Source of the DNA: Streptomyces sp. TRM68416
GTDB taxonomy: Bacteria > Actinomycetota > Actinomycetes > Streptomycetales > Streptomycetaceae
Direction of reading: 5' to 3'
Length of the DNA stretch: 64,000 nucleotides
NCBI RefSeq assembly: GCF_014596915.1
Contig: NZ_JACVWU010000018.1
Location: 62,001-126,000, forward strand
A program made the translations under genes and the position numbers. Within the stretch, counting starts at the first letter, position 1; each line of letters opens with the position of its first letter. Below, piece after piece: positions 1 through 64,000 of this stretch. Below the pieces are notes generated by a model. That model saw only the letters and a program-made list of their open reading frames with translations, was not told where the DNA came from and did no database searches.

Positions 1-140
1 AGGTCGGTGCCGGACTTGCGGCGCAGCTTGCCCAGCACTCCGCCGCTGCTGCCGGCGGTGGGGTCCCAGGAGACGCCTATGGACAGGTGGGTCACTCCGT
101 CCAGGTCCGCCGGGCCGTCTTCCTTGGTGAGCGTGATCAT
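1..140 (-). CDS. TerD-family protein, N-terminal part only (cut by window edge)
   Basis: About 46 residues are visible, starting MITLTKEDGPADLDGV and continuing with an S-I-G-V-S-W-D segment. This resembles the first strand pair of the TerD/TerE tellurium-resistance and stress fold, which binds calcium through acidic loops. The ATG lies at 138-140 on the minus strand and the rest of the gene is beyond position 1. A full TerD paralogue occurs at 13060-13635 and a TerB gene at 17192-17647, so the window has several Ter-type genes. The family call rests on N-terminal similarity recalled from Streptomyces TerD proteins. Confidence 0.7.
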   Translation of the reverse strand, partial: MITLTKEDGPADLDGVTHLSIGVSWDPTAGSSGGVLGKLRRKSGTD

Positions 141-374
141 GTGGGTCGCATCCTCGTGTCGACAGGGACTACACAACACGCAGAGTCTGCCTGGCGGCTT
201 TCCGGTTCCCTGTGACGGGTCCGCCGAGCACCGCCGCAGCCGTCGTTCCCGGTTGCCGATCAGCCACCGCGGGCATGACCCGGGGACGGGACCGTTCGCG
301 CCGGTCGGGGACACGGCGCAGGCAGGGACGCTCAGCCGAGCGCACCGGACGCCCCACGGAGGAGAGTGAGACTC

Positions 375-794
375 ATGCGTGCCCACACGGGTGCCGCGGC
401 GCAGACCGCACGCGCCGAGTACACGCTGCCGTGCACCGTCACCTCCGCCGGGCGGGCCCGCAGACTGACGTCCTCCTTCCTCGCCCGGCCGCGCTCCCGC
501 ATCGCCCCCGTCGGAGCCGAGCAGGTGGCAGCCGCCACGCTGATCGCGTCCGAGCTGGTCGCCAACGCGGTACGGCACGGTCGCACCGGCTGTCGGCTAC
601 GGCTGCGGGTGGGCGCGGGCCACGTGACCGTGGAGGTGCGCGACGACGCGCCGGGGCGGCCACGCACACGTGCCGGGCGTGCCGAGGACGAGAGCGGGCG
701 GGGCCTGGCCATCGTGCGGATACTCAGCGAGCGCTTCGACATCGTGGTGCCCGTGACCGGCGGCAAGACCGTCCGGGCGGTGCTGGCTGTCTGA
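375..794 (+). CDS. ATP-binding protein, RsbW-like HATPase_c_2 (anti-sigma kinase type)
   Basis: The protein is about 139 residues. It shows the GHKL ATPase N box (ASELVANAVRHG), a G1 box (VRDDAPGRP) and a G2 box (SGRGLAIVRILSERF). This is the usual layout of the many small Streptomyces RsbW/SpoIIAB-type kinases that act in partner-switching control of stress sigma factors. I chose ATG 375 because GGAGGAG at 358-364 gives good spacing; the in-frame GTG at 366 sits too close to it. No anti-sigma antagonist or sigma factor lies next to it, so its partner is unknown. A run of short degenerate repeats follows the stop codon. Confidence 0.8.
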   Translation: MRAHTGAAAQTARAEYTLPCTVTSAGRARRLTSSFLARPRSRIAPVGAEQVAAATLIASELVANAVRHGRTGCRLRLRVGAGHVTVEVRDDAPGRPRTRAGRAEDESGRGLAIVRILSERFDIVVPVTGGKTVRAVLAV

Positions 795-796
795 GC

Positions 797-945
797 GGTT
801 GCCGGCCCTGCCCGAGCGGTGTCGCCCCGTCCGGGCAGCGTTGGCCCCGTCCGAGCGGTGGCGGCTGTCTGAGCGGTGGCGGCTTGAGCAGTTGTCGGCC
901 CCGTCCCAGCGGTGGCGACCGTCCGAGCGGTGCCCGCCGTCCGAT
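797..945. repeat. degenerate short repeats after the ATPase gene
   Basis: The words GAGCGGTG/GAGCGGTTG with a TCCGAGCGGTGGCG core recur about eight times, at irregular spacing of 12-30 bp, directly after the stop codon. They explain the overlapping low-complexity reading frames here. No coding or regulatory role is evident. Confidence 0.55.
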
Positions 946-1015
946 CCGATCCGGTGCGCGCACCGCGCCGCGCCTCGCCGCCCCCGCCGCGTACGCCGTG
1001 GCGGCGAGGAACGGC

Positions 1016-1033
1016 GTACGGTGGAAGGGCGAG
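1016..1033 (+). promoter_or_regulatory. GGTGGAAG-type upstream motif, copy 1
   Basis: GTACGGTGGAAGGGCGAG lies 62-79 bp before the DUF5994 copy 1 start. Near-identical sequences occur on the minus strand at 2655-2675 and 3182-3202, at similar distances from other starts. The position suggests a shared promoter element. Which sigma factor would read it cannot be said from sequence alone. Confidence 0.4.
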
Positions 1034-1094
1034 TCCTTCGCCCCCTGTAGGTCCCGCATCCCCCCGATCCCGGCGCCCGAAGGCGATGACCATC

Positions 1095-1586
1095 ATGAGC
1101 GAGCCCGCGGAGCGGCCGGCCGACAAGCTCCTGCCGGACTCGGTCCGCCAGGCCGTGAGGCCGGGCACCGCACTGTTGCGGCTGACCACCTCGCGCTCCC
1201 GGTCGGGGCTGCTCGACGGCGCGTGGTGGCCGAGGTCCCGTGACGCCCGTGCCGAACTGCCCGAACTGATCGAGGCGTTGACGGTCCATCTCGGCTCGGT
1301 CCAGCGGGTCGGGCTGGACGCCACCGCCTGGGACGACGCGCCCACGTCCTTGGTCGTCGAGGGACGGCGGGTGCGGGTCGACTGGTCCTCGGTGGCCGAC
1401 GACACGGTCCTGATCACGCGTGGTGACCAGGACCATTTCCTGCTGCTCGTCGTACCCCCGGGCGCCACCGTGGAGACGGCGCACGCTGCCATGGCGCAGG
1501 CCGCCGTCCCGGACAACACAGAGGGCGGACAGCAGATCCTGATCACCGTCGGCATCGGTACGGGCGAGGGCGGCCCGGGGACCTGA
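1095..1586 (+). CDS. DUF5994 family protein, copy 1
   Basis: About 163 residues with the family core G-L-L-D-G-A-W-W-P-R-S near the N-terminus, followed by an L-P-E-L-I-E-A-L helix and a strand-rich C-terminal half with DHFLLLVVPPGA. The same core occurs in the two minus-strand genes just downstream (1614-2048 and 2694-3089), so this is a local family expansion. DUF5994 has no assigned biochemical function. ATG 1095 is preferred over in-frame ATG 1086 on spacing from GAAGG at 1079-1083. About 65 bp upstream lies GTACGGTGGAAGGGCGAG (1016-1033), which resembles sequences upstream of two neighbouring genes. Confidence 0.75.
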   Translation: MSEPAERPADKLLPDSVRQAVRPGTALLRLTTSRSRSGLLDGAWWPRSRDARAELPELIEALTVHLGSVQRVGLDATAWDDAPTSLVVEGRRVRVDWSSVADDTVLITRGDQDHFLLLVVPPGATVETAHAAMAQAAVPDNTEGGQQILITVGIGTGEGGPGT

Positions 1587-1613
1587 TCGTCGTCCGGCCA
1601 CCGCCACCGGGAC

Positions 1614-2048
1614 TCAGGCCGCTCGTCCCCCACCGTCTCCCGCAATGGTCCCCCTGGCGGCCTCGTCCATGAGCCGTCCGGCCTCCCGCCGCGCGCTGTC
1701 GGGGGCGACCACCAGCAGATCCCACCGGCCGCGGCCGGGCGCGAGCAGGCAGATGGTCGGCGGGGCCTGCGGATGGTTCGTCAGATGCAGGCGTACGACC
1801 TGGTTGGCGACGAGCATCCGCCCGGGGCACGCGGACCACGAGGCTCCGTTCACGGTGACGCTGCCGATCTGTCCCCAGGCGGGCGGCAGCCCGGCCAGCA
1901 GCCCGGGGAGCTCGGCCGTCAGGTCGTAGGAGCGGGGCCACCAGGCTCCGTCGATGAGCCGGGGGAGGCGGCCGTGCGACGGCTGGGCCGCGAGACTCAG
2001 CCGGACGGCGGTCGAGGAATCGGGCGGGGGCGGCGGGGCGGGGGACAT
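1614..2048 (-). CDS. DUF5994 family protein, copy 2
   Basis: A 144-residue protein with a Pro-rich N-terminus (MSPAPPPPPDSS), the family core L-I-D-G-A-W-W-P-R-S-Y-D and a W-S-A-C-P-G-R-M-L-V-A-N segment. The C-terminal part is W-D-L-L-V-V-A-P-D-S-A. An AGGAG ribosome site lies 6 bp before ATG 2048. It converges on copy 1, with only 27 bp between their stop codons. Function is unknown. It lacks the GGTGGAAG motif seen upstream of copies 1 and 3. Confidence 0.75.
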   Translation of the reverse strand: MSPAPPPPPDSSTAVRLSLAAQPSHGRLPRLIDGAWWPRSYDLTAELPGLLAGLPPAWGQIGSVTVNGASWSACPGRMLVANQVVRLHLTNHPQAPPTICLLAPGRGRWDLLVVAPDSARREAGRLMDEAARGTIAGDGGGRAA

Positions 2049-2277
2049 GGGAACTCCTGGGTGGGGTGCGGCAGCGGGGGCGTCGGGTGGGAGGCGCGCT
2101 GTCCCGTCCCACGCCTGCGCGAGGCCGTCGGACGGTGAGCGAACGGTGAGCGAAGAGGACTGACGGACAGGCGGCGCAGGCCGGCCGGCACGGGGCCCTG
2201 GACCGCAGCACGAGCGGTGCGGCCGGGATCAGAGGCTGCGCCTCTTCGGTGGTGGTGCGGTGAGGGACGGCGGACCG

Positions 2278-2571
2278 TCAGGCGGTCTCGTCCGGGTGCG
2301 CCTGGTCGGCCGGGGGCCTGCTGGTGTCGAGCCAGGAGCGGAGCGGGCCCGCGACGTGAGAGGCGTCGAGCGTCAGGTGCAGCCGCGTTCCGCTCCCCGG
2401 GCTCGCGGGGTAGCTCCGTTGCTCACCGCCGGCGAACAGCGCGCGGAGCGCGTCCGCGACACGCCTGGCGGCCTCCGGGTCCTCGGCGACGATGCGGACC
2501 TCCACCCGGTCCCGTGCGGTCGGGGGGTTGTGGGGGTGATGCGTGGCGTCGGTTGCCGTACTGCGTGCCAT
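2278..2571 (-). CDS. small hypothetical protein of the DUF5994 cluster
   Basis: About 97 residues. The centre reads RVEVRIVAEDPEAARRVADA, then ALFAGGEQRSYPASPGSGTR, and the end LHLTLDASHVAG. The alternating strand-helix pattern fits a small alpha/beta protein of the kind often found as an orphan in Streptomyces. I do not recognise a named domain. ATG 2571 is the best start, but the ribosome site is weak. A copy of the GGTGGAAG motif lies about 85-105 bp upstream (2655-2675), as for DUF5994 copies 1 and 3, which suggests co-regulation with them. Confidence 0.55.
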   Translation of the reverse strand: MARSTATDATHHPHNPPTARDRVEVRIVAEDPEAARRVADALRALFAGGEQRSYPASPGSGTRLHLTLDASHVAGPLRSWLDTSRPPADQAHPDETA

Positions 2572-2654
2572 GGCGGGACCTGCCCCGGACCTGAGCGGCC
2601 CGTGTCGCGGTGCGGCCGGGGACGAGACCGGTTCGGACACCGGTGTACGACATG

Positions 2655-2675
2655 CCCTCGGCCCTTCCACCATAC
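2655..2675 (-). promoter_or_regulatory. GGTGGAAG-type upstream motif, copy 2
   Basis: Read on the minus strand this is GTATGGTGGAAGGGCCGAGG, followed directly by GGCATGTCGTAC. The copy at 3182-3202 shares both parts. It sits upstream of the 2278-2571 gene. Confidence 0.4.
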
Positions 2676-2693
2676 TCCGTGCCCAGGACCTGT

Positions 2694-3089
2694 TCAGAGG
2701 CCGTACGACGCCACGGCCGCCATCAGGTACTCGGCGTCCGCCGCCGCCGTCTGCGGCGGAACGACCAGCAGGTCCCGTCCGCCCTGGTCCGCGTCGAGCA
2801 GGCACGCCGTGTACCGACGCCGCCATACGGACTCCCTGCGCAGTCGTACGACGTGGTGGCCGACGAGGATCCGGCCCGGCGACTCCGCCCACATCTGCGC
2901 GTTCACGGTGACGCAGACGATCTTTCCCCACTCCGGGGGCAAGGCGCCGATCAGCGGCGGGAGTTCGGTCAGCAGATTGCGGCAGCGGGGCCACCACGCC
3001 CCGTCGACGTGCAGCGACACCGCACCGCGCGGCGCCAGCCGCAGACGGGCCACCGGCGAGGAGGGCGGGGGCTGGAGGACGGCGGCCAT
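2694..3089 (-). CDS. DUF5994 family protein, copy 3
   Basis: A 131-residue protein with the family core V-D-G-A-W-W-P-R-C-R-N, then LPPLIGALPPEWGK, a V-T-V-N-A-Q-M-W strand and G-R-D-L-L-V-V-P-P near the C-terminus. The reading frame stays open upstream to 3647, but AGGAG about 8-12 bp before ATG 3089 and the family length favour this start. It is closest to copy 2 (both share W-G-K/Q-I and V-T-V-N), so these two probably duplicated most recently. Function is unknown. Confidence 0.75.
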   Translation of the reverse strand: MAAVLQPPPSSPVARLRLAPRGAVSLHVDGAWWPRCRNLLTELPPLIGALPPEWGKIVCVTVNAQMWAESPGRILVGHHVVRLRRESVWRRRYTACLLDADQGGRDLLVVPPQTAAADAEYLMAAVASYGL

Positions 3090-3181
3090 GCGAGGCGCTC
3101 CTGTCTGGGCAGCGGCCGGTGGACGCCGCCCGGATGTCCGCGGCGGACCACGGGACGAGAGGACGGCCCTGCGTACGACAT

Positions 3182-3202
3182 GCCCTCGGCTTCCACCGTA
3201 AC
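3182..3202 (-). promoter_or_regulatory. GGTGGAAG-type upstream motif, copy 3
   Basis: Minus-strand GTTACGGTGGAAGCCGAGGG followed by CATGTCGTACG, about 95 bp upstream of DUF5994 copy 3. GTTA and GGGCAT lie about 13 bp apart here, with similar spacing in copy 2. This loosely recalls the GNNT-N14-16-GGGTAY pattern reported for S. coelicolor SigB promoters, but it is not an exact match. Confidence 0.4.
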
Positions 3203-3402
3203 TCTCCCCGTTGGGAAAGGAGCCGTCGTCGGCGGGCGGATGTCCGCAGCGGCGCCGCGGGCCCTCCTCCCCAGGCGGAAGCCGGTGTTGGCGAGCTCGG
3301 ACGCTGCCCCCGCGCACCGACCGTCCCTTCCGCCCCGGCGCGAGGCCGGACTCGCGCCCGGAGCCGTCCGCACCCGCAGCGGCCGACGCTTCCCCGCCGA
3401 AC

Positions 3403-3474
3403 GCGCCGACCTCGCCGGACGCGCCGACCTCGCCGGACGCGCCGACCTCGCCGGACGCGCCGGACGCGCCGGAC
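3403..3474. repeat. 18-bp tandem repeat
   Basis: Three exact copies of an 18-bp unit (3403-3456) and two 9-bp half units (3457-3474), with a diverged copy after them. The unit is a multiple of three, so any frame through it stays open. Confidence 0.85.
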
Positions 3475-3863
3475 GCCCCGACCTCGCCGAACTCGACGAC
3501 GCCCGGCGCGCGGAAGCCGGACGCGCCCCGGTGTCCCCCCTCGCGGCGGCGACCACCCGCCCGGAACGGACCGGTACCACGGGCTTGGGCGGCACCCCGG
3601 ATCCTGATCTCCACGGTCGCTTTCGGATCGGCCCGGCCACGCGGCACCTGGCGGCCGGTGCGTAGCGCCGCGTACCGTGTGGCCGGACCACCGGTGGCTC
3701 CGGTCGCCTGCGGTCCGGCCGCGTGATACTTCTGCGGCGCATCGGGAACCTCCGGCCGCCCGGCGGCGTTCGTGTCACTGACGGCCGGACGATCCGGGCC
3801 GTCGGCTCAGGGTGCCCAACTGCAGATTTCCGTACGACGACTTGACCGGGGGGAGCAAGAGGC

Positions 3864-4340
3864 GTGCAGCAGCACCGCGCACAGCCCCCGCGCCCGGCCG
3901 CCGTCGTACTCTCCGCTCTGCTCGCGGTCCTGACCTTCCTACTGCCGGTGTCGGCCAAGTCGACGCCGGCGTCCCGCCCGTCCTCGGCAGGAACGGCCAC
4001 GACGGGCACCTCCACCACAGGCGCCTCCACCACAGGCACGCCCGCGACGGCCAGAGTCGCCAGGGCAACCGCGCCGACGCCGACGCCGTCGACAGCCGAC
4101 GCGCAGCGAGCCGTCACCGTGGCGCACCCCGTGCTCGGTCACGCCGACTCCGTGCCGCACCCGAGCCCGTACCCCGGCTTCGTGGGCCCCGCCGCCGGGG
4201 ACACCGCCCCGCACCGCGCCGTCGGCGGCCCCGCCGTTGCCGTGGCGGCCGCGGAAGCGGAAGCGGGCCGCGGCACCGATCCGCGTCGCCCGCGCGGCCC
4301 GCCCTCCCCAGGGAGCACCGAAGTCCGTATCGACGCCTGA
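3864..4340 (+). CDS. secreted Thr/Ala-rich hypothetical protein upstream of secDF
   Basis: A 158-residue protein. After a short charged start (MQQHRAQPPRP) a hydrophobic stretch, A-A-V-V-L-S-A-L-L-A-V-L-T-F-L-L-P-V, looks like a signal peptide. A low-complexity T-T-G-T-S-T-T-G-A-S segment follows, then a Pro/Gly/Ala-rich tail without a recognised domain. GTG 3864 follows GGGGGAG at 3849-3855 with about 8 bp spacing. It ends 62 bp before secDF on the same strand and may be co-transcribed with it. Function is unknown. Confidence 0.6.
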   Translation: MQQHRAQPPRPAAVVLSALLAVLTFLLPVSAKSTPASRPSSAGTATTGTSTTGASTTGTPATARVARATAPTPTPSTADAQRAVTVAHPVLGHADSVPHPSPYPGFVGPAAGDTAPHRAVGGPAVAVAAAEAEAGRGTDPRRPRGPPSPGSTEVRIDA

Positions 4341-4402
4341 CCGTTCGCCTCCGCGCCCGGCGCAGACGTCGACTCCGTCTGCCTGCCCCTCGTGGAGAAC
4401 CC

Positions 4403-6745
4403 ATGTCTCGTGCGCCCCTGTGGCGGGCGATCGTCGCCCTAGGTGTGATCGCCGCCTCGCTCTTCTTCGCCCTCACCCAGTCCGCCCGCCTCGGCCTCGA
4501 CCTGCGCGGCGGTACCCAGATCGTCCTGGAGACCAAGGACTCGCCCGTCGTCAAGGCCGATTCCGAGTCGACCGAGCGGGCCCTCGAAGTGCTCCGCCAG
4601 CGGGTCGACGCGCTCGGCGTGGCCGAACCGAGCCTGTACCGGTCCGGAGAGAAGCGGATCTTCGTCGAGCTGCCCGGCGTGCAGGATCCGCGCGAGGCCG
4701 CCGAAGTCATCGGCCGGACCGCGCAGTTGACCGTCCACCCGGTGCAGGGGGTGACGGACAAGCAGGACAAGAACAAGGGGGAGCCGGCCAAGGACGGCTC
4801 GCGCGTCCTCGCCGACCCCGACCAGCCGGGGGCGTTCCTCAAGCTCGGGCCCACCGCGCTCACCGGCGACGGCGTCAAGGACGCGGAGGCGTCGTTCGAC
4901 CAGCAGGCACTGGCGGGCTGGACGGTCAACCTCACCTTCCGCGGGCAGGCGGGCAAGGACTGGGCCCGGGTCACCGGGGCGGCGGCCTGTGCCCCGCAGG
5001 ACGCCCCCGAGCGGCGCGTCGCCATCGTCCTGGACGGCAAGATCCTCTCGGCACCCGGCGTCAACGCGAACGTGGCGTGCGAGGTCGGCATCACCGGCGG
5101 CTCCACGCAGATCACCGGCGGCTTCGACCGGGAAGAGGCCCGCGAGCTGGCCGCGCTCGTCAAGGGCGGGGCGCTGCCGGTGCCCGTGGAGGTCGTGGAG
5201 CAGCGCACCATCGGCCCCACGCTCGGCGCGGACGCCATCGCCGCCAGCACCCAGGCCGCGATCATTGGACTCGCCCTGACGGGTCTCTTCATCCTCGTCG
5301 TCTACCGGCTGCTCGGCTTCCTGGCCACGATCGCGCTCGCGCTGTACGGGCTGATCTCCTACGCCGCACTGGTCGCCCTGGGCGCGACCCTGACGCTGCC
5401 CGGGCTCGCCGGTTTCGTCCTGGCGATCGGCATGGCGGTGGACGCGAACGTGCTGGTCTTCGAACGGGCCCGTGAGGAGTATCTGGGGGCCCGCGCCCTG
5501 AAGTCGGCCTCGGCGCGGCTGGACAAGCCGCTGCGGACCGGCTTCGCCAAGGCCTGGAGCGCGGTCGTCGACTCCAACGTGACCACGCTGCTCGCGGCCG
5601 GTCTGCTCTTCTTCTTCGCCACCGGGCCCGTCAAGGGCTTCGGCGTCACGCTCTCCATCGGTGTCCTCGCCTCGATGATCTCGGCCCTGGTGATCACCCG
5701 GGTCCTCGCCGACTTCGCGATCCGGCGCCGCTTCGTGCGCAAGCGGCCCGGCCTGACCGGGATCACCTCCACCGGCCGGGTGCGGGCCTGGCTCGCGCGC
5801 CGCGAACCCCGGCTGGTGCACCACCGTCGCCGCTGGCTCGGTATCAGTGCGCTGCTGATCATGATCGCCGTCGCCGGAGTCGGCGTGCGCGGCCTGGACT
5901 TCGGGGTGGAGTTCACCGGCGGGCGCCTGGTGGAGTACAGCACCAGCAAGCCCGTGGACGTGGACGTGGCGCGCGAGGCGGTCGCGGACGCCGGGTTCCC
6001 GCGCGCGGTGGTGCAGGAGTCGGGGGACGGGGACATCTCCGTACGCAGTGAGGAGCTGACCAACGACGAGCAGCACGCGATCAAGACGGCGCTGGCGAAG
6101 GAGGGCGGCGAGGTCACCGTCGAGCGGGACGAGTTGATCGGGCCGAGCCTCGGGGAAGAACTGCGCCGGCACGCCCTCATCGCGCTCGGCATCGCCGTCG
6201 CGGCCCAGATGATCTACCTCAGCGTGCGGTACCGGTGGACGTTCGCGGCGGCGGCGGTGTTGGCCATGGCACACGACGTGCTGCTCGTGGTGGGCCTGTT
6301 CGCCTGGCTCGGCAAGCCTGTCGACAGCGTCTTCCTGGCGGCGCTGCTCACGGTCATCGGGTACTCCGTCAACGACACCGTCGTCGTCTTCGACCGGGTA
6401 CGCGAGGCGCGTCGCCGCGATCCGGCGGCGGACCTGGAGTCCACGGCCAACAAGGCCGTCATCCAGACCCTGCCGCGCACGGTCAACACCGGTATGGGCG
6501 CGCTGTTCATCCTGGCCGCCCTGGCGGTCCTCGGTGGCGACTCGCTCGCGGACTTCTCCGTGGCCCTGATCGCCGGCGTGGTCGTCGGCATGGCGTCGAC
6601 GGTCTTCACCGCCGTACCCATCGCCGTACAACTGGAGACCAACCGCCCGGCCCCGCCGCCCCGCCCCGCCCGCGGCGAGGACAGCGGCGCGCGCAGCCCC
6701 CTGGAACGACGCAGCCGGGCACGGGACTCGGGCGCGGTGGTCTGA
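4403..6745 (+). CDS. secDF: protein translocase subunit SecDF (fused)
   Basis: A 780-residue fusion of the two RND-type Sec accessory subunits, which use the proton gradient to help pull preproteins across the membrane after SecYEG/SecA. The SecD half has the first membrane span, then LGLDLRGGTQIVLET (about residues 30-45), a large P1 external domain, and the G-M-A-V-D-A-N-V-L-V-F-E segment. The SecF half begins about residue 465 with its own first span and GVEFTGGRLVEYS, and ends with five spans including G-Y-S-V-N-D-T-V-V-V-F-D. Streptomyces usually also has separate secD and secF elsewhere, so this is probably a second translocase module. The frame extends upstream, but ATG 4403 matches the SecD start. 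Confidence 0.95.
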   Translation: MSRAPLWRAIVALGVIAASLFFALTQSARLGLDLRGGTQIVLETKDSPVVKADSESTERALEVLRQRVDALGVAEPSLYRSGEKRIFVELPGVQDPREAAEVIGRTAQLTVHPVQGVTDKQDKNKGEPAKDGSRVLADPDQPGAFLKLGPTALTGDGVKDAEASFDQQALAGWTVNLTFRGQAGKDWARVTGAAACAPQDAPERRVAIVLDGKILSAPGVNANVACEVGITGGSTQITGGFDREEARELAALVKGGALPVPVEVVEQRTIGPTLGADAIAASTQAAIIGLALTGLFILVVYRLLGFLATIALALYGLISYAALVALGATLTLPGLAGFVLAIGMAVDANVLVFERAREEYLGARALKSASARLDKPLRTGFAKAWSAVVDSNVTTLLAAGLLFFFATGPVKGFGVTLSIGVLASMISALVITRVLADFAIRRRFVRKRPGLTGITSTGRVRAWLARREPRLVHHRRRWLGISALLIMIAVAGVGVRGLDFGVEFTGGRLVEYSTSKPVDVDVAREAVADAGFPRAVVQESGDGDISVRSEELTNDEQHAIKTALAKEGGEVTVERDELIGPSLGEELRRHALIALGIAVAAQMIYLSVRYRWTFAAAAVLAMAHDVLLVVGLFAWLGKPVDSVFLAALLTVIGYSVNDTVVVFDRVREARRRDPAADLESTANKAVIQTLPRTVNTGMGALFILAALAVLGGDSLADFSVALIAGVVVGMASTVFTAVPIAVQLETNRPAPPPRPARGEDSGARSPLERRSRARDSGAVV

Positions 6746-7180
6746 GGGCGCGCGGGGCTCAAGCGCCGGTCACGGTCCGTCCGGGGCATCGGTTGCGTCT
6801 CCATGGATGACGTGCCCATGGGAGTGGAGGAGCCATGGACGACTCCCTCCCATACGTCGGCTCGGACTTCCGGTGAGTTCCCCGTAAGCGCCGAGTCTTG
6901 GATCACCGTGGTCTCTACGCGAACTCCCGGCCGCCACCGGGAACCGGAAGACAGAACGCCCCGACTCCTTACAGGGACCCCTCCGGCGGGGCGTTTCCGC
7001 GGCCTGCGCACGACGGCGGCGACCCGCACGGCCGTGCCGGACGCGGACGGGATGCGCTTCCCGGGGCGTGGGCGGGGGCGGGGGTGGCTGTCGGTTCTGC
7101 GATAGCGGACCGGCGGCCTTCCGAGCCGTGCTCTCCTTCGGCCGCAGGACGGCAGTCCGGATCCGTATGCGCCCGCAGGG
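6746..7180. other. 435-bp gap after secDF with a terminator-like hairpin
   Basis: No convincing gene. A 13-codon ORF (6835-6876, MDDSLPYVGSDFR) has a strong GGAGTGGAGGAG ribosome site but nothing else to support it. AACGCCCCG at 6955-6963 pairs with CGGGGCGTT at 6987-6995 and could end secDF transcription. Confidence 0.4.
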
Positions 7181-7525
7181 TCAGGCGGAGCCGGCGCGGC
7201 CCGCCGATTCGCCGGCGGCACGACGGTACTCGGCGTTGATGCGCTGCGCTTCCTCGAGCTGGTCCTCGAGGATGACGATGCGGCACGCCGCCTCGATCGG
7301 AGTCCCCTTGTCGACGAGCTCCCGGGCGCGCGCGGCGATCCGCAGTTGGTAGCGGGAGTACCGGCGGTGTCCCCCCTCCGAACGGAGCGGAGTGATCAGA
7401 CGAGCCTCCCCGAGGGCTCGGAGGAACGCCGGGGTGGCGCCGAGCATCTCGGCTGCCCGGCCCATCGTGTACGCGGGGTAGTCGTCGTCGTCCAGACGAT
7501 CATTCAGGGGGTTGTCCGATGTCAT
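7181..7525 (-). CDS. MerR-family transcriptional regulator
   Basis: A 114-residue protein with an acidic N-terminus (N-D-R-L-D-D-D-D-Y-P-A-Y-T-M) and then a MerR winged helix: G-R-A-A-E-M-L-G, A-F-L-R-A-L-G-E, LITPLRSEGGHRRYSRYQL. A coiled C-terminal helix (V-I-L-E-D-Q-L-E-E-A-Q-R-I-N-A-E-Y-R) would form the dimer. There is no Cys-rich metal site or large effector domain, so this is one of the minimal MerR-like regulators common in Streptomyces. ATG 7525 follows GAGGTGAC. A perfect 32-bp palindrome lies 25 bp upstream of the start, a candidate autoregulatory site. The target is unknown. Confidence 0.85.
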   Translation of the reverse strand: MTSDNPLNDRLDDDDYPAYTMGRAAEMLGATPAFLRALGEARLITPLRSEGGHRRYSRYQLRIAARARELVDKGTPIEAACRIVILEDQLEEAQRINAEYRRAAGESAGRAGSA

Positions 7526-8165
7526 GTCACCTCGCTGTGCAACGCGTCGAGGGGCCCTGGTGCCGTACGGCACCAGGGCCCCGAAGGAAATTGAACACCA
7601 TCTGTCGGCCCTACTGCTGTGCCGACCTTCTGTTTCCGCTACCCGGCCCGGCAGAGGGGGGTGCGGGGGGATCGCAGCTGCTTGACCGGGGACCACCATC
7701 CATTCCGGGGTCTTGCGGTACCCGGGCCGAGCGCTCGTCGGGCCGGGCGATCCTGATGGCGTCTGCTCCTCCGTTCTTCCTTGAACCAACCACTGATGGA
7801 ACCGGTACTGCTGTGGGCAGCTCCTCGATGTGCGAGCCGCCCAGTGCGGCTCCCAGTCCCGTCACCGTTCTGGGAACACTCTGGCTTCGAGCCCCGAGAG
7901 CCGCACTGACCTGCGTACTTCGTTTTCACCCACCCGCCAGTTCGTGTCTGGCGGGTCTTGTCGACCTTGTCTACGAGAAGAATCGTACCCGTCGCAGGAA
8001 CGAAAATCTACTCCAGCAAGAGAAGATTTCTCTCTTCTACTGGAGGAAGAACCCTGCCGTGACCGGCTCGCACCGGTGAGCGGAGGCCGCCCGCTCGCCA
8101 CGCGCGCCACCACTTCGACCCCGCGGGGGGCCCGGGTACGGGTGGGGCGCATAAGCTCTGCTGTC
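7526..8165. other. divergent intergenic region between the MerR and GvpU-like genes
   Basis: Besides the palindrome at 7551-7582, this holds a hairpin of ACCCGCCAG (7932-7940) and CTGGCGGGT (7948-7956). It also has an unusually AT-rich patch at 7975-8050 with nested inverted repeats (CTCCAG...CTGGAG enclosing AGAGAA-GAT-TTCTCT). These may be operator or leader structures for the plus-strand gene. No gene is supported. Confidence 0.5.
7551..7582. promoter_or_regulatory. perfect 32-bp palindrome upstream of the MerR gene
   Basis: Each 16-bp arm is GGGGCCCTGGTGCCGT or its exact reverse complement, with no central spacer. It lies in the divergent region between the MerR gene (starting at 7525, minus) and the GvpU-like gene (starting at 8166, plus). 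No gene ends here on either strand, so a terminator role is unlikely. An operator, or a hairpin in the MerR 5' leader, fits better. Confidence 0.6.
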
Positions 8166-8540
8166 ATGTCGAACCCTGATGAGCTGCTCGTCGCCATCTC
8201 CGCCGCTGTGGAGTCCGAGCGAAGCAATCAGATGTCGCTGACCGTGGTCGTCGGCGGCGCCGTCATCACCGGCCGGCTGGCCCCGGAGGCGGTGTGGAGA
8301 GAGCGGGTGGCGGAGGTCCTGAAGGACTCGGACCGTCTCGGCCCGTTCTCGGAGGTCTTCGCGCGCAGCCCGGGCGAGACCCGGCCCGGTCGCGGCGAGG
8401 CGCCCACGCATCTGCACTTCCATCTCGCCCGGATCCTGCAGGGCAGCCTCGGCATTCCGGAGACGGGTGGCATGTACCGAGTCGCCATCAAGGACGTCAG
8501 CGCGTGGACCGTAGGGGATCTCATCCACTTCGACCGGTGA
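8166..8540 (+). CDS. GvpU-like gas vesicle accessory protein
   Basis: A 124-residue protein. The segment M-S-L-T-V-V-V-G-G-A-V-I-T-G-R-L-A-P resembles the conserved central strand of GvpU (L-G-I-T-L-N-V-G-G-L-L-V-S-G), and the end V-S-A-W-T-V-G-D-L-I matches related Streptomyces proteins annotated as GvpU. No gas vesicle structural gene lies in the window, so a role in vesicles is uncertain. ATG 8166 lies just after TAAGCT (8152-8157), so the transcript could be nearly leaderless. GTGAGCCGCGGC is repeated three times after the stop codon. Confidence 0.6.
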   Translation: MSNPDELLVAISAAVESERSNQMSLTVVVGGAVITGRLAPEAVWRERVAEVLKDSDRLGPFSEVFARSPGETRPGRGEAPTHLHFHLARILQGSLGIPETGGMYRVAIKDVSAWTVGDLIHFDR

Positions 8541-8605
8541 GCCGCGGCTTCTTCCGCGCCGTGAGCCGCGGCCTTCTCCGCTCCGTCGCCGTGAGCCGCG
8601 GCCGT
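8538..8605 (+). repeat. GTGAGCCGCGGC short repeats
   Basis: Three copies of GTGAGCCGCGGC, each followed by a CTTCTCCG/CGTCTCCA-like stretch, begin at the stop codon of the GvpU-like gene. They are similar in style to the repeats after the ATPase gene at 797-945. Confidence 0.7.
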
Positions 8606-8670
8606 CTCCACCCCGTCGCCCGGCCGGCGCATTCCTGACGGATCGCGGACGGCGGACGGCACGACACAAC

Positions 8671-8710
8671 GGTGGGGGCCCTGCCGACGCGCGTCGGCAG
8701 GGCCCCCACC
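8671..8710. terminator. bidirectional terminator, perfect 40-bp palindrome
   Basis: Two exactly complementary 20-bp arms (starting GGTGGGGGCCCTGCC) sit between the convergent GvpU-like gene (ends 8540) and the minus-strand gene ending at 8741. The location is right for a shared terminator. Confidence 0.8.
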
Positions 8711-8740
8711 GGGATCCCTGGGGCGGTCTCCCGCCCGTCC

Positions 8741-9061
8741 TCACACCGCCACGGGGCCCCCGCCACCGGGCAGCGCGGACGCGGCTCGGAGGACAGCGGG
8801 TCCGTCCTTGCCCACGGGCGCGCCCTCGGGGCTGCCGTGGCAGGTGAAGCCGAGCCGCGTCATGGCCCGGCTGACTTCGCGGGCGGTGAAGTCGCGCGGG
8901 TCCTGTCGCGTGATGACCCGGCCCACCTGCTTGACGGGGTAGCGACGGCGGCCGATGGTCACGGACTCACCCGTGACGAGCTCGGGCCTGATGCCCTTCA
9001 TCGAGGCCAGCACCCCGGCCTTGGTCAGGTCGAACGGGTACCGGGCGATGACACAGCGCAT
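8741..9061 (-). CDS. SCO5918-like small protein
   Basis: A 106-residue protein starting MRCVIARYPFDLTK. It contains S-V-T-I-G-R-R-R-Y-P-V-K-Q-V-G-R-V-I-T-R-Q-D and a C-terminal M-T-R-L-G-F-T-C-H-G. This matches the Streptomyces family annotated as SCO5918-like, found next to a DEAD-box helicase and cold-shock gene as here. The biochemical role is unknown. GTGAGG gives a ribosome site for ATG 9061. It lies downstream of a CBS-like gene and the helicase on the same strand, and may be their last co-transcribed gene. Confidence 0.75.
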   Translation of the reverse strand: MRCVIARYPFDLTKAGVLASMKGIRPELVTGESVTIGRRRYPVKQVGRVITRQDPRDFTAREVSRAMTRLGFTCHGSPEGAPVGKDGPAVLRAASALPGGGGPVAV

Positions 9062-9135
9062 GATGCCTCACAGGGGAGAAGCCGCAGGGAGAGGGATACC
9101 GGGCCGCCCGGCGCAGGACGGATCAGTAGTACGGA

Positions 9136-9489
9136 TCAGTACGGGAGGGTGAGTACGCCCGGAACCCGCCCGTACTCACCGGCGCCGCCCGAGCGGCCGC
9201 CGGGCGAGACCAGCGATCCGTCGAGGACGTCCCGCAGACTGATCCGGTCCGTGTACGTGGAACTGTCGCGGAGAACGGCGAGCCGGCCCAGGGTGACCAG
9301 AGCCGTGCTCCGGTCGTCCCCGTCGCACACGGTCAGGTACTCGACCCGGGCACTCGCCATGACGGCCAGAGCCACCTCGACGGTCATGTCGTCACATACG
9401 CGAGGCCCGCGCCCCTCGACCTCCTCGACCACGGGCGTGGTCGCGGGGGCGGGGTGCGGCATGCGGTACTGCGTCCGCGCTGGCGTCAA
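9136..9489 (-). CDS. single CBS-like domain protein
   Basis: About 117 residues. The core, C-D-D-M-T-V-E-V-A-L-A-V-M, R-V-E-Y-L-T-V-C-D-G-D-D-R-S-T-A and ISLRDVL, reads like one CBS half: strand, helix, a residue run pointing at a ligand, then a D-V-L-type helix. Single CBS units usually dimerise to bind adenine nucleotides. I chose TTG 9489 because GGAGGAG precedes it by 8 bp; ATG 9462 is an alternative without a ribosome site. It lies between the helicase and the SCO5918-like gene. Confidence 0.6.
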   Translation of the reverse strand: MTPARTQYRMPHPAPATTPVVEEVEGRGPRVCDDMTVEVALAVMASARVEYLTVCDGDDRSTALVTLGRLAVLRDSSTYTDRISLRDVLDGSLVSPGGRSGGAGEYGRVPGVLTLPY

Positions 9490-9604
9490 GGGTGTCTCCT
9501 CCACAGGTAAGGGATGGTCGGCACGGTGGTCCTCGCGACCCCGCAGGCCACCGCGTCCCCCGAGAGGCCAGAGGGTTGGCAGGGCCGTCGGGGGCTGCGC
9601 AGGC

Positions 9605-11068
9605 CTAGGCGGCCGCGTTGCCGGCGGGCCGCGGCTGCGCCCTGCGGCGCCTCCCCGCCCCGGCGGGCCGGCCCTGGCCGGTACGGCCCTGGCGGCCCCG
9701 GGACGGTGAAGACGCGCGTCGGGGGCGTTCCACGACCGGCGCGGTGATGACCACGGGGATCCCGGAGGGCGCCTGGGCACCGGTGATACGGCTCAGCTCC
9801 GCCTCGCCCGAGCGGACCGGGGTGACGCGCGGACTGATGCCGGCCATGGCCATCAGCCGGGTCATGCCGCGGCGTTGGCCGGGGGTCACCAGCGTGACGA
9901 CGCTGCCGGACTCCCCGGCGCGGGCCGTACGGCCACCGCGGTGCAGATAGTCCTTGTGGTCGCTGGGCGGATCCACGTTGACGACCAGGTCGAGGCTGTC
10001 GACGTGGATGCCACGGGCCGCGACGTTGGTGGCCACCAGGACGGTGACGTGACCGTCCTTGAACTGCGCGAGTGTCCGGGTGCGCTGGGGCTGGGACCGG
10101 CCGCCGTGCAGGGCGGCGGCCCGAACACCGCTGCTCAGCAGGTGCTTCGTCAGCCGGTCCACGGCGTGCTTCGTGTCCAGGAACATGATGACCCGGCCGT
10201 CCCGGGCCGCGATCTCGGTGGTCGTACGGTGCTTGTCCGCGTCGTGCACGTGGAGCACGTGGTGTTCCATCGTGGTGACGGCACCGGCCGACGGGTCGAC
10301 GGAGTGCACCACCGGGTCGGTCAGGTAGCGGCGGACCAGCAGGTCGACGTTGCGGTCCAGGGTGGCCGAGAACAGCATCCGCTGACCCTCGGGGCGCACC
10401 TGGTCGAGCAGCGCGGTGACCTGGGGCATGAACCCCATGTCCGTCATCTGGTCCGCCTCGTCGAGCACCGTGATGCCGACGTCGTCGAGTCGGCAGTCGC
10501 CCCGGTCGATGAGGTCCTTGAGGCGACCGGGCGTGGCGACGACCACCTCCGCGCCGGCCCGCAGCGCGCCGGCCTGCCTGCCGATGGACATACCGCCGAC
10601 GACGGTGGCGAGCCGCAGGCTCACGGAGCGGGCATAGGGAGCGAGCGCGTCGGTGACCTGCTGGGCCAGCTCACGGGTGGGGACGAGGATCAGGGCCAGC
10701 GGCCGACGCGGCTCGGCGCGCCGGCCCGCCGTACGGGCCAGCACCGCGAGGCCGAAGGCGAGGGTCTTGCCCGACCCGGTGCGGCCGCGCCCGAGCACGT
10801 CGCGGCCGGCCAGGGAGTTGGGCAGGGTCGCCGCCTGGATCGGGAACGGTGCCGTCACGCCTTCATGGCCGAGCGTGGCCAGCAACAGAGCCGGCATGGC
10901 GAGATCGGCGAACGACTCGACAGCGGGCAACGGAGGCGTGACCGACTTCGGCAGGGCGAACTCGCCCCGCACCGACGGCCGGTTTCCGTAACCGCTGGAG
11001 CGGCGCGGAACCCCGGAGCGGTCATATGTGCGATTGGTGCGTGTGTGAGTGGTACGTGTGCGGTTCAC
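9605..11068 (-). CDS. DEAD-box ATP-dependent RNA helicase
   Basis: A 487-residue helicase. Visible motifs, in order: Q motif region (F-P-I-Q-A-A-T-L), Walker A (G-R-T-G-S-G-K-T), P-T-R-E-L-A, V-A-T-P-G-R-L, DEAD in V-L-D-E-A-D-Q-M, SAT (L-F-S-A-T-L), V-A-A-R-G-I-H-V and HRGGRTARAG. A basic, disordered Arg/Gly-rich tail replaces any extra domain. It probably unwinds structured mRNA. The neighbouring cspA gene and the gene order recalled from SCO5917-5921 point to cold adaptation. GTG 11068 follows AGGAAGG. It lies 181 bp downstream of cspA, past a terminator. Confidence 0.9.
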   Translation of the reverse strand: MNRTRTTHTRTNRTYDRSGVPRRSSGYGNRPSVRGEFALPKSVTPPLPAVESFADLAMPALLLATLGHEGVTAPFPIQAATLPNSLAGRDVLGRGRTGSGKTLAFGLAVLARTAGRRAEPRRPLALILVPTRELAQQVTDALAPYARSVSLRLATVVGGMSIGRQAGALRAGAEVVVATPGRLKDLIDRGDCRLDDVGITVLDEADQMTDMGFMPQVTALLDQVRPEGQRMLFSATLDRNVDLLVRRYLTDPVVHSVDPSAGAVTTMEHHVLHVHDADKHRTTTEIAARDGRVIMFLDTKHAVDRLTKHLLSSGVRAAALHGGRSQPQRTRTLAQFKDGHVTVLVATNVAARGIHVDSLDLVVNVDPPSDHKDYLHRGGRTARAGESGSVVTLVTPGQRRGMTRLMAMAGISPRVTPVRSGEAELSRITGAQAPSGIPVVITAPVVERPRRASSPSRGRQGRTGQGRPAGAGRRRRAQPRPAGNAAA

Positions 11069-11186
11069 GCGGAACCTTCCTCGATGCGGGCACGTATCAA
11101 GGAATTTCCGCAGCAGAATGAGCGGCGCAGAGAATCGCGAGAACGAGCCGAGAAAAGACAGGGAGAATCACCCTGGGAATGAAGCG

Positions 11187-11222
11187 AGCTGGGGCCCGCA
11201 CCCCAAGGTGCGGGCCCCAGCT
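11187..11222 (-). terminator. cspA terminator
   Basis: A perfect 16-bp stem (AGCTGGGGCCCGCACC pairing 11207-11222) with a CCAA loop, 27 bp after the cspA stop codon. It separates cspA from the downstream helicase gene. Confidence 0.85.
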
Positions 11223-11248
11223 GCGAAGTATGCGTCAGTGCCGGTGCG

Positions 11249-11452
11249 TCAGGCGGGAACGATGTTCTCGGCCGTCGGGCCCTTCTGGCCCTGCGCGATG
11301 TCGAACGACACCTTCTGGCCCTCCAGCAGCTCACGGAAGCCCTGGGCAGCGATGTTCGAGTAGTGGGCGAAGACGTCGGCGCCGCCGCCGTCCTGCTCGA
11401 TGAAGCCGAAGCCCTTTTCCGCGTTGAACCACTTCACAGTGCCAGTAGCCAT
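11249..11452 (-). CDS. cspA: cold-shock protein, CspA family
   Basis: A 67-residue single cold-shock domain. RNP1 reads K-G-F-G-F-I and RNP2 V-F-A-H-Y, after the typical start [10 protein letters not shown]. These proteins bind single-stranded RNA or DNA and melt mRNA structure. GGAG lies 7-8 bp before ATG 11452. The 590-bp region upstream is gene-free and unusually AT-rich at 11500-11700, consistent with a long structured leader as known for cold-shock genes. The S. coelicolor counterpart next to the helicase is SCO5921, from memory. Confidence 0.93.
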
Positions 11453-12041
11453 TTGTTTCTCCTTCGGAGGCGGTGTACGGGAATACGCCCTGTGCGCATT
11501 CCGTGTCGCCGTGATGATCGGCCGTAGGAAAAACCTTCTGGCAACCACACCTGCAACTGAGTTCGACAGTAGCACGGTGCGAAGGGCCGTGCGCGACGGA
11601 AAACTCCGATCCGCCGGCCTGTCGAAGAATACTCGCCGTACCCCGCACCTAATTCTCATTTCGCGAGCACAGATATTGCCCTCCGCGGGCACGGATTTCC
11701 TGCCCCGCCCTCCACCGGCAGCCCTCTGACCTGCTTCGACGGGACATGCCCCGTACCACCGCCACCGGCACGCCCGGGCCGTGACCGGGATCACCACGAC
11801 CAGAACACGCCGACCGGTGTGCGCCGACGCTTCGGTGGCCCCGGCCCGTGTCACGGGACCGTGACGGCGCCGTCCTGGGTCAACGACCGAGGCATCCGCC
11901 CGGCTCCCGGCCCCCTCCTGATGATCGAACGCGCACTGAGGAACCGAACACATCTCAGCGCCAACCAACCGACCAAACAGGGGACTTGACCCGAACTGCA
12001 ACCAGAGGTCGGGCGGATTCCTGCTGGTCAGGTGTCCTGGG
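11453..12041. other. long gene-free region upstream of cspA
   Basis: 589 bp between the cspA start (minus) and the tatA-like stop. No gene is supported. The cspA-proximal part, 11470-11700, is AT-richer than its surroundings and probably contains the cspA promoter and 5' leader. I could not assign a clear terminator for the tatA-like gene. Confidence 0.5.
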
Positions 12042-12308
12042 CTATCGGTTGGAGCGTTCGGAGCCGGGAGAAGGAGGCTGGCCCGGGTCGGTGGGCGAGT
12101 TGGTGCCGGGGGTGATGGTTTCGCCCTGGACCATCCGGGGTGCGGTGTCTGCGTCGGTCCCAGTCTGTTCGTCCTTCATGGCCTTCGCTTCGGCCTTGAG
12201 GATGCGGGCCGACTTGCCGGCGGAGCGTGCCAGGTCGGGAAGCTTTTTGGCGCCGATCACGAGTATGACGACGATGAGGATGACGGCGAGTTCGCTCAGT
12301 CCGAACAT
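12042..12308 (-). CDS. tatA: TatA-like twin-arginine translocase subunit
   Basis: An 88-residue protein. The N-terminal span [16 protein letters not shown] is followed by [14 protein letters not shown], the amphipathic helix of TatA/TatE with its P-x-L-A-R signature. A hydrophilic tail follows. TatA polymerises to form the Tat protein-conducting element. No tatC or tatB lies nearby, so this looks like a supplementary TatA paralogue. ATG 12308. Confidence 0.85.
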
Positions 12309-12344
12309 GCGAGTCCTGTCTTCTTCGGGCCGGCCCGGTGGGCG

Positions 12345-12959
12345 CTAGTCGGCGGTCGGTGTGGGCGGCGCGGGACGGAGGGAAGGGTCTTCGCCGATGC
12401 GCCGGCGCAGGTAGGGCAGCATGCCGCGGGTCAGCAGGGCCTGCTGCCACTCCAGCCGTGCCTGTTCCAGTCGGGCGGGGTGCGTGGATCGGCCGCGCCC
12501 GCGTATCGCGGTGGTCAGCAGTGCGCCGAAGGCGGTGAGCGCGCTCGCCGCGGCGACGAGGGTCAGGATCCAGCCGGCGGTGATGAGCGATCCGGGCAGT
12601 GTCCCTTGAACGCCGGCCAGTTGGAGGACGTAACCGAGCACGAGCAGGACCGTGGCCGATGAGCCGGCCACGAGCGGTGTGAGTACGGCCACCGCCGGCA
12701 ACACGTTGCCCTCGGCGGGGTGACCCTGTGTGTGCTCCCGGGCGGATGCGGCCAGGGCGAGGTACTGGCGGTACTCGTCCTGTGCGGCGACGTTGATCTC
12801 GTCGGCGTCCGCGAGCACCCGGATACGGAGGTGTACGGGGGCCCGGCCGGTCGGGTCGGCGCGCATGGCGCTTCGGATGTCCGGGGTGTTCAGTGCCAGA
12901 TGCAGAACGGCCTCGAAGTCCGCCCGGTCCTCGGGGCGGACGCGGAGCGGGTCGGACAC
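12345..12959 (-). CDS. two-span membrane protein of unknown function
   Basis: About 204 residues. The N-terminal 90 are hydrophilic (P-E-D-R-A-D-F-E-A-V-L-H-L-A-L). Two strong membrane segments follow, near residues 100-125 (V-A-G-S-S-A-T-V-L-L-V-L-G-Y-V-L) and 135-165 (L-I-T-A-G-W-I-L-T-L-V-A-A-A). A basic Arg-rich C-terminus ends in P-Y-L-R-R-R-I-G-E-D. GTG 12959 follows CAGGAG. I do not recognise a family. It lies 100 bp downstream of terD on the same strand, so co-transcription with terD is possible. Confidence 0.65.
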   Translation of the reverse strand: MSDPLRVRPEDRADFEAVLHLALNTPDIRSAMRADPTGRAPVHLRIRVLADADEINVAAQDEYRQYLALAASAREHTQGHPAEGNVLPAVAVLTPLVAGSSATVLLVLGYVLQLAGVQGTLPGSLITAGWILTLVAAASALTAFGALLTTAIRGRGRSTHPARLEQARLEWQQALLTRGMLPYLRRRIGEDPSLRPAPPTPTAD

Positions 12960-13059
12960 TGGATCTCCTGGGGGATAGGGGTTTCTGCGTCTGTGGAGGA
13001 AACAGGCCCCGGCCGGCCCGCCTCCGAAGAGCAGGCCCGCCGGGGCTGTCCGACTCGGG

Positions 13060-13635
13060 TCAGACGTTGACCCCGAAGTCGGAGGCGATCCCGGACAGCC
13101 CGGACGCGTAACCCTGGCCCACCGCGCGGAACTTCCACTCCGCCCCGTGCCGGTACAGCTCACCGAAGACCATCGCTGTCTCGGTCGAGGCGTCCTCGGA
13201 CAGGTCGTAGCGGGCGAGTTCGGCACCGCCTGCCTGGTTCACGATCCGGATGAAGGCGTTGCGGACCTGGCCGAAGCTCTGGCCGCGGTTCTCGGCGTCA
13301 TGGATGGAGACCGGGAACACGATCTTGTCGACCTCGGCGGGCACCGCGGCGAGGTTCACCTTGATGCTCTCGTCGTCGCCCTCGCCCTCACCGGTGAGGT
13401 TGTCGCCGGTGTGCTCCACCGAACCGTCGGGGCTGGTCAGGTTGTTGTAGAAGACGAAGTGCCGGTCCGACAGCACCTTGCCGGAGGAGTCCAGCAGGAG
13501 GGCGGAGGCGTCGAGGTCGTAGTCGGTGCCGGTGGTCGTGCGGACGTCCCAGCCCAGGCCGACCAGGACGGCGGTCAGGCCCGGCGCCTCCTTGCTGAGC
13601 GAGACGTTGCCGCCCTTGGACAGGGAAACTCCCAC
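13060..13635 (-). CDS. terD: TerD-family stress protein
   Basis: A 191-residue protein of full TerD length. It starts [15 protein letters not shown], with the calcium-site acidic segments [12 protein letters not shown] and [10 protein letters not shown]. Other blocks are F-Y-N-N-L, N-A-F-I-R-I-V and [16 protein letters not shown]. TerD proteins are calcium-binding stress proteins linked to tellurite resistance and, in Streptomyces, to differentiation. GTG 13635 follows AAGGAG. A CTACA-N4-TGTAG dyad lies 54-67 bp upstream, the first of six in the island. Confidence 0.95.
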
Positions 13636-13688
13636 TGCGTGCTCCTTCTCGATACATCGGATCAGGGCCTCGGGGCCCAGATCAGAAA

Positions 13689-13702
13689 CTACAGGACTGT
13701 AG
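13689..13702 (-). promoter_or_regulatory. BlaI-type box 1, upstream of terD
   Basis: CTACA-GGAC-TGTAG, a perfect 5-bp dyad with a 4-bp centre, flanked by AAA and AGA. It is placed 54-67 bp before the terD start. The dyad carries the TACA/TGTA half-sites typical of BlaI/MecI operators. Confidence 0.7.
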
Positions 13703-13773
13703 AGACCGGGGGAGGGGGGTGCAGGAGTCGGATCACGTGTAGCTGAGAGCTTGCGGCCTCCCGAAACCGCCGA

Positions 13774-14040
13774 TCAGTCGCGGGAGTTGCCGAAGAGGAT
13801 GCGATAGCCGATCAGCAGAACCAGTGCGCCCGCGATGGCGGAGCCCCAGGTCGCCGCGTCGAAGAACTCCCGCTCCACCGGCCGGTCCAGGAACGTCGCC
13901 GACAGCCAACCGCCCAGGAACGCACCCGCGATGCCGATGAGCGTCGTACCTGTGAGCCCGCCGGGATCGCGCCCGGGCAGGACGGCCTTGGCGATCGCCC
14001 CGGCGAGCAGCCCCAGTACCAGCCATGCGATGACACCCAT
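13774..14040 (-). CDS. GlsB/YeaQ/YmgE-type small membrane protein
   Basis: An 88-residue protein with three hydrophobic helices: the first from M-G-V-I-A-W-L-V-L-G-L-L-A-G-A-I-A-K, then a conserved P-G-R-D-P-G-G turn, G-I-A-G-A-F-L-G-G-W-L, and a last span near G-S-A-I-A-G-A-L-V-L-L-I-G. This is the transglycosylase-associated-protein family, usually stress-induced. ATG 14040 follows AGGAG at 10 bp and is better than the upstream in-frame ATG. It is divergent from blaI and shares a promoter region containing a BlaI-type box. A paralogue lies at 27004-27267. Confidence 0.85.
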   Translation of the reverse strand: MGVIAWLVLGLLAGAIAKAVLPGRDPGGLTGTTLIGIAGAFLGGWLSATFLDRPVEREFFDAATWGSAIAGALVLLIGYRILFGNSRD

Positions 14041-14108
14041 GTCTCTTGCGCTCCTCATTTCTTCGCGGTGTGTCCGCCAGGGACGCGTGTGCCGCGGAAG
14101 CCTACCTT

Positions 14109-14122
14109 CTACAATTCTGTAG
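14109..14122. promoter_or_regulatory. BlaI-type box 2, between the GlsB-type gene and blaI
   Basis: CTACA-ATTC-TGTAG, a perfect dyad in the 178-bp divergent region, 69 bp from the GlsB-type start and 97 bp from the blaI start. The position would allow autoregulation of blaI together with the divergent gene. Confidence 0.75.
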
Positions 14123-14218
14123 ACGCAGTGACGGTGGGCTGAGGAACATGGGGACGGCTGTCAGTTCCCCTACGATGAACCGCTCGCGAACTCAGAGCCA
14201 TGGGAAGGGAGACAGGGC

Positions 14219-14608
14219 GTGACGGAACACCGGCAGGGTTCCCGGCGACGGGGGCAGGGAGAGCTGGAGGCGCTCGTCCTGTCGGCGCTGCGGGAGGCGG
14301 ACGGGCCGGCGACGGCGGGCTGGGTGCAGGAGCGGCTCGGCGGAAATCTCGCCTATACGACGGTGATCACGATCCTGACCCGCCTGCTGGCCAAGGGGGC
14401 CGTGACGCGGGAGCGGGGAGGCCGGTCCTTCGCATGGACGCCGGCCTCCGACCAGGCCGGTCTGGCCGCGCACAAGATGCGCAAGGTGCTGGACGCCGAG
14501 AGCGACCGGGGGGCGGTGCTGGCCAGCTTTGTCACCGGCCTTGGCCCGGACGACGAACGGCTGCTGCGTGAACTGCTGCGTCAGCCCAGGAGTGAAGGGG
14601 AAGACTGA
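14219..14608 (+). CDS. blaI: BlaI/MecI/CopY-family transcriptional repressor
   Basis: A 129-residue winged-helix repressor. The N-terminal domain reads R-R-G-Q-G-E-L-E-A-L-V-L-S-A-L-R, then A-G-W-V-Q-E-R-L, and the recognition region A-Y-T-T-V-I-T-I-L-T-R-L-L-A-K-G. A wing R-S-F-A-W-T-P and a C-terminal dimer helix follow (L-A-S-F-V-T-G-L-G-P-D-D-E-R-L-L-R-E-L-L). BlaI proteins bind TACA-N-TGTA dyads and leave DNA when an M56 sensor peptidase is activated. GTG 14219 follows AAGGGAG. The M56 gene starts 6 bp after its stop. I propose it binds the six CTACA-type boxes in this island. Confidence 0.9.
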   Translation: MTEHRQGSRRRGQGELEALVLSALREADGPATAGWVQERLGGNLAYTTVITILTRLLAKGAVTRERGGRSFAWTPASDQAGLAAHKMRKVLDAESDRGAVLASFVTGLGPDDERLLRELLRQPRSEGED

Positions 14609-14614
14609 AGCCTC

Positions 14615-15547
14615 ATGGGGGTGTTCGTCTTTCTGCCGCTGGTCCTGCCGTTGAGCGCCTGGCCCATCGCCCGGCTGGCCGAACAGCGGCTGCATCCGCG
14701 GACCGCGACCCGACTGCTGACCGGGGTGGCCGCTGTCATGGCGGTGTGCAGCACGGTGTGCCTGGGGTTGGTGATGGTGGTCGGCACTGCCCAGCTGCCC
14801 GGCAACCCGTTGCCCGACGGCTGGTCGGACCCCGAGGTGCGCGAGGCGGTGCCGTACGACGAGGTGGCCGGCAAGGCGGCCATCCCGGCGCTCTGCCTGG
14901 TGCTGGTGGCCTGTGGCCGGACGCTGTGGCGGCACGGCCGGGTGCGTCGCCGTGCCCACCGGGCGCTGGCCGGGCTGCCCGACACGGAGGTGGCGGTCCT
15001 GCCCGACGAGGTTCCGTATGCGTACGCGCTGCCCGGGCGTCGGCGGAACCGGGTCGTGGTGACCACCGCCCTGCTGGACTGCCTCGAAGTGTCCGAGCGA
15101 CGCGCCCTGTTCGCTCATGAGCGGGCCCATCTCGCCGCCCGGCACCACCGCTACCTGCTCGCCGTGCAACTGGCCGCGCGCGCCAACCCGTTCCTGCGCC
15201 CGCTGCGCACGACGGTGTCCTTCGTGGCCGAGCGGTGGGCGGACGAGGAGGCGGCCGAAGTGATCGGCAGCCGCCGGACGGTGGCGTGCGCGATCGGCAA
15301 GGCGGCGCTCGTGTCCAGGGGCACCCCTGTGGTGACGCTGGCGGGTCTCGCGGCACCGGGGCCGGTGCCCCGCCGGGTGGCGGCCCTGCTCGGCCCGGCG
15401 CCCGCGGTGCGCAGTTGGCCGTCGGTGTTCACCTCGGTGGGGCTGGCGGTGTGGGGTGCGGCCGTGGGGACGGCGGTGTCCGCGATGTCGTCGGCGAACT
15501 CGGCGGTGACGATGGTCCTCATCCTGCACGCGGCGACGCCCCTCTGA
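14615..15547 (+). CDS. M56-family membrane metallopeptidase (BlaR1-like, no sensor domain)
   Basis: A 310-residue membrane protein. Membrane spans lie near residues 1-20, 35-58, 90-107 and 270-300. The zinc site is HERAH in A-L-F-A-H-E-R-A-H-L-A-A-R, with a likely third ligand in V-A-E-R-W-A-D-E-E-A. It resembles the M56/M48 peptidase half of BlaR1/MecR1 but lacks the extracellular penicillin-binding sensor. It is coupled to blaI (6 bp gap). By analogy it would respond to an envelope signal and trigger loss of BlaI. The signal is unknown. Confidence 0.85.
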   Translation: MGVFVFLPLVLPLSAWPIARLAEQRLHPRTATRLLTGVAAVMAVCSTVCLGLVMVVGTAQLPGNPLPDGWSDPEVREAVPYDEVAGKAAIPALCLVLVACGRTLWRHGRVRRRAHRALAGLPDTEVAVLPDEVPYAYALPGRRRNRVVVTTALLDCLEVSERRALFAHERAHLAARHHRYLLAVQLAARANPFLRPLRTTVSFVAERWADEEAAEVIGSRRTVACAIGKAALVSRGTPVVTLAGLAAPGPVPRRVAALLGPAPAVRSWPSVFTSVGLAVWGAAVGTAVSAMSSANSAVTMVLILHAATPL

Positions 15548-15623
15548 GTTCGGGGCCCGGCCGGTCGGTGCAGCCCGCGGGGCGGCGAGGCCGGTGCGAG
15601 CCTGCGCACCCCCGCTCGTATAT

Positions 15624-15637
15624 CTACATGCATGTAG
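15624..15637 (+). promoter_or_regulatory. BlaI-type box 3, upstream of the LCP gene
   Basis: CTACA-TGCA-TGTAG, a perfect dyad lying 86-99 bp before the LCP start and just after the stop of the M56 gene. It is preceded by TATAT, so the box probably overlaps or follows the promoter. Confidence 0.75.
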
Positions 15638-15722
15638 AGTTCCGCCATTCGGTGAGTGCGGATTCGAGCGCTCGTGTGCGGCCGGCCGGTCGGGGGCGGC
15701 CCAAGGGGAGGGGTGCGCGCCG

Positions 15723-17108
15723 GTGAGCGGTACGCGGAGACGGCGACCGGCTCCGGCCGGCGACCGGTCAGCCAGGCTGACGCGGCGGGGGCGGGTGCTG
15801 ACGTGGACGGCCGGGGCGTTCGCCGTGGTCATTCTGGGCGTCGCAGGGGTCGGCGCCTGGGTGTACCAGGACCTGGACGGCAACATCCAGGGCGCCGACG
15901 TGGACAACAAGCTCGGCGGGAACCGGCCCGAGAACCTCAGCCCGGGCTCGAAGAACATCCTGGTCGTCGGCTCCGACAGCCGGGACGGTGACAACGCCGA
16001 GTACGGCAAGGGTCTGACCACCATGCAGTCGGACACCCTGATGGTGATGCACATACCGGCGAACCGGGAGTGGGCGACGGTGGTGTCCCTCCCGCGCGAC
16101 TCATGGGTGGAGATACCCGAGTGCGACAAGGGTGACGGTACTGCCTCCGATCCGCACCACTTCAAGATCAACGAGGCGTTCGCGATCGGCGGCACCAGTG
16201 GCGAGGTCGCCGGGGCCGCCGCCTGCACCATCAAGACGGTCGAGGCGAACACGGGCCTGCGCATCGACCACTTCATGTCCGTCGACTTCCAGGGCTTCAA
16301 GGGCATGGTCAACGCCCTGGACGGCATCGAGGTCTGCCCCGAAGAGGCCATACACGACGAGAAGGCCCACCTGGACCTGGAGGCCGGCTGCCAGACCGTC
16401 AGGGACGAGGAGGCGCTCGGCTACGTACGCGCCCGCTACAGCATCGGCGACGGCTCCGACACCGGGCGCATCGGCCGCCAGCAGGAGTTCATGGACGCTC
16501 TCGCCAAGAAGGCGCAGTCCAAGCTGACCAGCCCGAACGCGCTGTACGGCTTCCTGCGGTCCGCCACCAAGTCCCTGACCACGGACTCCGATCTGGCAGG
16601 CATCAAGCCGCTGTACGGCCTCGCCTCCGAGATCCAGGGCATACCCGGTGAGCGGCTCACGTTCCTCACCGTTCCCAACTACCCGCGTGAGGCCGATGTG
16701 GCCACCGACAAGGCCAACATCGTGTGGCAGTATCCGCAGGCCGCCGACCTGTTCACTTCCCTGGCCCAGGACAAGGAGGTCGACAAGAAGCGACTGGAGG
16801 CCGGCGCGAAGGATCCCGTGTACGCCTCCTCCGTGCGCGTCCAGGTCCTCAACGGCACCGGCGTCTCCGGGCGGGCCGCGGCCGTGGCCGAGAAGCTGCG
16901 CGAGGCCGGCCTCACCGTCGTCGGCACGGGGAACGCTCCTGAGAACACCCGTACGACCGCGGTCACTTACCCACAGGGCCTGGACAGGCAGGCCGAGGTG
17001 CTCGCGGCGCGGCTGCCCGACGCGAGGGCAGGGCAGGATCAGGGAGCCGCCGCGGGCGTGGTGACCCTCGTCGTCGGAACCGATCTCGACCCCGACGACA
17101 TCCGGTGA
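15723..17108 (+). CDS. LytR-CpsA-Psr (LCP) cell-wall ligase
   Basis: A 461-residue protein anchored by one N-terminal span (F-A-V-V-I-L-G-V-A-G-V-G-A-W-V-Y). The LCP domain (about residues 65-280) shows V-V-G-S-D-S-R-D, Q-S-D-T-L-M-V-M, the L-P-R-D-S block and A-R-Y-S-I-G-D-G-S-D-T-G-R-I-G-R-Q-Q. A C-terminal LytR_C domain follows (V-R-V-Q-V-L-N-G-T-G-V-S-G). LCP enzymes transfer lipid-linked polymers such as teichoic acids or arabinogalactan-like glycans to peptidoglycan. GTG 15723 follows AGGGGAGG; the longer open frame upstream is not used. A BlaI-type box lies upstream. Confidence 0.9.
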   Translation: MSGTRRRRPAPAGDRSARLTRRGRVLTWTAGAFAVVILGVAGVGAWVYQDLDGNIQGADVDNKLGGNRPENLSPGSKNILVVGSDSRDGDNAEYGKGLTTMQSDTLMVMHIPANREWATVVSLPRDSWVEIPECDKGDGTASDPHHFKINEAFAIGGTSGEVAGAAACTIKTVEANTGLRIDHFMSVDFQGFKGMVNALDGIEVCPEEAIHDEKAHLDLEAGCQTVRDEEALGYVRARYSIGDGSDTGRIGRQQEFMDALAKKAQSKLTSPNALYGFLRSATKSLTTDSDLAGIKPLYGLASEIQGIPGERLTFLTVPNYPREADVATDKANIVWQYPQAADLFTSLAQDKEVDKKRLEAGAKDPVYASSVRVQVLNGTGVSGRAAAVAEKLREAGLTVVGTGNAPENTRTTAVTYPQGLDRQAEVLAARLPDARAGQDQGAAAGVVTLVVGTDLDPDDIR

Positions 17109-17138
17109 CGTGGGCGCTGTCTCCCGGGTGACGACGGC

Positions 17139-17173
17139 GTGCCGGGCCGACGCCTTCGGCGCCCGCCCGGCAC
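17139..17173. terminator. shared terminator between the LCP and terB genes
   Basis: GTGCCGGGC (17139-17147) pairs with GCCCGGCAC (17165-17173) around an imperfect inner stem with a TTCG loop. The genes on both sides converge here, so it can serve both. Confidence 0.65.
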
Positions 17174-17191
17174 GAGCGCCGTGTGGCGATA

Positions 17192-17647
17192 TCAGAGATC
17201 GAACTCGTGCGGCGGCAGGTCGAGGGTGAAGCACGCCTCGCGGACGATGGCCTGCTCGGTCTGGTCGAAGTCGCCGTCCGCACCGCCGATCACGATGCCG
17301 ATCTGGATGACGGCACGCGCCTCGGCGGGCTTCTTCTTCGCCTTGGCGATCTCCTGCAGGACGCTGACCTTGCCGAAGTCGAAGTCGGCGGTCAGCTTGT
17401 CGAGGTTCTCGTCGAAGCGGCGCTGGAGGTCGGTCGCGTCGAAGTTCTGCAGCACCTCGTTGGTGGCGATCAGCTGAGCCACGCGGCGTCGCTCCGACGG
17501 ATCGATGGTGCCGTCGGCCGCGGCGACCAGCGCGCACATCGCCATGCTGGCGTCACGGAAGGCGCCGCTCTTGAGGTCGTTCTTCTTCGCCACGAGCTGC
17601 GTCTGCATCTGCGTGGCGGAATCCTTGATGCGGTCCCACAGGGCCAT
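17192..17647 (-). CDS. terB: TerB-family tellurite/stress protein
   Basis: A 151-residue all-helical protein of TerB type. It reads M-A-L-W-D-R-I-K-D-S-A-T-Q-M-Q, then A-M-C-A-L-V-A-A-A-D-G-T-I-D-P-S-E-R-R-R-V and V-I-G-G-A-D-G-D-F-D-Q-T-E-Q. The repeated A-D-G-x-I/F-D motifs are the acidic metal-binding corners of TerB. ATG 17647 follows GGAG. A near-perfect CTACA/CGTAG box lies 24-37 bp upstream, close enough to block transcription if bound. Confidence 0.93.
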   Translation of the reverse strand: MALWDRIKDSATQMQTQLVAKKNDLKSGAFRDASMAMCALVAAADGTIDPSERRRVAQLIATNEVLQNFDATDLQRRFDENLDKLTADFDFGKVSVLQEIAKAKKKPAEARAVIQIGIVIGGADGDFDQTEQAIVREACFTLDLPPHEFDL

Positions 17648-17670
17648 GAGAGCTCCATCCTCAATAAGAT

Positions 17671-17684
17671 CTACAGCAACGTAG
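17671..17684 (-). promoter_or_regulatory. BlaI-type box 4, upstream of terB
   Basis: CTACA-GCAA-CGTAG, one mismatch from the perfect dyad, flanked by GAT and AAA. It lies 24-37 bp before the terB start. Confidence 0.65.
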
Positions 17685-17880
17685 AAACTATCGGCCCGAC
17701 CGGTAAGTTCCGGCGATTTCCCAAAGGCCACACCTGATGTCGGGGCGAGAGCCGTCGATGAGGTTCTCGTCGGCGACGGAAAGGGACCGCAGGTCGGCCG
17801 ACTGGGCGGGCCGGGAGGGCACCGATCACCTTCCGCTCACCGTCAGCGGCTGATCCATCTCCCGGACCCGCCCCCGTGTC

Positions 17881-18870
17881 TCAGCCCTCTTCTTCCTCGT
17901 CGCCCTCGAAGAAGTCACCGACCTCGTCGACCACTTCGGCCGCGACCATGCCGCCGACGACACCGACCGCGAGCCCGGCCGCGCCCGCGGCGACGACGGT
18001 GCCCATGCCGGGGCCGGAGCGGTGGCCCTCGTGGTGGTGATCGTCGTGGCCGTAGTGCCCGTGGTGGCCGTCGTGCCCGTACGAGGAGTGGGAGCCGTAC
18101 GACGCCCGGTGCTCGACCAGCTGCCGGATCCAGCCGTCGACCTCGGTGTTCCAGTCCCGGGAGTCGTGCAGTCCGACGGTGAACCGGGTGAGCGCGTCGT
18201 GCCCTTCGGAGAAGAAGCCGCCGCGCTTGTCGGCCTCCAGGACGACCTCCATGCCGCCGGGGCCGGCCAGGAAGGTCAACTCGATCTCGTTGACCTGGTG
18301 GGCGTACTGCGGGGCCGGGGCGAGTTCGATCTCCTGGTAGAAGGGCAGCTGCTGGCCGGTACCGCCGATGCGCCCGTACTCCAGGTCGGCGGACTTGAAG
18401 CCGAAGCCGAGCTGGCCCAGGGCCTCCAGGATCGCCTCCTGGACGGGCAGCGGGGCCACCGCGAGCTGGTCCAGGTCGCCCTTGTCCTTCGCGCCGGCCA
18501 CCGCCAGTTCGGTCCGTACGCCGAGGACGATGCCCAGGCCCTGGCCGTACAGCTCGGTGATGGGCGTCTCCCAGGGCAGCATCAGAGTGAAGGGGACGCT
18601 GTGCGGCTCGCCCGCCGCGAGACGGAAGCCGCCACCGACGGTGAACCGCTCGAAGGCGACGACGCCCTCGCTCTCCCCGCCGTCGTGCTCGGCCTCGACC
18701 CGCGCCACCAGCTCCAGCGTGATGTGCTCGATGTCGAAGTCGGCGTCCCCGCCCTTGAGGTGGACCTGGCCGGTCAGTGCGCCGCCGGGCCGGGCCGCGC
18801 CCGGGTCGAGGACCGTGTCGACCGTGGGGCCGCCCACACCGAGCGAGCCGAGCAGTCGTTTGAACACCAT
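17881..18870 (-). CDS. Spo0M-family sporulation protein with a His-rich tail
   Basis: A 329-residue protein. Residues 1-250 form an arrestin-like Spo0M domain: M-V-F-K-R-L-L-G-S-L-G-V-G, V-D-T-V-L-D, G-G-A-L-T-G-Q-V-H-L-K-G-G and D-I-E-H-I-T-L-E-L-V. Residues about 254-286 are strikingly His-rich (G-H-D-G-H-H-G-H-Y-G-H-D-D-H-H-H). A small hydrophobic Gly/Ala/Val segment and an acidic end follow. In Bacillus, Spo0M affects the start of sporulation and cell shape. ATG 18870 follows AAGGAG. The His run suggests metal binding, which would fit the Ter neighbours. Confidence 0.88.
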   Translation of the reverse strand: MVFKRLLGSLGVGGPTVDTVLDPGAARPGGALTGQVHLKGGDADFDIEHITLELVARVEAEHDGGESEGVVAFERFTVGGGFRLAAGEPHSVPFTLMLPWETPITELYGQGLGIVLGVRTELAVAGAKDKGDLDQLAVAPLPVQEAILEALGQLGFGFKSADLEYGRIGGTGQQLPFYQEIELAPAPQYAHQVNEIELTFLAGPGGMEVVLEADKRGGFFSEGHDALTRFTVGLHDSRDWNTEVDGWIRQLVEHRASYGSHSSYGHDGHHGHYGHDDHHHEGHRSGPGMGTVVAAGAAGLAVGVVGGMVAAEVVDEVGDFFEGDEEEEG

Positions 18871-18965
18871 CGTGGCGTCCACTCCTTCTACGTGCGTGTG
18901 TTTCGTGAGAGAGCGGTGCCGCACACCGGGGCGGGCGCACGGCACCACGGCTTTGCGCGAGCGGG

Positions 18966-19184
18966 CTACTTGGTCGTGTCCAACGCGGCGAGGGCCTGCG
19001 CCCAGCGGACGTACTTCAACTCGGCCAGGTCGGCTATGGTCTTGACCCCGAACGCCTCCAGAAGCAGCTCGCCGTCACGGTCGGAGACCCCCTTGAGCGC
19101 GCCCACCGGGGCGGCCAGGATCTCGGGCAGGCTCTTGTCCGCCCACGCCTTGTCGAGCACCTTGTCCAGGTCGATCGAAGCCAT
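18966..19184 (-). CDS. small helix-hairpin-helix-like protein
   Basis: A 72-residue protein, M-A-S-I-D-L-D-K-V-L-D-K-A-W-A-D-K-S-L. Its middle V-G-A-L-K-G-V-S-D-R-D-G-E-L-L-L-E-A-F-G resembles the P-x-x-L-x-G-V-S-x-x-x-A helix-hairpin-helix pattern, although DNA binding is unproven. Related small proteins occur widely in Streptomyces without a known role. ATG 19184 follows GAGAGGA. It precedes spo0M by 95 bp on the same strand and may share its promoter, which carries box 5. Confidence 0.75.
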   Translation of the reverse strand: MASIDLDKVLDKAWADKSLPEILAAPVGALKGVSDRDGELLLEAFGVKTIADLAELKYVRWAQALAALDTTK

Positions 19185-19534
19185 GCGTGTCCTCTCCCGG
19201 ATACGTGCGAGGCGCTGCCCCGTCACGGTCTTTCTACAAGTACGTAGAAGCATAAGGCTGTTGAGGGCCGGGAGGGGCGTGGTCCGTGCGGGCACGCCAA
19301 GAAAGGCCAAAAACGGCTTCTTGCGCTGCCGTGTCGAAGGGTTGGGCCGGGACGCCGGCGCGTGCCGGTGTTTCGGCGGGCAAGCACGCAAGGCGCTCGC
19401 TCGTGGACTGCTCCGGCACGGCGTGAGAGGGGCCCGGATGGCCCTGCCAGTGGTCGCTCCGTCCCCTCGCAGTGGTGTGAGGTCGGCGTGATGCTGGATG
19501 CAAGAGGTCTGGTATCCGGGTTCCGGGAGGCAGG
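19185..19534. other. divergent 350-bp region between the HHH-like and USP genes
   Basis: Contains BlaI-type box 5 and presumably promoters in both directions. No gene is supported; the open frames here are read-through shadows. Confidence 0.5.
19234..19247 (-). promoter_or_regulatory. BlaI-type box 5, upstream of the HHH-like gene and spo0M
   Basis: CTACA-AGTA-CGTAG, one mismatch from perfect, flanked by TTT and AAG. It lies 50-63 bp before the small gene at 19184. A weaker half-match (CTACG-TGCG-TGTGT, 18888-18901) lies directly upstream of spo0M but overlaps its ribosome site. Confidence 0.65.
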
Positions 19535-20407
19535 GTGGCCGGTCGGGTGGTCGTAGGAGTGGACGGGTCGGCGTCGGGTCTGGCGGCGGTGGAGGTGGCC
19601 GCGCGGGAGGCGCGGCTGCGCGAGGCGGAGCTGCGGGTGGTGCATGCCTTCCTGTGGCCCGCGATGCATCCGCCCCCGGCCTCCTCGCCGCTGGGCCCGC
19701 CGGAGGGCGGTGTCCGGAGCATGGTCGAGCGGCTGCTGGCCGAGGCGGCCGAGCGCGCCAGGAGCGTGGCCCCGGAGGTGGAGGTGTCGTGCGCTGTGGT
19801 GACGGGTGAGCCGCTGACGGTGCTGGAGGCCCAGTCGCATGCTGCCGAGCTGGTGGTGGTCGGGTCCCGGGGGATGGGCGGGTTCGTCGGACTGCTGGCG
19901 GGCTCGACGGCGGTGCATCTGGCGGCGCACGGCCGGTGCCCGGTGCTCGTGGTGCGGGAGGAGCCACGTGCGGATGGGCCGGTCGTGGTGGGCGTCGACG
20001 GCTCCGTGGCGGGAGAGCAGGCGGTGGACTTCGCCTTCGCCGAGGCCGCTCTGCACGCGACCGACCTGGTGGCCCTGCACGCCTGGACCATCCGGAACGC
20101 GCCGATGCCCACCGTGCGGTACGTGGACGGGGCGGCCGGTCTCGCGGGGGCGGAGGAACGCCTCCTGTCCGAGGCACTCGCCGGCCATCGGGAGCAGTAC
20201 CCGGACGTGTCCGTACGGCACGAGGTGGTGCACGGCGGGACGCGCGAGGCGTTGATCGAGGCGAGCCGCTCGGCCCGGCTGATGGTGGTCGGCGCCCGGG
20301 GGCGCGGCGGTTTCGCCGGGCTGCTCCTGGGGTCGGTCAGCCAGGCCCTGCTGCATCACGCGCACTGCCCGGTCGCGGTGGTGCGGGGGACGAACGAGCG
20401 TCACTGA
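19535..20407 (+). CDS. universal stress protein, two UspA domains
   Basis: A 290-residue tandem UspA. Domain 1 starts V-V-V-G-V-D-G-S-A-S-G and domain 2 (about residue 150) V-V-V-G-V-D-G-S-V-A-G. Both keep the ATP-binding motif G-x2-G-x9-G-S: G-S-R-G-M-G-G-F-V-G-L-L-A-G-S-T and G-A-R-G-R-G-G-F-A-G-L-L-L-G-S-V. Such proteins bind ATP and help survival under stress or hypoxia. GTG 19535 follows GGGAGG. It is followed after 358 bp by the CNNM gene cluster. Confidence 0.93.
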   Translation: MAGRVVVGVDGSASGLAAVEVAAREARLREAELRVVHAFLWPAMHPPPASSPLGPPEGGVRSMVERLLAEAAERARSVAPEVEVSCAVVTGEPLTVLEAQSHAAELVVVGSRGMGGFVGLLAGSTAVHLAAHGRCPVLVVREEPRADGPVVVGVDGSVAGEQAVDFAFAEAALHATDLVALHAWTIRNAPMPTVRYVDGAAGLAGAEERLLSEALAGHREQYPDVSVRHEVVHGGTREALIEASRSARLMVVGARGRGGFAGLLLGSVSQALLHHAHCPVAVVRGTNERH

Positions 20408-20765
20408 CGCGCGGCGGACGCCGGTCCCGGTCCCGGGGCGGGCAAGCCGCGGGGCGGGTGCGGGAAACGGGTGAGGACGGGACAGCAGACGGCCTGGAGC
20501 ACGGCGACGACACGGCCGCGATTCCGTCGGTCGCGCTGATCCGTGCCTACCGGGCGCTCACGCAGATGTCGGGGGACCAGGTGACATGTTTTGCGCCTCC
20601 TTTACAGTTGGTGTAGAGGCAGGGCATCCTGCTTCGCCCCACTGTCTTCGTGCACGTCTCGTGCGTTTCGAGAAGGAGCGACGGTCCCCCGATGGGTGAG
20701 CCTCCCAGTACCAGCCGCGCCACGTCCCGCCGGCACTGTGCGACCGAGCGAGCGGGGGTGTCGCG
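20408..20765. other. 358-bp region upstream of the CNNM cluster
   Basis: No gene is supported. It holds the degenerate BlaI-type box 6 and must contain the promoter of the 20766 gene. Confidence 0.5.
20602..20616 (+). promoter_or_regulatory. BlaI-type box 6 (degenerate), upstream of the CNNM cluster
   Basis: TTACA-GTTGG-TGTAG. The halves match the other boxes except for one base, but the centre is 5 bp instead of 4. It lies 150 bp before the first CNNM start. Confidence 0.45.
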
Positions 20766-22100
20766 GTGACCGAGATCCTGCTGCTCCTGCTGGCCCTTCT
20801 CCTCACGCTGGCCTGCGCGTTGTTCGTCGCGGCCGAGTTCTCGCTGACCACCGTCGAGCGCGGGGAGCTGGAGCGAGCCACCGAGGCCGGCGAGCGCGGC
20901 GCGGACGGCGCGCTGAAGGCCGTACGGTCGCTGACGCTCCAGTTGTCCGGGGCCCAGCTGGGCATCACCGTCACCTCACTGGTCATCGGCATGCTTGCCG
21001 AGCCCTCCCTCGCGGCGCTCCTGAAGGGACCGCTGGAGGCGATCGGGCTCGGTGGCGCTGCCTCCGCGGTGGCGACCGTGCTGGGCGTGGCCGTCTCCAC
21101 CGTCGTGCTGATGGTGGTGGGTGAGCTGGTGCCGAAGAACTGGGCGATCTCCCGGCCGCTGGCCGTCGCGAAGGTGGTGGCCGGACCGCAGCGCGGCTTC
21201 ACGGCCGCCTTCGGACCCTTCATTCGGCACCTCAACAACACCGCGAACCGTTTCGTACGGCGCTTCGGTCTGGAGCCCACCGAGGAGCTGGCCTCCGCCC
21301 GCTCGGCGGAGGAGCTGGTGGCGCTGGCCCGGCACTCGGCGGCGGAGGGGGCCCTGGAGGCGGACTCCGCCGAGCTGTTCGTGCGCACCCTGCACCTGGG
21401 CGAGCTGACCGCCGAGAACGTGATGACCCCGCGGGTCGACGTCCAGGCCCTCGAAGCACACGCGACGGCGGCTGACGCGGCCAACCTCACCCACGCCACC
21501 GGTCTGTCCCGCTTCCCGGTCTACCGAGACAGCCTGGACGAGGTGATCGGCACCGTCCACATCCGCGACGTTCTCGCCCTGGATCCCGAGAAGCGCCTGC
21601 TCACGCCTGTCACCGACCTGGCCACCGAGCCCCTGCTGGTCCCCGACAGCCTGACGGCCGACCGGCTGCTGGAGCGCCTGCGCGCCACCCGCACCATGGC
21701 CGTCGTCATCGACGAGTACGGCGGTACGGCCGGCGTGGCGACGATGGAGGACATCGTCGAGGAGGTCGTCGGCGAGGTCCGCGACGAGCACGATCCCCTC
21801 GAAAAGCCCGATCTGCTGCCCGCCCCGCGCACCGAGGACGGGCGCGCGGTGTGGGAGGCGGACGGCGGGGTCCGCCTCGACGAGCTGGCCCGGATAGGAC
21901 TGACCGCTCCGGAGGGCCCGTACGAGACGGTCGCCGGCCTCATCGCCACCCGTCTCGCCCGCATCCCGGCCCACGGCGACACCGTTCTCCTCGACGGCTG
22001 GCGGCTGGACGTCGTCGACGTGGACCACCACCGCGCCGATCGCGTACGTATCACCGAACCCGCGTCCGTCCTGCGGGAGCTGGCGGAGGAGTCCCGATGA
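20766..22100 (+). CDS. CNNM/HlyC/CorC-type transporter, long form 1
   Basis: A 444-residue protein usually annotated as a hemolysin-family protein. Residues about 1-185 are the CNNM (DUF21) membrane domain, with A-E-F-S-L-T-T-V-E-R, L-S-G-A-Q-L-G-I-T-V-T-S-L and G-E-L-V-P-K-N. A CBS pair follows (N-V-M-T-P-R-V-D; V-I-D-E-Y-G-G-T-A-G-V-A-T-M-E-D). The end (about 345-430) is a CorC_HlyC domain (Y-E-T-V-A-G-L-I-A-T-R-L). Related proteins export or regulate divalent cations such as magnesium or cobalt. GTG 20766. Its stop overlaps the next start (ATGA). Confidence 0.92.
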   Translation: MTEILLLLLALLLTLACALFVAAEFSLTTVERGELERATEAGERGADGALKAVRSLTLQLSGAQLGITVTSLVIGMLAEPSLAALLKGPLEAIGLGGAASAVATVLGVAVSTVVLMVVGELVPKNWAISRPLAVAKVVAGPQRGFTAAFGPFIRHLNNTANRFVRRFGLEPTEELASARSAEELVALARHSAAEGALEADSAELFVRTLHLGELTAENVMTPRVDVQALEAHATAADAANLTHATGLSRFPVYRDSLDEVIGTVHIRDVLALDPEKRLLTPVTDLATEPLLVPDSLTADRLLERLRATRTMAVVIDEYGGTAGVATMEDIVEEVVGEVRDEHDPLEKPDLLPAPRTEDGRAVWEADGGVRLDELARIGLTAPEGPYETVAGLIATRLARIPAHGDTVLLDGWRLDVVDVDHHRADRVRITEPASVLRELAEESR

Positions 22101-23119
22101 CCGTCCTGCAGCTCGCCATCGGCGCTCTCACCCTGTTGACCAACGCGTTCTTCGTCGGCGCCGAGTTCGCTCTGATCTCGGTGCGCCGCAGCCAGATCGA
22201 ACCCCGCGCCCGGGAGGGCAACACCCGGGCCCGCATGACGCTGTGGGGACTTCAGCACCTGTCCGCGATGATGGCCACCGCCCAACTCGGCATCACCGTC
22301 TCCTCGCTGGTCCTCGGCGCGGTTGCCGAGCCCGCCATCGCGCATCTGCTGGAGCCCGGCTTCGAGGCGGCCCACATCCCGCACGGCCTCGTACATCCGA
22401 TCGCGTTCGTGATCGCGCTGACGCTCGCCACGTATCTGCACATGCTGATCGGCGAGATGGTGCCGAAGAACATCGCCCTCGCGGCACCCGTGCCCACCGC
22501 GCTGCTGCTGGGCCCGCCGCTGGTGGCGCTCACCCGGGCGCTCAGGCCGGTGGTGTTCGGCATCAACGCCTTCGCCAACACCCTGCTGAAGCTGCTGCGC
22601 GTCGAGCCGAAGGACGAGGTCGAGGCCGTCTTCACCGACGACCAGCTGGCCCGCATGGTCGTCGACTCCAGCGAGGCCGGGCTGCTGTCCGCGGCCGACG
22701 GGGAGCGGCTGCGGGACGCGCTGGAGCTGGGGACGCGTCCGGTGGGCGAGATCCTGGTCCCGGCGCAGAAGATGCGGACGGTCGACGCCTCGGTCACTCC
22801 GGCCCGGCTGGAGCGGGTCGCCGCCGAGGCGGGCTACTCCCGTTTCCCGGTCACCGGTCCGGAGGGCGCCCTCCTCGGGTACCTGCACATCAAGGACACC
22901 CTCGGCGTCGCCGACCGCGACCGTCCCTTCCCGGGTGAGGCGCTGCACCCGGTCACCCGGGTCCGCATCGACACCCCGCTGGACGACACCCTCACCGCGC
23001 TGCGTGCCGAGGGCAGCCATCTGGCCGCCGTGCTCGGCGAGGGCGGCAAGGTGATCGGGTTCGTGACGATGGACGACGTCCTGTCCGAGCTGGTCGGCCC
23101 AGCTCCGGCCGACGCGTGA
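22097..23119 (+). CDS. CNNM-type transporter, short form 1
   Basis: A 340-residue partner with the same CNNM membrane domain (V-G-A-E-F-A-L-I-S-V-R-R, A-T-A-Q-L-G-I-T-V-S-S-L, G-E-M-V-P-K-N-I-A) and a CBS pair (P-A-Q-K-M-R-T-V-D; V-I-G-F-V-T-M-D-D-V). It stops right after the CBS pair and lacks the CorC_HlyC domain. ATG 22097 overlaps the upstream stop by 4 bp, so the two are translationally coupled and may form a heterodimer. Confidence 0.9.
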   Translation: MTVLQLAIGALTLLTNAFFVGAEFALISVRRSQIEPRAREGNTRARMTLWGLQHLSAMMATAQLGITVSSLVLGAVAEPAIAHLLEPGFEAAHIPHGLVHPIAFVIALTLATYLHMLIGEMVPKNIALAAPVPTALLLGPPLVALTRALRPVVFGINAFANTLLKLLRVEPKDEVEAVFTDDQLARMVVDSSEAGLLSAADGERLRDALELGTRPVGEILVPAQKMRTVDASVTPARLERVAAEAGYSRFPVTGPEGALLGYLHIKDTLGVADRDRPFPGEALHPVTRVRIDTPLDDTLTALRAEGSHLAAVLGEGGKVIGFVTMDDVLSELVGPAPADA

Positions 23120-23508
23120 CCGCCGGGCGTCCTGTCCACGATGATCCGCCTGCCGCTCAGTACGGGCTCGCGGTGCATGCCTCGGTCCCGGCACGGGTCC
23201 CGCGGCTCGCGCTGATCGAGGCCGGGTCGGTCACGGCTCTGGTCACGTACGGCTCGACGCATCGTCGGATCGCCCTTGACCTCGCTGTTCCGCCATGGAC
23301 AGGCAGTGGGCATTCCGTGAGGCCGGCCGCGGCGCCACGGTGACGTGCACGGATCGGGAACCCGGTTTCGGCCACAATCGTTGTCCGAAATGCACACCTA
23401 GATGAGGAGCCACCTGTTGTCCGCCAGATCGACGGACCCCTCGGGGCACAGTCCCCGACCATCCCGCCAGGTCTTTCCTGAGCACGGCACGTGGCGGGGT
23501 GGTGTTCG
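23120..23508. other. 389-bp gap between the two CNNM pairs
   Basis: An open frame of about 75 codons (23116-23343) lacks a ribosome site and any recognisable domain. No CTACA-type box is present. The second CNNM pair may have its own promoter here. Confidence 0.4.
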
Positions 23509-24846
23509 GTGAGTGCCGTGGAAGCCTGGCTCGGCCTGCTGGCCGTCCTCGTCCTGACGGCCGGCACCGGCTACTTCGTCGCCCAGGAATTCGCCTACGT
23601 CTCCGCCGACCGGCTCGCCCTCGCGCGTGAGGCCGAAGCCGGGGACCGGAAGGCCGCTCGCGCCCTGAAGGTGCTGGAGCGGCTGTCGTTCATGCTGTCC
23701 GGCGCCCAGCTCGGCATCACCGTGACCGGTCTGGTCGTCGGCTTCATCGCCGAGCCGTCCGTGTCCGCGCTGCTCGAACCCGCGCTGTCCGGCCTGGGCA
23801 TCCCCGACGCCGCCGTCAGCACCATCTCCGTCGTGCTCGCCTTCGTCGGCGCGACCGTCGTCCAGATGGTGCTGGGCGAGCTGGCCCCGAAGAACCTCGC
23901 CATCGCCGTGCCCGAGCGGCTGGCCAAGACCCTGGCCGGATCCACCCTCGCGTACCTGAAGGTCGTCGGCCCCGTCGTGCACGTCTTCGACGCCACGGCG
24001 AACAGGCTGCTGCGCAAGGTGGGCATCGAGCCCGTCGAGGAACTGCACCACGGAGCCACGCTGGAGGAGCTCGGTCACCTCATCGGCGAGTCCCACGAGC
24101 AGGGCCAGCTGCCCAGGGACACCGCCGAACTGCTCGACCACGCCCTGGAGTTCTCCGACCGGACGCTGGACGAGGTGATGGTGCCGCGCGTGGACGCCGT
24201 CTTCGTCCGCAAGGACGCCACCGCCGCGGAGGCGATCGACCTCATCGGCAGGCACGGCCACTCCAACTACCCGGTCCTCGGCGACCACCCCGACGACATG
24301 ACCGGCGTCCTCGGGGTCCGGGAGCTGATGCGGCTGCCCGCCGACCGGATGACCGTGACGACCGCGGGCGCGCTGGCCCGGCGCCCGCTGCTGCTGCCGG
24401 ACACCCTGCCGCTGCCGGACGCGGTCGAGCAGATGCGTTCGTCCGGCGACGAGTTCGCCGTGGTCCTGGACGAGCACGGGGGCGTGGCCGGAATCGTCAC
24501 CTACGAGGACATCGCCGAGGAACTGGTCGGCGACATCGCCGACGAGTCCGACACCGTGACCGAGGTCGCGGTCCCGGACGGGCAGGGCTGGCTGGTGGAC
24601 GCCGGCCGTCGCCTGGACGAAGTGGCCGAAGCCACCGGCATCGAGCTGCCCGAGGAGGAGGACTACGACACCGTGGCGGGCCTGATCGTCGACCGGCTCG
24701 GCCGCTTCCCGACCGTCGGGGACCGGCTCACGGTCACGTTGTCCGACGGCGCCGACGTGGCGATCGACGTCCGGACCCTTGACCGGCATGTGCCGGAGCG
24801 CGTCCGCCTGGAGCGGCTGGTCGACATGGCGGAGGAGCAGGCATGA
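23509..24846 (+). CDS. CNNM/HlyC/CorC-type transporter, long form 2
   Basis: A 445-residue protein of the same three-domain layout as the 20766 gene: CNNM region with A-Q-E-F-A-Y-V-S-A-D-R and L-S-G-A-Q-L-G-I-T-V-T-G-L, CBS pair (E-V-M-V-P-R-V-D; V-V-L-D-E-H-G-G-V-A-G-I-V-T-Y-E-D) and CorC_HlyC end (Y-D-T-V-A-G-L-I-V-D-R-L). GTG 23509 is preferred on spacing; an upstream GTG at 23491 is in frame. It overlaps the next gene by ATGA, repeating the long-short arrangement of the first pair. Confidence 0.9.
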   Translation: MSAVEAWLGLLAVLVLTAGTGYFVAQEFAYVSADRLALAREAEAGDRKAARALKVLERLSFMLSGAQLGITVTGLVVGFIAEPSVSALLEPALSGLGIPDAAVSTISVVLAFVGATVVQMVLGELAPKNLAIAVPERLAKTLAGSTLAYLKVVGPVVHVFDATANRLLRKVGIEPVEELHHGATLEELGHLIGESHEQGQLPRDTAELLDHALEFSDRTLDEVMVPRVDAVFVRKDATAAEAIDLIGRHGHSNYPVLGDHPDDMTGVLGVRELMRLPADRMTVTTAGALARRPLLLPDTLPLPDAVEQMRSSGDEFAVVLDEHGGVAGIVTYEDIAEELVGDIADESDTVTEVAVPDGQGWLVDAGRRLDEVAEATGIELPEEEDYDTVAGLIVDRLGRFPTVGDRLTVTLSDGADVAIDVRTLDRHVPERVRLERLVDMAEEQA

Positions 24847-25862
24847 GTTTCCCGATGGCACTCTTCGTCACCGTCCTGCTGCTGATCGGCAGTGGCTTCT
24901 TCGTCGCCGCCGAGTTCGCGCTGGTCGCCGCCAAGCGGCACCGCATGGAGAAGGCCGCGGCCGAAGGCCGGCGCGGCGCCGGGGCCGCACTGGCCGGCAT
25001 GCGCGAGCTGTCGCTGATGCTGGCCGGCGCCCAGCTCGGCATCACCGTGTGCACGCTGGGCCTGGGCTCGGTGTCCAAGCCCGCGATCTCCCACGAACTC
25101 GATCCTCTGCTGCACAGGCTGGGGCTGCCCAGCGCGCTCAGCTACGGCATCGCGTTCGCCGTCGCCATGATCGTGGTCGTGTTCCTGCACATGGTGGTCG
25201 GCGAGATGGCCCCCAAGTCGTGGGCCATCGCCCACCCCGAGCGCTCCGCCATGCTGCTCTCCCCGCCCTTCCGGGGCGTGGTGAAGCTGGTACGTCCGCT
25301 GATCTGGGTCCTCAACAAGGTGAGCAACGGCCTGGTACGGCTGTGCCGGGTCACCCCGCGCGACGAGCTGGCCTCGGTCCACAACCGTGAGCAACTCACG
25401 CACCTGGTCGAGGAGTCCGAGCGGCTCGGCCTGATCAGCAAGGACGACTCCGAGCTGATCACCAACTCGCTCACCGCGCCCCAGACGCCGGTGGGAGAGC
25501 TGCAGATCCCGGCCGCCGAGATCACCTCGATCCAGTCCGAGGCCGACCTCGACACCATCCTCGCCACCACGGCCGAGCACGACCGAAGCCGCCTCCTGGT
25601 CCGCGACGGGCCGCTGGTCGTCGGCTCCCTCCACGTGCGCGACGCGCTGATCGCCCGCGGTCGCGGGCGCGCCGTCACCGCACGGGAACTAGCCCGCCCG
25701 GTACCGGAGCTGGCCATGAACGACACCGTGAGCCACGCCATCGAGCAACTGCGTCGGCGCCGCGCCTCCCTCGCCGTCGTGCGCGACGCCGGCGGGCAGC
25801 TCACCGGCATGGTCACACTGGACGACCTGCTGGCCCGCCTGCTGCACCGGCAGGAGGCGTAA
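24843..25862 (+). CDS. CNNM-type transporter, short form 2
   Basis: A 339-residue protein with the CNNM membrane domain (V-A-A-E-F-A-L-V-A-A-K-R, L-A-G-A-Q-L-G-I-T-V-C-T-L, G-E-M-A-P-K-S-W) and a CBS pair ending G-M-V-T-L-D-D-L-L-A-R-L. It has no CorC_HlyC domain. It is coupled to the long form 2 gene by a 4-bp ATGA overlap. A strong terminator follows its stop codon. Confidence 0.9.
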   Translation: MSFPMALFVTVLLLIGSGFFVAAEFALVAAKRHRMEKAAAEGRRGAGAALAGMRELSLMLAGAQLGITVCTLGLGSVSKPAISHELDPLLHRLGLPSALSYGIAFAVAMIVVVFLHMVVGEMAPKSWAIAHPERSAMLLSPPFRGVVKLVRPLIWVLNKVSNGLVRLCRVTPRDELASVHNREQLTHLVEESERLGLISKDDSELITNSLTAPQTPVGELQIPAAEITSIQSEADLDTILATTAEHDRSRLLVRDGPLVVGSLHVRDALIARGRGRAVTARELARPVPELAMNDTVSHAIEQLRRRRASLAVVRDAGGQLTGMVTLDDLLARLLHRQEA

Positions 25863-25867
25863 GGCCC

Positions 25868-25915
25868 CTTGTCCGCCCCCCTGTCCGGCAGCCGCCGGAG
25901 GGGGGCGGACAAGGA
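25868..25915 (+). terminator. terminator of the CNNM cluster
   Basis: CCTTGTCCGCCCCCC (25868-25882) pairs perfectly with 25901-25915, with a smaller CCGG stem-loop at the top. It begins 5 bp after the last CNNM stop. Confidence 0.88.
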
Positions 25916-26049
25916 ACCCCGTCGATGGTCAACGGCCGTCCCACAACCGGAGTTCACGCGGCAGCCACCGATCAGAGGTGCGCCCTCGTTAAGATCCACT
26001 TCTGGCAGGACGCCGTACGACATGCCGGTGAGGGAGCGGGGCACACCCG

Positions 26050-26979
26050 ATGACGCACGACGGGACCACCCGCTTAGCCACCGCCCGCCGGAGCACGGCC
26101 CATCACTGCCGGGCCGTGACCGAGAGCCGCTGGTTCGCCGTCGGTGTCTTCGCGCTCATCCTCGCCAACGCGGTCGTCCTCGGAGTGGAGACGTACGACG
26201 GCGTCGTCCACCGGTGGCACGACGAGCTGAAACTGATCGAGTACGGCTTCCTGGCCGCCTTCACGGTCGAGATACTTCTGCGCGTCGGCGCCCACGCCGA
26301 CCGGCCGAAGGACTTCCTCCGCGACCCGTGGAACCTGTTCGACCTCGCCGTCGTCCTGTCCGCCTTCCTGCCCGTCGTCCGTGAGAACGCCACCGTCCTG
26401 CGGCTGTTGCGGCTGGCCCGCGTCCTGCGCGCGGCCCGCTTCCTGCCCCAACTGCGCATCGTGCTCGCCGCGGTGGCCCGCAGCCTGCCCGGCACGGTGA
26501 GCTTCCTGCTGGTCGGCGCACTGCTGCTGTACGTGTACGCCATGGTCGGCTGGGTCTTCTTCGCCGACAACGCCCCCGAGCACTACGGCTCCATCGGGCG
26601 CGCCGTCCTCACCCTCTTCCTCCTGATGACCCTGGACGGGCTGGGCGACGCGGTCCGCGACGGCTTGGAGATCTCCCGCTGGAGCATCGCCTACTACGCC
26701 TCGTACGTCCTGCTGGCTTCCTTCGTCCTCGTCAACGTCCTCATAGGGGTGGTCATCACCTCCCTCGACGAAGCCCGCGAGCTGGAGCGGGAGAACACGC
26801 CCGACCCGGCGACCGCCACGGACGCCCATGAGCAGGAGCTGCGCGCCCGTATTACGGAGGCACGCCTGGCCCTGGACAGGCTGGAGGAGAGTCTGAGCCC
26901 GGAACGCCTCCCCACGCCCCGCGCGAACACGGCGGAGAGAAGTGCCCCATCTCCCCTCGGGAGAGGCACACTTGACTGA
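26050..26979 (+). CDS. voltage-gated cation channel, single six-span domain
   Basis: A 309-residue channel of the NaChBac-like class. S4 carries five arginines at every third position (R118, R121, R124, R127, R130 in L-R-L-L-R-L-A-R-V-L-R-A-A-R). The pore loop is R-A-V-L-T-L-F-L-L-M-T-L-D-G-L-G-D, with filter T-L-D-G-L-G-D (194-200) where NaChBac has T-L-E-S-W-A-S. S6 is F-V-L-V-N-V-L-I-G-V-V-I, followed by a charged coiled tail. Codon 9 is TTA (26074-26076), the leucine codon that in Streptomyces needs the bldA tRNA. ATG 26050 has only a distant GGAG. A later GTG (26116) would exclude the TTA but lacks a ribosome site. Confidence 0.9.
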   Translation: MTHDGTTRLATARRSTAHHCRAVTESRWFAVGVFALILANAVVLGVETYDGVVHRWHDELKLIEYGFLAAFTVEILLRVGAHADRPKDFLRDPWNLFDLAVVLSAFLPVVRENATVLRLLRLARVLRAARFLPQLRIVLAAVARSLPGTVSFLLVGALLLYVYAMVGWVFFADNAPEHYGSIGRAVLTLFLLMTLDGLGDAVRDGLEISRWSIAYYASYVLLASFVLVNVLIGVVITSLDEARELERENTPDPATATDAHEQELRARITEARLALDRLEESLSPERLPTPRANTAERSAPSPLGRGTLD

Positions 26980-27003
26980 AGAGGCTCGCAAAAGGGGGCT
27001 GGC

Positions 27004-27267
27004 ATGGAGATCTCGGGCATCATCAGCGCCGTCGTGATCGGCATCGTCATCGGCGTCCTGGGCCGTCTCGTCGTACCGGGCCGCCAGCGCATCGGCGTGC
27101 TGTGGACGATCCTGGTCGGCATCGCGGCCGCGCTCGTCGGCACGGGCATCGCCGCCGGGTTCGACGTCGCCGAGACCAAGGGCATCGACTGGATCGAGCT
27201 GGCCATCCAGATCGGCCTGGCGGCCCTGGGCGTGGCGGGGCTGGACCGGTTCAAGGCCCGCCGCTGA
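27004..27267 (+). CDS. GlsB/YeaQ/YmgE-type small membrane protein, second copy
   Basis: An 87-residue protein with three hydrophobic segments: I-I-S-A-V-V-I-G-I-V-I-G-V-L-G-R-L-V-V-P-G, L-W-T-I-L-V-G-I-A-A-A-L-V-G-T, and I-G-L-A-A-L-G-V-A-G-L. The G-R-L-V-V-P-G-R turn fits the transglycosylase-associated family, as in the gene at 13774-14040. ATG 27004 follows GGGGGCT. It starts 24 bp after the channel gene, so the two may form an operon. Confidence 0.85.
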   Translation: MEISGIISAVVIGIVIGVLGRLVVPGRQRIGVLWTILVGIAAALVGTGIAAGFDVAETKGIDWIELAIQIGLAALGVAGLDRFKARR

Positions 27268-27585
27268 CCCGGGCTATGACCGCCACATCGTCCCGGAACG
27301 ATGGACAGATCCGCGTCGATCCGCCGAGAACCAGAGTCGCCGCAGGCCAACCCGTGATCGGCGAACAAGGCGTCGCCGGATGCAGGGGTATGACCGCGGC
27401 CGGTATCAAAGCTCGTCAGGGTCTGCGCCCGTCGCCCTGCAGGACCTGAGCTTGCGCCTTTCCTGTTTGGCGATGTGTCCCAAATGTCGTCCGTAAATGC
27501 AACCGAAACTGCAACCACGGAAGTGGAGCGGCGTGAGTGTGTCCGGCTTCTGCTCGCGGTTCCTGGTCAGCGGGGAGCCGCCTCC
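27268..27585. other. gap holding the left copy of the 78-bp repeat
   Basis: No gene is supported. The last third is the left copy of the direct repeat that flanks the SNF2/SWIM island. Upstream of it the sequence looks like decayed coding DNA that I could not identify. Confidence 0.5.
27442..27520 (+). repeat. left copy of the imperfect 78-bp direct repeat
   Basis: Begins GGACCTGAGCTTGCGCCTT and ends with AAATGCAACCGAAACTGC plus ACCACGG. It aligns over its whole length, with scattered mismatches and small gaps, to 32167-32242. It lies in the gene-free region on the left of the SNF2/SWIM pair. Confidence 0.8.
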
Positions 27586-28821
27586 TTACTCCCTGTTCTG
27601 CGACCAGGCCGCAGTGAGCGCGGTGACCGGGTCACTGTCTGCCGGTGCCGCGGGCCACCATTCGCCGTCGTCGTCCTGGAGGTAGGGGTACCAGCGGGCG
27701 TCGGGACCCAGACGCAGTTGGACGCCGTGGTCGGTGAGGGTGAGGCGGTTGCGCCAGGCTCTGAGGTGTGTGGAGGAGTCGGTCATCTCGGAGAGGGCCG
27801 TGTCCAGGGCTGTGCGGGTGGCCTTCATCACCGTCGGGTCAGGGGTGTAGGGCTGTTCGGCGACGGTGATGCCCGTGGGGCCGCCGTGGCGCCAGGCGCG
27901 GGTAAGGCGTGCGAAAGCAGAGGGGTTGGTGCCGGTGTTCTGGATCAGGTGGTGGAACCACTCGGGTCCGGGATTGCCTGCGGCGATGCGGACGGCGTCC
28001 TGGTGCTGGGTCAGGTGCAGGTCGGAGGTGTCGCCCGCGAGGAGCCGGGCGGCGCGCGTGGCGGCGTCGGCCATGAGGCGTTCCAGGTCCGCGGCGGCGA
28101 GGCCGCTGGTGGGTGGCGGGGCTACGGGCAGTGCTGTGGTGTGGGCGGCGGGTTCCGGGAGTTCGGGCAGTTGGGTGGGCTCTTCGGCCCAGTGGGCGTA
28201 CGCGGCAGCGGCCGGGATGCCGGCCGGTGCCGGTGGGGCGTCGGTGTCCTGCGCTGCCGTACGGAGCGCGCGCAGCTGGGCGAAGACCTCCTCGCGACCG
28301 CGGCCGCGCAGTGCGAAGAGCACGAATGGATCGGTGTCGATGGTGGCGGCGATGGCGTAGCAGAGCGCGGCGGCGTGCTTGCAGGGGTGTCCCCAGTCGG
28401 GGCAGGAGCACTCCGGATCGAGCTCGGTGGGCAGCGGGAGCAGTGGGACGCCTGCGTGCCGGGCGTCGTCCACGAGCTCGGCGGGCATCTCGTCGTCGAG
28501 AAGCGCTGCGAGATGTCCGGCGCGGGCCGCGATCGTGTCGAGCAGGGTGTCCCACTGAGGGTCGGTGAGGACGGGCAGGTGCACTGAGGAGCGGTACGGG
28601 CGCGGGCGGCTGCCCTGGACAGCGGCGTTGACCCGGCCCGGAGCGACGGTGACCGGGCCGACCATGCCTTTGCGGGCGTAGGTCCGTCCGCGCGAGAGCC
28701 GTCCGGCGTCCAGGGTGGAGTCCTCCAGGGCGGCCACCCATGCCTGGCCCCACCAGGTCGCGGCGAAGGCTCGCTTGCCGCGGGCGGGCGCACGACGCGG
28801 GCCGGGGACGACGGGGCTCAT
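27586..28821 (-). CDS. SWIM zinc-finger protein
   Basis: A 411-residue protein. The SWIM motif is C-S-C-P-D-W-G-H-P-C-K-H (about residues 138-149), a CxCx(n)CxH zinc site used for DNA or protein binding. The N-terminal part (F-A-A-T-W-W-G-Q-A-W-V-A-A-L-E) and the Y-A-R-K-G-M-V segment are typical of bacterial SWIM proteins paired with SNF2 helicases. The C-terminal two thirds are helical and unassigned. ATG 28821 overlaps the SNF2 stop by 4 bp, so the two proteins probably act together. Confidence 0.92.
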   Translation of the reverse strand: MSPVVPGPRRAPARGKRAFAATWWGQAWVAALEDSTLDAGRLSRGRTYARKGMVGPVTVAPGRVNAAVQGSRPRPYRSSVHLPVLTDPQWDTLLDTIAARAGHLAALLDDEMPAELVDDARHAGVPLLPLPTELDPECSCPDWGHPCKHAAALCYAIAATIDTDPFVLFALRGRGREEVFAQLRALRTAAQDTDAPPAPAGIPAAAAYAHWAEEPTQLPELPEPAAHTTALPVAPPPTSGLAAADLERLMADAATRAARLLAGDTSDLHLTQHQDAVRIAAGNPGPEWFHHLIQNTGTNPSAFARLTRAWRHGGPTGITVAEQPYTPDPTVMKATRTALDTALSEMTDSSTHLRAWRNRLTLTDHGVQLRLGPDARWYPYLQDDDGEWWPAAPADSDPVTALTAAWSQNRE

Positions 28822-31745
28822 GGCTGCCTTCCCAGGGCGACGAGTTCGGCGAGGTCGGCGTCGGACAGTTCGGTCAGGGCCGCCTCGCCGGAGCCGACGA
28901 CGGCGTCGGCGAGGGCGCGCTTGGCTTCGAGCAGCTTCGCCACCTTGTCCTCCACGGTTCCCTCCGCGAGGAGCTTGTGCACCTGGACGGGTTTGTCCTG
29001 GCCGATGCGGTAGGCGCGGTCAGTGGCCTGGTCCTCGACGGCCGGGTTCCACCAGCGGTCGTAGTGCACGACGTGGCTGGCGCGGGTGAGGTTGAGTCCG
29101 GTGCCCGCCGCCTTCAACGACAGCAGGAACACCGGCACTTCACCGCGCTGGAAGCGGTCCACCATCTCCTCGCGCCGCGCGACGGGGGTGGCACCGTGCA
29201 GGAAGAGAGTGGGGACGCCGCGCTCGGCGAGATGCTTCTCCAGCAGAGCCGCCATCTGTTTGTACTGCGTGAAGATCAGCACGGATTCGCCTTCGGCGGT
29301 GATGGTGTCGAGAAGTTCGTCGAGCAGGTCCAGCTTGCCGGAGCGGCCCCGCAGGGGGGCGGACTGGCGCAGGCCGTGCTCTTTCAAATACTGGGCGGGG
29401 TGGTTGCAGATCTGCTTCAGCGCGGTGAGCAGCTTGAGTACCAGACCGCGTCGGGCGATGCCCTCCGACTCCGCGATCTTCGCCATGGTCTCGCGGACCA
29501 CCGCCTCGTACAGGCTCGTCTGCTCAGCCGTCAGCGGGACGACGTGGTCGGTCTCGGTCTTGGGCGGCAGTTCGGGTGCGATGCCGGGGTCGGACTTCTT
29601 TCGGCGCAGCAGGAAGGGACGTACGAGACGGGACAGGCGCTCGGCTGCCTCGGGATCCTCACCCGCCTCGATGGCGCGGGCATGCCGGTCACGGAAGGCG
29701 GTGAGTGAGCCGAGAAGCCCGGGGGTGGTCCAGTCGAGCAGTGCCCACAGCTCGGAGAGGTTGTTCTCCACGGGGGTGCCGGTGAGAGCGACGCGGGCGC
29801 GGGCGGGCAGGGCACGCAGTTCGCGGGCGGTGACGGCGTAGGGGTTCTTGACGTGCTGGGCCTCGTCGGCGGCCACCAGCGACCAGGCTGTCTCGGCAAG
29901 CACTTCGCGGTCGCGTCGCAGTACCCCGTAGGTGACCAGGACGATCTCGTCGCCGGCCAGGTCCCCCAGGTGGCGGTCGCCGCCGTGGTAGCGGCGTACG
30001 GGGGTGAGCGGTGCGAATCTGGCGGCCTCGCGCTGCCAGTTGCCGAGCAGGGAGGCCGGGCAGACGACCAGGGTGGGGCCCGCGGTGGTGGGGTCGCTCT
30101 GGCGGTGCAGGTGCAGAGCGAGCAAGGTGATGGTCTTGCCCAGGCCCATGTCGTCCGCGAGACAGCCGCCGAGGCCGAGTGCGCACATCTCGGCCAGCCA
30201 GGTCAGGCCCCGCCTCTGGTACTCGCGCAGCGTGGCCTTGAGGGCGGCGGGCTGGGGCACGGGGGTGCGGGACTCGGGATCGCGGATACGAGCGACCAGG
30301 TCGCCGAACGCACCGACCGCCGTACAGGGGACCCGGTCACCGTCCCTCCCCCAGCCTCCGGCCGGGGGGACCCCCATCTCGCTTCGCTCGGCCTCGCCGG
30401 TCAGCGCGGCGCTCAACGCCTCCATGGGGGTGAGCGGTTCCATCCGGCGGCGCCTGGCGCGGGCCACCAGCTTCGGGTCGGCGACCACCCACTGATCGCG
30501 AAGCCGGACGAGGGGACGGCGTGACTCGGCGAGAGCGTCCATCTCGGCCTCGGTGAGCGGCTCGCCGCCGAGGGACACCTGCCAGCGGAAGTCGAGGAGG
30601 GTCTCGGTGTCCAGCAGGCCGCCCGCGGTGGAACCGGGGGCGGTGCGCTGCCCGATCTCCGCGGTCGCGGTGAGCGCCTTGACCAAGTCACGCGGCCAGT
30701 GCACGTCGACGCCGGCCGCGCGCAGCGCGTCCGTGGCGTCCCCGAGGAGATCGAAGGCTTCGTCGTCGGTCAACCGGAGTTGATCGGGAGCGGCATCGTC
30801 CAGCAGCCTCCGCAGCGGGGGCCAGGCGCGGGCGCCGCGGCGCAGGGCGAGCAGCGTTTCGGTCTCGGCACGTGGGCCGAGCACCCGCTCCACTTCGGCC
30901 GGCTCGCTCCACAGCCGCGCCGCCTCGATGACGAGTGCCGGGTCCGCCGCGGTGTGCAGTTGCAGGACGGCCCGGAACCGCCGTCGACGTCCTTCGGGTA
31001 CGTCGACGCGCAGGGAGACACTGACCTCGGCGGTGAGCGCCGCCTCGGTCTCCTCGGCCCATTCACGCAGGGTGGGCACGGCGCGGGCCTCGCGCCAGGC
31101 GTACGGCAGCGCTCCCATGGCGAGCGGCGCGGCCGGCGTACGGACCAGATCATCGGCGACCGCGTCGCAGAACTGGCGTACCAGCGCAGCCGGTTCGGCG
31201 ATCCGTACCGGAGCCGGGCCAGGCTCGGGCAGGCAGTGGGCGTGTGGCGGGAAGGCGGCGGCCAGGGCGTCCAGCGTCTGGCGCTGGGCGGCGGTCAAGG
31301 GACCCACCTGCCAGGTGTCGTAACCGGCGGGGGTGAGTGCCGGGTGGAAGCGGCCGTCGGCGAGCAGCCGCAGCGCGAAGCGAGTGGCGGCCTGCCAGGC
31401 GGCGCCGGAGGGATGCGTCGGTTCCGCATCGGCCAGGGCGGAGACTGCGACGGCGACAGGCAGCGCGTAACCCTCGACCCTGCGCCGCCTGACCGAGCGG
31501 CCGTGCGGCAGGACCAGCTCCACCGCCTCGGTCTCAAGGCCGGCGGGCGCCATGCCGTCTCCGGCCGCTGCCCCGGTCGGCTTCCACAGCAGCAGCCGCC
31601 CGAGGCGCGCGGGCTCACCGGGCAGGAACACCGCCGCCCAGTCGGAGCCGAGCAGCTCCCTCACGAAGGCGGATGTTTCCTGCCGGGCCAGCGGCGGTGC
31701 GCTCCTCGCGCCCGTACTCGGCTCTCGTACAAGGACTCGTGCCAC
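28818..31745 (-). CDS. SNF2-family DNA helicase/translocase
   Basis: A 975-residue SNF2/Rad54-like ATPase. An N-terminal region of about 500 residues, including an SNF2-associated helicase domain, precedes the motor. Walker A reads C-L-A-D-D-M-G-L-G-K-T, motif II D-E-A-Q-H, motif III A-L-T-G-T-P-V-E-N-N-L, motif V A-A-G-T-G-L-N-L-T and motif VI D-R-A-Y-R-I-G-Q. It probably moves along DNA to remodel protein-DNA complexes together with the SWIM partner. A Streptomyces interspersed palindrome (30345-30377) lies in frame within the gene, before the motor. Confidence 0.93.
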   Translation of the reverse strand: MARVLVREPSTGARSAPPLARQETSAFVRELLGSDWAAVFLPGEPARLGRLLLWKPTGAAAGDGMAPAGLETEAVELVLPHGRSVRRRRVEGYALPVAVAVSALADAEPTHPSGAAWQAATRFALRLLADGRFHPALTPAGYDTWQVGPLTAAQRQTLDALAAAFPPHAHCLPEPGPAPVRIAEPAALVRQFCDAVADDLVRTPAAPLAMGALPYAWREARAVPTLREWAEETEAALTAEVSVSLRVDVPEGRRRRFRAVLQLHTAADPALVIEAARLWSEPAEVERVLGPRAETETLLALRRGARAWPPLRRLLDDAAPDQLRLTDDEAFDLLGDATDALRAAGVDVHWPRDLVKALTATAEIGQRTAPGSTAGGLLDTETLLDFRWQVSLGGEPLTEAEMDALAESRRPLVRLRDQWVVADPKLVARARRRRMEPLTPMEALSAALTGEAERSEMGVPPAGGWGRDGDRVPCTAVGAFGDLVARIRDPESRTPVPQPAALKATLREYQRRGLTWLAEMCALGLGGCLADDMGLGKTITLLALHLHRQSDPTTAGPTLVVCPASLLGNWQREAARFAPLTPVRRYHGGDRHLGDLAGDEIVLVTYGVLRRDREVLAETAWSLVAADEAQHVKNPYAVTARELRALPARARVALTGTPVENNLSELWALLDWTTPGLLGSLTAFRDRHARAIEAGEDPEAAERLSRLVRPFLLRRKKSDPGIAPELPPKTETDHVVPLTAEQTSLYEAVVRETMAKIAESEGIARRGLVLKLLTALKQICNHPAQYLKEHGLRQSAPLRGRSGKLDLLDELLDTITAEGESVLIFTQYKQMAALLEKHLAERGVPTLFLHGATPVARREEMVDRFQRGEVPVFLLSLKAAGTGLNLTRASHVVHYDRWWNPAVEDQATDRAYRIGQDKPVQVHKLLAEGTVEDKVAKLLEAKRALADAVVGSGEAALTELSDADLAELVALGRQP
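30345..30377 (-). repeat. Streptomyces interspersed palindrome, copy inside the SNF2 gene
   Basis: Minus-strand ATGGGGGTCCCCCC (30377-30364), a short GC-rich spacer and TGGGGGAGG (30353-30345). It encodes E-M-G-V-P-P-A-G-G-W-G-R in the SNF2 protein. Copies also occur at 57013-57048 and 61229-61270. Confidence 0.75.
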
Positions 31746-31927
31746 TCTCTTCCGCCCTGTCGCTCGCCGGACCCTCCCCTGGGCCGCTCACTACCGAACC
31801 CCACCAGGCAACGTCACCCGCTGGCAACCGCGAGCCTCGGCTTGACTGCCGGCGACGGCGCCACGGCGGATACGCCGCTGCTGAACACACCGGTCCTCAC
31901 CGTACGGTGCAGCGCTACGGTCAGGCC

Positions 31928-32206
31928 ATGAGCACCTGGGGCCCAGCCGCGCTGGAGGCGTTGATCGAAGAGGCCACCGTCGACGCCTACGGTGAGGACG
32001 AGCAGCTCACCGACTTCTTCACGATGATCGAGGAAAGTCTTGCCGTGCCGTTCACCATGACTGTTCTCGGCGTCGAGGTGAGCGTGGTCGGTGTCGACCT
32101 GACCGAGGACGGGGGCGTGGCCGCACGCTGCGCCCGGGGCACGGTCCGACAGGACATCGGCATTCTGGACCTGAGCGTGCGCCTTCCTGCTCGAGGCGTC
32201 TCCTAA
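31928..32206 (+). CDS. small conserved acidic protein, apparently 3'-truncated
   Basis: A 92-residue protein: L-E-A-L-I-E-E-A-T-V-D-A-Y-G-E-D-E-Q-L, then F-F-T-M-I-E-E, V-P-F-T-M-T-V-L-G-V-E-V-S-V and a final I-G-I-L-D-L-S-V. The family is common in actinobacteria (sometimes called calcium-binding). From memory it normally continues past L-D-L to a conserved E-W-I-x-A-Y-R ending. Here the frame stops inside the right copy of the 78-bp repeat, so the C-terminus looks lost. ATG 31928; divergent from the SNF2 gene. Function unknown. Confidence 0.65.
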   Translation: MSTWGPAALEALIEEATVDAYGEDEQLTDFFTMIEESLAVPFTMTVLGVEVSVVGVDLTEDGGVAARCARGTVRQDIGILDLSVRLPARGVS

Positions 32207-32242
32207 ATGTCGCCTATAAATGCAACCCAAACTGCGACCAGG
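32167..32242 (+). repeat. right copy of the imperfect 78-bp direct repeat
   Basis: Begins GGACCTGAGCGTGCGCCTT inside the end of the 31928 gene and finishes with AAATGCAACCCAAACTGC plus GACCAGG. It lies about 65 bp from the 3' end of tRNA-Ser, a common target for integrative elements. Confidence 0.8.
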
Positions 32243-32251
32243 GCATGCCGA

Positions 32252-32282
32252 AGAGCCGGACCGCAGTGAGCGGTCCGGCTCT
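32252..32282 (-). terminator. tRNA-Ser terminator
   Basis: A perfect 13-bp stem, AGAGCCGGACCGC, with a 5-base loop. It lies 24 bp downstream of the tRNA-Ser 3' end on the minus strand. Confidence 0.85.
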
Positions 32283-32306
32283 CCGTTTCGCCTGTTCAGG
32301 CGGCTG

Positions 32307-32391
32307 CGGAGGATACGAGATTCGAACTCGTGAGGGGTTGCCCCCAACACGCTTTCCAAGCGTGCGCCCTAGGCCTCTAGGCGAATCCTCC
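32307..32391 (-). tRNA. tRNA-Ser (GGA)
   Basis: An 85-nt class II tRNA. The acceptor arms are GGAGGAT and ATCCTCC, the anticodon stem is CACGC/GCGTG around loop TTGGAAA (anticodon GGA), a long variable arm follows, and the T loop is GTTCGAATC. CCA is not encoded. Confidence 0.95.
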
Positions 32392-32460
32392 GCCGGAAAC
32401 ATTACATGACCGAGAAGGGTGCTCGCGAACTCGTTCCCACCTGCTGGCGTCGGGTACTCT

Positions 32461-32556
32461 GTGCGGAGCCCCTCACGCGGCGCTATCTGACTGAACTCCC
32501 CCAGGGCCGGAAGGCAGCAAGGGTAGGTTGGCTCTGGCGGGTGCGTGGGGGGCGCT
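32461..32556 (+). ncRNA. ffs: signal recognition particle RNA (4.5S type)
   Basis: The conserved apical loop is present as CCAGGGCCGGAAGGCAGCAA. The flanks CCCCTCACGC (32469-32478) and GCGTGGGGGG (32543-32552) pair to close an RNA of about 84 nt. This matches the small SRP RNA reported for Streptomyces (about 82 nt) and its usual place upstream of dnaX. Exact ends are not determined. Confidence 0.85.
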
Positions 32557-32620
32557 TGCGTTTGCGGGGCGTCGTTCCCGTGGGTCCGGGTTGTCAGTGG
32601 GCGCCTATAACCTCGTAGGC

Positions 32621-34957
32621 GTGTCGTCTCTCGCGCTGTACCGCCGCTATCGCCCGGAGTCGTTCGCCGAGGTCATCGGGCAGGAGCATGTCACTGACCC
32701 GCTGCAGCAGGCGCTGCGGAACAACCGGGTCAATCACGCGTACCTGTTTAGCGGGCCGCGTGGGTGCGGGAAGACCACCAGCGCGCGGATTCTCGCCCGG
32801 TGCCTGAACTGCGAGCAGGGGCCCACGCCCACTCCGTGCGGCGAGTGCCAGTCCTGCCGGGACCTCGCGCGCAACGGCCCCGGATCCATCGACGTCATCG
32901 AGATCGACGCCGCGTCCCACGGTGGTGTGGACGACGCCCGTGAGCTGCGGGAGAAGGCCTTCTTCGGGCCTGCCTCCAGCCGCTACAAGATCTACATCAT
33001 CGACGAGGCCCACATGGTCACGTCGGCGGGCTTCAACGCGTTGCTCAAGGTCGTCGAGGAGCCCCCGGAGCATCTGAAGTTCATCTTCGCGACCACCGAG
33101 CCCGAGAAGGTCATCGGGACGATTCGGTCGCGGACCCATCACTACCCCTTCCGGCTCGTGCCGCCCGGCACCCTGCGGGAGTACCTCGGCGAGGTGTGCG
33201 GGCGCGAGAACATCCCCGTCGAGGACGGCGTTCTGCCGCTCGTCGTGCGCGCCGGTGCCGGGTCCGTGCGTGACTCCATGTCCGTCATGGACCAGCTCCT
33301 CGCCGGTGCGGGCGACGACGGTGTGACGTATGCCATGGCCACCTCCCTCCTCGGCTACACCGACGGCTCGCTGCTCGACTCCGTCGTCGAGGCCTTCGCC
33401 ACCGGTGACGGCGCCGCCGCCTTCGAAGTCGTCGACCGCATCATCGAGGGCGGCAACGATCCCCGACGGTTCGTCGCCGATCTGCTGGAGCGGCTGCGGG
33501 ATCTTGTGATCCTCGCCGCCGTGCCCGACGCCACCGAGAAGGGGCTCATCGACGCCCCCGCCGACGTCCTGGAGCGCATGCAGGCCCAGGCCGGCACCTT
33601 CGGCGCCGCCGAGCTGAGCCGTGCCGCCGACCTCGTCAACGAGGGCCTGACCGAGATGCGCGGCGCCAATTCGCCCCGCCTCCAGCTCGAACTCATCTGC
33701 GCGCGCGTGATGCTGCCCGCCGCCTACGGGGACGAGCGTTCCGTCATGGCCCGGCTGGACCGGCTGGAGCGCGGCGTGCACTTCTCCGCGGGCGGCGGCG
33801 CACCCGCGATGGGGTACGTCCCCGGGCCGGAGGCCCACGCGCCCGTACCCACGTCCGCGTCCGTGCCCGCTCCCGCTCCCGTGATTCCGCCGGGTGGCGG
33901 TGCGGCAGCGGCCCGCGCGGCGGTTCGGGCTCCGGGGGGCGGGGGAGCAGCCCCGGGAGGCGAGGCACCGGCCCCGGCCCCTGTGCAGGCCCCGGCCCAC
34001 GCCCAGCCACCCGCACAAGGTGCACCGGCAGCCCAGCCCGCCCCGGCCCCGGCAGCCGCCGCCATGCCGCCCGCCGCCCCTCCCGCCCACCAGCCCCCGA
34101 GCCCCGCGCAGCCCTCGGCCCCCGCCCCGGGCGCCTGGCCCACCGCCACCACCGCGGGCAGCGGCCGCCGCCCCGGCGGCTGGCCCACCGCCACGCCCGC
34201 CGGCGCCGGAGGCCGCCCCCCGGCGGCACCACCGAGCGCACCGGCACCGGCTTCCGCGCCGGCACCGGCTCCCGCACCTCAGCCCGCAGCGCCCACCCCC
34301 GCGCCCACCCCCGCGCCCGCCCCGACCGGCGGCCTCGACCCCCGCATGCTCTGGCCGAACATCCTGGAGTCGGTCAAGAACCGCCGCCGTTTCACCTGGA
34401 TCCTGCTCAGCCAGAACGCCCAGGTTGCCGGCTTCGACGGCACGACCCTCCAGCTCGGCTTCGTCAACGCCGGCGCCCGCGACAACTTCGTGAGCAGCGG
34501 CAGCGAGGACGTGCTGAAGCAGGCGCTCTTCGAGCAGTTCAACGTCGAGTGGAAGATCGAGGCGATCGTCGACCCGTCGGGCGGCGCCGGCGCGGCACCT
34601 CCGCAGACGGGCGGTCCCTCCGGCTACGGCGGTGGCGGTCCCTCCGGCTACGGCGGCGCCCCGGCCGCTCCCCAGCGTCCGGCGTCCGCCCGGCCCGCGC
34701 CCGCCCCCGCCTCCGCCCCCACGACACCGACACCCGCCGGCCCTGCTCACGCTCCGGCTCCGGCCCCCGCACCCCAGCCCGCTGCCCAACCCCAACCCCA
34801 ACCCCAGGAACCCCCGCCACCGCCCCCCGTCGCCCCCGAGGACGACATCCCGGAGGACGACGACCCGGACCTCAACGAGTCGGCGCTCTCCGGCTACGAC
34901 CTCATCGTCCGGGAGCTGGGAGCGACGGTGGTGGAGGAGATCATGAACAACGAGTGA
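32621..34957 (+). CDS. dnaX: DNA polymerase III subunits gamma and tau
   Basis: A 778-residue clamp-loader ATPase. Residues 1-370 hold Walker A (F-S-G-P-R-G-C-G-K-T-T-S), a four-Cys zinc module (C-L-N-C ... C-G-E-C-Q-S-C), D-E-A-H-M and the T-T-E-P-E-K sensor. A long Pro/Ala-rich linker follows, then a tau-like domain (M-L-W-P-N-I-L-E-S-V-K-N-R-R-R) and another Pro-rich stretch with an acidic end (D-D-I-P-E-D-D-D-P-D). GTG 32621 fits the conserved L-A-L-Y-R-R-Y-R-P start. TATAAC at 32606-32611, 9 bp before it, and no ribosome site suggest a leaderless mRNA. Confidence 0.95.
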   Translation: MSSLALYRRYRPESFAEVIGQEHVTDPLQQALRNNRVNHAYLFSGPRGCGKTTSARILARCLNCEQGPTPTPCGECQSCRDLARNGPGSIDVIEIDAASHGGVDDARELREKAFFGPASSRYKIYIIDEAHMVTSAGFNALLKVVEEPPEHLKFIFATTEPEKVIGTIRSRTHHYPFRLVPPGTLREYLGEVCGRENIPVEDGVLPLVVRAGAGSVRDSMSVMDQLLAGAGDDGVTYAMATSLLGYTDGSLLDSVVEAFATGDGAAAFEVVDRIIEGGNDPRRFVADLLERLRDLVILAAVPDATEKGLIDAPADVLERMQAQAGTFGAAELSRAADLVNEGLTEMRGANSPRLQLELICARVMLPAAYGDERSVMARLDRLERGVHFSAGGGAPAMGYVPGPEAHAPVPTSASVPAPAPVIPPGGGAAAARAAVRAPGGGGAAPGGEAPAPAPVQAPAHAQPPAQGAPAAQPAPAPAAAAMPPAAPPAHQPPSPAQPSAPAPGAWPTATTAGSGRRPGGWPTATPAGAGGRPPAAPPSAPAPASAPAPAPAPQPAAPTPAPTPAPAPTGGLDPRMLWPNILESVKNRRRFTWILLSQNAQVAGFDGTTLQLGFVNAGARDNFVSSGSEDVLKQALFEQFNVEWKIEAIVDPSGGAGAAPPQTGGPSGYGGGGPSGYGGAPAAPQRPASARPAPAPASAPTTPTPAGPAHAPAPAPAPQPAAQPQPQPQEPPPPPPVAPEDDIPEDDDPDLNESALSGYDLIVRELGATVVEEIMNNE

Positions 34958-35054
34958 GCCCCACAGCCGCTTGTGTGAACCCACAAACCCCCGCCACCCG
35001 TCCCCTCGGAAGCCCGCACAAACCCGCCACCCCGGCTCCGGTTAGGCTGACCCT

Positions 35055-36308
35055 GTGAAGGTCCTCGTCATCGGCAGCGGTGCCCGCGAACACGCCCTGT
35101 GCCGTTCCCTGTCCCTCGACCCCGACGTCACGGCGCTGCACTGCGCCCCCGGCAACGCCGGTATCGCCGAGGTCGCCGAACTGCACCGGGTCGACGCCCT
35201 GGACGGCGCCGCCGTGGCCGCGCTGGCCACGGAACTCGGCGCCGACCTGGTCGTCGTAGGACCGGAGGCACCCCTCGTCGCGGGAGTCGCCGACGCCGTG
35301 CGCGAGGCGGGCATCCCGGTCTTCGGCCCCTCCAAGGAGGCCGCGCAGATCGAGGGCTCCAAGGCCTTCGCCAAGGACGTGATGGCGGGAGCCGGCGTCC
35401 CGACCGCGCGGTCCTACGTCTGTACGACGCCCGAGGAGGTCGACGAGGCCCTCGACGCCTTCGGCCCCCCCTACGTCGTCAAGGACGACGGTCTCGCCGC
35501 CGGCAAGGGCGTCGTCGTGACCGCCGACATCGAGGCCGCGCGGGCGCACGCGAACGCCTGCGATCGGGTCGTCATCGAGGAGTTCCTCGACGGCCCCGAG
35601 GTCTCCCTCTTCGCCATCACCGACGGCGAGACGGTCCTGCCCCTCCAGCCCGCCCAGGACTTCAAGCGCGCACTGGACGGCGACGAGGGCCCGAACACCG
35701 GCGGCATGGGCGCGTACTCCCCGCTGCCCTGGGCCGACCCGAAGCTGGTGGAGGAGGTCCTGCAGACCGTTCTCCAGCCCACCGTCGACGAGATGCGGCG
35801 CCGCGGCACCCCGTTCTCCGGCCTGCTCTACGCCGGTCTCGCCATCACCTCCCGCGGGGTGCGCGTGATCGAGTTCAACGCCCGCTTCGGCGACCCCGAG
35901 ACCCAGGTGGTCCTGGCCCGCCTGAAGACCCCGCTCGCCGGTGTCCTGCTGGCCGCGGCCAAGGGTGACCTCGCCGACCTGGAGCCGCTGCGCTGGAGCG
36001 CCGACGCCGCGGTCACCGTGGTCGTCGCCTCGCACAACTACCCCGGCACCCCGCGCACCGGCGACCCGATCACCGGGCTCGACGAGGTCGCCGCCGAGGA
36101 CGCCCCGCACGCCTACGTCCTGCACGCCGGCACCAGGCGCGAGGGTGACGCCGTGGTCAGCGCGGGCGGCCGCGTGCTGTCCGTCACGGCGGCCGGGAAG
36201 GACCTGGCCGAGGCCCGCGAGCGCGCCTACCGGGCCGTCGGCCGCATCCGGCTGGACGGCTCCCAGCACCGTACGGACATCGCGGCGAAGGCGGCGGCCG
36301 GAGAGTAG
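35055..36308 (+). CDS. purD: phosphoribosylamine-glycine ligase
   Basis: A 417-residue ATP-grasp enzyme. It joins glycine to phosphoribosylamine to give GAR, the second purine step. It shows the N-terminal [12 protein letters not shown], the ATP-grasp segment [13 protein letters not shown], the family motif [12 protein letters not shown] and [13 protein letters not shown] 35055 has no ribosome site. TAGGCT at 35043-35048 suggests a leaderless start. It lies 97 bp after dnaX. Confidence 0.97.
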
Positions 36309-36567
36309 CCCGCACCGCTCCCCGATGAACCCCTCGGGCCCCGGATCCGTCTCAGGAACCGGGGCCTGATGCATGCCGGAACGCTGCCGGAACCGGGTGG
36401 GGGTTGGTTGCTGTGGGGCATACACCTTTCCCCAAAGCCATTCCATCGAGTGACCGATCCCCCATCCGGCTGACGGAGGGCGGGGCCCCAACTATGGTGC
36501 GGCGCAAGCGTTCCGGCACTTGGCCCACCGGCATTGCGATGTCGGTGGCGGATGCCACAGTGGGGGA
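36309..36567. other. gap between purD and the following gene pair
   Basis: 259 bp without a supported gene. CACAGT at 36556-36561 is a possible -10 element for the small ORF at 36568. Confidence 0.4.
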
Positions 36568-36645
36568 GTGAGCAACGCCAGGACACGCACAGCAGACAGG
36601 GCAGCCGGGACATGCCGGGCCGCCCGTGCCTCGGGGAGGGGGTGA
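36568..36645 (+). CDS. possible 25-codon leader ORF
   Basis: GTG AGC AAC GCC ... TGA, encoding a basic peptide (V-S-N-A-R-T-R-T-A-D-R-A-A-G). It begins 7 bp after a CACAGT -10-like box, with no ribosome site, so it could be leaderless. Its last codons, GGGGAGGGGGTGA, provide the ribosome site for the next gene, which would couple the two. No homologue was checked. Confidence 0.3.
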   Translation: MSNARTRTADRAAGTCRAARASGRG

Positions 36646-36654
36646 GGTCCGGTC

Positions 36655-38541
36655 GTGACCGGTATGGGTGTGGAGGCGGGCGCGCAGGCCGCGCGCTCCC
36701 GGGCGCTGGCCGTGCTGAGGATCCGCAGCAGGGCACTGGCGGTCGCTCTGTTGCCCGCGGCGGTCGCCGTGGTGCTGTTGGCCGGTGCTTCCACCGGCCA
36801 CCTCGTGGGGCCCGGCTGGCAGGCCGCCCGCTGGACGGTGATCCCGGTCGCCGTGCTCGTTCTGCTTGCGGCCGGCGGCATCGCCCTGGTCGTCGCCCGT
36901 TCCCGCCCGGCCGTCAGCCCGACGGTCCCGATCACGGAGGAGTCCGCCCCCGACCTGTACCGGCTGGTGCGCGACCTCGCCGACCGCCTGGACGTGCCCG
37001 CGCCCTCCGCGATAGCGCTCACCCCGGACTGCGACAGCTGGCTGGAGGACCGCACGCACCCGGCCCACGGTCCGCCCCCGCCCGAGGGCCGCGACGAGAT
37101 CGCGGGCGGCCGCCGCGGCTCCCATCGCCGTACGGCGGCGGCTCCGGTCCTCGTCATCGGCTCCCCGTTCCTGTGGTGGATGCGCGTCGGCGAGCTCCGC
37201 GCCGTCCTCGCCCCGGTCGTCGCCGGTACGGGCCCCTCGGCGCACCCGGACATAGCCGCTGCCCGCCGTTTCGTACGGGGCCTGGACGCGGCGGTGGCCG
37301 TCGCCTCGGCGCCGGACCGCGGACCGGTGAGCCGGGCCGTGCTGTCCGCCGTCGGCCGGGTGGCCCGGCTGCTCCTGCACAGCTGCCGGGAGCACGCGGC
37401 CGAGATGGAGCGCGGTGTGGCGGCAGCGGCCGCCGAGCGTGCACAGGCTGTGGACTACGGTCTGCGGATCGTCGCCCAGGAGCAGGTCGGCCTGGCCTAC
37501 GCGGGCTGGGACCGTCTGCTGACGCGCGTGGCGCTGCCGGCCTGGCGTATGGGCCGCTGGCCCTCCCGGCTGGACGCGGGCGTGGTGGCAGCCCTCACCG
37601 AACTCTCCCGGCGCGACCGGCTGGCCGAGGGCTTCGCCTCCCGCCTGGGCGAACGCCCCGCGTGCGACCTCCTGGAGGAACCCGGTGCGGTGGACGAGGC
37701 CGCCTCCCTCCTGGCCGCCCGCCTCTTCCACGGCGGTCCCGCCGAGACCGGCCCGGACTGGGCGCCGGTGGACTGGCAGGAGTACCCGGACGAGGTCGTC
37801 GACCGCAAATGGCGCACCGACGCGGCCCGGCTCCACCGAGTCCTGGACGCCCTCGGCATCCGCCGCACGGCCCCCCACTCCGCGGGCCCCACCCTCGCCC
37901 GGGTCCTGGACCACCTCGCAGCACCACAACAGCCGGACGCAGAGCGACAGCCGTCTCCCACCACCAACACCACCCCCACCCCCGAGGCCCCCGAGGCCGC
38001 CAAGACCTCCGAGGCCTCCGAGGCCGCCGACGGTGAGACACCCCCGCAGGGACCACCCGCCCCCGACAGCGAACGCCGCACCGGCGGCGCGGGTGGGGAC
38101 GCATACGGCGCCGAAGGCGAGTCGGACGAGCCCGAGAACGCCCGCACCGCGGCCCTGGCCGCCGGCCTCACCGCCGAACTGGCCCGGGAAGAGGCCGCGG
38201 CCACGCACGACCGGAACCCGGCACAGGGTTCCCCCACCCCCGACACCGTCCTGTGGGACGCCGGCACTCTCCCTCTCTTCCCCCTCCAGCCGCCCCGCAC
38301 CGCCCGCGAGCTGCTCGCGGACCACGTCACCGCGATGGTCTGCTGCGCGGCGATGGACACCGCCGGTGCCACCCCCGGCCTGGACTGGCTCGACGGCCCC
38401 ACCCTCCTCATCAACGGCGAGCGGGCCACCGACCTGACCCCCAGGGTCCTCAGCCTCATCGAGGAGGGCGACCCGGCCCCCCTGCAGGCCTGGCTGGTCG
38501 AATCAGGCATACGCCCGGAAAAGCCGGTACGCCTGGTCTGA
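36655..38541 (+). CDS. membrane protein with degenerate M48-peptidase-like region
   Basis: A 628-residue protein. Two spans lie near residues 28-45 and 60-82. Residues about 95-265 follow the M48 peptidase layout: L-Y-R-L-V-R-D-L-A-D-R-L, I-G-S-P-F-L, then G-E-L-R-A-V-L-A-P-V-V where M48 enzymes have E-L-x-A-V-L-A-H-E-x-x-H, and R-E-H-A-A-E-M-E near the usual third ligand. The zinc-binding HExxH is missing. A Pro/Thr/Glu-rich linker and a C-terminal L-L-I-N-G-E-R-A region follow. It is probably catalytically dead. GTG 36655. Confidence 0.7.
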   Translation: MTGMGVEAGAQAARSRALAVLRIRSRALAVALLPAAVAVVLLAGASTGHLVGPGWQAARWTVIPVAVLVLLAAGGIALVVARSRPAVSPTVPITEESAPDLYRLVRDLADRLDVPAPSAIALTPDCDSWLEDRTHPAHGPPPPEGRDEIAGGRRGSHRRTAAAPVLVIGSPFLWWMRVGELRAVLAPVVAGTGPSAHPDIAAARRFVRGLDAAVAVASAPDRGPVSRAVLSAVGRVARLLLHSCREHAAEMERGVAAAAAERAQAVDYGLRIVAQEQVGLAYAGWDRLLTRVALPAWRMGRWPSRLDAGVVAALTELSRRDRLAEGFASRLGERPACDLLEEPGAVDEAASLLAARLFHGGPAETGPDWAPVDWQEYPDEVVDRKWRTDAARLHRVLDALGIRRTAPHSAGPTLARVLDHLAAPQQPDAERQPSPTTNTTPTPEAPEAAKTSEASEAADGETPPQGPPAPDSERRTGGAGGDAYGAEGESDEPENARTAALAAGLTAELAREEAAATHDRNPAQGSPTPDTVLWDAGTLPLFPLQPPRTARELLADHVTAMVCCAAMDTAGATPGLDWLDGPTLLINGERATDLTPRVLSLIEEGDPAPLQAWLVESGIRPEKPVRLV

Positions 38542-38760
38542 ACCCCGGCCCCGACGTACCGACGGACCGGCGCCCCACCCCGTACCCCCACTCGGCCCCC
38601 ACCCACACCCCCACCGCGCCACCCCCGCCCGGAACCACAAATTCCACTTTCGGCCAATTCGCAACGAGTAGTGACCACATGGGTGCGCAATGTGATGTGC
38701 TGGGACCGATCGCGCACATGGCAAGGGCTTGTGACGGGGGCACGAGGGAGGGGAGCGAGC

Positions 38761-40296
38761 ATGACACCGGAGCGGATCCGCCGCTGGGAGTCGGGAGCAC
38801 TCGCGCACGCCGTCAACGACCCCTTCGGCCAGGGCCCCGTCCCCTGGCTCCGCGGCACGGAGACCTACTTCGACGACACGGGCCAGGTGGTCCCCTGGTA
38901 CGTGGACCCGGCGGACGCACACGGCGAGGACCTCCGCATCCCCTCCCCCCGCACCTCGCCCGGAGCGGCGACCCGCACCCCGGGCCGAGCACCCCGCGCG
39001 GCCGACCCGGGCCCCCGCTCCGCCGACGACGTCCACCGCCAGATCAAGGGCTTCGTCTCCACCGGCGCGGTCGCCCCGGGCGAGGCCGTCGACTTCCACA
39101 TCACCGTCGACCCGCCGCAGGAGTTCAGCGTCGACGTCTACCGCATCGGCCACTACGGCGGCGACGGCGCGGCGAAGATCACCACCAGCCCCCGCCTCTC
39201 CGGCATCGTCCAGCCGCCGCCCCTCGCCGCCGACCGCACGGTCTCCTGCCACCACTGGTGGCTCTCCTGGCGCCTCCAGATCCCCTCCTACTGGAGCATC
39301 GGCGCCTACGTCGCGGTCCTCACCACCGCCGACGGCTACCGCTCCCACATCCCGTTCACCGTCCGCGACAACCACCCGGCGGACCTGCTCCTGGTCCTCC
39401 CCGACGTCACCTGGCAGGCGTACAACCTCTACCCGGAGGACGGCCGCACCGGCGCGAGCCTCTACCACGCCTGGGACGAGGACGGCCGGCTGCTCGGCGA
39501 GGCCGACGCGGCGACGACGGTCTCCTTCGACCGCCCGTACGCCGGCGCGGGCCTCCCGCTCCACGTGGGCCACGCCTACGACGTCATCCGCTTCGCCGAG
39601 CGCTACGGCTACGACCTCGCCTACGCCGACGCCCGCGACCTGCACGCCGGCCACCTCGACCCCACGCGCTACCGCGGCCTGGTCTTCCCCGGCCACGACG
39701 AGTACTGGTCGGCGAACATGCGCCGCACCGTGGAGCTGGCCCGCGAGCACGGCACCTCGCTGGTCTTCCTCTCCGCCAACACCATGTACTGGCAGGTGGA
39801 GTTGGGCCCGTCCCCGTCCGGCGTCCCGGACCGGCTGCTCACCTGCCGCAAGCGCAGAGGGCCGGGCCGCCCGGTGCTGTGGCGCGAGATCGACCGCCCC
39901 GAGCAGCAACTGATGGGCATCCAGTACGCGGGCCCGGTCCCCGAGCCCCAGCCGCTGATCGTCCGCAACGCCGACCACTGGCTGTGGGACGCCACGGGCG
40001 CGCACGAGGGCGAGGAGATCCCCGGCCTGGTCGCGGGCGAGGCCGACCGCTACTTCCCGCGCACCGCCCTGCCCCCGCACGAGGAGCGCATCCTGCTGGC
40101 CCACTCCCCCTACACCGACGCCCACGGGGTACTCCGCCACCAGGACACGTCCCTGTACCGCGCCCCTTCCGGCGCCCTGGTCTTCGCCTCGGGAACGTTC
40201 GCCTGGTCCCCGGCACTGGACCGCCCGGGCCATGTCGACCCCCGCGTCCAGCGCGCCACCGCCAACCTCCTGGACCGCATCTGCAAGCGTGACTGA
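38761..40296 (+). CDS. N,N-dimethylformamidase large-subunit-like protein (DUF6605 type)
   Basis: A 511-residue protein related to the C-terminal part of the dimethylformamidase beta subunit. Typical blocks are F-S-V-D-V-Y-R-I-G-H-Y-G-G, L-P-D-V-T-W-Q-A-Y-N-L-Y, Y-R-G-L-V-F-P-G-H-D-E-Y-W-S, A-N-T-M-Y-W-Q-V and A-S-G-T-F-A-W-S-P-A-L-D. The substrate is unknown and a real amidase activity should not be assumed. ATG 38761 follows GGGAGGGGAG; the longer frame from 38671 lacks a ribosome site. Confidence 0.8.
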   Translation: MTPERIRRWESGALAHAVNDPFGQGPVPWLRGTETYFDDTGQVVPWYVDPADAHGEDLRIPSPRTSPGAATRTPGRAPRAADPGPRSADDVHRQIKGFVSTGAVAPGEAVDFHITVDPPQEFSVDVYRIGHYGGDGAAKITTSPRLSGIVQPPPLAADRTVSCHHWWLSWRLQIPSYWSIGAYVAVLTTADGYRSHIPFTVRDNHPADLLLVLPDVTWQAYNLYPEDGRTGASLYHAWDEDGRLLGEADAATTVSFDRPYAGAGLPLHVGHAYDVIRFAERYGYDLAYADARDLHAGHLDPTRYRGLVFPGHDEYWSANMRRTVELAREHGTSLVFLSANTMYWQVELGPSPSGVPDRLLTCRKRRGPGRPVLWREIDRPEQQLMGIQYAGPVPEPQPLIVRNADHWLWDATGAHEGEEIPGLVAGEADRYFPRTALPPHEERILLAHSPYTDAHGVLRHQDTSLYRAPSGALVFASGTFAWSPALDRPGHVDPRVQRATANLLDRICKRD

Positions 40297-40378
40297 GCTC
40301 CTTCAGCACACCCCAAGTCCAAGGTCAGCGGCCTGTGCGGGACAATCGACCCGTTGGACATAACCACGGGGAGGAACC

Positions 40379-41278
40379 GTGTCCGGATTCGTAGAAAAGC
40401 CCGAGCCGCTTCAGGTTCCGGGCCTGGTGCACCTGCACACCGGCAAGGTGCGCGACCTGTACCAGAACGAGGCGGGCGACCTCGTGATGGTCGCCAGCGA
40501 CCGTATGTCGGCGTACGACTGGGTGCTCCCCACCGAGATCCCCGACAAGGGGCGCATCCTCACCCAGCTCTCCCTGTGGTGGTTCGACCAGCTGGCCGAC
40601 CTGGTGCCGAACCACGTCCTGAGCACCGACCTCCCGGCCGGCGCCCCCGCCGACTGGGCGGGCCGCACCCTGGTCTGCAAGTCGCTGAAGATGGTCCCCG
40701 TGGAGTGCGTGGCCCGCGGCTATCTCACCGGCTCCGGCCTGGTCGAGTACAACGACTCCCGCACGGTCTGCGGCCTCGCCCTCCCCGAGGGCCTGGTCGA
40801 CGGCAGCGAGCTGCCTGCCCCGATCTTCACCCCGGCCACCAAGGCGGCGGTCGGCGAGCACGACGAGAACGTCTCCTACGAGGAGGTCGCCCGCCAGGTC
40901 GGCGCCGACACCGCGGCGCAACTGCGCCAGGCGACCCTCGCCGTCTACACCCGCGGCCGGGACATCGCCCGCGACCGGGGCATCATCCTCGCGGACACCA
41001 AGTTCGAGTTCGGCTTCGACGGCGACACGCTCGTCATCGCCGACGAGGTCCTCACCCCGGACTCCTCCCGCTTCTGGCCGGCCGACGAGTGGGAGCCGGG
41101 CCGCGCGCAGCCGTCGTACGACAAGCAGTACGTCCGCGACTGGCTGACCTCCGCCGCCTCCGGCTGGGACCGCAGGAGCGAGCAGCCCCCGCCGGCGCTG
41201 CCGCAGGAGGTCGTGGACGCGACCCGCGCCAAGTACGTCGAGGCGTACGAGCGCCTGACGGGCACGAGCTGGACGTAA
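40379..41278 (+). CDS. purC: SAICAR synthase
   Basis: A 299-residue enzyme that joins aspartate to CAIR using ATP. It shows G-K-V-R-D-L-Y near residues 23-29, A-S-D-R-M-S-A-Y-D, V-E-C-V-A-R-G-Y-L-T-G-S-G, and I-L-A-D-T-K-F-E-F-G. The length is normal for the long actinobacterial/eukaryote-like form. GTG 40379 follows GGGGAGGA. A strong terminator follows directly, so it is expressed apart from the genes to its right. Confidence 0.96.
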   Translation: MSGFVEKPEPLQVPGLVHLHTGKVRDLYQNEAGDLVMVASDRMSAYDWVLPTEIPDKGRILTQLSLWWFDQLADLVPNHVLSTDLPAGAPADWAGRTLVCKSLKMVPVECVARGYLTGSGLVEYNDSRTVCGLALPEGLVDGSELPAPIFTPATKAAVGEHDENVSYEEVARQVGADTAAQLRQATLAVYTRGRDIARDRGIILADTKFEFGFDGDTLVIADEVLTPDSSRFWPADEWEPGRAQPSYDKQYVRDWLTSAASGWDRRSEQPPPALPQEVVDATRAKYVEAYERLTGTSWT

Positions 41279-41282
41279 CGGA

Positions 41283-41314
41283 AGAAGCCCCCCGGCGACA
41301 ACCGGGGGGCTTCT
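41283..41314 (+). terminator. purC terminator
   Basis: AGAAGCCCCCCGG and CCGGGGGGCTTCT pair perfectly around a 6-base loop, 4 bp after the purC stop. It may also serve tRNA-Gly on the opposite strand. Confidence 0.9.
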
Positions 41315-41323
41315 GTTACGGAG

Positions 41324-41396
41324 AGCGGACGACGAGGCTCGAACTCGCGACCTCAACCTTGGCAAGGTTGCGCTCTACCAACTGAGCTACGTCCGC
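41324..41396 (-). tRNA. tRNA-Gly (GCC), copy 1
   Basis: A 73-nt tRNA starting GCGGACGTAGCTCAG, with anticodon stem CAACC/GGTTG around a TTGCCAA loop (anticodon GCC) and acceptor GTCCGC. It is identical to the copy at 45093-45165. Confidence 0.96.
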
Positions 41397-41419
41397 ACTG
41401 CGCCGTGGCGCGAGAGCAA

Positions 41420-42028
41420 CTATACCCAACCTCGCTCCCGGGCGAGCCGCACCGCCGTATGACGGTTCTCCGCACCGAGCTTCGAGACGGCCGAGGAGAG
41501 GTAGTTGCGCACGGTCCCCTGGGACAGCGCGGCCCGCTCCGCGATCTCCGCGACGGGCGCTCCGTCGGCGGCCAGTTCCAGCACCTCGGCCTCCCGCGCG
41601 GTCAGCGGCGAGTCCCCGGCGGAGATCGCGTCGGCGGCCAACTCGGGGTCCACGTAACGGTTTCCGGCGCGGACCGTGCGGATGATCTCCGCGAGCCGCT
41701 GGGCGCTGACGGTCTTGGGGACGAACCCGCGCACACCCGCCGCAAGCGCCCGCTTGAGGTGCCCCGGTCGGCCGTGACTGGTCACGATCATGACCTGGCA
41801 GGACGGCAGTTCCGCCCGCAGCGATGTGGCGACCTTCACACCGTCGGCACCGGGCATCTGGAGATCCAGCACGGCCACGTCGGGTTCGTGGGCCCGCGCC
41901 ATCGCCAGCGCCTCCGGCCCGGACGCCGCCTCGGCGACGACCACCAGGTCCTCCTCCAGCGAGAGCAGCGCGGCGAGCGCCCCCCGGATCAGATGCTCGT
42001 CGTCGGCGAGCAGCACGCGTACGGTCAC
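41420..42028 (-). CDS. NarL/LuxR-type response regulator
   Basis: A 202-residue regulator. The receiver domain has L-L-A-D-D-E, the phosphorylatable Asp in V-A-V-L-D-L-Q-M-P, V-T-S-H and F-V-P-K. The C-terminal LuxR HTH reads L-T-A-R-E-A-E-V-L-E-L-A-A-D-G, I-A-E-R-A-A-L-S-Q-G-T-V-R-N-Y-L-S. GTG 42028 overlaps the kinase stop (GTGA). It is the last gene of a minus-strand operon with the kinase and, upstream, an ABC exporter that it probably controls. Confidence 0.93.
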   Translation of the reverse strand: MTVRVLLADDEHLIRGALAALLSLEEDLVVVAEAASGPEALAMARAHEPDVAVLDLQMPGADGVKVATSLRAELPSCQVMIVTSHGRPGHLKRALAAGVRGFVPKTVSAQRLAEIIRTVRAGNRYVDPELAADAISAGDSPLTAREAEVLELAADGAPVAEIAERAALSQGTVRNYLSSAVSKLGAENRHTAVRLARERGWV

Positions 42029-43230
42029 GCCACCACCTCCTGCACCAGGGGCACCTCTGCCACCACTCGGAACGTTCCCCCCTCGGGCCCTGCCGCCAGC
42101 GTCCCGTCCACCGCGGCGAGCCGCTCCCGCAGCCCCGCGAGACCGGATCCGGCGCTCCCCGAAGCGGTCCCCGCGACCCCGTCGTTCTCCACCGTCAGCA
42201 CCACACGGTCCTCCTCCACCCGCACGCACACCGCGCAGCGCTGCGCGTTGCCGTGGCGCAGTACGTTCGTGGTGGCCTCGCGGACCACCCAGCCGAGCGC
42301 CGACTGCACCTCGTCCGGCAGCCCCTCGACCGGCCCGCTCACCTCGCAGTCGATCCCGGCGGCCTTCAACACCCCGCGGGCACCGGCGAGTTCGGCTTCG
42401 AGGTCGGCCTCGCGGTAGCCGCGTACGACATCCCGGACCTCGCGCTGGGACTCCTGCGCGATGCGCTGCACCTCGATCATCTGCTCCACGGCCTCGGGCC
42501 GCTCGCGCCGGGCGAGCTGGACGGCCAGCTCGCTCTTGAGGGCGATGACGGCGAGGTTCCGGCCCATCACGTCGTGCAGATCGCGCCCGAACCGCAGCCG
42601 TTCCTCGGCGACGGCGAGCCGGGCGCGGGTCTCACGGGCGGCGTCGAGTTCGTAGACGGCGTTGAGCAGCCAGACGGAGAAGACGGAGGTGAAGGCGAGG
42701 AAGGAGGCGCCGATCAGCACCGCGAGCGACGTGGCGAGCACGGCCGGACCGGGCATGCCGAGGGGGAAGGACACCGCCGCGGCGCCGGCCGCGAAGCCGA
42801 CCACGAGCGCGTACACCCGCCGCCGGTCGCGCACGCCCAGCGAGATGACCCCGGCGCCGAAGATCTGCACGACCCCGAAGATCCCGCCGGCCGCGGAGTC
42901 GACGTCCTCGCCCGCGGGGCCGTGCTCGGAGATCCAGACCGCTGTGACGGCGACCACCGCGGTGACGGCGGCGAGCGTCCACAGCAGCCGGACGGGCTGC
43001 TCACGGTGGCCGCGCGTCCAGTCCAGCGCCCGGGACGCCGTCACCCCGCACAGGGCGGCGTGCAGCACGGTCAGCGTCAGCAGCAGCACCCCGACCGCGC
43101 TGCCCAGGATCCGAAGGGTCGGAATCGCGACCGCGACCACCTCGGCCACCCCGAAGAAGTGGAACGACCAGCGCGTGTACGTCTCGACCTTCGCCGGCGT
43201 GCTCTTGCCCCGCCACCATCCCCCGGTCAC
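42025..43230 (-). CDS. DesK-type sensor histidine kinase
   Basis: A 401-residue kinase with about five membrane spans in the first 215 residues. A HisKA_3 domain follows, with H box R-F-G-R-D-L-H-D-V-M-G-R-N-L-A, and a GHKL ATPase (V-V-R-E-A-T-T-N-V-L-R-H-G, V-E-N-D-G-V, G-L-A-G-L-R-E-R-L). There is no large extracellular domain, so it may sense the membrane itself. GTG 43230. It starts 26 bp after the permease stop and overlaps the regulator gene. Confidence 0.93.
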   Translation of the reverse strand: MTGGWWRGKSTPAKVETYTRWSFHFFGVAEVVAVAIPTLRILGSAVGVLLLTLTVLHAALCGVTASRALDWTRGHREQPVRLLWTLAAVTAVVAVTAVWISEHGPAGEDVDSAAGGIFGVVQIFGAGVISLGVRDRRRVYALVVGFAAGAAAVSFPLGMPGPAVLATSLAVLIGASFLAFTSVFSVWLLNAVYELDAARETRARLAVAEERLRFGRDLHDVMGRNLAVIALKSELAVQLARRERPEAVEQMIEVQRIAQESQREVRDVVRGYREADLEAELAGARGVLKAAGIDCEVSGPVEGLPDEVQSALGWVVREATTNVLRHGNAQRCAVCVRVEEDRVVLTVENDGVAGTASGSAGSGLAGLRERLAAVDGTLAAGPEGGTFRVVAEVPLVQEVVA

Positions 43231-43256
43231 GTGTGACCCCTCGCTCTCCCCGTACG

Positions 43257-44021
43257 TCAGTGCCGCGGCTCCCAGCGGAACCACCGCCCTACAGCAAACA
43301 CCGCGATCCCGGTCCAGGCCAGCGCGGTGAGCACGGCCCCCAGCGCCTCGTACGTCGACAGCGCGCCCGTCCAGCCGCCGCGCACCAGGGTGATCATCGG
43401 GCTGAGCGGCAGCAGTTCGCAGACCGAGGCCACCCGGTCGGGCATCAGCTCCAGCGGGATGACGATCCCGGAGCCCATCATCGAGACCATCACCAGCGGC
43501 AGCGAGGTGACCTGCGCGCTCTCCACGGTCCGGGTGAAGCTCGCCGTCACGGCGGCCAGGACCGCACACAGCACCAGCCCGAACAGCAGGCCGATCACCG
43601 CGAGATGGGGCGCCTTGGGTGCCTTCATGTCCAGCAGCACCGCGGAGCCGGCCACCAGCACCAGGGACTGCACGAGACCGACCGTCACGGGCGGGAGCGA
43701 GGCCCCGGCGAGGATCTCGCGGTCCCGCAGCTCGCCGGTGCGCAGCCGCTTGAGGACGAGTTCCTCGCGCCGCCCGACGAAGACGCCGATGAGCGCCGAG
43801 TACACCGCGAACATCAGCGAGAAGCCGATCGCGCCGGGCAGCAGCACCTGGCCGACGTCGAGCCCGACCTCCTGGACGTCCATGTCCTCGACCACCGACC
43901 GCACGGTGAACGGCAGCACCAGCGGTACGAGCAGAGCCGTGACGATCATTGCCTTGCTGCGCCGGAACAGGATGAGTTCGGCCCCCGCGAGCGCCCGGAC
44001 CCGGGCCACCGACGTCGTCAT
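43257..44021 (-). CDS. ABC-2 type transporter permease
   Basis: A 254-residue protein with six predicted spans in the ABC-2 layout: A-E-L-I-L-F-R-R-S-K-A near the start, a long cytoplasmic loop with R-R-E-E-L-V-L-K-R-L-R-T-G-E, and L-L-P-L-S-P-M-I-T-L-V-R-G-G near the last span. It overlaps the ATPase gene by 4 bp. Such exporters next to DesK/LuxR pairs often move lipids, peptides or drugs. The substrate is unknown. Confidence 0.9.
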   Translation of the reverse strand: MTTSVARVRALAGAELILFRRSKAMIVTALLVPLVLPFTVRSVVEDMDVQEVGLDVGQVLLPGAIGFSLMFAVYSALIGVFVGRREELVLKRLRTGELRDREILAGASLPPVTVGLVQSLVLVAGSAVLLDMKAPKAPHLAVIGLLFGLVLCAVLAAVTASFTRTVESAQVTSLPLVMVSMMGSGIVIPLELMPDRVASVCELLPLSPMITLVRGGWTGALSTYEALGAVLTALAWTGIAVFAVGRWFRWEPRH

Positions 44022-44965
44022 GCCGCCACCTCCTGCGGGTCCGCCTCGCGGGCGATCCCCAGAAACGCCTCTTCCAGTGACGCCGACCGCACGTCCAGCC
44101 GCCGCAGCTCCACCCCGGCCTCCGCGGCCCAGGTGAGCAGCCCGGTGGCCGCCCGCTGCAGTTCGAGCGTCCGCAGCCGTACGACCCGCCCGTCGACCTC
44201 GTGCCCGCTCACTCCCAGCGCGTCGAGCGGGGGCAGATCGCCGAGGAAGTACCCCTCGGGCAGTTCGAAGGAGATCCGCGAGGGCTGGGCGGCCGTCACC
44301 CCGGCCGGTGTCCCGGTGGCGGCGATGCGCCCCTCGTGCAGGATGGCGAGCCGGTCGGCGAGGTCCTCGGCCTCCTCCAGGTAGTGCGTGGTGAGCAGCA
44401 CGGTGGTGCCCTGGTCGCGCAGGGCGCGCACCAGCTCCCAGGTGTCCCGGCGCCCCTCGGCGTCCAGGCCGGTGGTCGGCTCGTCGAGGAACAGCACCTC
44501 GGGCCCGCCGAGCAGCGCGAGCGCCAGGTCCAGGCGCCGCCGCTCACCCCCGGACAGCTGCTTCACCCGTACGCCGGACTTCCCGCCGAGCCCGACGAGC
44601 TCCAGCGTCTCCCCGACCGGCCGCGCCCCGCTCACGCACCCGGCCCACATCCGCGCGGTCTCGGTGACGGTCAGCTCGGACGGGAAGCCGCCCTCCTGCA
44701 GCATCACCCCGGTCCGCGGCCGTACGACGGCCCGCTCGGTGTAGGGATCGTGCCCGAGCACCCGCACCCGGCCGCCGGCCGGCTGTGCGAGCCCCTCCAG
44801 CAGTTCGACCGTCGAGGTCTTGCCGGCCCCGTTGGTCCCGAGCAGCGCGAAGACCTCCCCGCGGTCCACGGAGAAGCTGATGCCACGCACCGCCTCGAAC
44901 CCGCCCCCGTACACACGTCGCAGGTCGGTGACCTCAATCACGTGTTCGTGTTCGTTCCTGTCCAT
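44018..44965 (-). CDS. ABC transporter ATP-binding protein
   Basis: A 315-residue ATPase of DrrA/CcmA type. Walker A reads L-L-G-T-N-G-A-G-K-T-S, the signature L-S-G-G-E-R-R-R-L-D, Walker B E-V-L-F-L-D-E-P-T-T-G-L-D and the switch T-T-H-Y. A C-terminal accessory domain follows. It is the first gene of the four-gene exporter/two-component operon. A dyad-rich region 44-70 bp upstream is a candidate operator. Confidence 0.93.
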   Translation of the reverse strand: MDRNEHEHVIEVTDLRRVYGGGFEAVRGISFSVDRGEVFALLGTNGAGKTSTVELLEGLAQPAGGRVRVLGHDPYTERAVVRPRTGVMLQEGGFPSELTVTETARMWAGCVSGARPVGETLELVGLGGKSGVRVKQLSGGERRRLDLALALLGGPEVLFLDEPTTGLDAEGRRDTWELVRALRDQGTTVLLTTHYLEEAEDLADRLAILHEGRIAATGTPAGVTAAQPSRISFELPEGYFLGDLPPLDALGVSGHEVDGRVVRLRTLELQRAATGLLTWAAEAGVELRRLDVRSASLEEAFLGIAREADPQEVAA

Positions 44966-45008
44966 GCCTTCAGCGTCCCGGTGATCCGGGCCGGTCGGCA
45001 GTGCGCGC

Positions 45009-45035
45009 TGTCATCACCGGACATGACAAATGTCA
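45009..45035. promoter_or_regulatory. overlapping dyads upstream of the ABC/two-component operon
   Basis: TGTCAT-N8-ATGACA (45009-45028) and TGACA-AA-TGTCA (45024-45035) share their central half-site. They lie 44-70 bp before the ATPase start. Repeated TGACA/TGTCA half-sites are a plausible target for the LuxR-type regulator of the same operon. Confidence 0.5.
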
Positions 45036-45054
45036 GACGACCGCTCGGGCATGC

Positions 45055-45083
45055 AAAAACCCCGGTCACCAGGACCGGGGCCT
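45055..45083 (-). terminator. tRNA-Gly copy 2 terminator
   Basis: On the minus strand CCCCGGTC and GACCGGGG form a perfect 8-bp stem with a 5-base loop, followed by five T residues. It is a standard intrinsic terminator. Confidence 0.9.
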
Positions 45084-45092
45084 TTGAACTGG

Positions 45093-45165
45093 AGCGGACG
45101 ACGAGGCTCGAACTCGCGACCTCAACCTTGGCAAGGTTGCGCTCTACCAACTGAGCTACGTCCGC
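45093..45165 (-). tRNA. tRNA-Gly (GCC), copy 2
   Basis: Identical over all 73 nt to copy 1, with the same orientation. The two copies bracket the exporter/two-component block. Confidence 0.96.
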
Positions 45166-45245
45166 ATTGCCTCCGACCGGCTCTCACCGATCGGCGCGGG
45201 CACCAGCCTACCTGATCCACAACAGTGGTCAGACCGGCGGTGCAG

Positions 45246-45317
45246 AGCGGGTGACAGGAATTGCACACTGCGCCTTCCCCCTGGAAGGGGGATGTTCTAC
45301 TACTGAACTACACCCGC
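45246..45317 (-). tRNA. tRNA-Gly (TCC)
   Basis: A 72-nt tRNA starting GCGGGTGTAGTTCAG. The anticodon stem TCCCC/GGGGA surrounds loop CTTCCAG, giving anticodon TCC. The acceptor ends CACCCGC. Confidence 0.93.
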
Positions 45318-45441
45318 ATGTACTCCGTGAGCCGGGCCTTTCGGCCTCGCCCCTCGGCGTGCTCCAGACTCTAGCCGACCAGGTGGGGTGCAATGCAAGT
45401 CGGTTGTCCCGAGGGGCGGGTGACCGGTCGTCGGCCGTGGC

Positions 45442-45759
45442 TCACTGAGCCGCGGCGAAGGCCTCGTAGACCTTCTTGGGGATCCGTCCGCGTGCGGGGA
45501 CGTCCATCTTGTTGGCCTGCGCCCAGGCCCGGACGGCGGCCGGGTCGGGGGCCACCTCGGTCTGCCGGTAGGCCTTGCCGGACCGCGACCGCTTCCGGCC
45601 GGCCTCCATGTACGGCTCAAGCGCCTTACGCAGTTTCTCGGCATTGGCTTGGTTCAGGTCGATCTCGTACGACTTGCCGTCGAGTCCGAAGGCGATCGTT
45701 TCCGCCGCTTCCGAGCCGTCGATGTCGTCAAACAGAGTGACCACGACTTTTTGCGCCAC
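45442..45759 (-). CDS. lsrL: Lsr2-family nucleoid-associated protein
   Basis: A 105-residue H-NS-like xenogeneic silencer. The N-terminal dimer domain is M-A-Q-K-V-V-V-T-L-F-D-D-I-D-G and Y-E-I-D-L-N-Q-A-N-A-E-K-L-R. The C-terminal DNA-binding part ends V-R-A-W-A-Q-A-N-K-M-D-V-P-A-R-G-R-I-P, where Lsr2 usually has the AT-hook-like R-G-R motif. The position between tRNA-Gly and purS matches the S. coelicolor paralogue LsrL (SCO4076, from memory) rather than main Lsr2. GTG 45759. Confidence 0.92.
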   Translation of the reverse strand: MAQKVVVTLFDDIDGSEAAETIAFGLDGKSYEIDLNQANAEKLRKALEPYMEAGRKRSRSGKAYRQTEVAPDPAAVRAWAQANKMDVPARGRIPKKVYEAFAAAQ

Positions 45760-45927
45760 GAATATCGGTCCCTTCGTACGGCACGGTGCCAATTCATTTG
45801 TACAGTGCCCGACAATGCCACGTGAAGCCCGACTAAATCCTTCCGCGTGTCCGATGGCAATAGGTTTCGGGTGTCGATCTGGGATCTTTCATGGAACTTT
45901 TCGCCGACGAGCGCACTTCCCGCAAGG

Positions 45928-45941
45928 CGTGACGGCTGTCA
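45928..45941. promoter_or_regulatory. candidate Crp site between lsrL and purS
   Basis: GTGACGGCTGTCAC fits the reported Streptomyces Crp consensus GTG-N6-GNCAC exactly. It lies in the divergent lsrL/purS region, 98 bp before purS. A second dyad, CTACG-N9-CGTAG, follows at 45951-45969, just before TAGTCT (45984-45989). Confidence 0.45.
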
Positions 45942-46038
45942 CGTAGCTTCCTACGAGTGACGCGCGTAGAAATTTTGGGCGGGTAGTCTGAAACCACCTT
46001 GCAGGAACCTGCTCAGCACCACACCACCGGGAGTGCAC

Positions 46039-46302
46039 GTGGCACGCGTCGTAGTCGACGTCATGCTCAAGCCGGAGATCCTCGACCCCCAGGGCCAGGC
46101 GGTGCAGCGCGCACTGCCGCGGCTGGGTTTCGAAGGCATCTCGGACGTACGTCAGGGAAAGCGTTTCGAACTGGAAGTTGACGGACCGGTCGACGAGGCC
46201 GCGCTCGCCCGCATCCACGATCTTGCGGAATCCTTCCTCGCCAACACCGTGATCGAGGACTTCACCGTCAAGGTGGAGGAAGTCGCGGAGGCGGCGAAGT
46301 GA
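46039..46302 (+). CDS. purS: FGAM synthase subunit PurS
   Basis: An 87-residue subunit that docks PurQ to the small PurL. It reads [21 protein letters not shown] with [13 protein letters not shown] 46039 is preferred over GTG 46033 because CCGGGAG gives proper spacing. It overlaps purQ by 4 bp (GTGA). Confidence 0.95.
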
Positions 46303-46979
46303 CCGCTCGTATTGGCGTCGTCACTTTCCCGGGGAGTCTCGACGACCGGGACACCCAGCGCGCGATCCGCCTCGCGGGCGCCGAGCCGGTCGCCCTCTGG
46401 CACAAGGACAAGGACCTGCACCAGGTCGACGCGGTCGTCCTCCCCGGCGGTTTCTCCTACGGCGACTACCTGCGGGCCGGCGCCATCTCCCGCTTCTCGC
46501 CGGTGATGGAGACCGTCATCGAGCAGGCGAAGGCCGGTCTGCCGGTCCTGGGCATCTGCAACGGCTTCCAGATCCTCACCGAGGCCCACCTCCTCCCGGG
46601 CGGGATGCTCGGCAACGACCACCTGCACTTCATCTGCCGCGACCAGAAGCTGCGGGTGGAGAACACCTCCAGTGCGTGGACGGCCGACTACAGCGCGGGC
46701 CAGGAGATCCACATCCCGCTGAAGAACATGGACGGCCGTTACGTCGCCGACCAGTACACGCTGGACAAGCTGGAGGCCGAGGGCCGGGTCGCGTTCCGGT
46801 ACCTCGACTTCAACCCCAACGGCTCGCTCAACGACATCGCCGGCATCACCAACGAGGCCGGCAACGTCGTGGGCCTGATGCCGCACCCGGAGCACGCCGT
46901 GGAGCCGGGCATCGGCACCGGCCGCACCGACGGCCTGCCGTTCTTCACCTCGATCCTCAAGAAGCTGGTCAACGCATGA
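46299..46979 (+). CDS. purQ: FGAM synthase glutaminase subunit PurQ
   Basis: A 226-residue class I glutamine amidotransferase. It supplies ammonia for FGAR to FGAM conversion. The nucleophile is the Cys in [11 protein letters not shown], with the His-Glu pair in [20 protein letters not shown] marks the N-terminus. Its stop overlaps the purL start by 4 bp (ATGA). Confidence 0.97.
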
Positions 46980-49234
46980 GCCGGACGCCTCTGGACACGG
47001 TCGAGCACGCGGCCGCGACCCCCGACGTCGAGCTGCCCTGGGCCGAACTCGGCCTGAAGAAGGACGAGTACGAGAGGGTCGTGGAGATCCTCGGGCGTCG
47101 GCCCACCGGTGCCGAGCTCGCCATGTACTCGGTCATGTGGTCCGAGCACTGCTCGTACAAGTCCTCCAAGGTGCACCTGCGCCAGTTCGGCGAGAAGGCG
47201 CCCCAGTCGGACGCCCTGCTCGTCGGCATCGGCGAGAACGCGGGCGTGGTGGACGTCGGTCAGGGCTACGCCGTGACCTTCAAGGTCGAGTCGCACAACC
47301 ACCCCTCGTACGTGGAGCCCTACCAGGGCGCGGCCACGGGTGTCGGCGGCATCGTCCGCGACATCATTGCCATGGGCGCCCGCCCGGTCGCCGTGGTGGA
47401 CCCGCTGCGGTTCGGCGCCGCCGACCACCCCGACACCAAGCGCGTCCTGCCGGGCGTCGTCGCCGGCATCGGCGGCTACGGCAACTGCCTGGGCCTGCCC
47501 AACATCGGCGGCGAGGTCGTCTTCGACTCCTGCTACCAGGGCAACCCGCTGGTCAACGCCGGTGCCATCGGCGTGATGCGGCACGAGGACATCCACCTGG
47601 CGAAGGCGTCCGGCGCGGGCAACAAGGTCATCCTGTACGGGGCCCGGACCGGTGGCGACGGCATCGGCGGCGCCTCCATCCTCGCCTCCGAGACCTTCGA
47701 CGACGCCAAGCCCTCCAAGCGCCCCGCCGTCCAGGTCGGCGACCCCTTCCAGGAGAAGCTCCTCATCGAGTGCACCCTGGAGGCCTTCAAGGAGAAGCTG
47801 GTCGTCGGCATCCAGGACCTCGGTGCGGCCGGTCTGTCCTGCGCCACCTCCGAGCTGGCCTCCAACGGCTCCGGCGGCATGCGCGTCACCCTGGACGACG
47901 TACCGCTGCGCGACTCCACGCTCTCGCCCGAGGAAATCCTCATGAGCGAGTCGCAGGAACGCATGTGCGCGGTCGTGGAGCCGGAGAAGGTCGACCGCTT
48001 CCTGGAGATCTGCGACAAGTGGGACGTCATCGCCACCGTCATCGGTGAGGTCACCGACGGCGACCGTCTGGAGATCTTCTGGCACGGCGGCAAGATCGTC
48101 GACGTCGACCCGCGCACGGTCGCGCACGACGGCCCGGTCTACGAGCGCCCCTACGCCCGCCCGTCCTGGCAGGACGAACTCCAGGCGGACGACGCGAACA
48201 AGCTGCCCCGGCCCGCGACTTCGGAGGAGCTGAAGCAGCAGGTCCTGAAGCTCGTGTCGTCCCCGAACCAGGCCTCCAAGAAGTGGATCACCTCGCAGTA
48301 CGACCACTTCGTGCAGGGCAACACGGTCCTCGCCCAGCCCGAGGACTCCGGCATGATCCGCATCGACGAGGAGACCGGCCTCGGCGTCGCCATCGCGACG
48401 GACGGCAACGGCCGCTACGCCAAGCTCGACCCGTATGCGGGCGCGCAGCTGGCCCTCGCCGAGGCGTACCGCAATGTCGCCACGACCGGTGCGAAGCCGC
48501 TGGCCGTCTCCGACTGCCTGAACTTCGGTTCGCCCGAGGACCCGGCCGTCATGTGGCAGTTCGCGGAGGCCATCCGCGGTCTGGCCGACGCCTGTCAGCA
48601 GCTGGGCACCCCGGTGACCGGCGGCAACGTCTCGCTCTACAACCAGACGGGCGAGGTGGCCATCCACCCGACCCCGGTCGTGGCGGTCCTGGGCGTCATC
48701 GACGACGTGGCCCGTCGCACGCCGGTCGCCTTCCAGGAGGAGGGGCAGCTGCTCTACCTCCTCGGCGACACCCGCGAGGAGTTCGGCGGCTCGGCCTGGT
48801 CGCAGGTCGTCCACGACCACCTCGGCGGTCTGCCCCCGAAGGTCGACCTGGAGCGTGAGCGGCTGCTCGCGGAGATCCTCATCTCGGCCTCCCGCGACGG
48901 CATGATCGACTCCGCGCACGACCTGTCCGACGGCGGTCTGATTCAGGCGGTCGTGGAGTCGGCGCTGCTCGGCGGCAAGGGCGCGCGTCTGGTCGTACCG
49001 GACGGGCTGGACGCGTTCACCTACCTCTTCTCGGAGTCGGCGGGCCGCGCGGTCGTCGCCGTGCCGCGCTCCGAAGAGGTCCGCTTCAACGACATGTGCG
49101 GTGCGCGCGGTCTCCCGGTCACCCGCATCGGTGTCGTCGACGGTGATTCGGTGGAGGTCCAGGGCGAGTTCGCGCTCACCCTGGCGGAGCTGCGCGAGGC
49201 GCACGAGGGCACGATCCCGGCGCTGCTGGCGTAG
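46976..49234 (+). CDS. purL: FGAM synthase, small-type PurL
   Basis: A 752-residue ATP-dependent synthase of the short type that needs PurS and PurQ. It shows [12 protein letters not shown] near residue 58-69, [19 protein letters not shown], and the second half [11 protein letters not shown] with H-D-L-S-D-G-G-L. The length is normal. A terminator follows after about 17 bp. Confidence 0.97.
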
Positions 49235-49251
49235 TCCCGCGCTCGACCGAG

Positions 49252-49285
49252 AAGGCCCCCGCCCGGTTCGCCGGGCGGGGGCCTT
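49252..49285 (+). terminator. purSQL terminator
   Basis: A 15-bp stem, AAGGCCCCCGCCCGG, with a TTCG loop, and a T-rich 3' arm. It begins 18 bp after the purL stop. Confidence 0.9.
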
Positions 49286-49320
49286 TCGCATGCCCGGGGT
49301 CCCCCTCCCCGAAAGATCGC

Positions 49321-49349
49321 TTGCACGTAATTACGTAGATCCGTAATCT
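49321..49349 (+). promoter_or_regulatory. strong leaderless promoter with internal palindrome
   Basis: TTGCAC (49321-49326) and TAATCT (49344-49349) are separated by 17 bp, an ideal spacing for the main sigma factor. The start codon ATG 49356 is only 6 bp after the -10, so the mRNA should be leaderless. Palindrome ACGTAATTACGT (49325-49336) and the TTACG-N6-CGTAA dyad (49331-49346) overlap the promoter, a natural operator for the ArsR-like protein encoded next. Confidence 0.75.
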
Positions 49350-49355
49350 TGACGC

Positions 49356-49856
49356 ATGGACCTCGAACAGCGCGTGGCCGACCTCGAACGCCGCATGGCG
49401 GCGCTGGAGGCCGCGGGCGGCTCCGCTCCCCGTATCGGCGAGGGCGACTTCTGGGCTCTGGAAGGGCTGAAGGAGCAGTTGGCCGAGGCGGGGGCCCAGG
49501 ACGGCGGCGTCCTGTTCACCGGGGCCGTACGGCTGCCCACGGGCGAGCAGTACGCCTGGCAGCACACCGCGCTCGCGGAGGACCTGCTCGACGACGACTG
49601 GCCGGAGGCCGCCGAGACCTTCGCCGCCCTCGGCCACCCGGTACGGCTCCGGCTGCTCCGCGAGGTCATCGGCGGCCGGCGCACGGCCGCGGAACTGGCG
49701 GAGTCAGCGGAGATCGGCACGACCGGCCAGATCTACCACCACGTGCGCCAGCTCACGGCCGCCGGCTGGCTCCACACCACGAGCCGGGGCCGCTACGAGG
49801 TACCGCCGGCCCGGCTCGTGCCGCTGATGGTGGCGCTGTCGGTGGCCCGCCCCTGA
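49356..49856 (+). CDS. ArsR-like winged-helix regulator with N-terminal coiled coil
   Basis: A 166-residue protein. The first 20 residues (M-D-L-E-Q-R-V-A-D-L-E-R-R-M-A-A-L-E) form a coiled coil. The C-terminal half is a winged helix: F-A-A-L-G-H-P-V-R-L-R-L-L-R-E-V, T-A-A-E-L-A-E-S, T-T-G-Q-I-Y-H-H-V-R-Q-L-T. No metal-binding Cys is present. The palindrome over its promoter suggests autoregulation. It precedes an M23 peptidase gene by 36 bp, a likely partner or target. Confidence 0.85.
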   Translation: MDLEQRVADLERRMAALEAAGGSAPRIGEGDFWALEGLKEQLAEAGAQDGGVLFTGAVRLPTGEQYAWQHTALAEDLLDDDWPEAAETFAALGHPVRLRLLREVIGGRRTAAELAESAEIGTTGQIYHHVRQLTAAGWLHTTSRGRYEVPPARLVPLMVALSVARP

Positions 49857-49892
49857 CCGACCGGAACGGGGAGAACGAAACAGGGGGAAACC

Positions 49893-50711
49893 ATGTCCGC
49901 ACGCAAACTCGCCATGACCGTCTTCCGTTGCCTGCTGGTGGCCTTCTTCGCCCTGGTGATCGCGGACGTCTGGTTCGACCTCGGCCACCCGCACTGGTGG
50001 AACTTCCTGCCGCTGGTCCTGGCCTACGTCCTGATCGCCGTGGTGAACCGGGTGGGCCGCGACGGCACCCGTAAGGCCGTCGAGGTCGATCCGCCCGTGA
50101 CCGGCCGCTGGTCCGCCCTGAACAGCCCGGCCAACCACACCCCCAGCCACGGCACCCACGCCTACGGCCAGACCTACGCCATCGACATCGTCGCCGAACC
50201 CGCGCCCGGCGCCCGCCCCCGCTTCCGCGCGCTGTGGCCGCTCGCCCGGCGCAGCGCCGACTTCCCGGCCTACGGCGCCCCGCTCACGGCGGTCGCCGAC
50301 GGCACCGTCGTGCGGGCCGAGGACCGGCAGCGCGACCACCTGAGCCGGAACTCCCTGCCCGCCCTGCTGTACCTGATGCTCGTCGAGGGGCCGGCGCGCG
50401 AGCTGGCCGGGGCCCGCCGGATCCTCGGCAACCACCTCGTCCTGGACCTCGGGAACGGCACCCACGCGCTCTACGCACATCTGCGCCGCGGCTCGCTCGC
50501 CGTCGCCGAGGACGACCGGGTGCGCGCCGGACAGGTCCTCGCCGAGTGCGGGAACTCCGGCAACTCCAGCGAGCCTCACGTGCACTTCCAGCTGATGGAC
50601 GGCCCCGACCCGGACACCGCCCACGGCCTGCCCTTCCACTGGCGGGGCACCGGCGTCCCGCGCAACGGCGAGGTCTTCGAAGCGCCCGCGCCCGCACCCG
50701 GCCCTGCCTAG
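49893..50711 (+). CDS. membrane-anchored M23 (LytM-type) peptidase
   Basis: A 272-residue protein with two N-terminal spans (F-R-C-L-L-V-A-F-F-A-L-V-I-A and F-L-P-L-V-L-A-Y-V-L-I-A-V). The M23 domain has H-G-T-H-A-Y-G-Q-T-Y-A-I-D (first His/Asp ligands) and E-P-H-V-H-F-Q-L (HxH). Active enzymes cut peptidoglycan cross-bridges. ATG 49893 follows GGGGGAAA. It lies just downstream of the ArsR-like gene and is probably co-transcribed. Confidence 0.88.
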   Translation: MSARKLAMTVFRCLLVAFFALVIADVWFDLGHPHWWNFLPLVLAYVLIAVVNRVGRDGTRKAVEVDPPVTGRWSALNSPANHTPSHGTHAYGQTYAIDIVAEPAPGARPRFRALWPLARRSADFPAYGAPLTAVADGTVVRAEDRQRDHLSRNSLPALLYLMLVEGPARELAGARRILGNHLVLDLGNGTHALYAHLRRGSLAVAEDDRVRAGQVLAECGNSGNSSEPHVHFQLMDGPDPDTAHGLPFHWRGTGVPRNGEVFEAPAPAPGPA

Positions 50712-50721
50712 GCTTGATCGC

Positions 50722-51519
50722 ATGCCACCGGCCAAGAAGCGCACCCGCAGCTACGACCCCGCCAGGACCCGCACGGCCGTCCTCGCCCAACTCGCCCACG
50801 TCCAGGACGCCGTGGCCGCCCTGACGCCCGAGCAGCTCGCCTCGCCCACCCGGCTCGGCACGTGGACCGTGCGGGAACTGGTCGCGCACATCGGGATGGC
50901 CGTCACCGGCATCGGACGCTCCCTCGCCCTGCCGGAGCCGCCGAAGCAGGACGCCGTACTCCTCGACTGGGTCTTCGCGACCGCCGCCTCCTCCTCGGCC
51001 ATCGACGACTTCACCCGAGGGCTCGCAGCGACCCACCCCGACCTCGGCGCCTACCTCGCCGACAGCGCACGCGAACTCGCCGAGCAGCTCGACAGCCACC
51101 CCGGGACCCGGCTCCTCGACACCAACGCCGGTGCCCTGCCGCTCGCCGACTACCTCGTCACCCGCGCCGTCGAGCTGGTCGTCCACACCGACGACCTGAA
51201 CGCCGCCCTGCCCGGCCTGGACATCCCCTACGACCGCCAGGCCCTGGCCGCCACCACCCGCCTCCTCGCCGACGCCCTCGCGGCGAAGGCGCCCGGCGGC
51301 TCCACGGAGGTCAGGATCCCGCCGTACGCCGTGGTGCAGTGCGTCGAGGGCCCCCGCCACACCCGGGGCACCCCGCCCAACGTCGTCGAGACCGACCCCC
51401 TCACCTGGATCCGGCTGGCGACCGGGCGCACGGAGTGGCGGGACGCCCTCGCCGGGGCGAAGGTCAGCGCGAGCGGCGAGCGCGCCGACCTCGCGGGGCT
51501 GCTGCCCTTGATGAGCTGA
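50722..51519 (+). CDS. maleylpyruvate isomerase-like (mycothiol-dependent, DinB-fold) protein
   Basis: A 265-residue protein of the MDMPI type. The N-terminal four-helix domain shows T-R-L-G-T-W-T-V-R-E-L-V-A-H-I-G and a second His in E-L-V-V-H-T-D-D-L, the expected metal ligands. A C-terminal SCP2-like part (residues about 190-265) includes D-P-L-T-W-I-R-L-A-T-G. The thiol substrate is unknown. TAGGCT at 50709-50714 with ATG 50722 only 7 bp later suggests a leaderless start. Confidence 0.8.
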   Translation: MPPAKKRTRSYDPARTRTAVLAQLAHVQDAVAALTPEQLASPTRLGTWTVRELVAHIGMAVTGIGRSLALPEPPKQDAVLLDWVFATAASSSAIDDFTRGLAATHPDLGAYLADSARELAEQLDSHPGTRLLDTNAGALPLADYLVTRAVELVVHTDDLNAALPGLDIPYDRQALAATTRLLADALAAKAPGGSTEVRIPPYAVVQCVEGPRHTRGTPPNVVETDPLTWIRLATGRTEWRDALAGAKVSASGERADLAGLLPLMS

Positions 51520-51566
51520 GGACACAACAGACCGGTACGAGCTTGAGGACACAACAGACTGGTAAC
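51513..51566 (+). repeat. 26/27-bp tandem duplication upstream of the META lipoprotein
   Basis: GAGCTGAGGACACAACAGAC plus CGGTAC (51513-51538) is followed at once by GAGCTTGAGGACACAACAGA plus CTGGTAAC (51539-51566). The first copy covers the stop codon of the upstream gene. The duplication may double a promoter or operator for the lipoprotein gene. Confidence 0.85.
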
Positions 51567-51605
51567 GACACCGAACCCAACTGGTGTCCCGTACGTCGAA
51601 GAGAC

Positions 51606-52544
51606 ATGAAGCGGACGACACGCATGAAATATGCCGCCGTGGCCCTCGTCGGCACCGTGGTGCTGGCCGCCTGCGGCACGGAGTCCGGCGACGGCAGCGA
51701 CAGCCGTTCGGCCGGGGACGGCGGGAAGACCCCCGAGACCCCTCGGACCCTCAAGGCCTCCGACATCGCGGGCGTCGAGTGGGTGCCGCTGAAGGTGACC
51801 GTGAAGGGCAAGGACCACCCCCTGCCGACCGACGAGAAGCAGTTCCCGGTCGACGAGGCGCGCATCACCTTCAAACCCGGCGCGGCCGAGCCGGACGTCT
51901 TCGGCGGCGACTCCGGCGGCACGGTCGGCTGCAACAGCTTCGGCGCGGACGCCAAGCTCGACGGCGACACCCTGAAGATCACCGACCTCGCCGCGACCCA
52001 GATGGGCTGCCTCGGGCCCGTGCAGGAGTTCGAGAATCGTTTCCTCGATGTCTTCGACGGCTCCCTCAAGGTCGCCCTCAAGGGCCGCGACGGCTCCCGC
52101 ACCCTCACCCTGACCAGCACCGACGGAGACAGCATCACCTTGCGCGAGCAGAAGAAGGACAAGGCGGACGCCAAGGCCGTACCGCTGAAGGGCACCAAGT
52201 GGACCATCGACACCCTGACCTCCGGCACCGGTGACGACGGCAGCGCCCAGTCCCTGCCGGAGGGCGTCGAACCCCACCTCACCCTGGCCGAGAACGGCAC
52301 GGTCAGCGGCAACTACGGCTGCAACACCTTCCGCGGCAAGGCCGACGTGAAGAGCGGCACGATCGAGTTCGGCCGGCTCTCCAGCACGAAGATGGCCTGC
52401 CAGGGCAAGGCCAGGAAGACCGAGCTCGCACTGATCGACTTCTTCTCCGGCAAGGTGTCCTACCAGCACAAAGACCGGACCCTGACCCTCACCAACGCCT
52501 CCGGCGAGGGCCTCGTGGCCCACGCGGAGCCCGAGAAGAAGTAA
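51606..52544 (+). CDS. lipoprotein with two META (HslJ-like) domains
   Basis: A 312-residue protein. A signal peptide ends in lipobox V-V-L-A-A-C with Cys23. Two HslJ/META repeats follow: one about residues 45-175 (V-G-C-N-S-F-G-A-D, T-Q-M-G-C) and one about 190-305 (Y-G-C-N-T-F-R-G-K, T-K-M-A-C). Each keeps the paired cysteines. META proteins in other bacteria are heat-shock linked and affect outer-envelope function. ATG 51606; ATG 51624 is an alternative. Confidence 0.88.
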   Translation: MKRTTRMKYAAVALVGTVVLAACGTESGDGSDSRSAGDGGKTPETPRTLKASDIAGVEWVPLKVTVKGKDHPLPTDEKQFPVDEARITFKPGAAEPDVFGGDSGGTVGCNSFGADAKLDGDTLKITDLAATQMGCLGPVQEFENRFLDVFDGSLKVALKGRDGSRTLTLTSTDGDSITLREQKKDKADAKAVPLKGTKWTIDTLTSGTGDDGSAQSLPEGVEPHLTLAENGTVSGNYGCNTFRGKADVKSGTIEFGRLSSTKMACQGKARKTELALIDFFSGKVSYQHKDRTLTLTNASGEGLVAHAEPEKK

Positions 52545-52601
52545 GAAAGCCCACTCCCAGCGAATTCGGACCAGTGGTCGATCTCGCCTACACTCGGAGC
52601 C

Positions 52602-54128
52602 GTGCCACGTGGTGACGGTCGACTCAATCACGATCTGCTCCCCGGCGAGAAAGGCCCCCAGGACGCGTGTGGCGTCTTCGGTGTCTGGGCTCCGGGCGAA
52701 GAGGTCGCAAAGCTCACGTACTTCGGGCTCTACGCCCTCCAGCATCGGGGCCAGGAATCCGCGGGAATCGCGGTCAGCAACGGCTCCCAGATCCTCGTCT
52801 TCAAGGACATGGGCCTCGTCTCCCAGGTCTTCGACGAGACCTCGCTCGGTTCGCTCCAGGGTCACATCGCGGTCGGACACGCCCGCTACTCGACCACCGG
52901 CGCCTCCGTGTGGGAGAACGCCCAGCCGACGTTCCGCGCCACCGCGCACGGCTCGATCGCGCTCGGCCACAACGGCAACCTGGTCAACACGGCCCAGCTC
53001 GCCGAGATGGTCGCCGACCTGCCCAAGCAGGAGGGGCGTTCCCCGCGCGTCGCGGCCACCAACGACACCGACCTGCTCACCGCGCTGCTCGCGGCCCAGG
53101 TCGACGAGGACGGCAAGCCGCTGACCATCGAGGAGGCGGCCCACGAGGTCCTTCCGCAGGTCCAGGGCGCCTTCAGCCTCGTCTTCATGGACGAGCACAC
53201 CCTGTACGCCGCCCGCGACCCGCAGGGCATCCGCCCGCTGGTCCTCGGCCGCCTGGAGCGCGGCTGGGTGGTCGCCTCCGAGTCCGCCGCCCTCGACATC
53301 TGCGGCGCCAGCTTCGTCCGCGAGATCGAGCCGGGCGAGTTCGTCGCCATCGACGAGAACGGCCTGCGCACCTCCCGCTTCGCGGAAGCGAAGCCCAAGG
53401 GCTGCGTCTTCGAGTACGTCTACCTCGCCCGCCCCGACACCGACATCGCCGGCCGGAACGTGTACCTCTCCCGCGTGGAGATGGGCCGCCGCCTGGCGAA
53501 GGAGGCCCCGGTCGAGGCCGACCTGGTCATAGCGACCCCGGAATCGGGCACCCCGGCCGCCATCGGCTACGCGGAGGCCTCCGGCATCCCCTTCGGCGCG
53601 GGCCTGGTGAAGAACGCCTACGTCGGCCGTACGTTCATCCAGCCCTCGCAGACCATCCGCCAGCTCGGTATCCGGCTCAAGCTGAACCCGCTGAAGGAAG
53701 TCATCAAGGGCAAGCGCCTGGTCGTCGTCGACGACTCCATCGTGCGCGGCAACACCCAGCGCGCCCTGGTCCGCATGCTCCGCGAGGCCGGCGCCGCCGA
53801 GGTCCACATCCGGATCTCCTCCCCGCCCGTGAAGTGGCCCTGCTTCTTCGGCATCGACTTCGCCACCCGCGCGGAGCTCATCGCCAACGGCATGACCATC
53901 GACGAGATCGGCACCTCGCTGGGCGCCGACTCCCTGGCGTACATCTCCATCGACGGCATGATCGAGGCGACCACCATCGCCAAGCCGAACCTGTGCCGCG
54001 CCTGCTTCGACGGCGAGTACCCGATGGAGCTCCCGGACCCCGAGCTGCTCGGCAAGCAGCTCCTGGAGACCGAGCTGGCCGCAGGGCCCGCCGCCACGGC
54101 TGCCGCGGACGCCATCCGCCGCCCCTAA
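52602..54128 (+). CDS. purF: amidophosphoribosyltransferase
   Basis: A 508-residue enzyme for the first committed purine step. A propeptide of about 22 residues precedes the N-terminal nucleophile Cys23 in Q-D-A-C-G-V-F-G-V-W. The glutaminase has L-Q-H-R-G-Q-E-S-A-G, and the PRPP loop reads V-V-V-D-D-S-I-V-R-G-N-T. The C-terminal C-R-A-C-F-D-G-E-Y-P motif is present (iron-sulfur cysteines in the Bacillus type). GTG 52602 lies 7 bp after TACACT, with no ribosome site: probably leaderless. Confidence 0.97.
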   Translation: MPRGDGRLNHDLLPGEKGPQDACGVFGVWAPGEEVAKLTYFGLYALQHRGQESAGIAVSNGSQILVFKDMGLVSQVFDETSLGSLQGHIAVGHARYSTTGASVWENAQPTFRATAHGSIALGHNGNLVNTAQLAEMVADLPKQEGRSPRVAATNDTDLLTALLAAQVDEDGKPLTIEEAAHEVLPQVQGAFSLVFMDEHTLYAARDPQGIRPLVLGRLERGWVVASESAALDICGASFVREIEPGEFVAIDENGLRTSRFAEAKPKGCVFEYVYLARPDTDIAGRNVYLSRVEMGRRLAKEAPVEADLVIATPESGTPAAIGYAEASGIPFGAGLVKNAYVGRTFIQPSQTIRQLGIRLKLNPLKEVIKGKRLVVVDDSIVRGNTQRALVRMLREAGAAEVHIRISSPPVKWPCFFGIDFATRAELIANGMTIDEIGTSLGADSLAYISIDGMIEATTIAKPNLCRACFDGEYPMELPDPELLGKQLLETELAAGPAATAAADAIRRP

Positions 54129-54160
54129 GTTCTGCCGTACGACACGAAGGTCATCACCCC

Positions 54161-55240
54161 ATGTCTGAGACACCCAGTGCCGAGGGCGGCGCCAGCTACG
54201 CAGCCGCGGGCGTCGACATCGAAGCGGGCGACCGCGCCGTGGAGCTGATGAAGGAGTGGGTGAAGAAGACGCAGCGCCCCGAGGTCCTCGGCGGCCTCGG
54301 CGGTTTCGCCGGCCTCTTCGACGCCTCCGCCCTCAAGCGCTACGAGCGTCCCCTCCTCGCCTCCGCCACGGACGGCGTGGGCACCAAGGTCGACATCGCG
54401 CGCCAGATGGGCGTCTACGACACCATCGGCCACGACCTGGTCGCCATGGTCATGGACGACATCGTCGTGTGCGGTGCCGAGCCGCTGTTCATGACCGACT
54501 ACATCTGCGTCGGCAAGGTCCACCCCGAGCGCGTCGCCGCGATCGTGAAGGGCATCGCCGAGGGCTGTGTGCTGGCCGGCTGCGCCCTGGTCGGCGGCGA
54601 GACGGCCGAGCACCCCGGTCTGCTGGGCCCGGACGACTTCGACGTCGCCGGCGCCGGTACGGGCGTGGTGGAGGCCGACCGGCTGCTGGGCCCGGATCGC
54701 ATCCGCACGGGTGACGCCGTGATCGCCATGGCGGCGTCCGGACTTCACTCGAACGGGTACTCGCTCGTCCGGCACGTCCTGCTGAACCAGGCCGGACTCG
54801 CCCTCGACGCGCACATCGAGGACCTCGGCCGCACCCTCGGCGAGGAGCTGCTGGAGCCCACCAAGATCTACTCGCTGGACTGTCTGGCGCTCACCCGGAC
54901 GACGGACGTCCACGCGTACAGCCATGTGACGGGCGGCGGACTGGCCGCCAACCTGGCCCGTGTGATCCCGGACACGCTGCACGCGACCGTCGACCGCTCC
55001 ACCTGGACCCCGGACCCGATCTTCGACCTCGTCGGCAGGACGGGGCAGGTCGAGCGCCTGGAGCTGGAGAAGACCCTGAACATGGGCGTCGGCATGATCG
55101 CGATCGTGCCGCAGGAGTCCGTGGACGTGGCCCTGGCCACACTGGCCGACCGCGGGGTCGACTCCTGGGTCGCGGGCGAGATCACCGAACGGGGCGAGCA
55201 CGAGACGGGTGCCGCCCTGGTGGGTGACTACGCGAGCTGA
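54161..55240 (+). CDS. purM: AIR synthase
   Basis: A 359-residue PurM that closes the imidazole ring (FGAM to AIR). It shows S-A-T-D-G-V-G-T-K, G-H-D-L-V-A-M-V-M-D-D, G-G-E-T-A-E-H-P-G and H-V-T-G-G-G-L-A-A-N-L. It starts 32 bp after purF and is very likely co-transcribed with it. A terminator follows. Confidence 0.97.
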   Translation: MSETPSAEGGASYAAAGVDIEAGDRAVELMKEWVKKTQRPEVLGGLGGFAGLFDASALKRYERPLLASATDGVGTKVDIARQMGVYDTIGHDLVAMVMDDIVVCGAEPLFMTDYICVGKVHPERVAAIVKGIAEGCVLAGCALVGGETAEHPGLLGPDDFDVAGAGTGVVEADRLLGPDRIRTGDAVIAMAASGLHSNGYSLVRHVLLNQAGLALDAHIEDLGRTLGEELLEPTKIYSLDCLALTRTTDVHAYSHVTGGGLAANLARVIPDTLHATVDRSTWTPDPIFDLVGRTGQVERLELEKTLNMGVGMIAIVPQESVDVALATLADRGVDSWVAGEITERGEHETGAALVGDYAS

Positions 55241-55261
55241 CGTCCGCAAAAGGCAGCGCAA

Positions 55262-55299
55262 AACCCGGTCCGTCGGCGGGGACCGCCTCGGACCGGGTT
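55262..55299. terminator. purFM terminator, shared with the DUF3073 gene
   Basis: AACCCGGTCCG (55262-55272) pairs with CGGACCGGGTT (55289-55299), with a small inner hairpin in the loop. It lies between convergent purM and the DUF3073 gene. Confidence 0.85.
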
Positions 55300-55315
55300 G
55301 AACGCAGCTAGATCG

Positions 55316-55567
55316 TCAGGCGCCGCGGCGTTGCGACGAGGGACCGGACTGGTCGTCCTCGTCCTCATCGTCGTCGTTGTACAGATCCGCGTACTGGGCG
55401 TACGGGTCGTCTTCGTCGTCGTCCTCGAACGGCTCGCCGTTCGGCGGCTGGCTCGAAGTCGATGCGCCCAGCTCACTGGCCAGACGCGACAGGTCAGTCC
55501 CGCCGCTGTTGTACTTCAGCTGGCGGGCGACCTTCGTCTGCTTGGCCTTGGCCCGGCCGCGCCCCAT
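55316..55567 (-). CDS. DUF3073 family protein
   Basis: An 83-residue protein, basic at the start (M-G-R-G-R-A-K-A-K-Q-T-K-V-A-R-Q-L-K-Y-N) and very acidic later (F-E-D-D-D-E-D-D-P-Y, L-Y-N-D-D-D-E-D-E-D-D). This is the actinobacterial DUF3073 family, with no known function, conserved next to purM. ATG 55567 follows GAGGGGG. Confidence 0.88.
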   Translation of the reverse strand: MGRGRAKAKQTKVARQLKYNSGGTDLSRLASELGASTSSQPPNGEPFEDDDEDDPYAQYADLYNDDDEDEDDQSGPSSQRRGA

Positions 55568-55860
55568 GGCTCGACCCCCTCGGTGACGGGGCTCGACGGC
55601 CCCAGAGTCTTGACACGCGTTCATGGTCCGGAACGGGCTCTCCGTGGAGAGACCGGCCCGTAGGGCTTCCACGGTACCTGAGCCCACGCGCATACGGTAC
55701 GTCGCCCGCAGCACGTGCCTGGACCCAGGGCCCTCGGGGCGCCCCGTCCCCGCTGGTCAACGGCGATTTTAACTACTTCTTCGCGGCCGACCCGCCGACG
55801 AACGTGAGAGTTCTCTCCACCTGCCCGTCGGCGGGTACCGGACAGCTCCGGCGGGTGCCG

Positions 55861-56967
55861 TCAGCGTGCCCGGCGCGCCTCGGCCGCCTCGTGCATCCGC
55901 TGCTCGGCGATCCGGTCGGCCGCCGCGGCCGGCGGAATACCGTCCGTCTTCGCACGTGCGAATATGGCCAGCGTGGTGTCGTAGATCTTCGCCGCCTTCG
56001 CCTTGCACCGCTCGAAGTCGAAGCCGTGCAGCTCGTCGGCGACCTGGATGACGCCGCCGGCGTTCACCACGTAGTCCGGCGCGTAGAGGATCCCGCGGTC
56101 GGCGAGGTCCTTCTCGACGCCCGGGTGGGCGAGCTGGTTGTTCGCGGCGCCGCAGACCACCTTGGCGGTCAGCACCGGCACGGAGTCGTCGTTCAGGGCG
56201 CCGCCGAGCGCGCAGGGGGCGTAGATGTCCAGGCCGTCCACCCGGATCAGCGCCTCGGTGTCGGCGACGGCGGTGACGCCCTCGGGGTGCCGGTCGAGGA
56301 TGCGCCGTACGGCGTCGGCGCGCACGTCGGTGACGAACACCTCGGCGCCCTCCTCGCGCAGGTGCTCCACCAGGTGGTGGCCGACCTTGCCGACGCCGGC
56401 GATGCCGACCCTGCGGCCGCGCAGCGACGGGTCGCCCCACAGGTGCTGGGCGGAGGCCCGCATGCCCTGGTAGACGCCGAAGGCGGTGAGGACGGAGGAG
56501 TCACCGGCGCCGCCGTTCTCGGGGGAGCGCCCGGTCGTCCAGCGGCACTCGCGTGCCACGACGTCCATGTCGGCGACATAGGTGCCGACGTCGCAGGCGG
56601 TGACGTAGCGCCCGCCGAGCGAGGCCACGAACCGGCCGTAGGCGAGGAGCAGTTCCTCCGTCTTGATCTGCTCGGGGTCGCCGATGATCACGGCCTTGCC
56701 GCCGCCGTGGTCGAGCCCGGCCATGGCGTTCTTGTACGACATCCCGCGCGCGAGGTTCAGGGCGTCGGCGACGGCCTCCTCCTCGGTCGCGTACGGGTAG
56801 AAGCGCGTGCCGCCGAGGGCGGGGCCCAGAGCGGTGGAGTGGATGGCGATGACGGCCTTGAGGCCGCTGGCACGGTCCTGGCAGAGCACGACTTGCTCAT
56901 GACCCCCCTGGTCCGAGTGGAACAGGGTGTGCAGTACATCAGCAGGTGCGCCGGTTACGTCGGTCAC
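55861..56967 (-). CDS. vdh: valine (branched-chain amino acid) dehydrogenase
   Basis: A 368-residue enzyme of the Glu/Leu/Phe/Val dehydrogenase family. It deaminates valine and related amino acids, feeding branched-chain precursors. The catalytic lysine lies in D-H-G-G-G-K-A-V-I, the NAD site is [10 protein letters not shown], and G-A-A-N-N-Q-L-A-H is conserved. GTG 56967 follows AGGAG. A Streptomyces interspersed palindrome lies 46-81 bp upstream. Placement next to bldC matches S. coelicolor vdh (SCO4089, from memory). Confidence 0.95.
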
Positions 56968-57012
56968 TGTGGTGACTCCTGGGTAAGTAGCGGCGGTTGG
57001 AGACCAGCTCCC

Positions 57013-57048
57013 ATGGGGGTCCCCCCACGCTTTTGGCAGTGGGGGAGG
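57013..57048 (+). repeat. Streptomyces interspersed palindrome, copy upstream of vdh
   Basis: ATGGGGGTCCCCCC (57013-57026), spacer, TGGGGGAGG (57040-57048). Same element as in the SNF2 and hrpA genes. Here it sits in the vdh promoter or leader. Confidence 0.75.
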
Positions 57049-57220
57049 GTGGCGGGCGCTGTGAGCAAGAGAGTAGAGCCTGGGGGTGCCCGCCCACCGC
57101 GCCGTGCTCAGGATCACCTACTCCCGGAGTATGCCCGTGCGACGATTTGCATAGTTTTCCCGCCGGTTTGTGAGCGGGTTTCGCAGGTTTTCCCGGCAGC
57201 GGGCGGGGGAGGGAGCAGGC

Positions 57221-58063
57221 GTGCCCAAGGTGTCCTCGCTGATCGTGCCGTACGCGACCTATCTGCGCGTGTACGAGCCGCTGGCCGCCTTCCCCGAGCC
57301 GGAGCGCACTCACTGGGAGCGCTACGCCCGGCGCGCCGACCGTCCCTCGTACCAGGACGAACTGCGTCGCGCCCTCGCCGACCTGCTGCCCACGCCGCCG
57401 GTGCCGGTGCCGGTGCACGAGAGCAGCGACGCCTTCGTCCTGGAGGCGGACGGGGTGGTGTGCGTGTGCCCGTGGCGCACCCGGCTGCGCGGCTGGCAGG
57501 CGCTCGGCGAGCTGGCCGAGGAACTTCCCCTCTCCGTCCTGGACGCGGTGCTGCCGCCCGTCGTCCGGCACCAGGCAGCCCAGGACTACGAGCGCTGGCT
57601 GGTGCGCAACCAGGACGCCCGCCCCTGGATCCGCACCTCGACCTGGCAGGTGCCGCTGCACTGGTTCGTGCTGGTCTCCGACGAGGAGCGGCGCTACGAC
57701 AAGGGCACGGGCGAGATCCCCCCGATGCTGCGCTACCGCACGCCGATGGTGCAGGCGCGGCGCCGGGTCGCGCGGGCGCTGCGGACGCTGAAGGACACCA
57801 TCGAGGAAGGGCCGCTCATCGACGGCCTGCTGGAGGTGGGGCGCTGGCTGGAGGAGTTCCATCCGCGCTCCCTGGTGGAGCTCGACTACGCGGGCCTGGT
57901 GCATGTGCTGCCGGCCGGCGAGCTGGAGGACGACCACTCGGCGGCCGACGTGGCCGAGGGCATCGAGGCGCTGCGGTCCGGGGACGGGGCGGCCGCGGGG
58001 GCGGCGTACGGGCGGCTCGTGGAGCGCTGGCGGTCGGTGCGCGACCGCCGCTCGGCGAACTGA
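57221..58063 (+). CDS. conserved hypothetical protein beside bldC
   Basis: A 280-residue soluble protein starting V-P-K-V-S-S-L-I-V-P-Y-A-T-Y-L-R-V-Y-E-P-L-A-A-F. It contains V-C-V-C-P-W-R-T-R-L-R-G-W-Q-A-L, Q-V-P-L-H-W-F-V-L-V and L-V-E-L-D-Y-A-G-L-V. It is conserved at this locus in Streptomyces (SCO4090 position), but I do not recognise a domain and its function is unknown. GTG 57221 follows GGGGGAGGGAG. Confidence 0.75.
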   Translation: MPKVSSLIVPYATYLRVYEPLAAFPEPERTHWERYARRADRPSYQDELRRALADLLPTPPVPVPVHESSDAFVLEADGVVCVCPWRTRLRGWQALGELAEELPLSVLDAVLPPVVRHQAAQDYERWLVRNQDARPWIRTSTWQVPLHWFVLVSDEERRYDKGTGEIPPMLRYRTPMVQARRRVARALRTLKDTIEEGPLIDGLLEVGRWLEEFHPRSLVELDYAGLVHVLPAGELEDDHSAADVAEGIEALRSGDGAAAGAAYGRLVERWRSVRDRRSAN

Positions 58064-58615
58064 GTGTGCCGTGTGCCATGTGCCCCACATCACGAACTGA
58101 CGTTTGACCAGGCGCCCGTTTTGGGGTTTCGTCCTCCTTCTGATGCGCGGGCGGGTGCCTGAGTGTTCTGAGGTTTCGTCAACAAGGGACGTAGGTCCCG
58201 ATCCGGGCGTTCGACCCAAGCCGTGTCAAGCGTGACGGACCGCACGTACACGGCCCTTGCGTCCCTTGCCCCTCCTCATGCCAAAATAGGACAAGGAGTC
58301 CGGGGAGGACTCCGCTCGCATTGCACGCTTTGGGGGGTCTGGTGACTCCTGATCGCTCTGTGACTGATCGTCACAGTGGCGTGACTGTCCGCTATGGCAT
58401 GGTCCATCGGCTTCCGTCGCTGATGAACACCTGGAGGGGCAATTCCATCGGTTTGGCCGACGCGGCTGGACAGATGGTGTAGTTGTAGTGCCGAGGACAA
58501 GCCGTTCGTCCTATAACCGACTCGACTCGCGTCCGCCATTTCGGGCAACGCGGGTCAAGGTGCAGAATTTAGAGGAAAGAACCGAGAAGGTTCGGTTCTC
58601 CCGAGGAGGCCGCTC
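58064..58615. other. long region upstream of bldC
   Basis: 552 bp. It holds a possible small ORF (58341-58482), a GTGAC-N5-GTCAC dyad (58361-58375), TATAAC at 58512-58517 as a candidate -10, and a GAACCGA/TCGGTTC hairpin just before the bldC ribosome site. The length suggests extensive control of bldC. Confidence 0.5.
58341..58482 (+). CDS. possible 46-codon ORF upstream of bldC
   Basis: GTG ACT CCT GAT ... TAG encodes V-T-P-D-R-S-V-T-D-R-H-S-G-V-T-V-R-Y and ends A-G-Q-M-V. GGGGGG lies 5 bp before the start. Codon GC3 is lower than in neighbouring genes, so it may simply be leader or promoter sequence. Confidence 0.25.
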
Positions 58616-58822
58616 ATGACCGCTCGCACCCCTGATGCCGAGCCGCTGCTGACCCCGGCTGAGGTCGCCACCATGTTCCGCGTCGACCCCAAGACGGTCA
58701 CGCGGTGGGCGAAGGCCGGAAAGCTCACGTCCATCCGTACGCTCGGCGGTCACCGCCGTTACCGCGAGGCTGAGGTCCGCGCTCTGCTCGCGGGTATCCC
58801 GCAGCAGCGCAGCGAGGCCTGA
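58616..58822 (+). CDS. bldC: BldC developmental regulator
   Basis: A 68-residue MerR-like DNA-binding protein: L-L-T-P-A-E-V-A-T-M-F-R-V-D-P-K-T-V-T-R-W and L-T-S-I-R-T-L-G-G-H-R-R-Y-R. It lacks the dimerisation helix of classic MerR proteins and binds direct repeats cooperatively. In Streptomyces it holds back entry into sporulation and affects antibiotic production. GAGGAGG precedes ATG 58616. A strong terminator follows. Confidence 0.97.
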   Translation: MTARTPDAEPLLTPAEVATMFRVDPKTVTRWAKAGKLTSIRTLGGHRRYREAEVRALLAGIPQQRSEA

Positions 58823-58958
58823 ACAACTCCATAACCGGGCAATTCGGCAGGTCCCCCAACGTGCCGATGCGGTCCGGAACCACAGCTCCAAGCGACGCGG
58901 GTCCTGCCCCAACAGGGCCCACGCCCAAGGCTTCAGGCAACTGACAGGGTGTGTCGTG

Positions 58959-58998
58959 GATCGCGCTGGACTCCGCCGGGTCCAGCGCGATCTTTTTT
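58959..58998 (+). terminator. bldC intrinsic terminator
   Basis: GATCGCGCTGGAC (58959-58971) pairs perfectly with 58980-58992 and is followed by six T residues. The hairpin lies 137 bp after the bldC stop, so bldC mRNA has a sizeable 3' untranslated region. Confidence 0.93.
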
Positions 58999-59273
58999 GT
59001 GCGCGGAACCCGGGGCGCGGGCGGGGTCTGTGTGTGGCCTTGTCGGAGCCTGGGGAGGGGTGTCGGATCTGCTGTGGACGTCCCCTCCCGGGTGGTGCAA
59101 TTGCACATATTAAATTGACCAGTTGTAGGTGGGGTGTAAGTACCGCGGTTCCGAAAACTCATGCGGTGACACCCGTCACATGCCACGGAGCTTGTTGCCT
59201 CTGGCGTATGTGCGCTAGAGGAGCCGCACGTTCCAGCGTCCCACGGAGGGGCGGGTGTTGGGGCCGGAGAAGG
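58999..59273. other. gap with an AT-rich patch and a Crp-like site
   Basis: No gene. CACATATTAAATTGACC (about 59104-59120) is unusually AT-rich for this genome and could be a promoter. A Crp-like dyad follows at 59166-59179. Confidence 0.45.
59166..59179. promoter_or_regulatory. candidate Crp site downstream of bldC
   Basis: GTGACACCCGTCAC matches GTG-N6-GNCAC exactly. No start codon of a supported gene lies directly next to it, so the target is unclear. Confidence 0.35.
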
Positions 59274-59501
59274 TCACGCAGGGGAGGGACTTTCGTCCCC
59301 GACCGCCCCGACCGCCCCGACCGCCCCGACGGCTCCGACAGCCGCGGCCGCCTCCTCGGCGGCGGTCGGCGGGGAATCCAGCGCCAGTCGCAGCAGGCGA
59401 TGACAGATCGGACAGTGACGCGTGAGATGCCGATAGGAAGAAGCGGCCGACAGGTGCGCACGGAGCAACGCCCGCGTCTCGTGCCTAGCCGAAGCCGCCA
59501 T
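59274..59501 (-). CDS. DUF6274 family small protein
   Basis: A 75-residue protein. The conserved core is T-R-A-L-L-R-A-H-L-S-A-A and Y-R-H-L-T-R-H-C-P-I-C-H-R-L-L-R-L-A, where the CxxC-H could bind zinc. The C-terminus carries an A-V-G repeat encoded by four 9-bp units (GACCGCCCC). GGAGGTGG precedes ATG 59501. Function unknown. Confidence 0.75.
   Translation of the reverse strand: MAASARHETRALLRAHLSAASSYRHLTRHCPICHRLLRLALDSPPTAAEEAAAAVGAVGAVGAVGAVGDESPSPA
59300..59336. repeat. 9-bp minisatellite in the DUF6274 gene
   Basis: GACCGCCCC is repeated four times in tandem, encoding G-A-V-G-A-V-G-A-V-G. Such repeats often vary in copy number between strains. Confidence 0.8.
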
Positions 59502-59805
59502 ACGCCACCTCCAGGGGGGCCGCACGGGAACGGGCCCTGGTTTCTGGGTACCTAGCGAATGTGACGCCGTCAACCCCGCGTGGGGCTCCGCCGGGGGGCC
59601 GGGGGCTCTGTGGTCGCCGGGGTCTTCCGGCGCCCGTACCTCCGCGCACCGCCCCGGGGGCTGCCGCCCCCGGCCCCCCCGCATCGGCGCCTGAACGGCC
59701 TCGTCCTCAAACGCCGGACGGGCTGTAGTTGCCTCCTGCGCGAGGAAGTTCCCGGGCGCATGCGGAAGGCCCGCGTCCCTTGCGGGGCGGGCCCTGTTCG
59801 TTGAG
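59502..59805. other. GC-rich gap with hairpins
   Basis: No gene supported. Contains stacked GC hairpins (for example CCGGGGGGCCGGGGG near 59597 and its partner near 59660) and a copy of the tRNA-Asp terminator sequence (59766-59797). Confidence 0.45.
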
Positions 59806-59806
59806 T

Positions 59807-59882
59807 GCGGTCCTGACGGGATTTGCTGCCCCCGATTGCGGCTGCGCCGCGGGCGCGGCCTCCACCTTGACAGAGCGGCGAG
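59807..59882 (-). pseudogene. degenerate tRNA-Asp copy
   Basis: GCGGTCCTGACGGGATTTG (59807-59825) equals the 3' end of the intact tRNA-Asp, and GCGGCCTCCACCTTGACAG (59855-59873) equals its T-stem to anticodon region. About 29 bp of unrelated sequence separates them, replacing AACCC, and the 5' half is missing. The terminator downstream is also duplicated. It cannot fold as a tRNA. Confidence 0.8.
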
Positions 59883-59890
59883 GAGATGCG

Positions 59891-59926
59891 AGAAGACCCG
59901 CGTCCCTTGCGGGGGGCGGGCCTTCT
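59891..59926 (-). terminator. tRNA-Asp terminator
   Basis: AGAAGACCCGC and GCGGGCCTTCT form an imperfect stem downstream of tRNA-Asp on the minus strand. A near copy lies at 59766-59797 behind the degenerate tRNA. Confidence 0.65.
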
Positions 59927-59936
59927 CGGTTTGCTG

Positions 59937-60011
59937 CGGTCCTGACGGGATTTGAACCCGCGGCCTCCACCTTGACAGGGTGGCGAGCACTCCAAACTGC
60001 TCCACAGGACC
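59937..60011 (-). tRNA. tRNA-Asp (GTC)
   Basis: A 75-nt tRNA. Acceptor arms GGTCCTG/CAGGACC, anticodon stem CCACC/GGTGG around loop CTGTCAA (anticodon GTC), T loop GTTCAAATC. CCA is not encoded. Confidence 0.95.
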
Positions 60012-60103
60012 AGGTTTTGCCGCGCTTTCCTGCGTTGCGCTGCGAGAAGGACTGTACAGGAGGGTGGGTGTCCTGGTCGAACTCACCCTCCGTACGGGAT
60101 CCG

Positions 60104-63100
60104 TCACGGCGCCAGCGCGTCGATCGCCTTCACGATGCGCTTGTCGGAGACGGGGTACGCGGTGCCCAGCGCGTGCGCGAAATAGCTCACCCGGAGCTCC
60201 TCGATCATCCACCGGACGTCGAGAACCTGCTGCGGAACGGGACGCCCCTGCGGCATCTGCTCCAGCAGCCAGGCGTACTCGTCCTGCATCTCGTGGACCT
60301 TCTCCATCCGGGTCGTGTCCCGCTGGACGTTCGTCGGCATCTGCTGGAGCCGACGGTCCGCGGCGACCAGATAGCGCATCAGGTCCGGCAGCCGGCGCGT
60401 GCCCGTCGCCGTCACGAAGCCGGGCTTCACCAGGGCGTTCAGCTGCTTGCGCACGTCCGTCAGGTTTGCCAGCAGCACGGGGCTCTGAACGCCCTTCAGA
60501 CGGCGCTCACAGGCTTGCCAGGCGGCCAGCACCTGCTGCACCTGCCCGACCGTACGCACCGTCGCGTCGACGATCTCGGCGCGCACCTTCTCGTACAGCT
60601 TCCGGTACGACTCCTCGTCCCACGCCGGCCCCCCGAAGTCGCCGATCAGCTTGTCCGCCGCCGCCATCGCGCAGTCGTCGAACAGGGCCTGGACCGAACC
60701 GTGCGGATTCGCCGACAGGGCCAGCTTCTGCGGGTTCGTCAGGCGATCGCTCGCGAACTTCGCCGGATTCACCGGGATGTTGCGCAGGATCAGCCGACGC
60801 GTGCCCCGCCACATCGCCTCCGCCTGCTCCGCCTCCGTGTCGAAGAGCCGTACGGAGACCGTGTCGCCGTCGTCCACCAGCGCCGGGAACGCCTTGACCG
60901 GCTGACCGGCGCGGCGCGTCTCGAAGACGCGGGTGAGGCTGCCGATCGTCCAGTCGGTCAGCCCCGAGCGCTCCAGGGACTCCCCGCCCTGACGCTCCGC
61001 GGTCGCCGCCGCGGCCTGCGAGAGGGCCTTGCGCGCCTTCGGCCGCAGCCGCAGCTTCAGCGCCTCCAGATCCTTGTCCTCCGCCAGCTTGCGGCGCCGC
61101 TCGTCGACGATCCGGAACGTGATGCGCAGATGGTCCGGCACCCTCGACCAGTCGAAGTCGTCCGCCTCGAACGGCACCCCGACCATCCGCTTCAGCTCAC
61201 GCGCCATCGTGACCGTGAGCGGCTCCTGATGGGGGTCCCCCCGGTCGAGCGAAGCCGAGACTGGGGGAGGCACCGCCGTGTCCAGGAACCGCCGCGCGAA
61301 GTTCGGCGCCGGCACGTAATTACGGCGGATCGGCTTCGGCAGCGACCGGATCAGCTCGGTCACCAACTCCTCCCGCAGACCCGGGATCTGCCAGTCGAAG
61401 CCCTCGTCCGTGACCTGGTTCAGCACCTGCAACGGCACGTGCACCGTCACACCGTCCGCGTCCGCACCCGGCTCGAACTGGTACGTCACACGGAACTTGA
61501 GCTGCCCCTGCCGCCACGAGTCCGGATAGTCGGCCTTCGTGACCGCCTCCGCCGACTCCCGGATGAGCATCTCCCGCTCGAAGTCCAGGAAATCCGGCTG
61601 CTCCTGCCGCTTGCGCTTCCACCACGAGTCGAAGTGCGCGCCGGACACCACGTGTTCGGGCACCCGCTGCTCGTAGAAGTCGAACAGGGTCTCGTCGTCG
61701 ACCACGATGTCCCGGCGCCGCGCCCGGTGCTCCAGCTCCTCGACCTCGCTGAGCAGCTTGCGGTTGTCCGCGAAGAACTTGTGGTGCGTGCGCCAGTCGC
61801 CCTCGACGAGCGCGTTGCGGATGAACAGCTCCCGGGAGACCTCCGGGTCGATCCGGCCGTAGTTCACCTTGCGCTGGGCGACGATCGGAACGCCGTACAG
61901 CGTCACCTTCTCGTACGCCATCACCGCCGCCTGGTCCTTCTCCCAGTGCGGCTCGCTGTACGTGCGCTTGAGCAGGTGCTCGGCCAGCGGCTCGACCCAC
62001 TCGGGCTCGATCTTCGCGTTCACCCGCGCCCAGAGACGGGACGTCTCGACGAGCTCGGCCGACATCACGAAACGCGGCTGCTTCCGGAACAGCGCCGAGC
62101 CGGGGAAGATCGCGAACTTCGCGTTCCGCGCCCCCAGGTACTCGTTCTTGTTGCCGTCCTTCACGTCCTTCATGCCGATGTGCGAGAGCAGGCCGGCGAG
62201 GAGTGAGACGTGGATACGGTCGGTGGGGGCATCGTTCTCGTCGAGATGGATGCCCATCTGCTTGGCGACCGTGCGCAGCTGGCTGTAGATGTCCTGCCAT
62301 TCGCGAATGCGAAGGAAATTCAGGTACTCCTGCTTGCACATACGCCGGAACGAACTGGACCCGCGCTCCCTCTGCTGCTCACGGACATACCGCCACAGAT
62401 TCAGGTACGCGAGGAAATCACTCGTCTCGTCCTTGAAACGGGCGTGCTGCTGATCGGCCTGGGCCTGCTTGTCGGCGGGGCGCTCGCGCGGGTCCTGGAT
62501 GGACAGCGCGGCGGCTATCACCATCACCTCACGCACACAGCCGTTCCGGTCGGCCTCCAGCACCATCCGCGCCAGCCGCGGGTCCACCGGAAGCTGCGCC
62601 AGCTTCCGGCCCATGTCCGTGAGCCGCTTGCGCGGATCCTTCTGCTGCGGATCCAGCGCCCCGAGCTCCTGCAGCAGCTGCACACCGTCCCGGATGTTGC
62701 GATGGTCCGGCGGATCGATGAACGGGAACTTCTCGATGTCACCGAGACCGGCCGCCGTCATCTGCAGGATCACGGACGCCAGATTCGTCCGCAGGATCTC
62801 CGCGTCCGTGAACTCCGGGCGCGCGAGAAAGTCGTCCTCGCTGTACAACCGGATACAGATACCGTCACTGGTACGCCCACAGCGACCCTTGCGCTGATTG
62901 GCGCTCGCCTGCGAGATCGGCTCGATCGGCAGCCGCTGGACCTTCGTACGGTGGCTGTAGCGGCTGATCCGCGCGAAACCGGGATCGATGACGTACTTGA
63001 TCCCCGGGACGGTCAGCGAGGTCTCGGCAACATTCGTCGCGAGAACGATCCTGCGGCCGGTGTGCGGCTGGAAGACCCGGTGCTGCTCGGCGTGCGAGAG

Positions 63101-64000
63101 CCGCGCGTACAGGGGCAGGATCTCCGTGAACCGGTACTTCTTCTTCTCCAGCGCGTCGGCCGTGTCCCGGATCTCGCGCTCACCGGAGAGGAAGACGAGG
63201 ATGTCGCCCTTCCCCTCGCCCATCAGCTCCTCGACCGCGTCCGTGATCGCGGTGATCTGATCCCGGTCGGCGTCCTCGGAGTCCTCCTCCAGCAGCGGCC
63301 GGTACCGCACCTCCACCGGATACGTACGCCCGCTGACCTCGATGATCGGCGCGTCACCGAAGTGCCGCGAGAACCGCTCGGGGTCGATGGTCGCGGAGGT
63401 GATGACGACCTTGAGATCGGGCCGCTTCGGCAGCAACTGCGCCAGGTACCCGAGCAGGAAGTCGATGTTCAGGGACCGCTCGTGCGCCTCGTCGATGATG
63501 ATCGTGTCGTAGGCGCGCAGCTCACGGTCGGTCTGGATCTCGGCGAGCAGGATGCCGTCCGTCATCAGCTTGATGTACGTCTGGTCCTGGTTCACCTGGT
63601 CGGTGAACCGCACCTTCCAGCCGACGGCCTCACCGAGCGGCGTGTTCATCTCCTCGGCCACCCGCTCGGCGACCGTACGGGCGGCGATACGACGCGGCTG
63701 GGTGTGCCCGATCATGCCGCGCACCCCGCGGCCCAGCTCAAGACAGATCTTCGGGATCTGCGTCGTCTTGCCGGACCCCGTCTCACCGGCGACGATCACC
63801 ACCTGATGATCACGGATGGCCTCCGCGATGGCGTCCTTCTTCTGGCTGACGGGCAGCTGCTCGGGGTACCGGACGGCCGGCACCCGGGCCCGCCGCCCCT
63901 CCATCCGTTCCTCGGCCCGCGCCACCTCGGCCTCGATCTCGGCGAGGACGGCGGCACGAGCCTCCGGCTTACGAATCTTCCGCGCACCTTCGAGCCTGCG
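60104..64000 (-). CDS. hrpA: ATP-dependent RNA helicase HrpA (5' end beyond the window)
   Basis: About 1,298 residues are visible. The frame stays open to position 64000 with a conserved basic lead (E-G-A-R-K-I-R-K-P-E-A-R), so the true start lies outside. Motifs: G-E-T-G-S-G-K-T, T-Q-P-R-R-I-A-A, D-E-A-H-E-R-S, I-T-S-A-T-I, N-V-A-E-T-S-L-T and Q-R-K-G-R-C-G-R. A helicase-associated region and a long HrpA-type C-terminal domain (DUF3418) follow. It is a DEAH-box helicase acting on RNA and ribosomes. An interspersed palindrome at 61229-61270 adds P-P-P-V-S-A-S-L-D-R-G-D-P-H-Q in frame. Confidence 0.96.
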   Translation of the reverse strand, partial: RRLEGARKIRKPEARAAVLAEIEAEVARAEERMEGRRARVPAVRYPEQLPVSQKKDAIAEAIRDHQVVIVAGETGSGKTTQIPKICLELGRGVRGMIGHTQPRRIAARTVAERVAEEMNTPLGEAVGWKVRFTDQVNQDQTYIKLMTDGILLAEIQTDRELRAYDTIIIDEAHERSLNIDFLLGYLAQLLPKRPDLKVVITSATIDPERFSRHFGDAPIIEVSGRTYPVEVRYRPLLEEDSEDADRDQITAITDAVEELMGEGKGDILVFLSGEREIRDTADALEKKKYRFTEILPLYARLSHAEQHRVFQPHTGRRIVLATNVAETSLTVPGIKYVIDPGFARISRYSHRTKVQRLPIEPISQASANQRKGRCGRTSDGICIRLYSEDDFLARPEFTDAEILRTNLASVILQMTAAGLGDIEKFPFIDPPDHRNIRDGVQLLQELGALDPQQKDPRKRLTDMGRKLAQLPVDPRLARMVLEADRNGCVREVMVIAAALSIQDPRERPADKQAQADQQHARFKDETSDFLAYLNLWRYVREQQRERGSSSFRRMCKQEYLNFLRIREWQDIYSQLRTVAKQMGIHLDENDAPTDRIHVSLLAGLLSHIGMKDVKDGNKNEYLGARNAKFAIFPGSALFRKQPRFVMSAELVETSRLWARVNAKIEPEWVEPLAEHLLKRTYSEPHWEKDQAAVMAYEKVTLYGVPIVAQRKVNYGRIDPEVSRELFIRNALVEGDWRTHHKFFADNRKLLSEVEELEHRARRRDIVVDDETLFDFYEQRVPEHVVSGAHFDSWWKRKRQEQPDFLDFEREMLIRESAEAVTKADYPDSWRQGQLKFRVTYQFEPGADADGVTVHVPLQVLNQVTDEGFDWQIPGLREELVTELIRSLPKPIRRNYVPAPNFARRFLDTAVPPPVSASLDRGDPHQEPLTVTMARELKRMVGVPFEADDFDWSRVPDHLRITFRIVDERRRKLAEDKDLEALKLRLRPKARKALSQAAAATAERQGGESLERSGLTDWTIGSLTRVFETRRAGQPVKAFPALVDDGDTVSVRLFDTEAEQAEAMWRGTRRLILRNIPVNPAKFASDRLTNPQKLALSANPHGSVQALFDDCAMAAADKLIGDFGGPAWDEESYRKLYEKVRAEIVDATVRTVGQVQQVLAAWQACERRLKGVQSPVLLANLTDVRKQLNALVKPGFVTATGTRRLPDLMRYLVAADRRLQQMPTNVQRDTTRMEKVHEMQDEYAWLLEQMPQGRPVPQQVLDVRWMIEELRVSYFAHALGTAYPVSDKRIVKAIDALAP
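61229..61270 (+). repeat. Streptomyces interspersed palindrome, copy inside hrpA
   Basis: ATGGGGGTCCCCCC (61229-61242), a 19-bp spacer (GGTCGAGCGAAGCCGAGAC) and TGGGGGAGG (61262-61270). The element runs opposite to the hrpA reading direction but keeps the frame open. Confidence 0.8.

Follow-up and report, generated by a model that had tools for sequence, protein, structure and literature searches.

Recurring palindromic boxes in Streptomyces point to a protease-controlled cell-envelope stress switch without a penicillin sensor

Introduction

The closest described relatives of the locus studied here are the BlaR1–BlaI and MecR1–MecI systems of Staphylococcus aureus and Bacillus licheniformis. 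As in those systems, a blaI gene adjoins the gene for a membrane zinc peptidase, and the repressor has the BlaI/MecI fold. However, BlaR1 and MecR1 have a penicillin-binding sensor that the peptidase described here lacks, and the bla and mec regulons target β-lactamase and PBP genes, whereas boxes precede ter, spo0M, LCP, and CNNM genes in our locus. Operators of the BlaI/MecI class have TACA/TGTA half-sites, according to excerpts of PMC7253601. The separation of the half-sites in bla and mec operators differs from the N4 found here.

The BlaI protein of Mycobacterium tuberculosis (Rv1846c), also actinobacterial, is the nearest solved structure (2g9w) to our repressor and has a peptidase partner that lacks a sensor. 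Its reported regulon, in excerpts of PMC8265638, includes blaC, sigC, and atpH, not ter or spo0M genes as here. No usable sequence of its operator is present in the excerpts of PMC12565901, PMC8265638, and PMC4757040.

CopY/CopR repressors belong to the same superfamily, and their operator is given in the excerpts of PMC7253601 as RNYKACANNTGTMRNY, with ACA/TGT half-sites like those of the boxes. The published CopY operator in these excerpts, TACANNTGTA (TACA-N2-TGTA), has an N2 center, whereas the boxes described below have N4, which places the halves 2 bp further apart. Our BlaI type also differs from CopY in having a peptidase gene as its partner and in the Cys-X-Cys pair, none of which was seen by eye in an alignment of 21 BlaI rows.

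In Bacillus subtilis, yceC–E encode TerD-like proteins, bcrC/uppP belong to regulons of the σW/σM type, and an anti-sigma factor is cleaved, whereas a repressor would be cleaved in the system considered here. Both spo0M and the yceC–H operon are σW-dependent in excerpts of PMC3498285, which agrees with an envelope-stress theme. The Streptomyces σE regulon controls LCP-family genes (PMC6767563, excerpts); such genes are common to both systems, but the promoter type differs. The text of that paper, searched by term, contains no tellur-, BlaI, MecI, penicillinase, or Spo0M, and that of PMC3123327, an envelope-antibiotic transcriptome of S. coelicolor, contains no tellur-, BlaI, or Spo0M. In the titles and abstracts of open-licence PMC papers, no description of this regulon or box in Streptomyces was found.

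Results and discussion

Boxes at the locus

The locus lies in a 64,000-nt stretch of DNA, analyzed as a whole and called the window. A sequence scan recovered all six dyads of the initial annotation at the positions it gave, three of them perfect, two with one mismatch, and one with a longer center. They stand, as it had described, before the terD, glsB/blaI, LCP, terB, 72-aa/spo0M, and CNNM genes.

13689..13702, no strand: box 1, CTACAGGACTGTAG, perfect palindrome, 53 bp upstream of terD
14109..14122, no strand: box 2, CTACAATTCTGTAG, perfect palindrome, in the shared gap of the divergent glsB and blaI genes
15624..15637, no strand: box 3, CTACATGCATGTAG, perfect palindrome, upstream of the LCP gene
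17671..17684, no strand: box 4, CTACAGCAACGTAG, one mismatch, upstream of terB
19234..19247, no strand: box 5, CTACAAGTACGTAG, one mismatch, upstream of the 72-aa gene and spo0M
20601..20617, + strand: site 6, TTTACAGTTGGTGTAGA, 5-base center, upstream of a CNNM gene

The proposed box, CTACA-N4-YGTAG, holds for sites 1–5, where its exact form is TCTACA-N4-TGTAGA. It does not extend to site 6, which is a different, N5 element whose core TTACAGTTGGTGTAG at 20602 has a 5-base center and one change. The window contains 12 strand-matches with no more than one mismatch, compared with 1.13 (sd 1.22, maximum 5) in 100 dinucleotide shuffles. The genes behind boxes 1–5, apart from blaI, are as follows.

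13060..13635, − strand: terD (PF02342, 294 bits, over cut-off)
13774..14040, − strand: glsB-like small membrane protein (PF04226)
15723..17108, + strand: LCP ligase, with a LytR-CpsA-Psr domain and a LytR_C domain
17192..17647, − strand: terB (PF05099, 96 bits, over cut-off)
17881..18870, − strand: spo0M, arrestin-like (PF07070, 264 bits)
18966..19184, − strand: 72-aa protein (HHH, labeled earlier as helix-hairpin-helix-like), no Pfam or NCBIfam match

No β-lactamase or PBP gene is found among the boxed genes of the window (terD, glsB, lcp, terB, 72-aa/spo0M, and CNNM). The LCP gene was given its start at 15723 from the sequence, at a GTG preceded by purine-rich bases; a start at the earliest GTG in that frame (15594) would place box 3 within the gene.

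The repressor and its peptidase

The initial annotation had placed a BlaI/M56 pair in the middle of the cluster.

14219..14608, + strand: blaI, winged-helix repressor (PF03965, 85.2 bits, cut-off 22.6)
14615..15547, + strand: membrane zinc peptidase, 310 aa, Ste24/BlaR1-like, HERAH at 168–172, adjoining blaI

The repressor was confirmed by Pfam and by fold, and a peptidase gene does adjoin it, but the Pfam assignment of the latter is M48 rather than M56 at E ≤ 0.001. The best Foldseek matches of the predicted BlaI fold are 2g9w, with MecI as the next-nearest fold, 1sd6, and 1okr (E from 7.5e-6 to 8e-5); over the C-terminal third, the confidence of the model is low.

Peptidase_M48 is the sole Pfam domain matched in the peptidase, and neither Pfam nor the structure model reveals a penicillin-binding sensor domain in its 310 aa. 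The model has long helices, and the chain stops after the last of them. The expectation of a peptidase without a β-lactam sensor domain is thus borne out. Foldseek relates it to BlaR1 only modestly (probability 0.91–1.00, E 0.03–0.3, none under 0.001). Like the BlaR1/MecR1 sensor-transducers, the protein combines an HExxH motif and downstream Glu/Asp residues with a multi-pass membrane architecture. The residues H168-E169-R170-A171-H172, E206, and D210 are invariant in 18 rows, and in the first peptidase type a loop of ∼25 residues between the second and third long helices is almost invariant.

If the boxes are BlaI operators, BlaI could still answer a ligand or metal directly, as in a CopY-like system, with the peptidase as an accessory. 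Such a mode would suit the weak, sub-threshold CopY_TcrY match of BlaI in NCBIfam (23 bits, cut-off 122), the metals suggested by the CNNM and ter genes, and the 11 of 57 BlaI loci in which no peptidase gene was called. However, a peptidase gene was called in the other 46 loci, its HERAH motif, E206, and D210 do not vary, and the repressor rows show no Cys-X-Cys. Direct sensing by BlaI is therefore considered unlikely.

The box is specific in sequence and spacing

In the 8.86-Mb genome, CTACAN4YGTAG occurs at 10 places: five in the window, four in a second cluster (contig C89), and one on C39. The longer TCTACA-N4-TGTAGA, with no more than one mismatch, is found genome-wide at nine sites, namely the five in the window and the four in the second cluster, and nowhere else. 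The second cluster is a paralogous terD/blaI/peptidase/terB set, and its terB is preceded by the same sequence as box 4, as are the terB genes of loci L046 and L056. The C39 match was rejected as a member of the regulon: it lies inside a predicted ORF and is not among the 16-mer sites. A third BlaI (C56) was rejected as the controller of the boxes; no peptidase was labeled beside it, and the surrounding 16 kb contain no TACA-N(0–6)-TGTA dyad. A Pfam match on C13 was rejected as a BlaI, its translation being of the MarR type by eye.

Across the 965 kb of 60 retrieved loci, CTACA-N4-TGTAG has 85 copies, compared with a mean of 0.21 and a maximum of 2 for the 29 other permutations of the half-site, in a set that includes several loci selected when a box was already visible near a BlaI match (in batches 1 and 2, some of G117, G008, G088, G034, and G091; in batch 3, G109, G053, G120, G101, G091, G008, G014, and G031). 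When spacers from N0 to N10 were scanned in these loci, N4 accounted for 85 of 91 copies and N3, the sole other spacer with matches, for six; CTACA-N2-TGTAG has no copies. Among 230 box copies (a few loci counted twice) there are 65 different central tetramers, and the flanks past the outer T/A are only weakly conserved.

These counts, together with the nine clustered 16-mers, indicate that the boxes do not occur at random frequency in the genome, in line with the initial annotation. An origin by chance or base composition has some points to its credit, since a two-mismatch search of the genome with the 16-mer yields 43 sites compared with 29 for the reversed control, so that this level is mostly chance, and genomes without this BlaI still average 1.25 strand-matches to a looser pattern. 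Against the ratio of 85 to 0.21 copies, and the promoter counts given below (59/79 for BlaI, 7/681 for unlabeled genes), such an artefact is barely credible. A role for the boxes as elements of a promoter (e.g., for a sigma factor) or a terminator, in place of repressor binding, is also scarcely plausible. TTTACA in site 6 could act as a −35 element; however, the two-fold symmetry, varied centers, weak flanks, and fixed N4 spacing give the boxes the look of a site for a dimer.

Conservation across Streptomyces

For 80 loci found via BlaI, a box with no more than one mismatch within 300 bp upstream was counted per gene family. These loci are all from Streptomyces or Kitasatospora and are not phylogenetically independent, and four of them repeat earlier loci. 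Gene calls came from a simple composition script and are approximate for start codons and for small genes; family assignment relied on phmmer against window or locus proteins. Boxes precede BlaI in 59/79 cases, TerD in 37/46, TerB in 29/30, Spo0M in 20/29, HHH in 6/6, GlsB in 4/4, the TatA-like protein in 22/39, LCP in 6/11, and CNNM1 in 7/13, compared with 0/70 for the peptidase and 7/681 for unlabeled genes. None of the 109 perfect boxes in these loci lies within a CDS. When the four repeat loci are removed, the fractions are 55/75 for BlaI, 34/42 for TerD, 26/26 for TerB, 20/26 for Spo0M, and 6/653 for unlabeled genes. The predicted conservation of the boxes upstream of orthologues is therefore observed both before and after this removal.

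From genome to genome, box number also follows whether a BlaI of this kind is present. The 97 genomes with BlaI (E ≤ 1e-20) have a median of eight strand-matches to the looser pattern, compared with a mean of 1.25 in 24 others (Mann–Whitney p 2e-11). The reversed pattern often gave counts equal to those of the box in this survey, but it is itself a GATG..CATC-type dyad and hence an unsuitable control, so genomes with and without BlaI were compared instead. Seven of the 97 have one strand-match or none, and one BlaI-less genome (G030) has at least two on both strands. No box was found at 30 TerD loci of 19 BlaI-less genomes.

Boxes are also present before some terB, terD, spo0M, and hhh genes distant from BlaI. 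Among 27 box-centered loci (L104–L130), which come from genomes with sites among the matches listed, six have no target of a regulon family (L106, L112, L114 in G030, L117, L120, and L129). The perfect 16-mer is found in 18 of 31 genomes of the same genus and absent from 13. Outside the genus it occurs in 17 of 265 genomes, compared with 5 of 296 in controls; two of the 17 (G173 and G312) have no BlaI match. In 30 genomes from outside the genus, 28 of the best BlaI loci have no N4 box. Several BlaI loci outside the genus carry CTAC/GTAG dyads of other spacing.

By sequence comparison, then, the identity of the box, its positions, its conservation, its co-occurrence with BlaI, and the set of genes that it precedes are established. 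The boxes could nevertheless serve a different, unlinked regulator (e.g., MarR, TetR, or XRE), with blaI as just another target. Several BlaI genes have no box (no more than two mismatches, 400 bp upstream; e.g., L067, L069, L071–L073, and L078–L080), so autoregulation is not universal, the spacing is unlike the CopY form, and, of the 17 genomes outside the genus that contain the perfect 16-mer, 14 have it elsewhere than immediately upstream of a BlaI match. In the other three (G132, G254, and G389) it lies ∼60 bp upstream of BlaI, however, and blaI has perfect boxes in 56 of 79 cases, the largest number of any family in the 80 loci. Together with the tracking of BlaI by box number and the sharing of the box by two BlaI subfamilies (below), this makes an unlinked regulator quite improbable.

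A second type of BlaI with the same box

Divergent, more distant BlaI–peptidase pairs that lack ter genes carry the same box. For a fair test, 20 loci of this second type were taken in list order, those already fetched being skipped and the sites not viewed beforehand. The box before BlaI is perfect in five of the 20 and has no more than one mismatch in 14, whereas six have none within one mismatch. Two BlaI subfamilies with different neighbors thus share one box, which makes BlaI the gene that they have in common. The second-type loci often adjoin genes of the undecaprenyl-phosphate cycle (DedA, PAP2, and UppP). A transglycosylase-transpeptidase gene stands beside the second-type blaI in L125, which is boxed, and in L321, which has no box within two mismatches.

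Proposed mechanism

The BlaI-type repressor whose gene lies mid-cluster very probably binds the boxes. The preferred explanation for the pattern, to which we give a probability of about 0.8, is that they are operators of the BlaI protein from 14219 and that the sensor-less peptidase lifts repression upon an envelope signal. A BlaI dimer would sit on TCTACA-N4-TGTAGA just upstream of the terD, glsB/blaI, lcp, terB, and 72-aa/spo0M starts and would keep the cassette low, its own gene included; the CNNM operon is probably also under its control. A membrane or cell-wall signal would activate the peptidase, a relative of the BlaR1 transmembrane protease that lacks the penicillin sensor, and the active peptidase would inactivate BlaI, so that the cassette genes come on together. 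What we infer from the comparisons is that BlaI binds the boxes, that it represses and does not activate, that the peptidase cleaves it, and that the signal is of an envelope type.

The recurrence of the boxes and of this gene set in many Streptomyces points to a switch for cell-envelope stress that works through a protease and lacks a penicillin sensor. More tentatively, Streptomyces may possess a proteolytic envelope-stress network of at least two parallel BlaI–peptidase switches that share the operator code TCTACA-N4-TGTAGA and have no penicillin sensor, a possibility that we rate at somewhat less than even. One switch would control membrane protection (TerD, TerB, Spo0M, GlsB, LCP, CNNM, the TatA-like protein, and an acyltransferase), and the other the recycling of undecaprenyl phosphate (UppP and an operon of DedA and PAP2) and, at some loci, a penicillin-binding protein. 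In such a network the first peptidase type might sense through the ∼25-residue loop between long helices 2 and 3, and the whole would be a counterpart of the Bacillus σW/σM response with a repressor in place of sigma factors.

TerD and TerB proteins and Spo0M are widespread, and to our knowledge their inducers are for the most part not well understood. With an operator, a repressor, and a membrane peptidase defined, their induction would become a question for reporter assays. The comparison also suggests that general surveillance of the envelope may be the older role of BlaI–peptidase pairs and β-lactam sensing a specialization. Boxes before genes for undecaprenyl-phosphate recycling would offer a direct way to study how antibiotic producers protect the lipid cycle of their own cell walls.

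Site 6 and other genes of the cassette

Site 6 precedes the first of four CNNM genes.

19535..20407, + strand: universal stress protein (PF00582), flanked in this genome by box 5 and the CNNM genes
20766..22100, + strand: CNNM/CBS/CorC_HlyC membrane protein 1 (profile match)
22097..23119, + strand: CNNM/CBS protein 2, overlapping the gene for CNNM protein 1
23518..24846, + strand: CNNM/CBS/CorC_HlyC protein 3
24843..25862, + strand: CNNM/CBS protein 4

Site 6 is missing from the 16-mer sites of the genome with no more than two mismatches. Its element is conserved upstream of the CNNM gene in other species, which indicates that it is real as an element. Among 21 CNNM1 genes (450 bp upstream), 12 have an N4 box with no more than one mismatch and seven the N5 element, one gene with both being included in each count, and three have neither. 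Site 6 is a candidate variant operator and/or promoter. A known riboswitch behind site 6 was rejected, since Rfam gathering thresholds gave four tRNAs and a small SRP RNA for the whole window.

One further gene lies downstream from terD.

12345..12959, − strand: terD-downstream gene, no Pfam or NCBIfam match

Elsewhere, homologues of this gene (cluster CL4) are themselves preceded by a box.

Six sites in a gene cluster for BlaI and a membrane peptidase

Between 12.3 and 25.9 kb, the window (contig C32:62001-126000) carries in order a Pfam-less gene, terD, glsB, blaI, a membrane peptidase gene, an LCP ligase gene and terB, followed by spo0M, the gene for a 72-aa protein (HHH), a universal stress protein gene and four CNNM-type genes (CNNM1–4). 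All six dyads that the initial annotation had proposed for this cluster were found where it placed them, each upstream of a gene start. As described there, three are perfect palindromes, two carry one mismatch and one has a five-base centre.

When one mismatch is allowed, the box CTACA-N4-YGTAG yields 12 strand-hits in the window versus 1.13 expected. Genome-wide (8,858,332 bases), there are ten sites for this 14-mer and nine, all inside two clusters, for the 16-mer TCTACA-N4-TGTAGA with up to one mismatch. A paralogous second cluster is located on contig C89 (locus L011:8018-11527). It includes a tatA-like gene, terD, blaI, the peptidase gene, terB and a spo0M remnant whose reading frame is interrupted by an internal stop codon, and it has four boxes of its own. 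In 60 loci of the genus (965 kb), the form CTACA-N4-TGTAG is present in 85 copies, whereas permuted half-sites average 0.21. This comparison and the clustering of the 16-mer sites bear out the expectation that boxes exceed random frequency genome-wide.

Spacing in these 60 loci is N4 throughout, except for six N3 cases. Symmetrising 90 perfect boxes gives the motif T-CTACA-N4-TGTAG-A with little else conserved, and the outer-position T is found in 166 of the 180 half-sites. The central tetramers are diverse (65 different ones among 230 box copies, a count in which a few loci occur twice). All 90 boxes fall outside called genes, and for 87 of them a gene starts no more than 400 bp away; in a larger locus collection, one of 121 boxes is inside a gene and five are without a target.

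Conservation of the boxes before orthologous genes

Another 80 named loci, retrieved by way of BlaI alone, contain 109 perfect boxes, none of them in coding regions. Promoters in these loci were scored for a box with up to one mismatch within 300 bp.

Boxes in promoters of the 80 named loci (boxed promoters/promoters scored; number with a perfect box; families with one or two members left out)
BlaI: 59/79; perfect 56
TerD: 37/46; perfect 37
TerB: 29/30; perfect 21
Spo0M: 20/29; perfect 4
HHH: 6/6; perfect 1
GlsB: 4/4; perfect 4
TatA-like: 22/39; perfect 21
LCP: 6/11; perfect 5
CNNM1: 7/13; perfect 0
CNNM3: 5/12; perfect 1
Acyltransferase: 3/11; perfect 3
Downstream-of-terD family: 2/13; perfect 2
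Peptidase: 0/70
CNNM2: 0/12
CNNM4: 0/14
Unlabelled genes: 7/681; perfect 4

The proposed conservation upstream of orthologues is thus evident, for example at BlaI and TerB versus unlabelled genes. Four of the 80 loci duplicate earlier ones, and the picture is unchanged when these are removed (BlaI 55/75, TerD 34/42, TerB 26/26, Spo0M 20/26, HHH 3/3, unlabelled 6/653). The median distance from box to downstream start codon is 103 bp for BlaI, 66 bp for TerD and 65 bp for TerB, and a protein bound at such distances could block transcription. Before terB, the imperfect box CTACAGCAACGTAG is kept not only in the two clusters of this genome but also in other species, a pattern that would fit a deliberately weaker operator. 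At seven loci (L045, L047, L049, L050, L051, L078 and L080), a membrane acyltransferase-3 gene lies behind the same box, in divergent orientation to terB, as assigned by Pfam for L050 only and by clustering for the other six.

The site with the five-base centre precedes a CNNM gene:
20601-20617, site 6, TTTACAGTTGGTGTAGA, element TTTACAGTNNGTGTAGA

This site does not match the box within two mismatches. In several species, its element still precedes the CNNM gene although the sequence on either side has diverged. The pattern CCTTTACAGTNNGTGTAGA occurs once each in 8 of 121 genomes, all of which have BlaI, and in none of the 19 genomes without a BlaI match; in seven of the eight, including the window's genome, it lies directly before a CNNM gene. 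Of 21 CNNM1 genes, seven carry the N5 element and 12 an N4 box (up to one mismatch, within 450 bp), with one gene counted in both groups; three carry neither. Site 6 may combine a variant operator with a −35 element.

Co-occurrence of boxes with BlaI

A BlaI match was obtained in 102 of 121 genus genomes at 1e-10 and in 97 at 1e-20. With a looser box pattern, the median is 8 strand-hits in the 97 BlaI genomes versus a mean of 1.25 in the 24 others (Mann-Whitney p 2e-11), and at least two strand-hits on both strands occur in 77/97 versus 1/24. All 19 genomes without a BlaI match encode close homologues of TerD (up to 91% identity), yet none of the 30 TerD loci retrieved from these genomes is boxed. 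Boxes also precede some terB, terD, spo0M and hhh genes that are not near BlaI, and among 27 loci centred on boxes from the matches listed, 21 have a target from the ter, spo0M or hhh families or the second regulon described below.

A third BlaI of this genome (contig C56:414196-414519) has no peptidase gene and no TACA/TGTA dyad nearby. A BlaI 86% identical to that of the window is encoded on NZ_CP023408.1, a 926,728-bp plasmid of Streptomyces fungicidicus, and the cassette may therefore sit on large plasmids too.

Proposed mode of regulation

The window BlaI is a Penicillinase_R protein, and the solved structures nearest to it are Mycobacterium tuberculosis BlaI and Staphylococcus aureus MecI. 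The 310-aa peptidase has an HERAH motif and a downstream E/D pair that are invariant in 18 sequences from both families of BlaI–peptidase pairs, the ter-type (family 1) and a second type without ter genes (family 2). Its model is fairly confident (mean pLDDT 80.5) and, when compared with solved structures, resembles Ste24-type proteases and BlaR1 (Foldseek probability 0.91-1.00; E 0.02-0.3, none <0.001).

These features liken the Streptomyces pair to BlaR-BlaI systems. However, the peptidase has no sensor domain and the boxes have N4 rather than the published N2 operator spacing, and therefore this is not a beta-lactam regulon. The best-conserved peptidase stretches in family 1 (11 rows) are the loop 56-80, between the second and third long helices, and the first helix, with majority identities of 0.96 and 0.95 versus 0.84 for the peptidase core. 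The same loop is variable in family 2 (0.60), and this part of the model has low confidence (pLDDT about 53). If its topology is like that of BlaR1, loop 56-80 would face outward, which makes it a candidate sensing element.

Box conservation and co-occurrence with BlaI support the initial reading of a BlaI-controlled regulon, which, judged by comparison of genomes, is real and conserved. We infer that BlaI most likely binds the N4 operators and represses the cassette, and that the adjoining peptidase would lift this repression by proteolysis upon an envelope signal. In Bacillus, spo0M ranks with the genes that depend most strongly on sigmaW, and the yceC-H operon appears in the lists for sigmaW, sigmaB and sigmaM (PMC3498285), a parallel that supports the envelope theme. 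An oxidative signal is also possible, since three tellurium-resistance proteins of S. viridochromogenes are reported to rise under oxidative stress (PMC3912134). The parts of this BlaI–peptidase cassette are all of known families; a literature search at the level of listings returned no published description of their combination.

Related boxes in other lineages and a second BlaI–peptidase family

Of 31 genus genomes, 18 carry the perfect 16-mer, versus 17 of the 265 genomes from elsewhere in the class (reversed control 5/296). At the best BlaI loci of 28 of 30 genomes outside the genus, no match to the N4 box was found; several of the 30 loci have CTAC/GTAG dyads with other spacing. Two of these 30 loci, from another actinobacterial family, carry the same 16-mer ∼60 bp before the matched start, and it also precedes a lower-ranked BlaI in a third case (genome G132). 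The half-site seems to be common to lineages, with spacing that differs between them. Another actinobacterial locus (L298) has tandem TCTAC-N5-GTAGA dyads about 94 to 55 bp before its BlaI match.

In Streptomyces, the more distant family 2 pairs (BlaI identity to the window protein about 46-59%) have the same box. Among 20 such loci taken in list order (BlaI 51-59% identical), the box before blaI is perfect in five and within one mismatch in 14, versus a background of 7/681. The divergent gene is of the DedA family in seven (L310, L312, L313, L316, L317, L322 and L329), a PAP2 phosphatase gene adjoins it in six of these, and PAP2 itself is divergent to blaI in one further locus. A UppP gene (PF02673) in L313 is preceded, at about 120 bp, by a perfect box of its own. 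Pfam-confirmed neighbours of such pairs include VTT/DedA, PAP2, BacA/UppP, FTR1 and a transglycosylase-transpeptidase. PAP2 and UppP act on undecaprenyl pyrophosphate. For DedA proteins, a role as undecaprenyl-phosphate flippases has been proposed (PMC10127716). A possible interpretation is that the second family and these neighbours form an undecaprenyl-phosphate recycling regulon under the same box. With the DedA, PAP2 and UppP neighbours, BlaI–peptidase pairs of Streptomyces adjoin envelope genes twice over.

In L105 and L130, an FTR1/imelysin iron-permease gene faces a DedA gene across one or more boxes, which hints that the second regulon could be linked to metals. A response-regulator gene of one kind lies behind a perfect box at L117:5266-5919 and, unboxed, beside a second-type BlaI at L319:4654-5307, and is possibly a further member.
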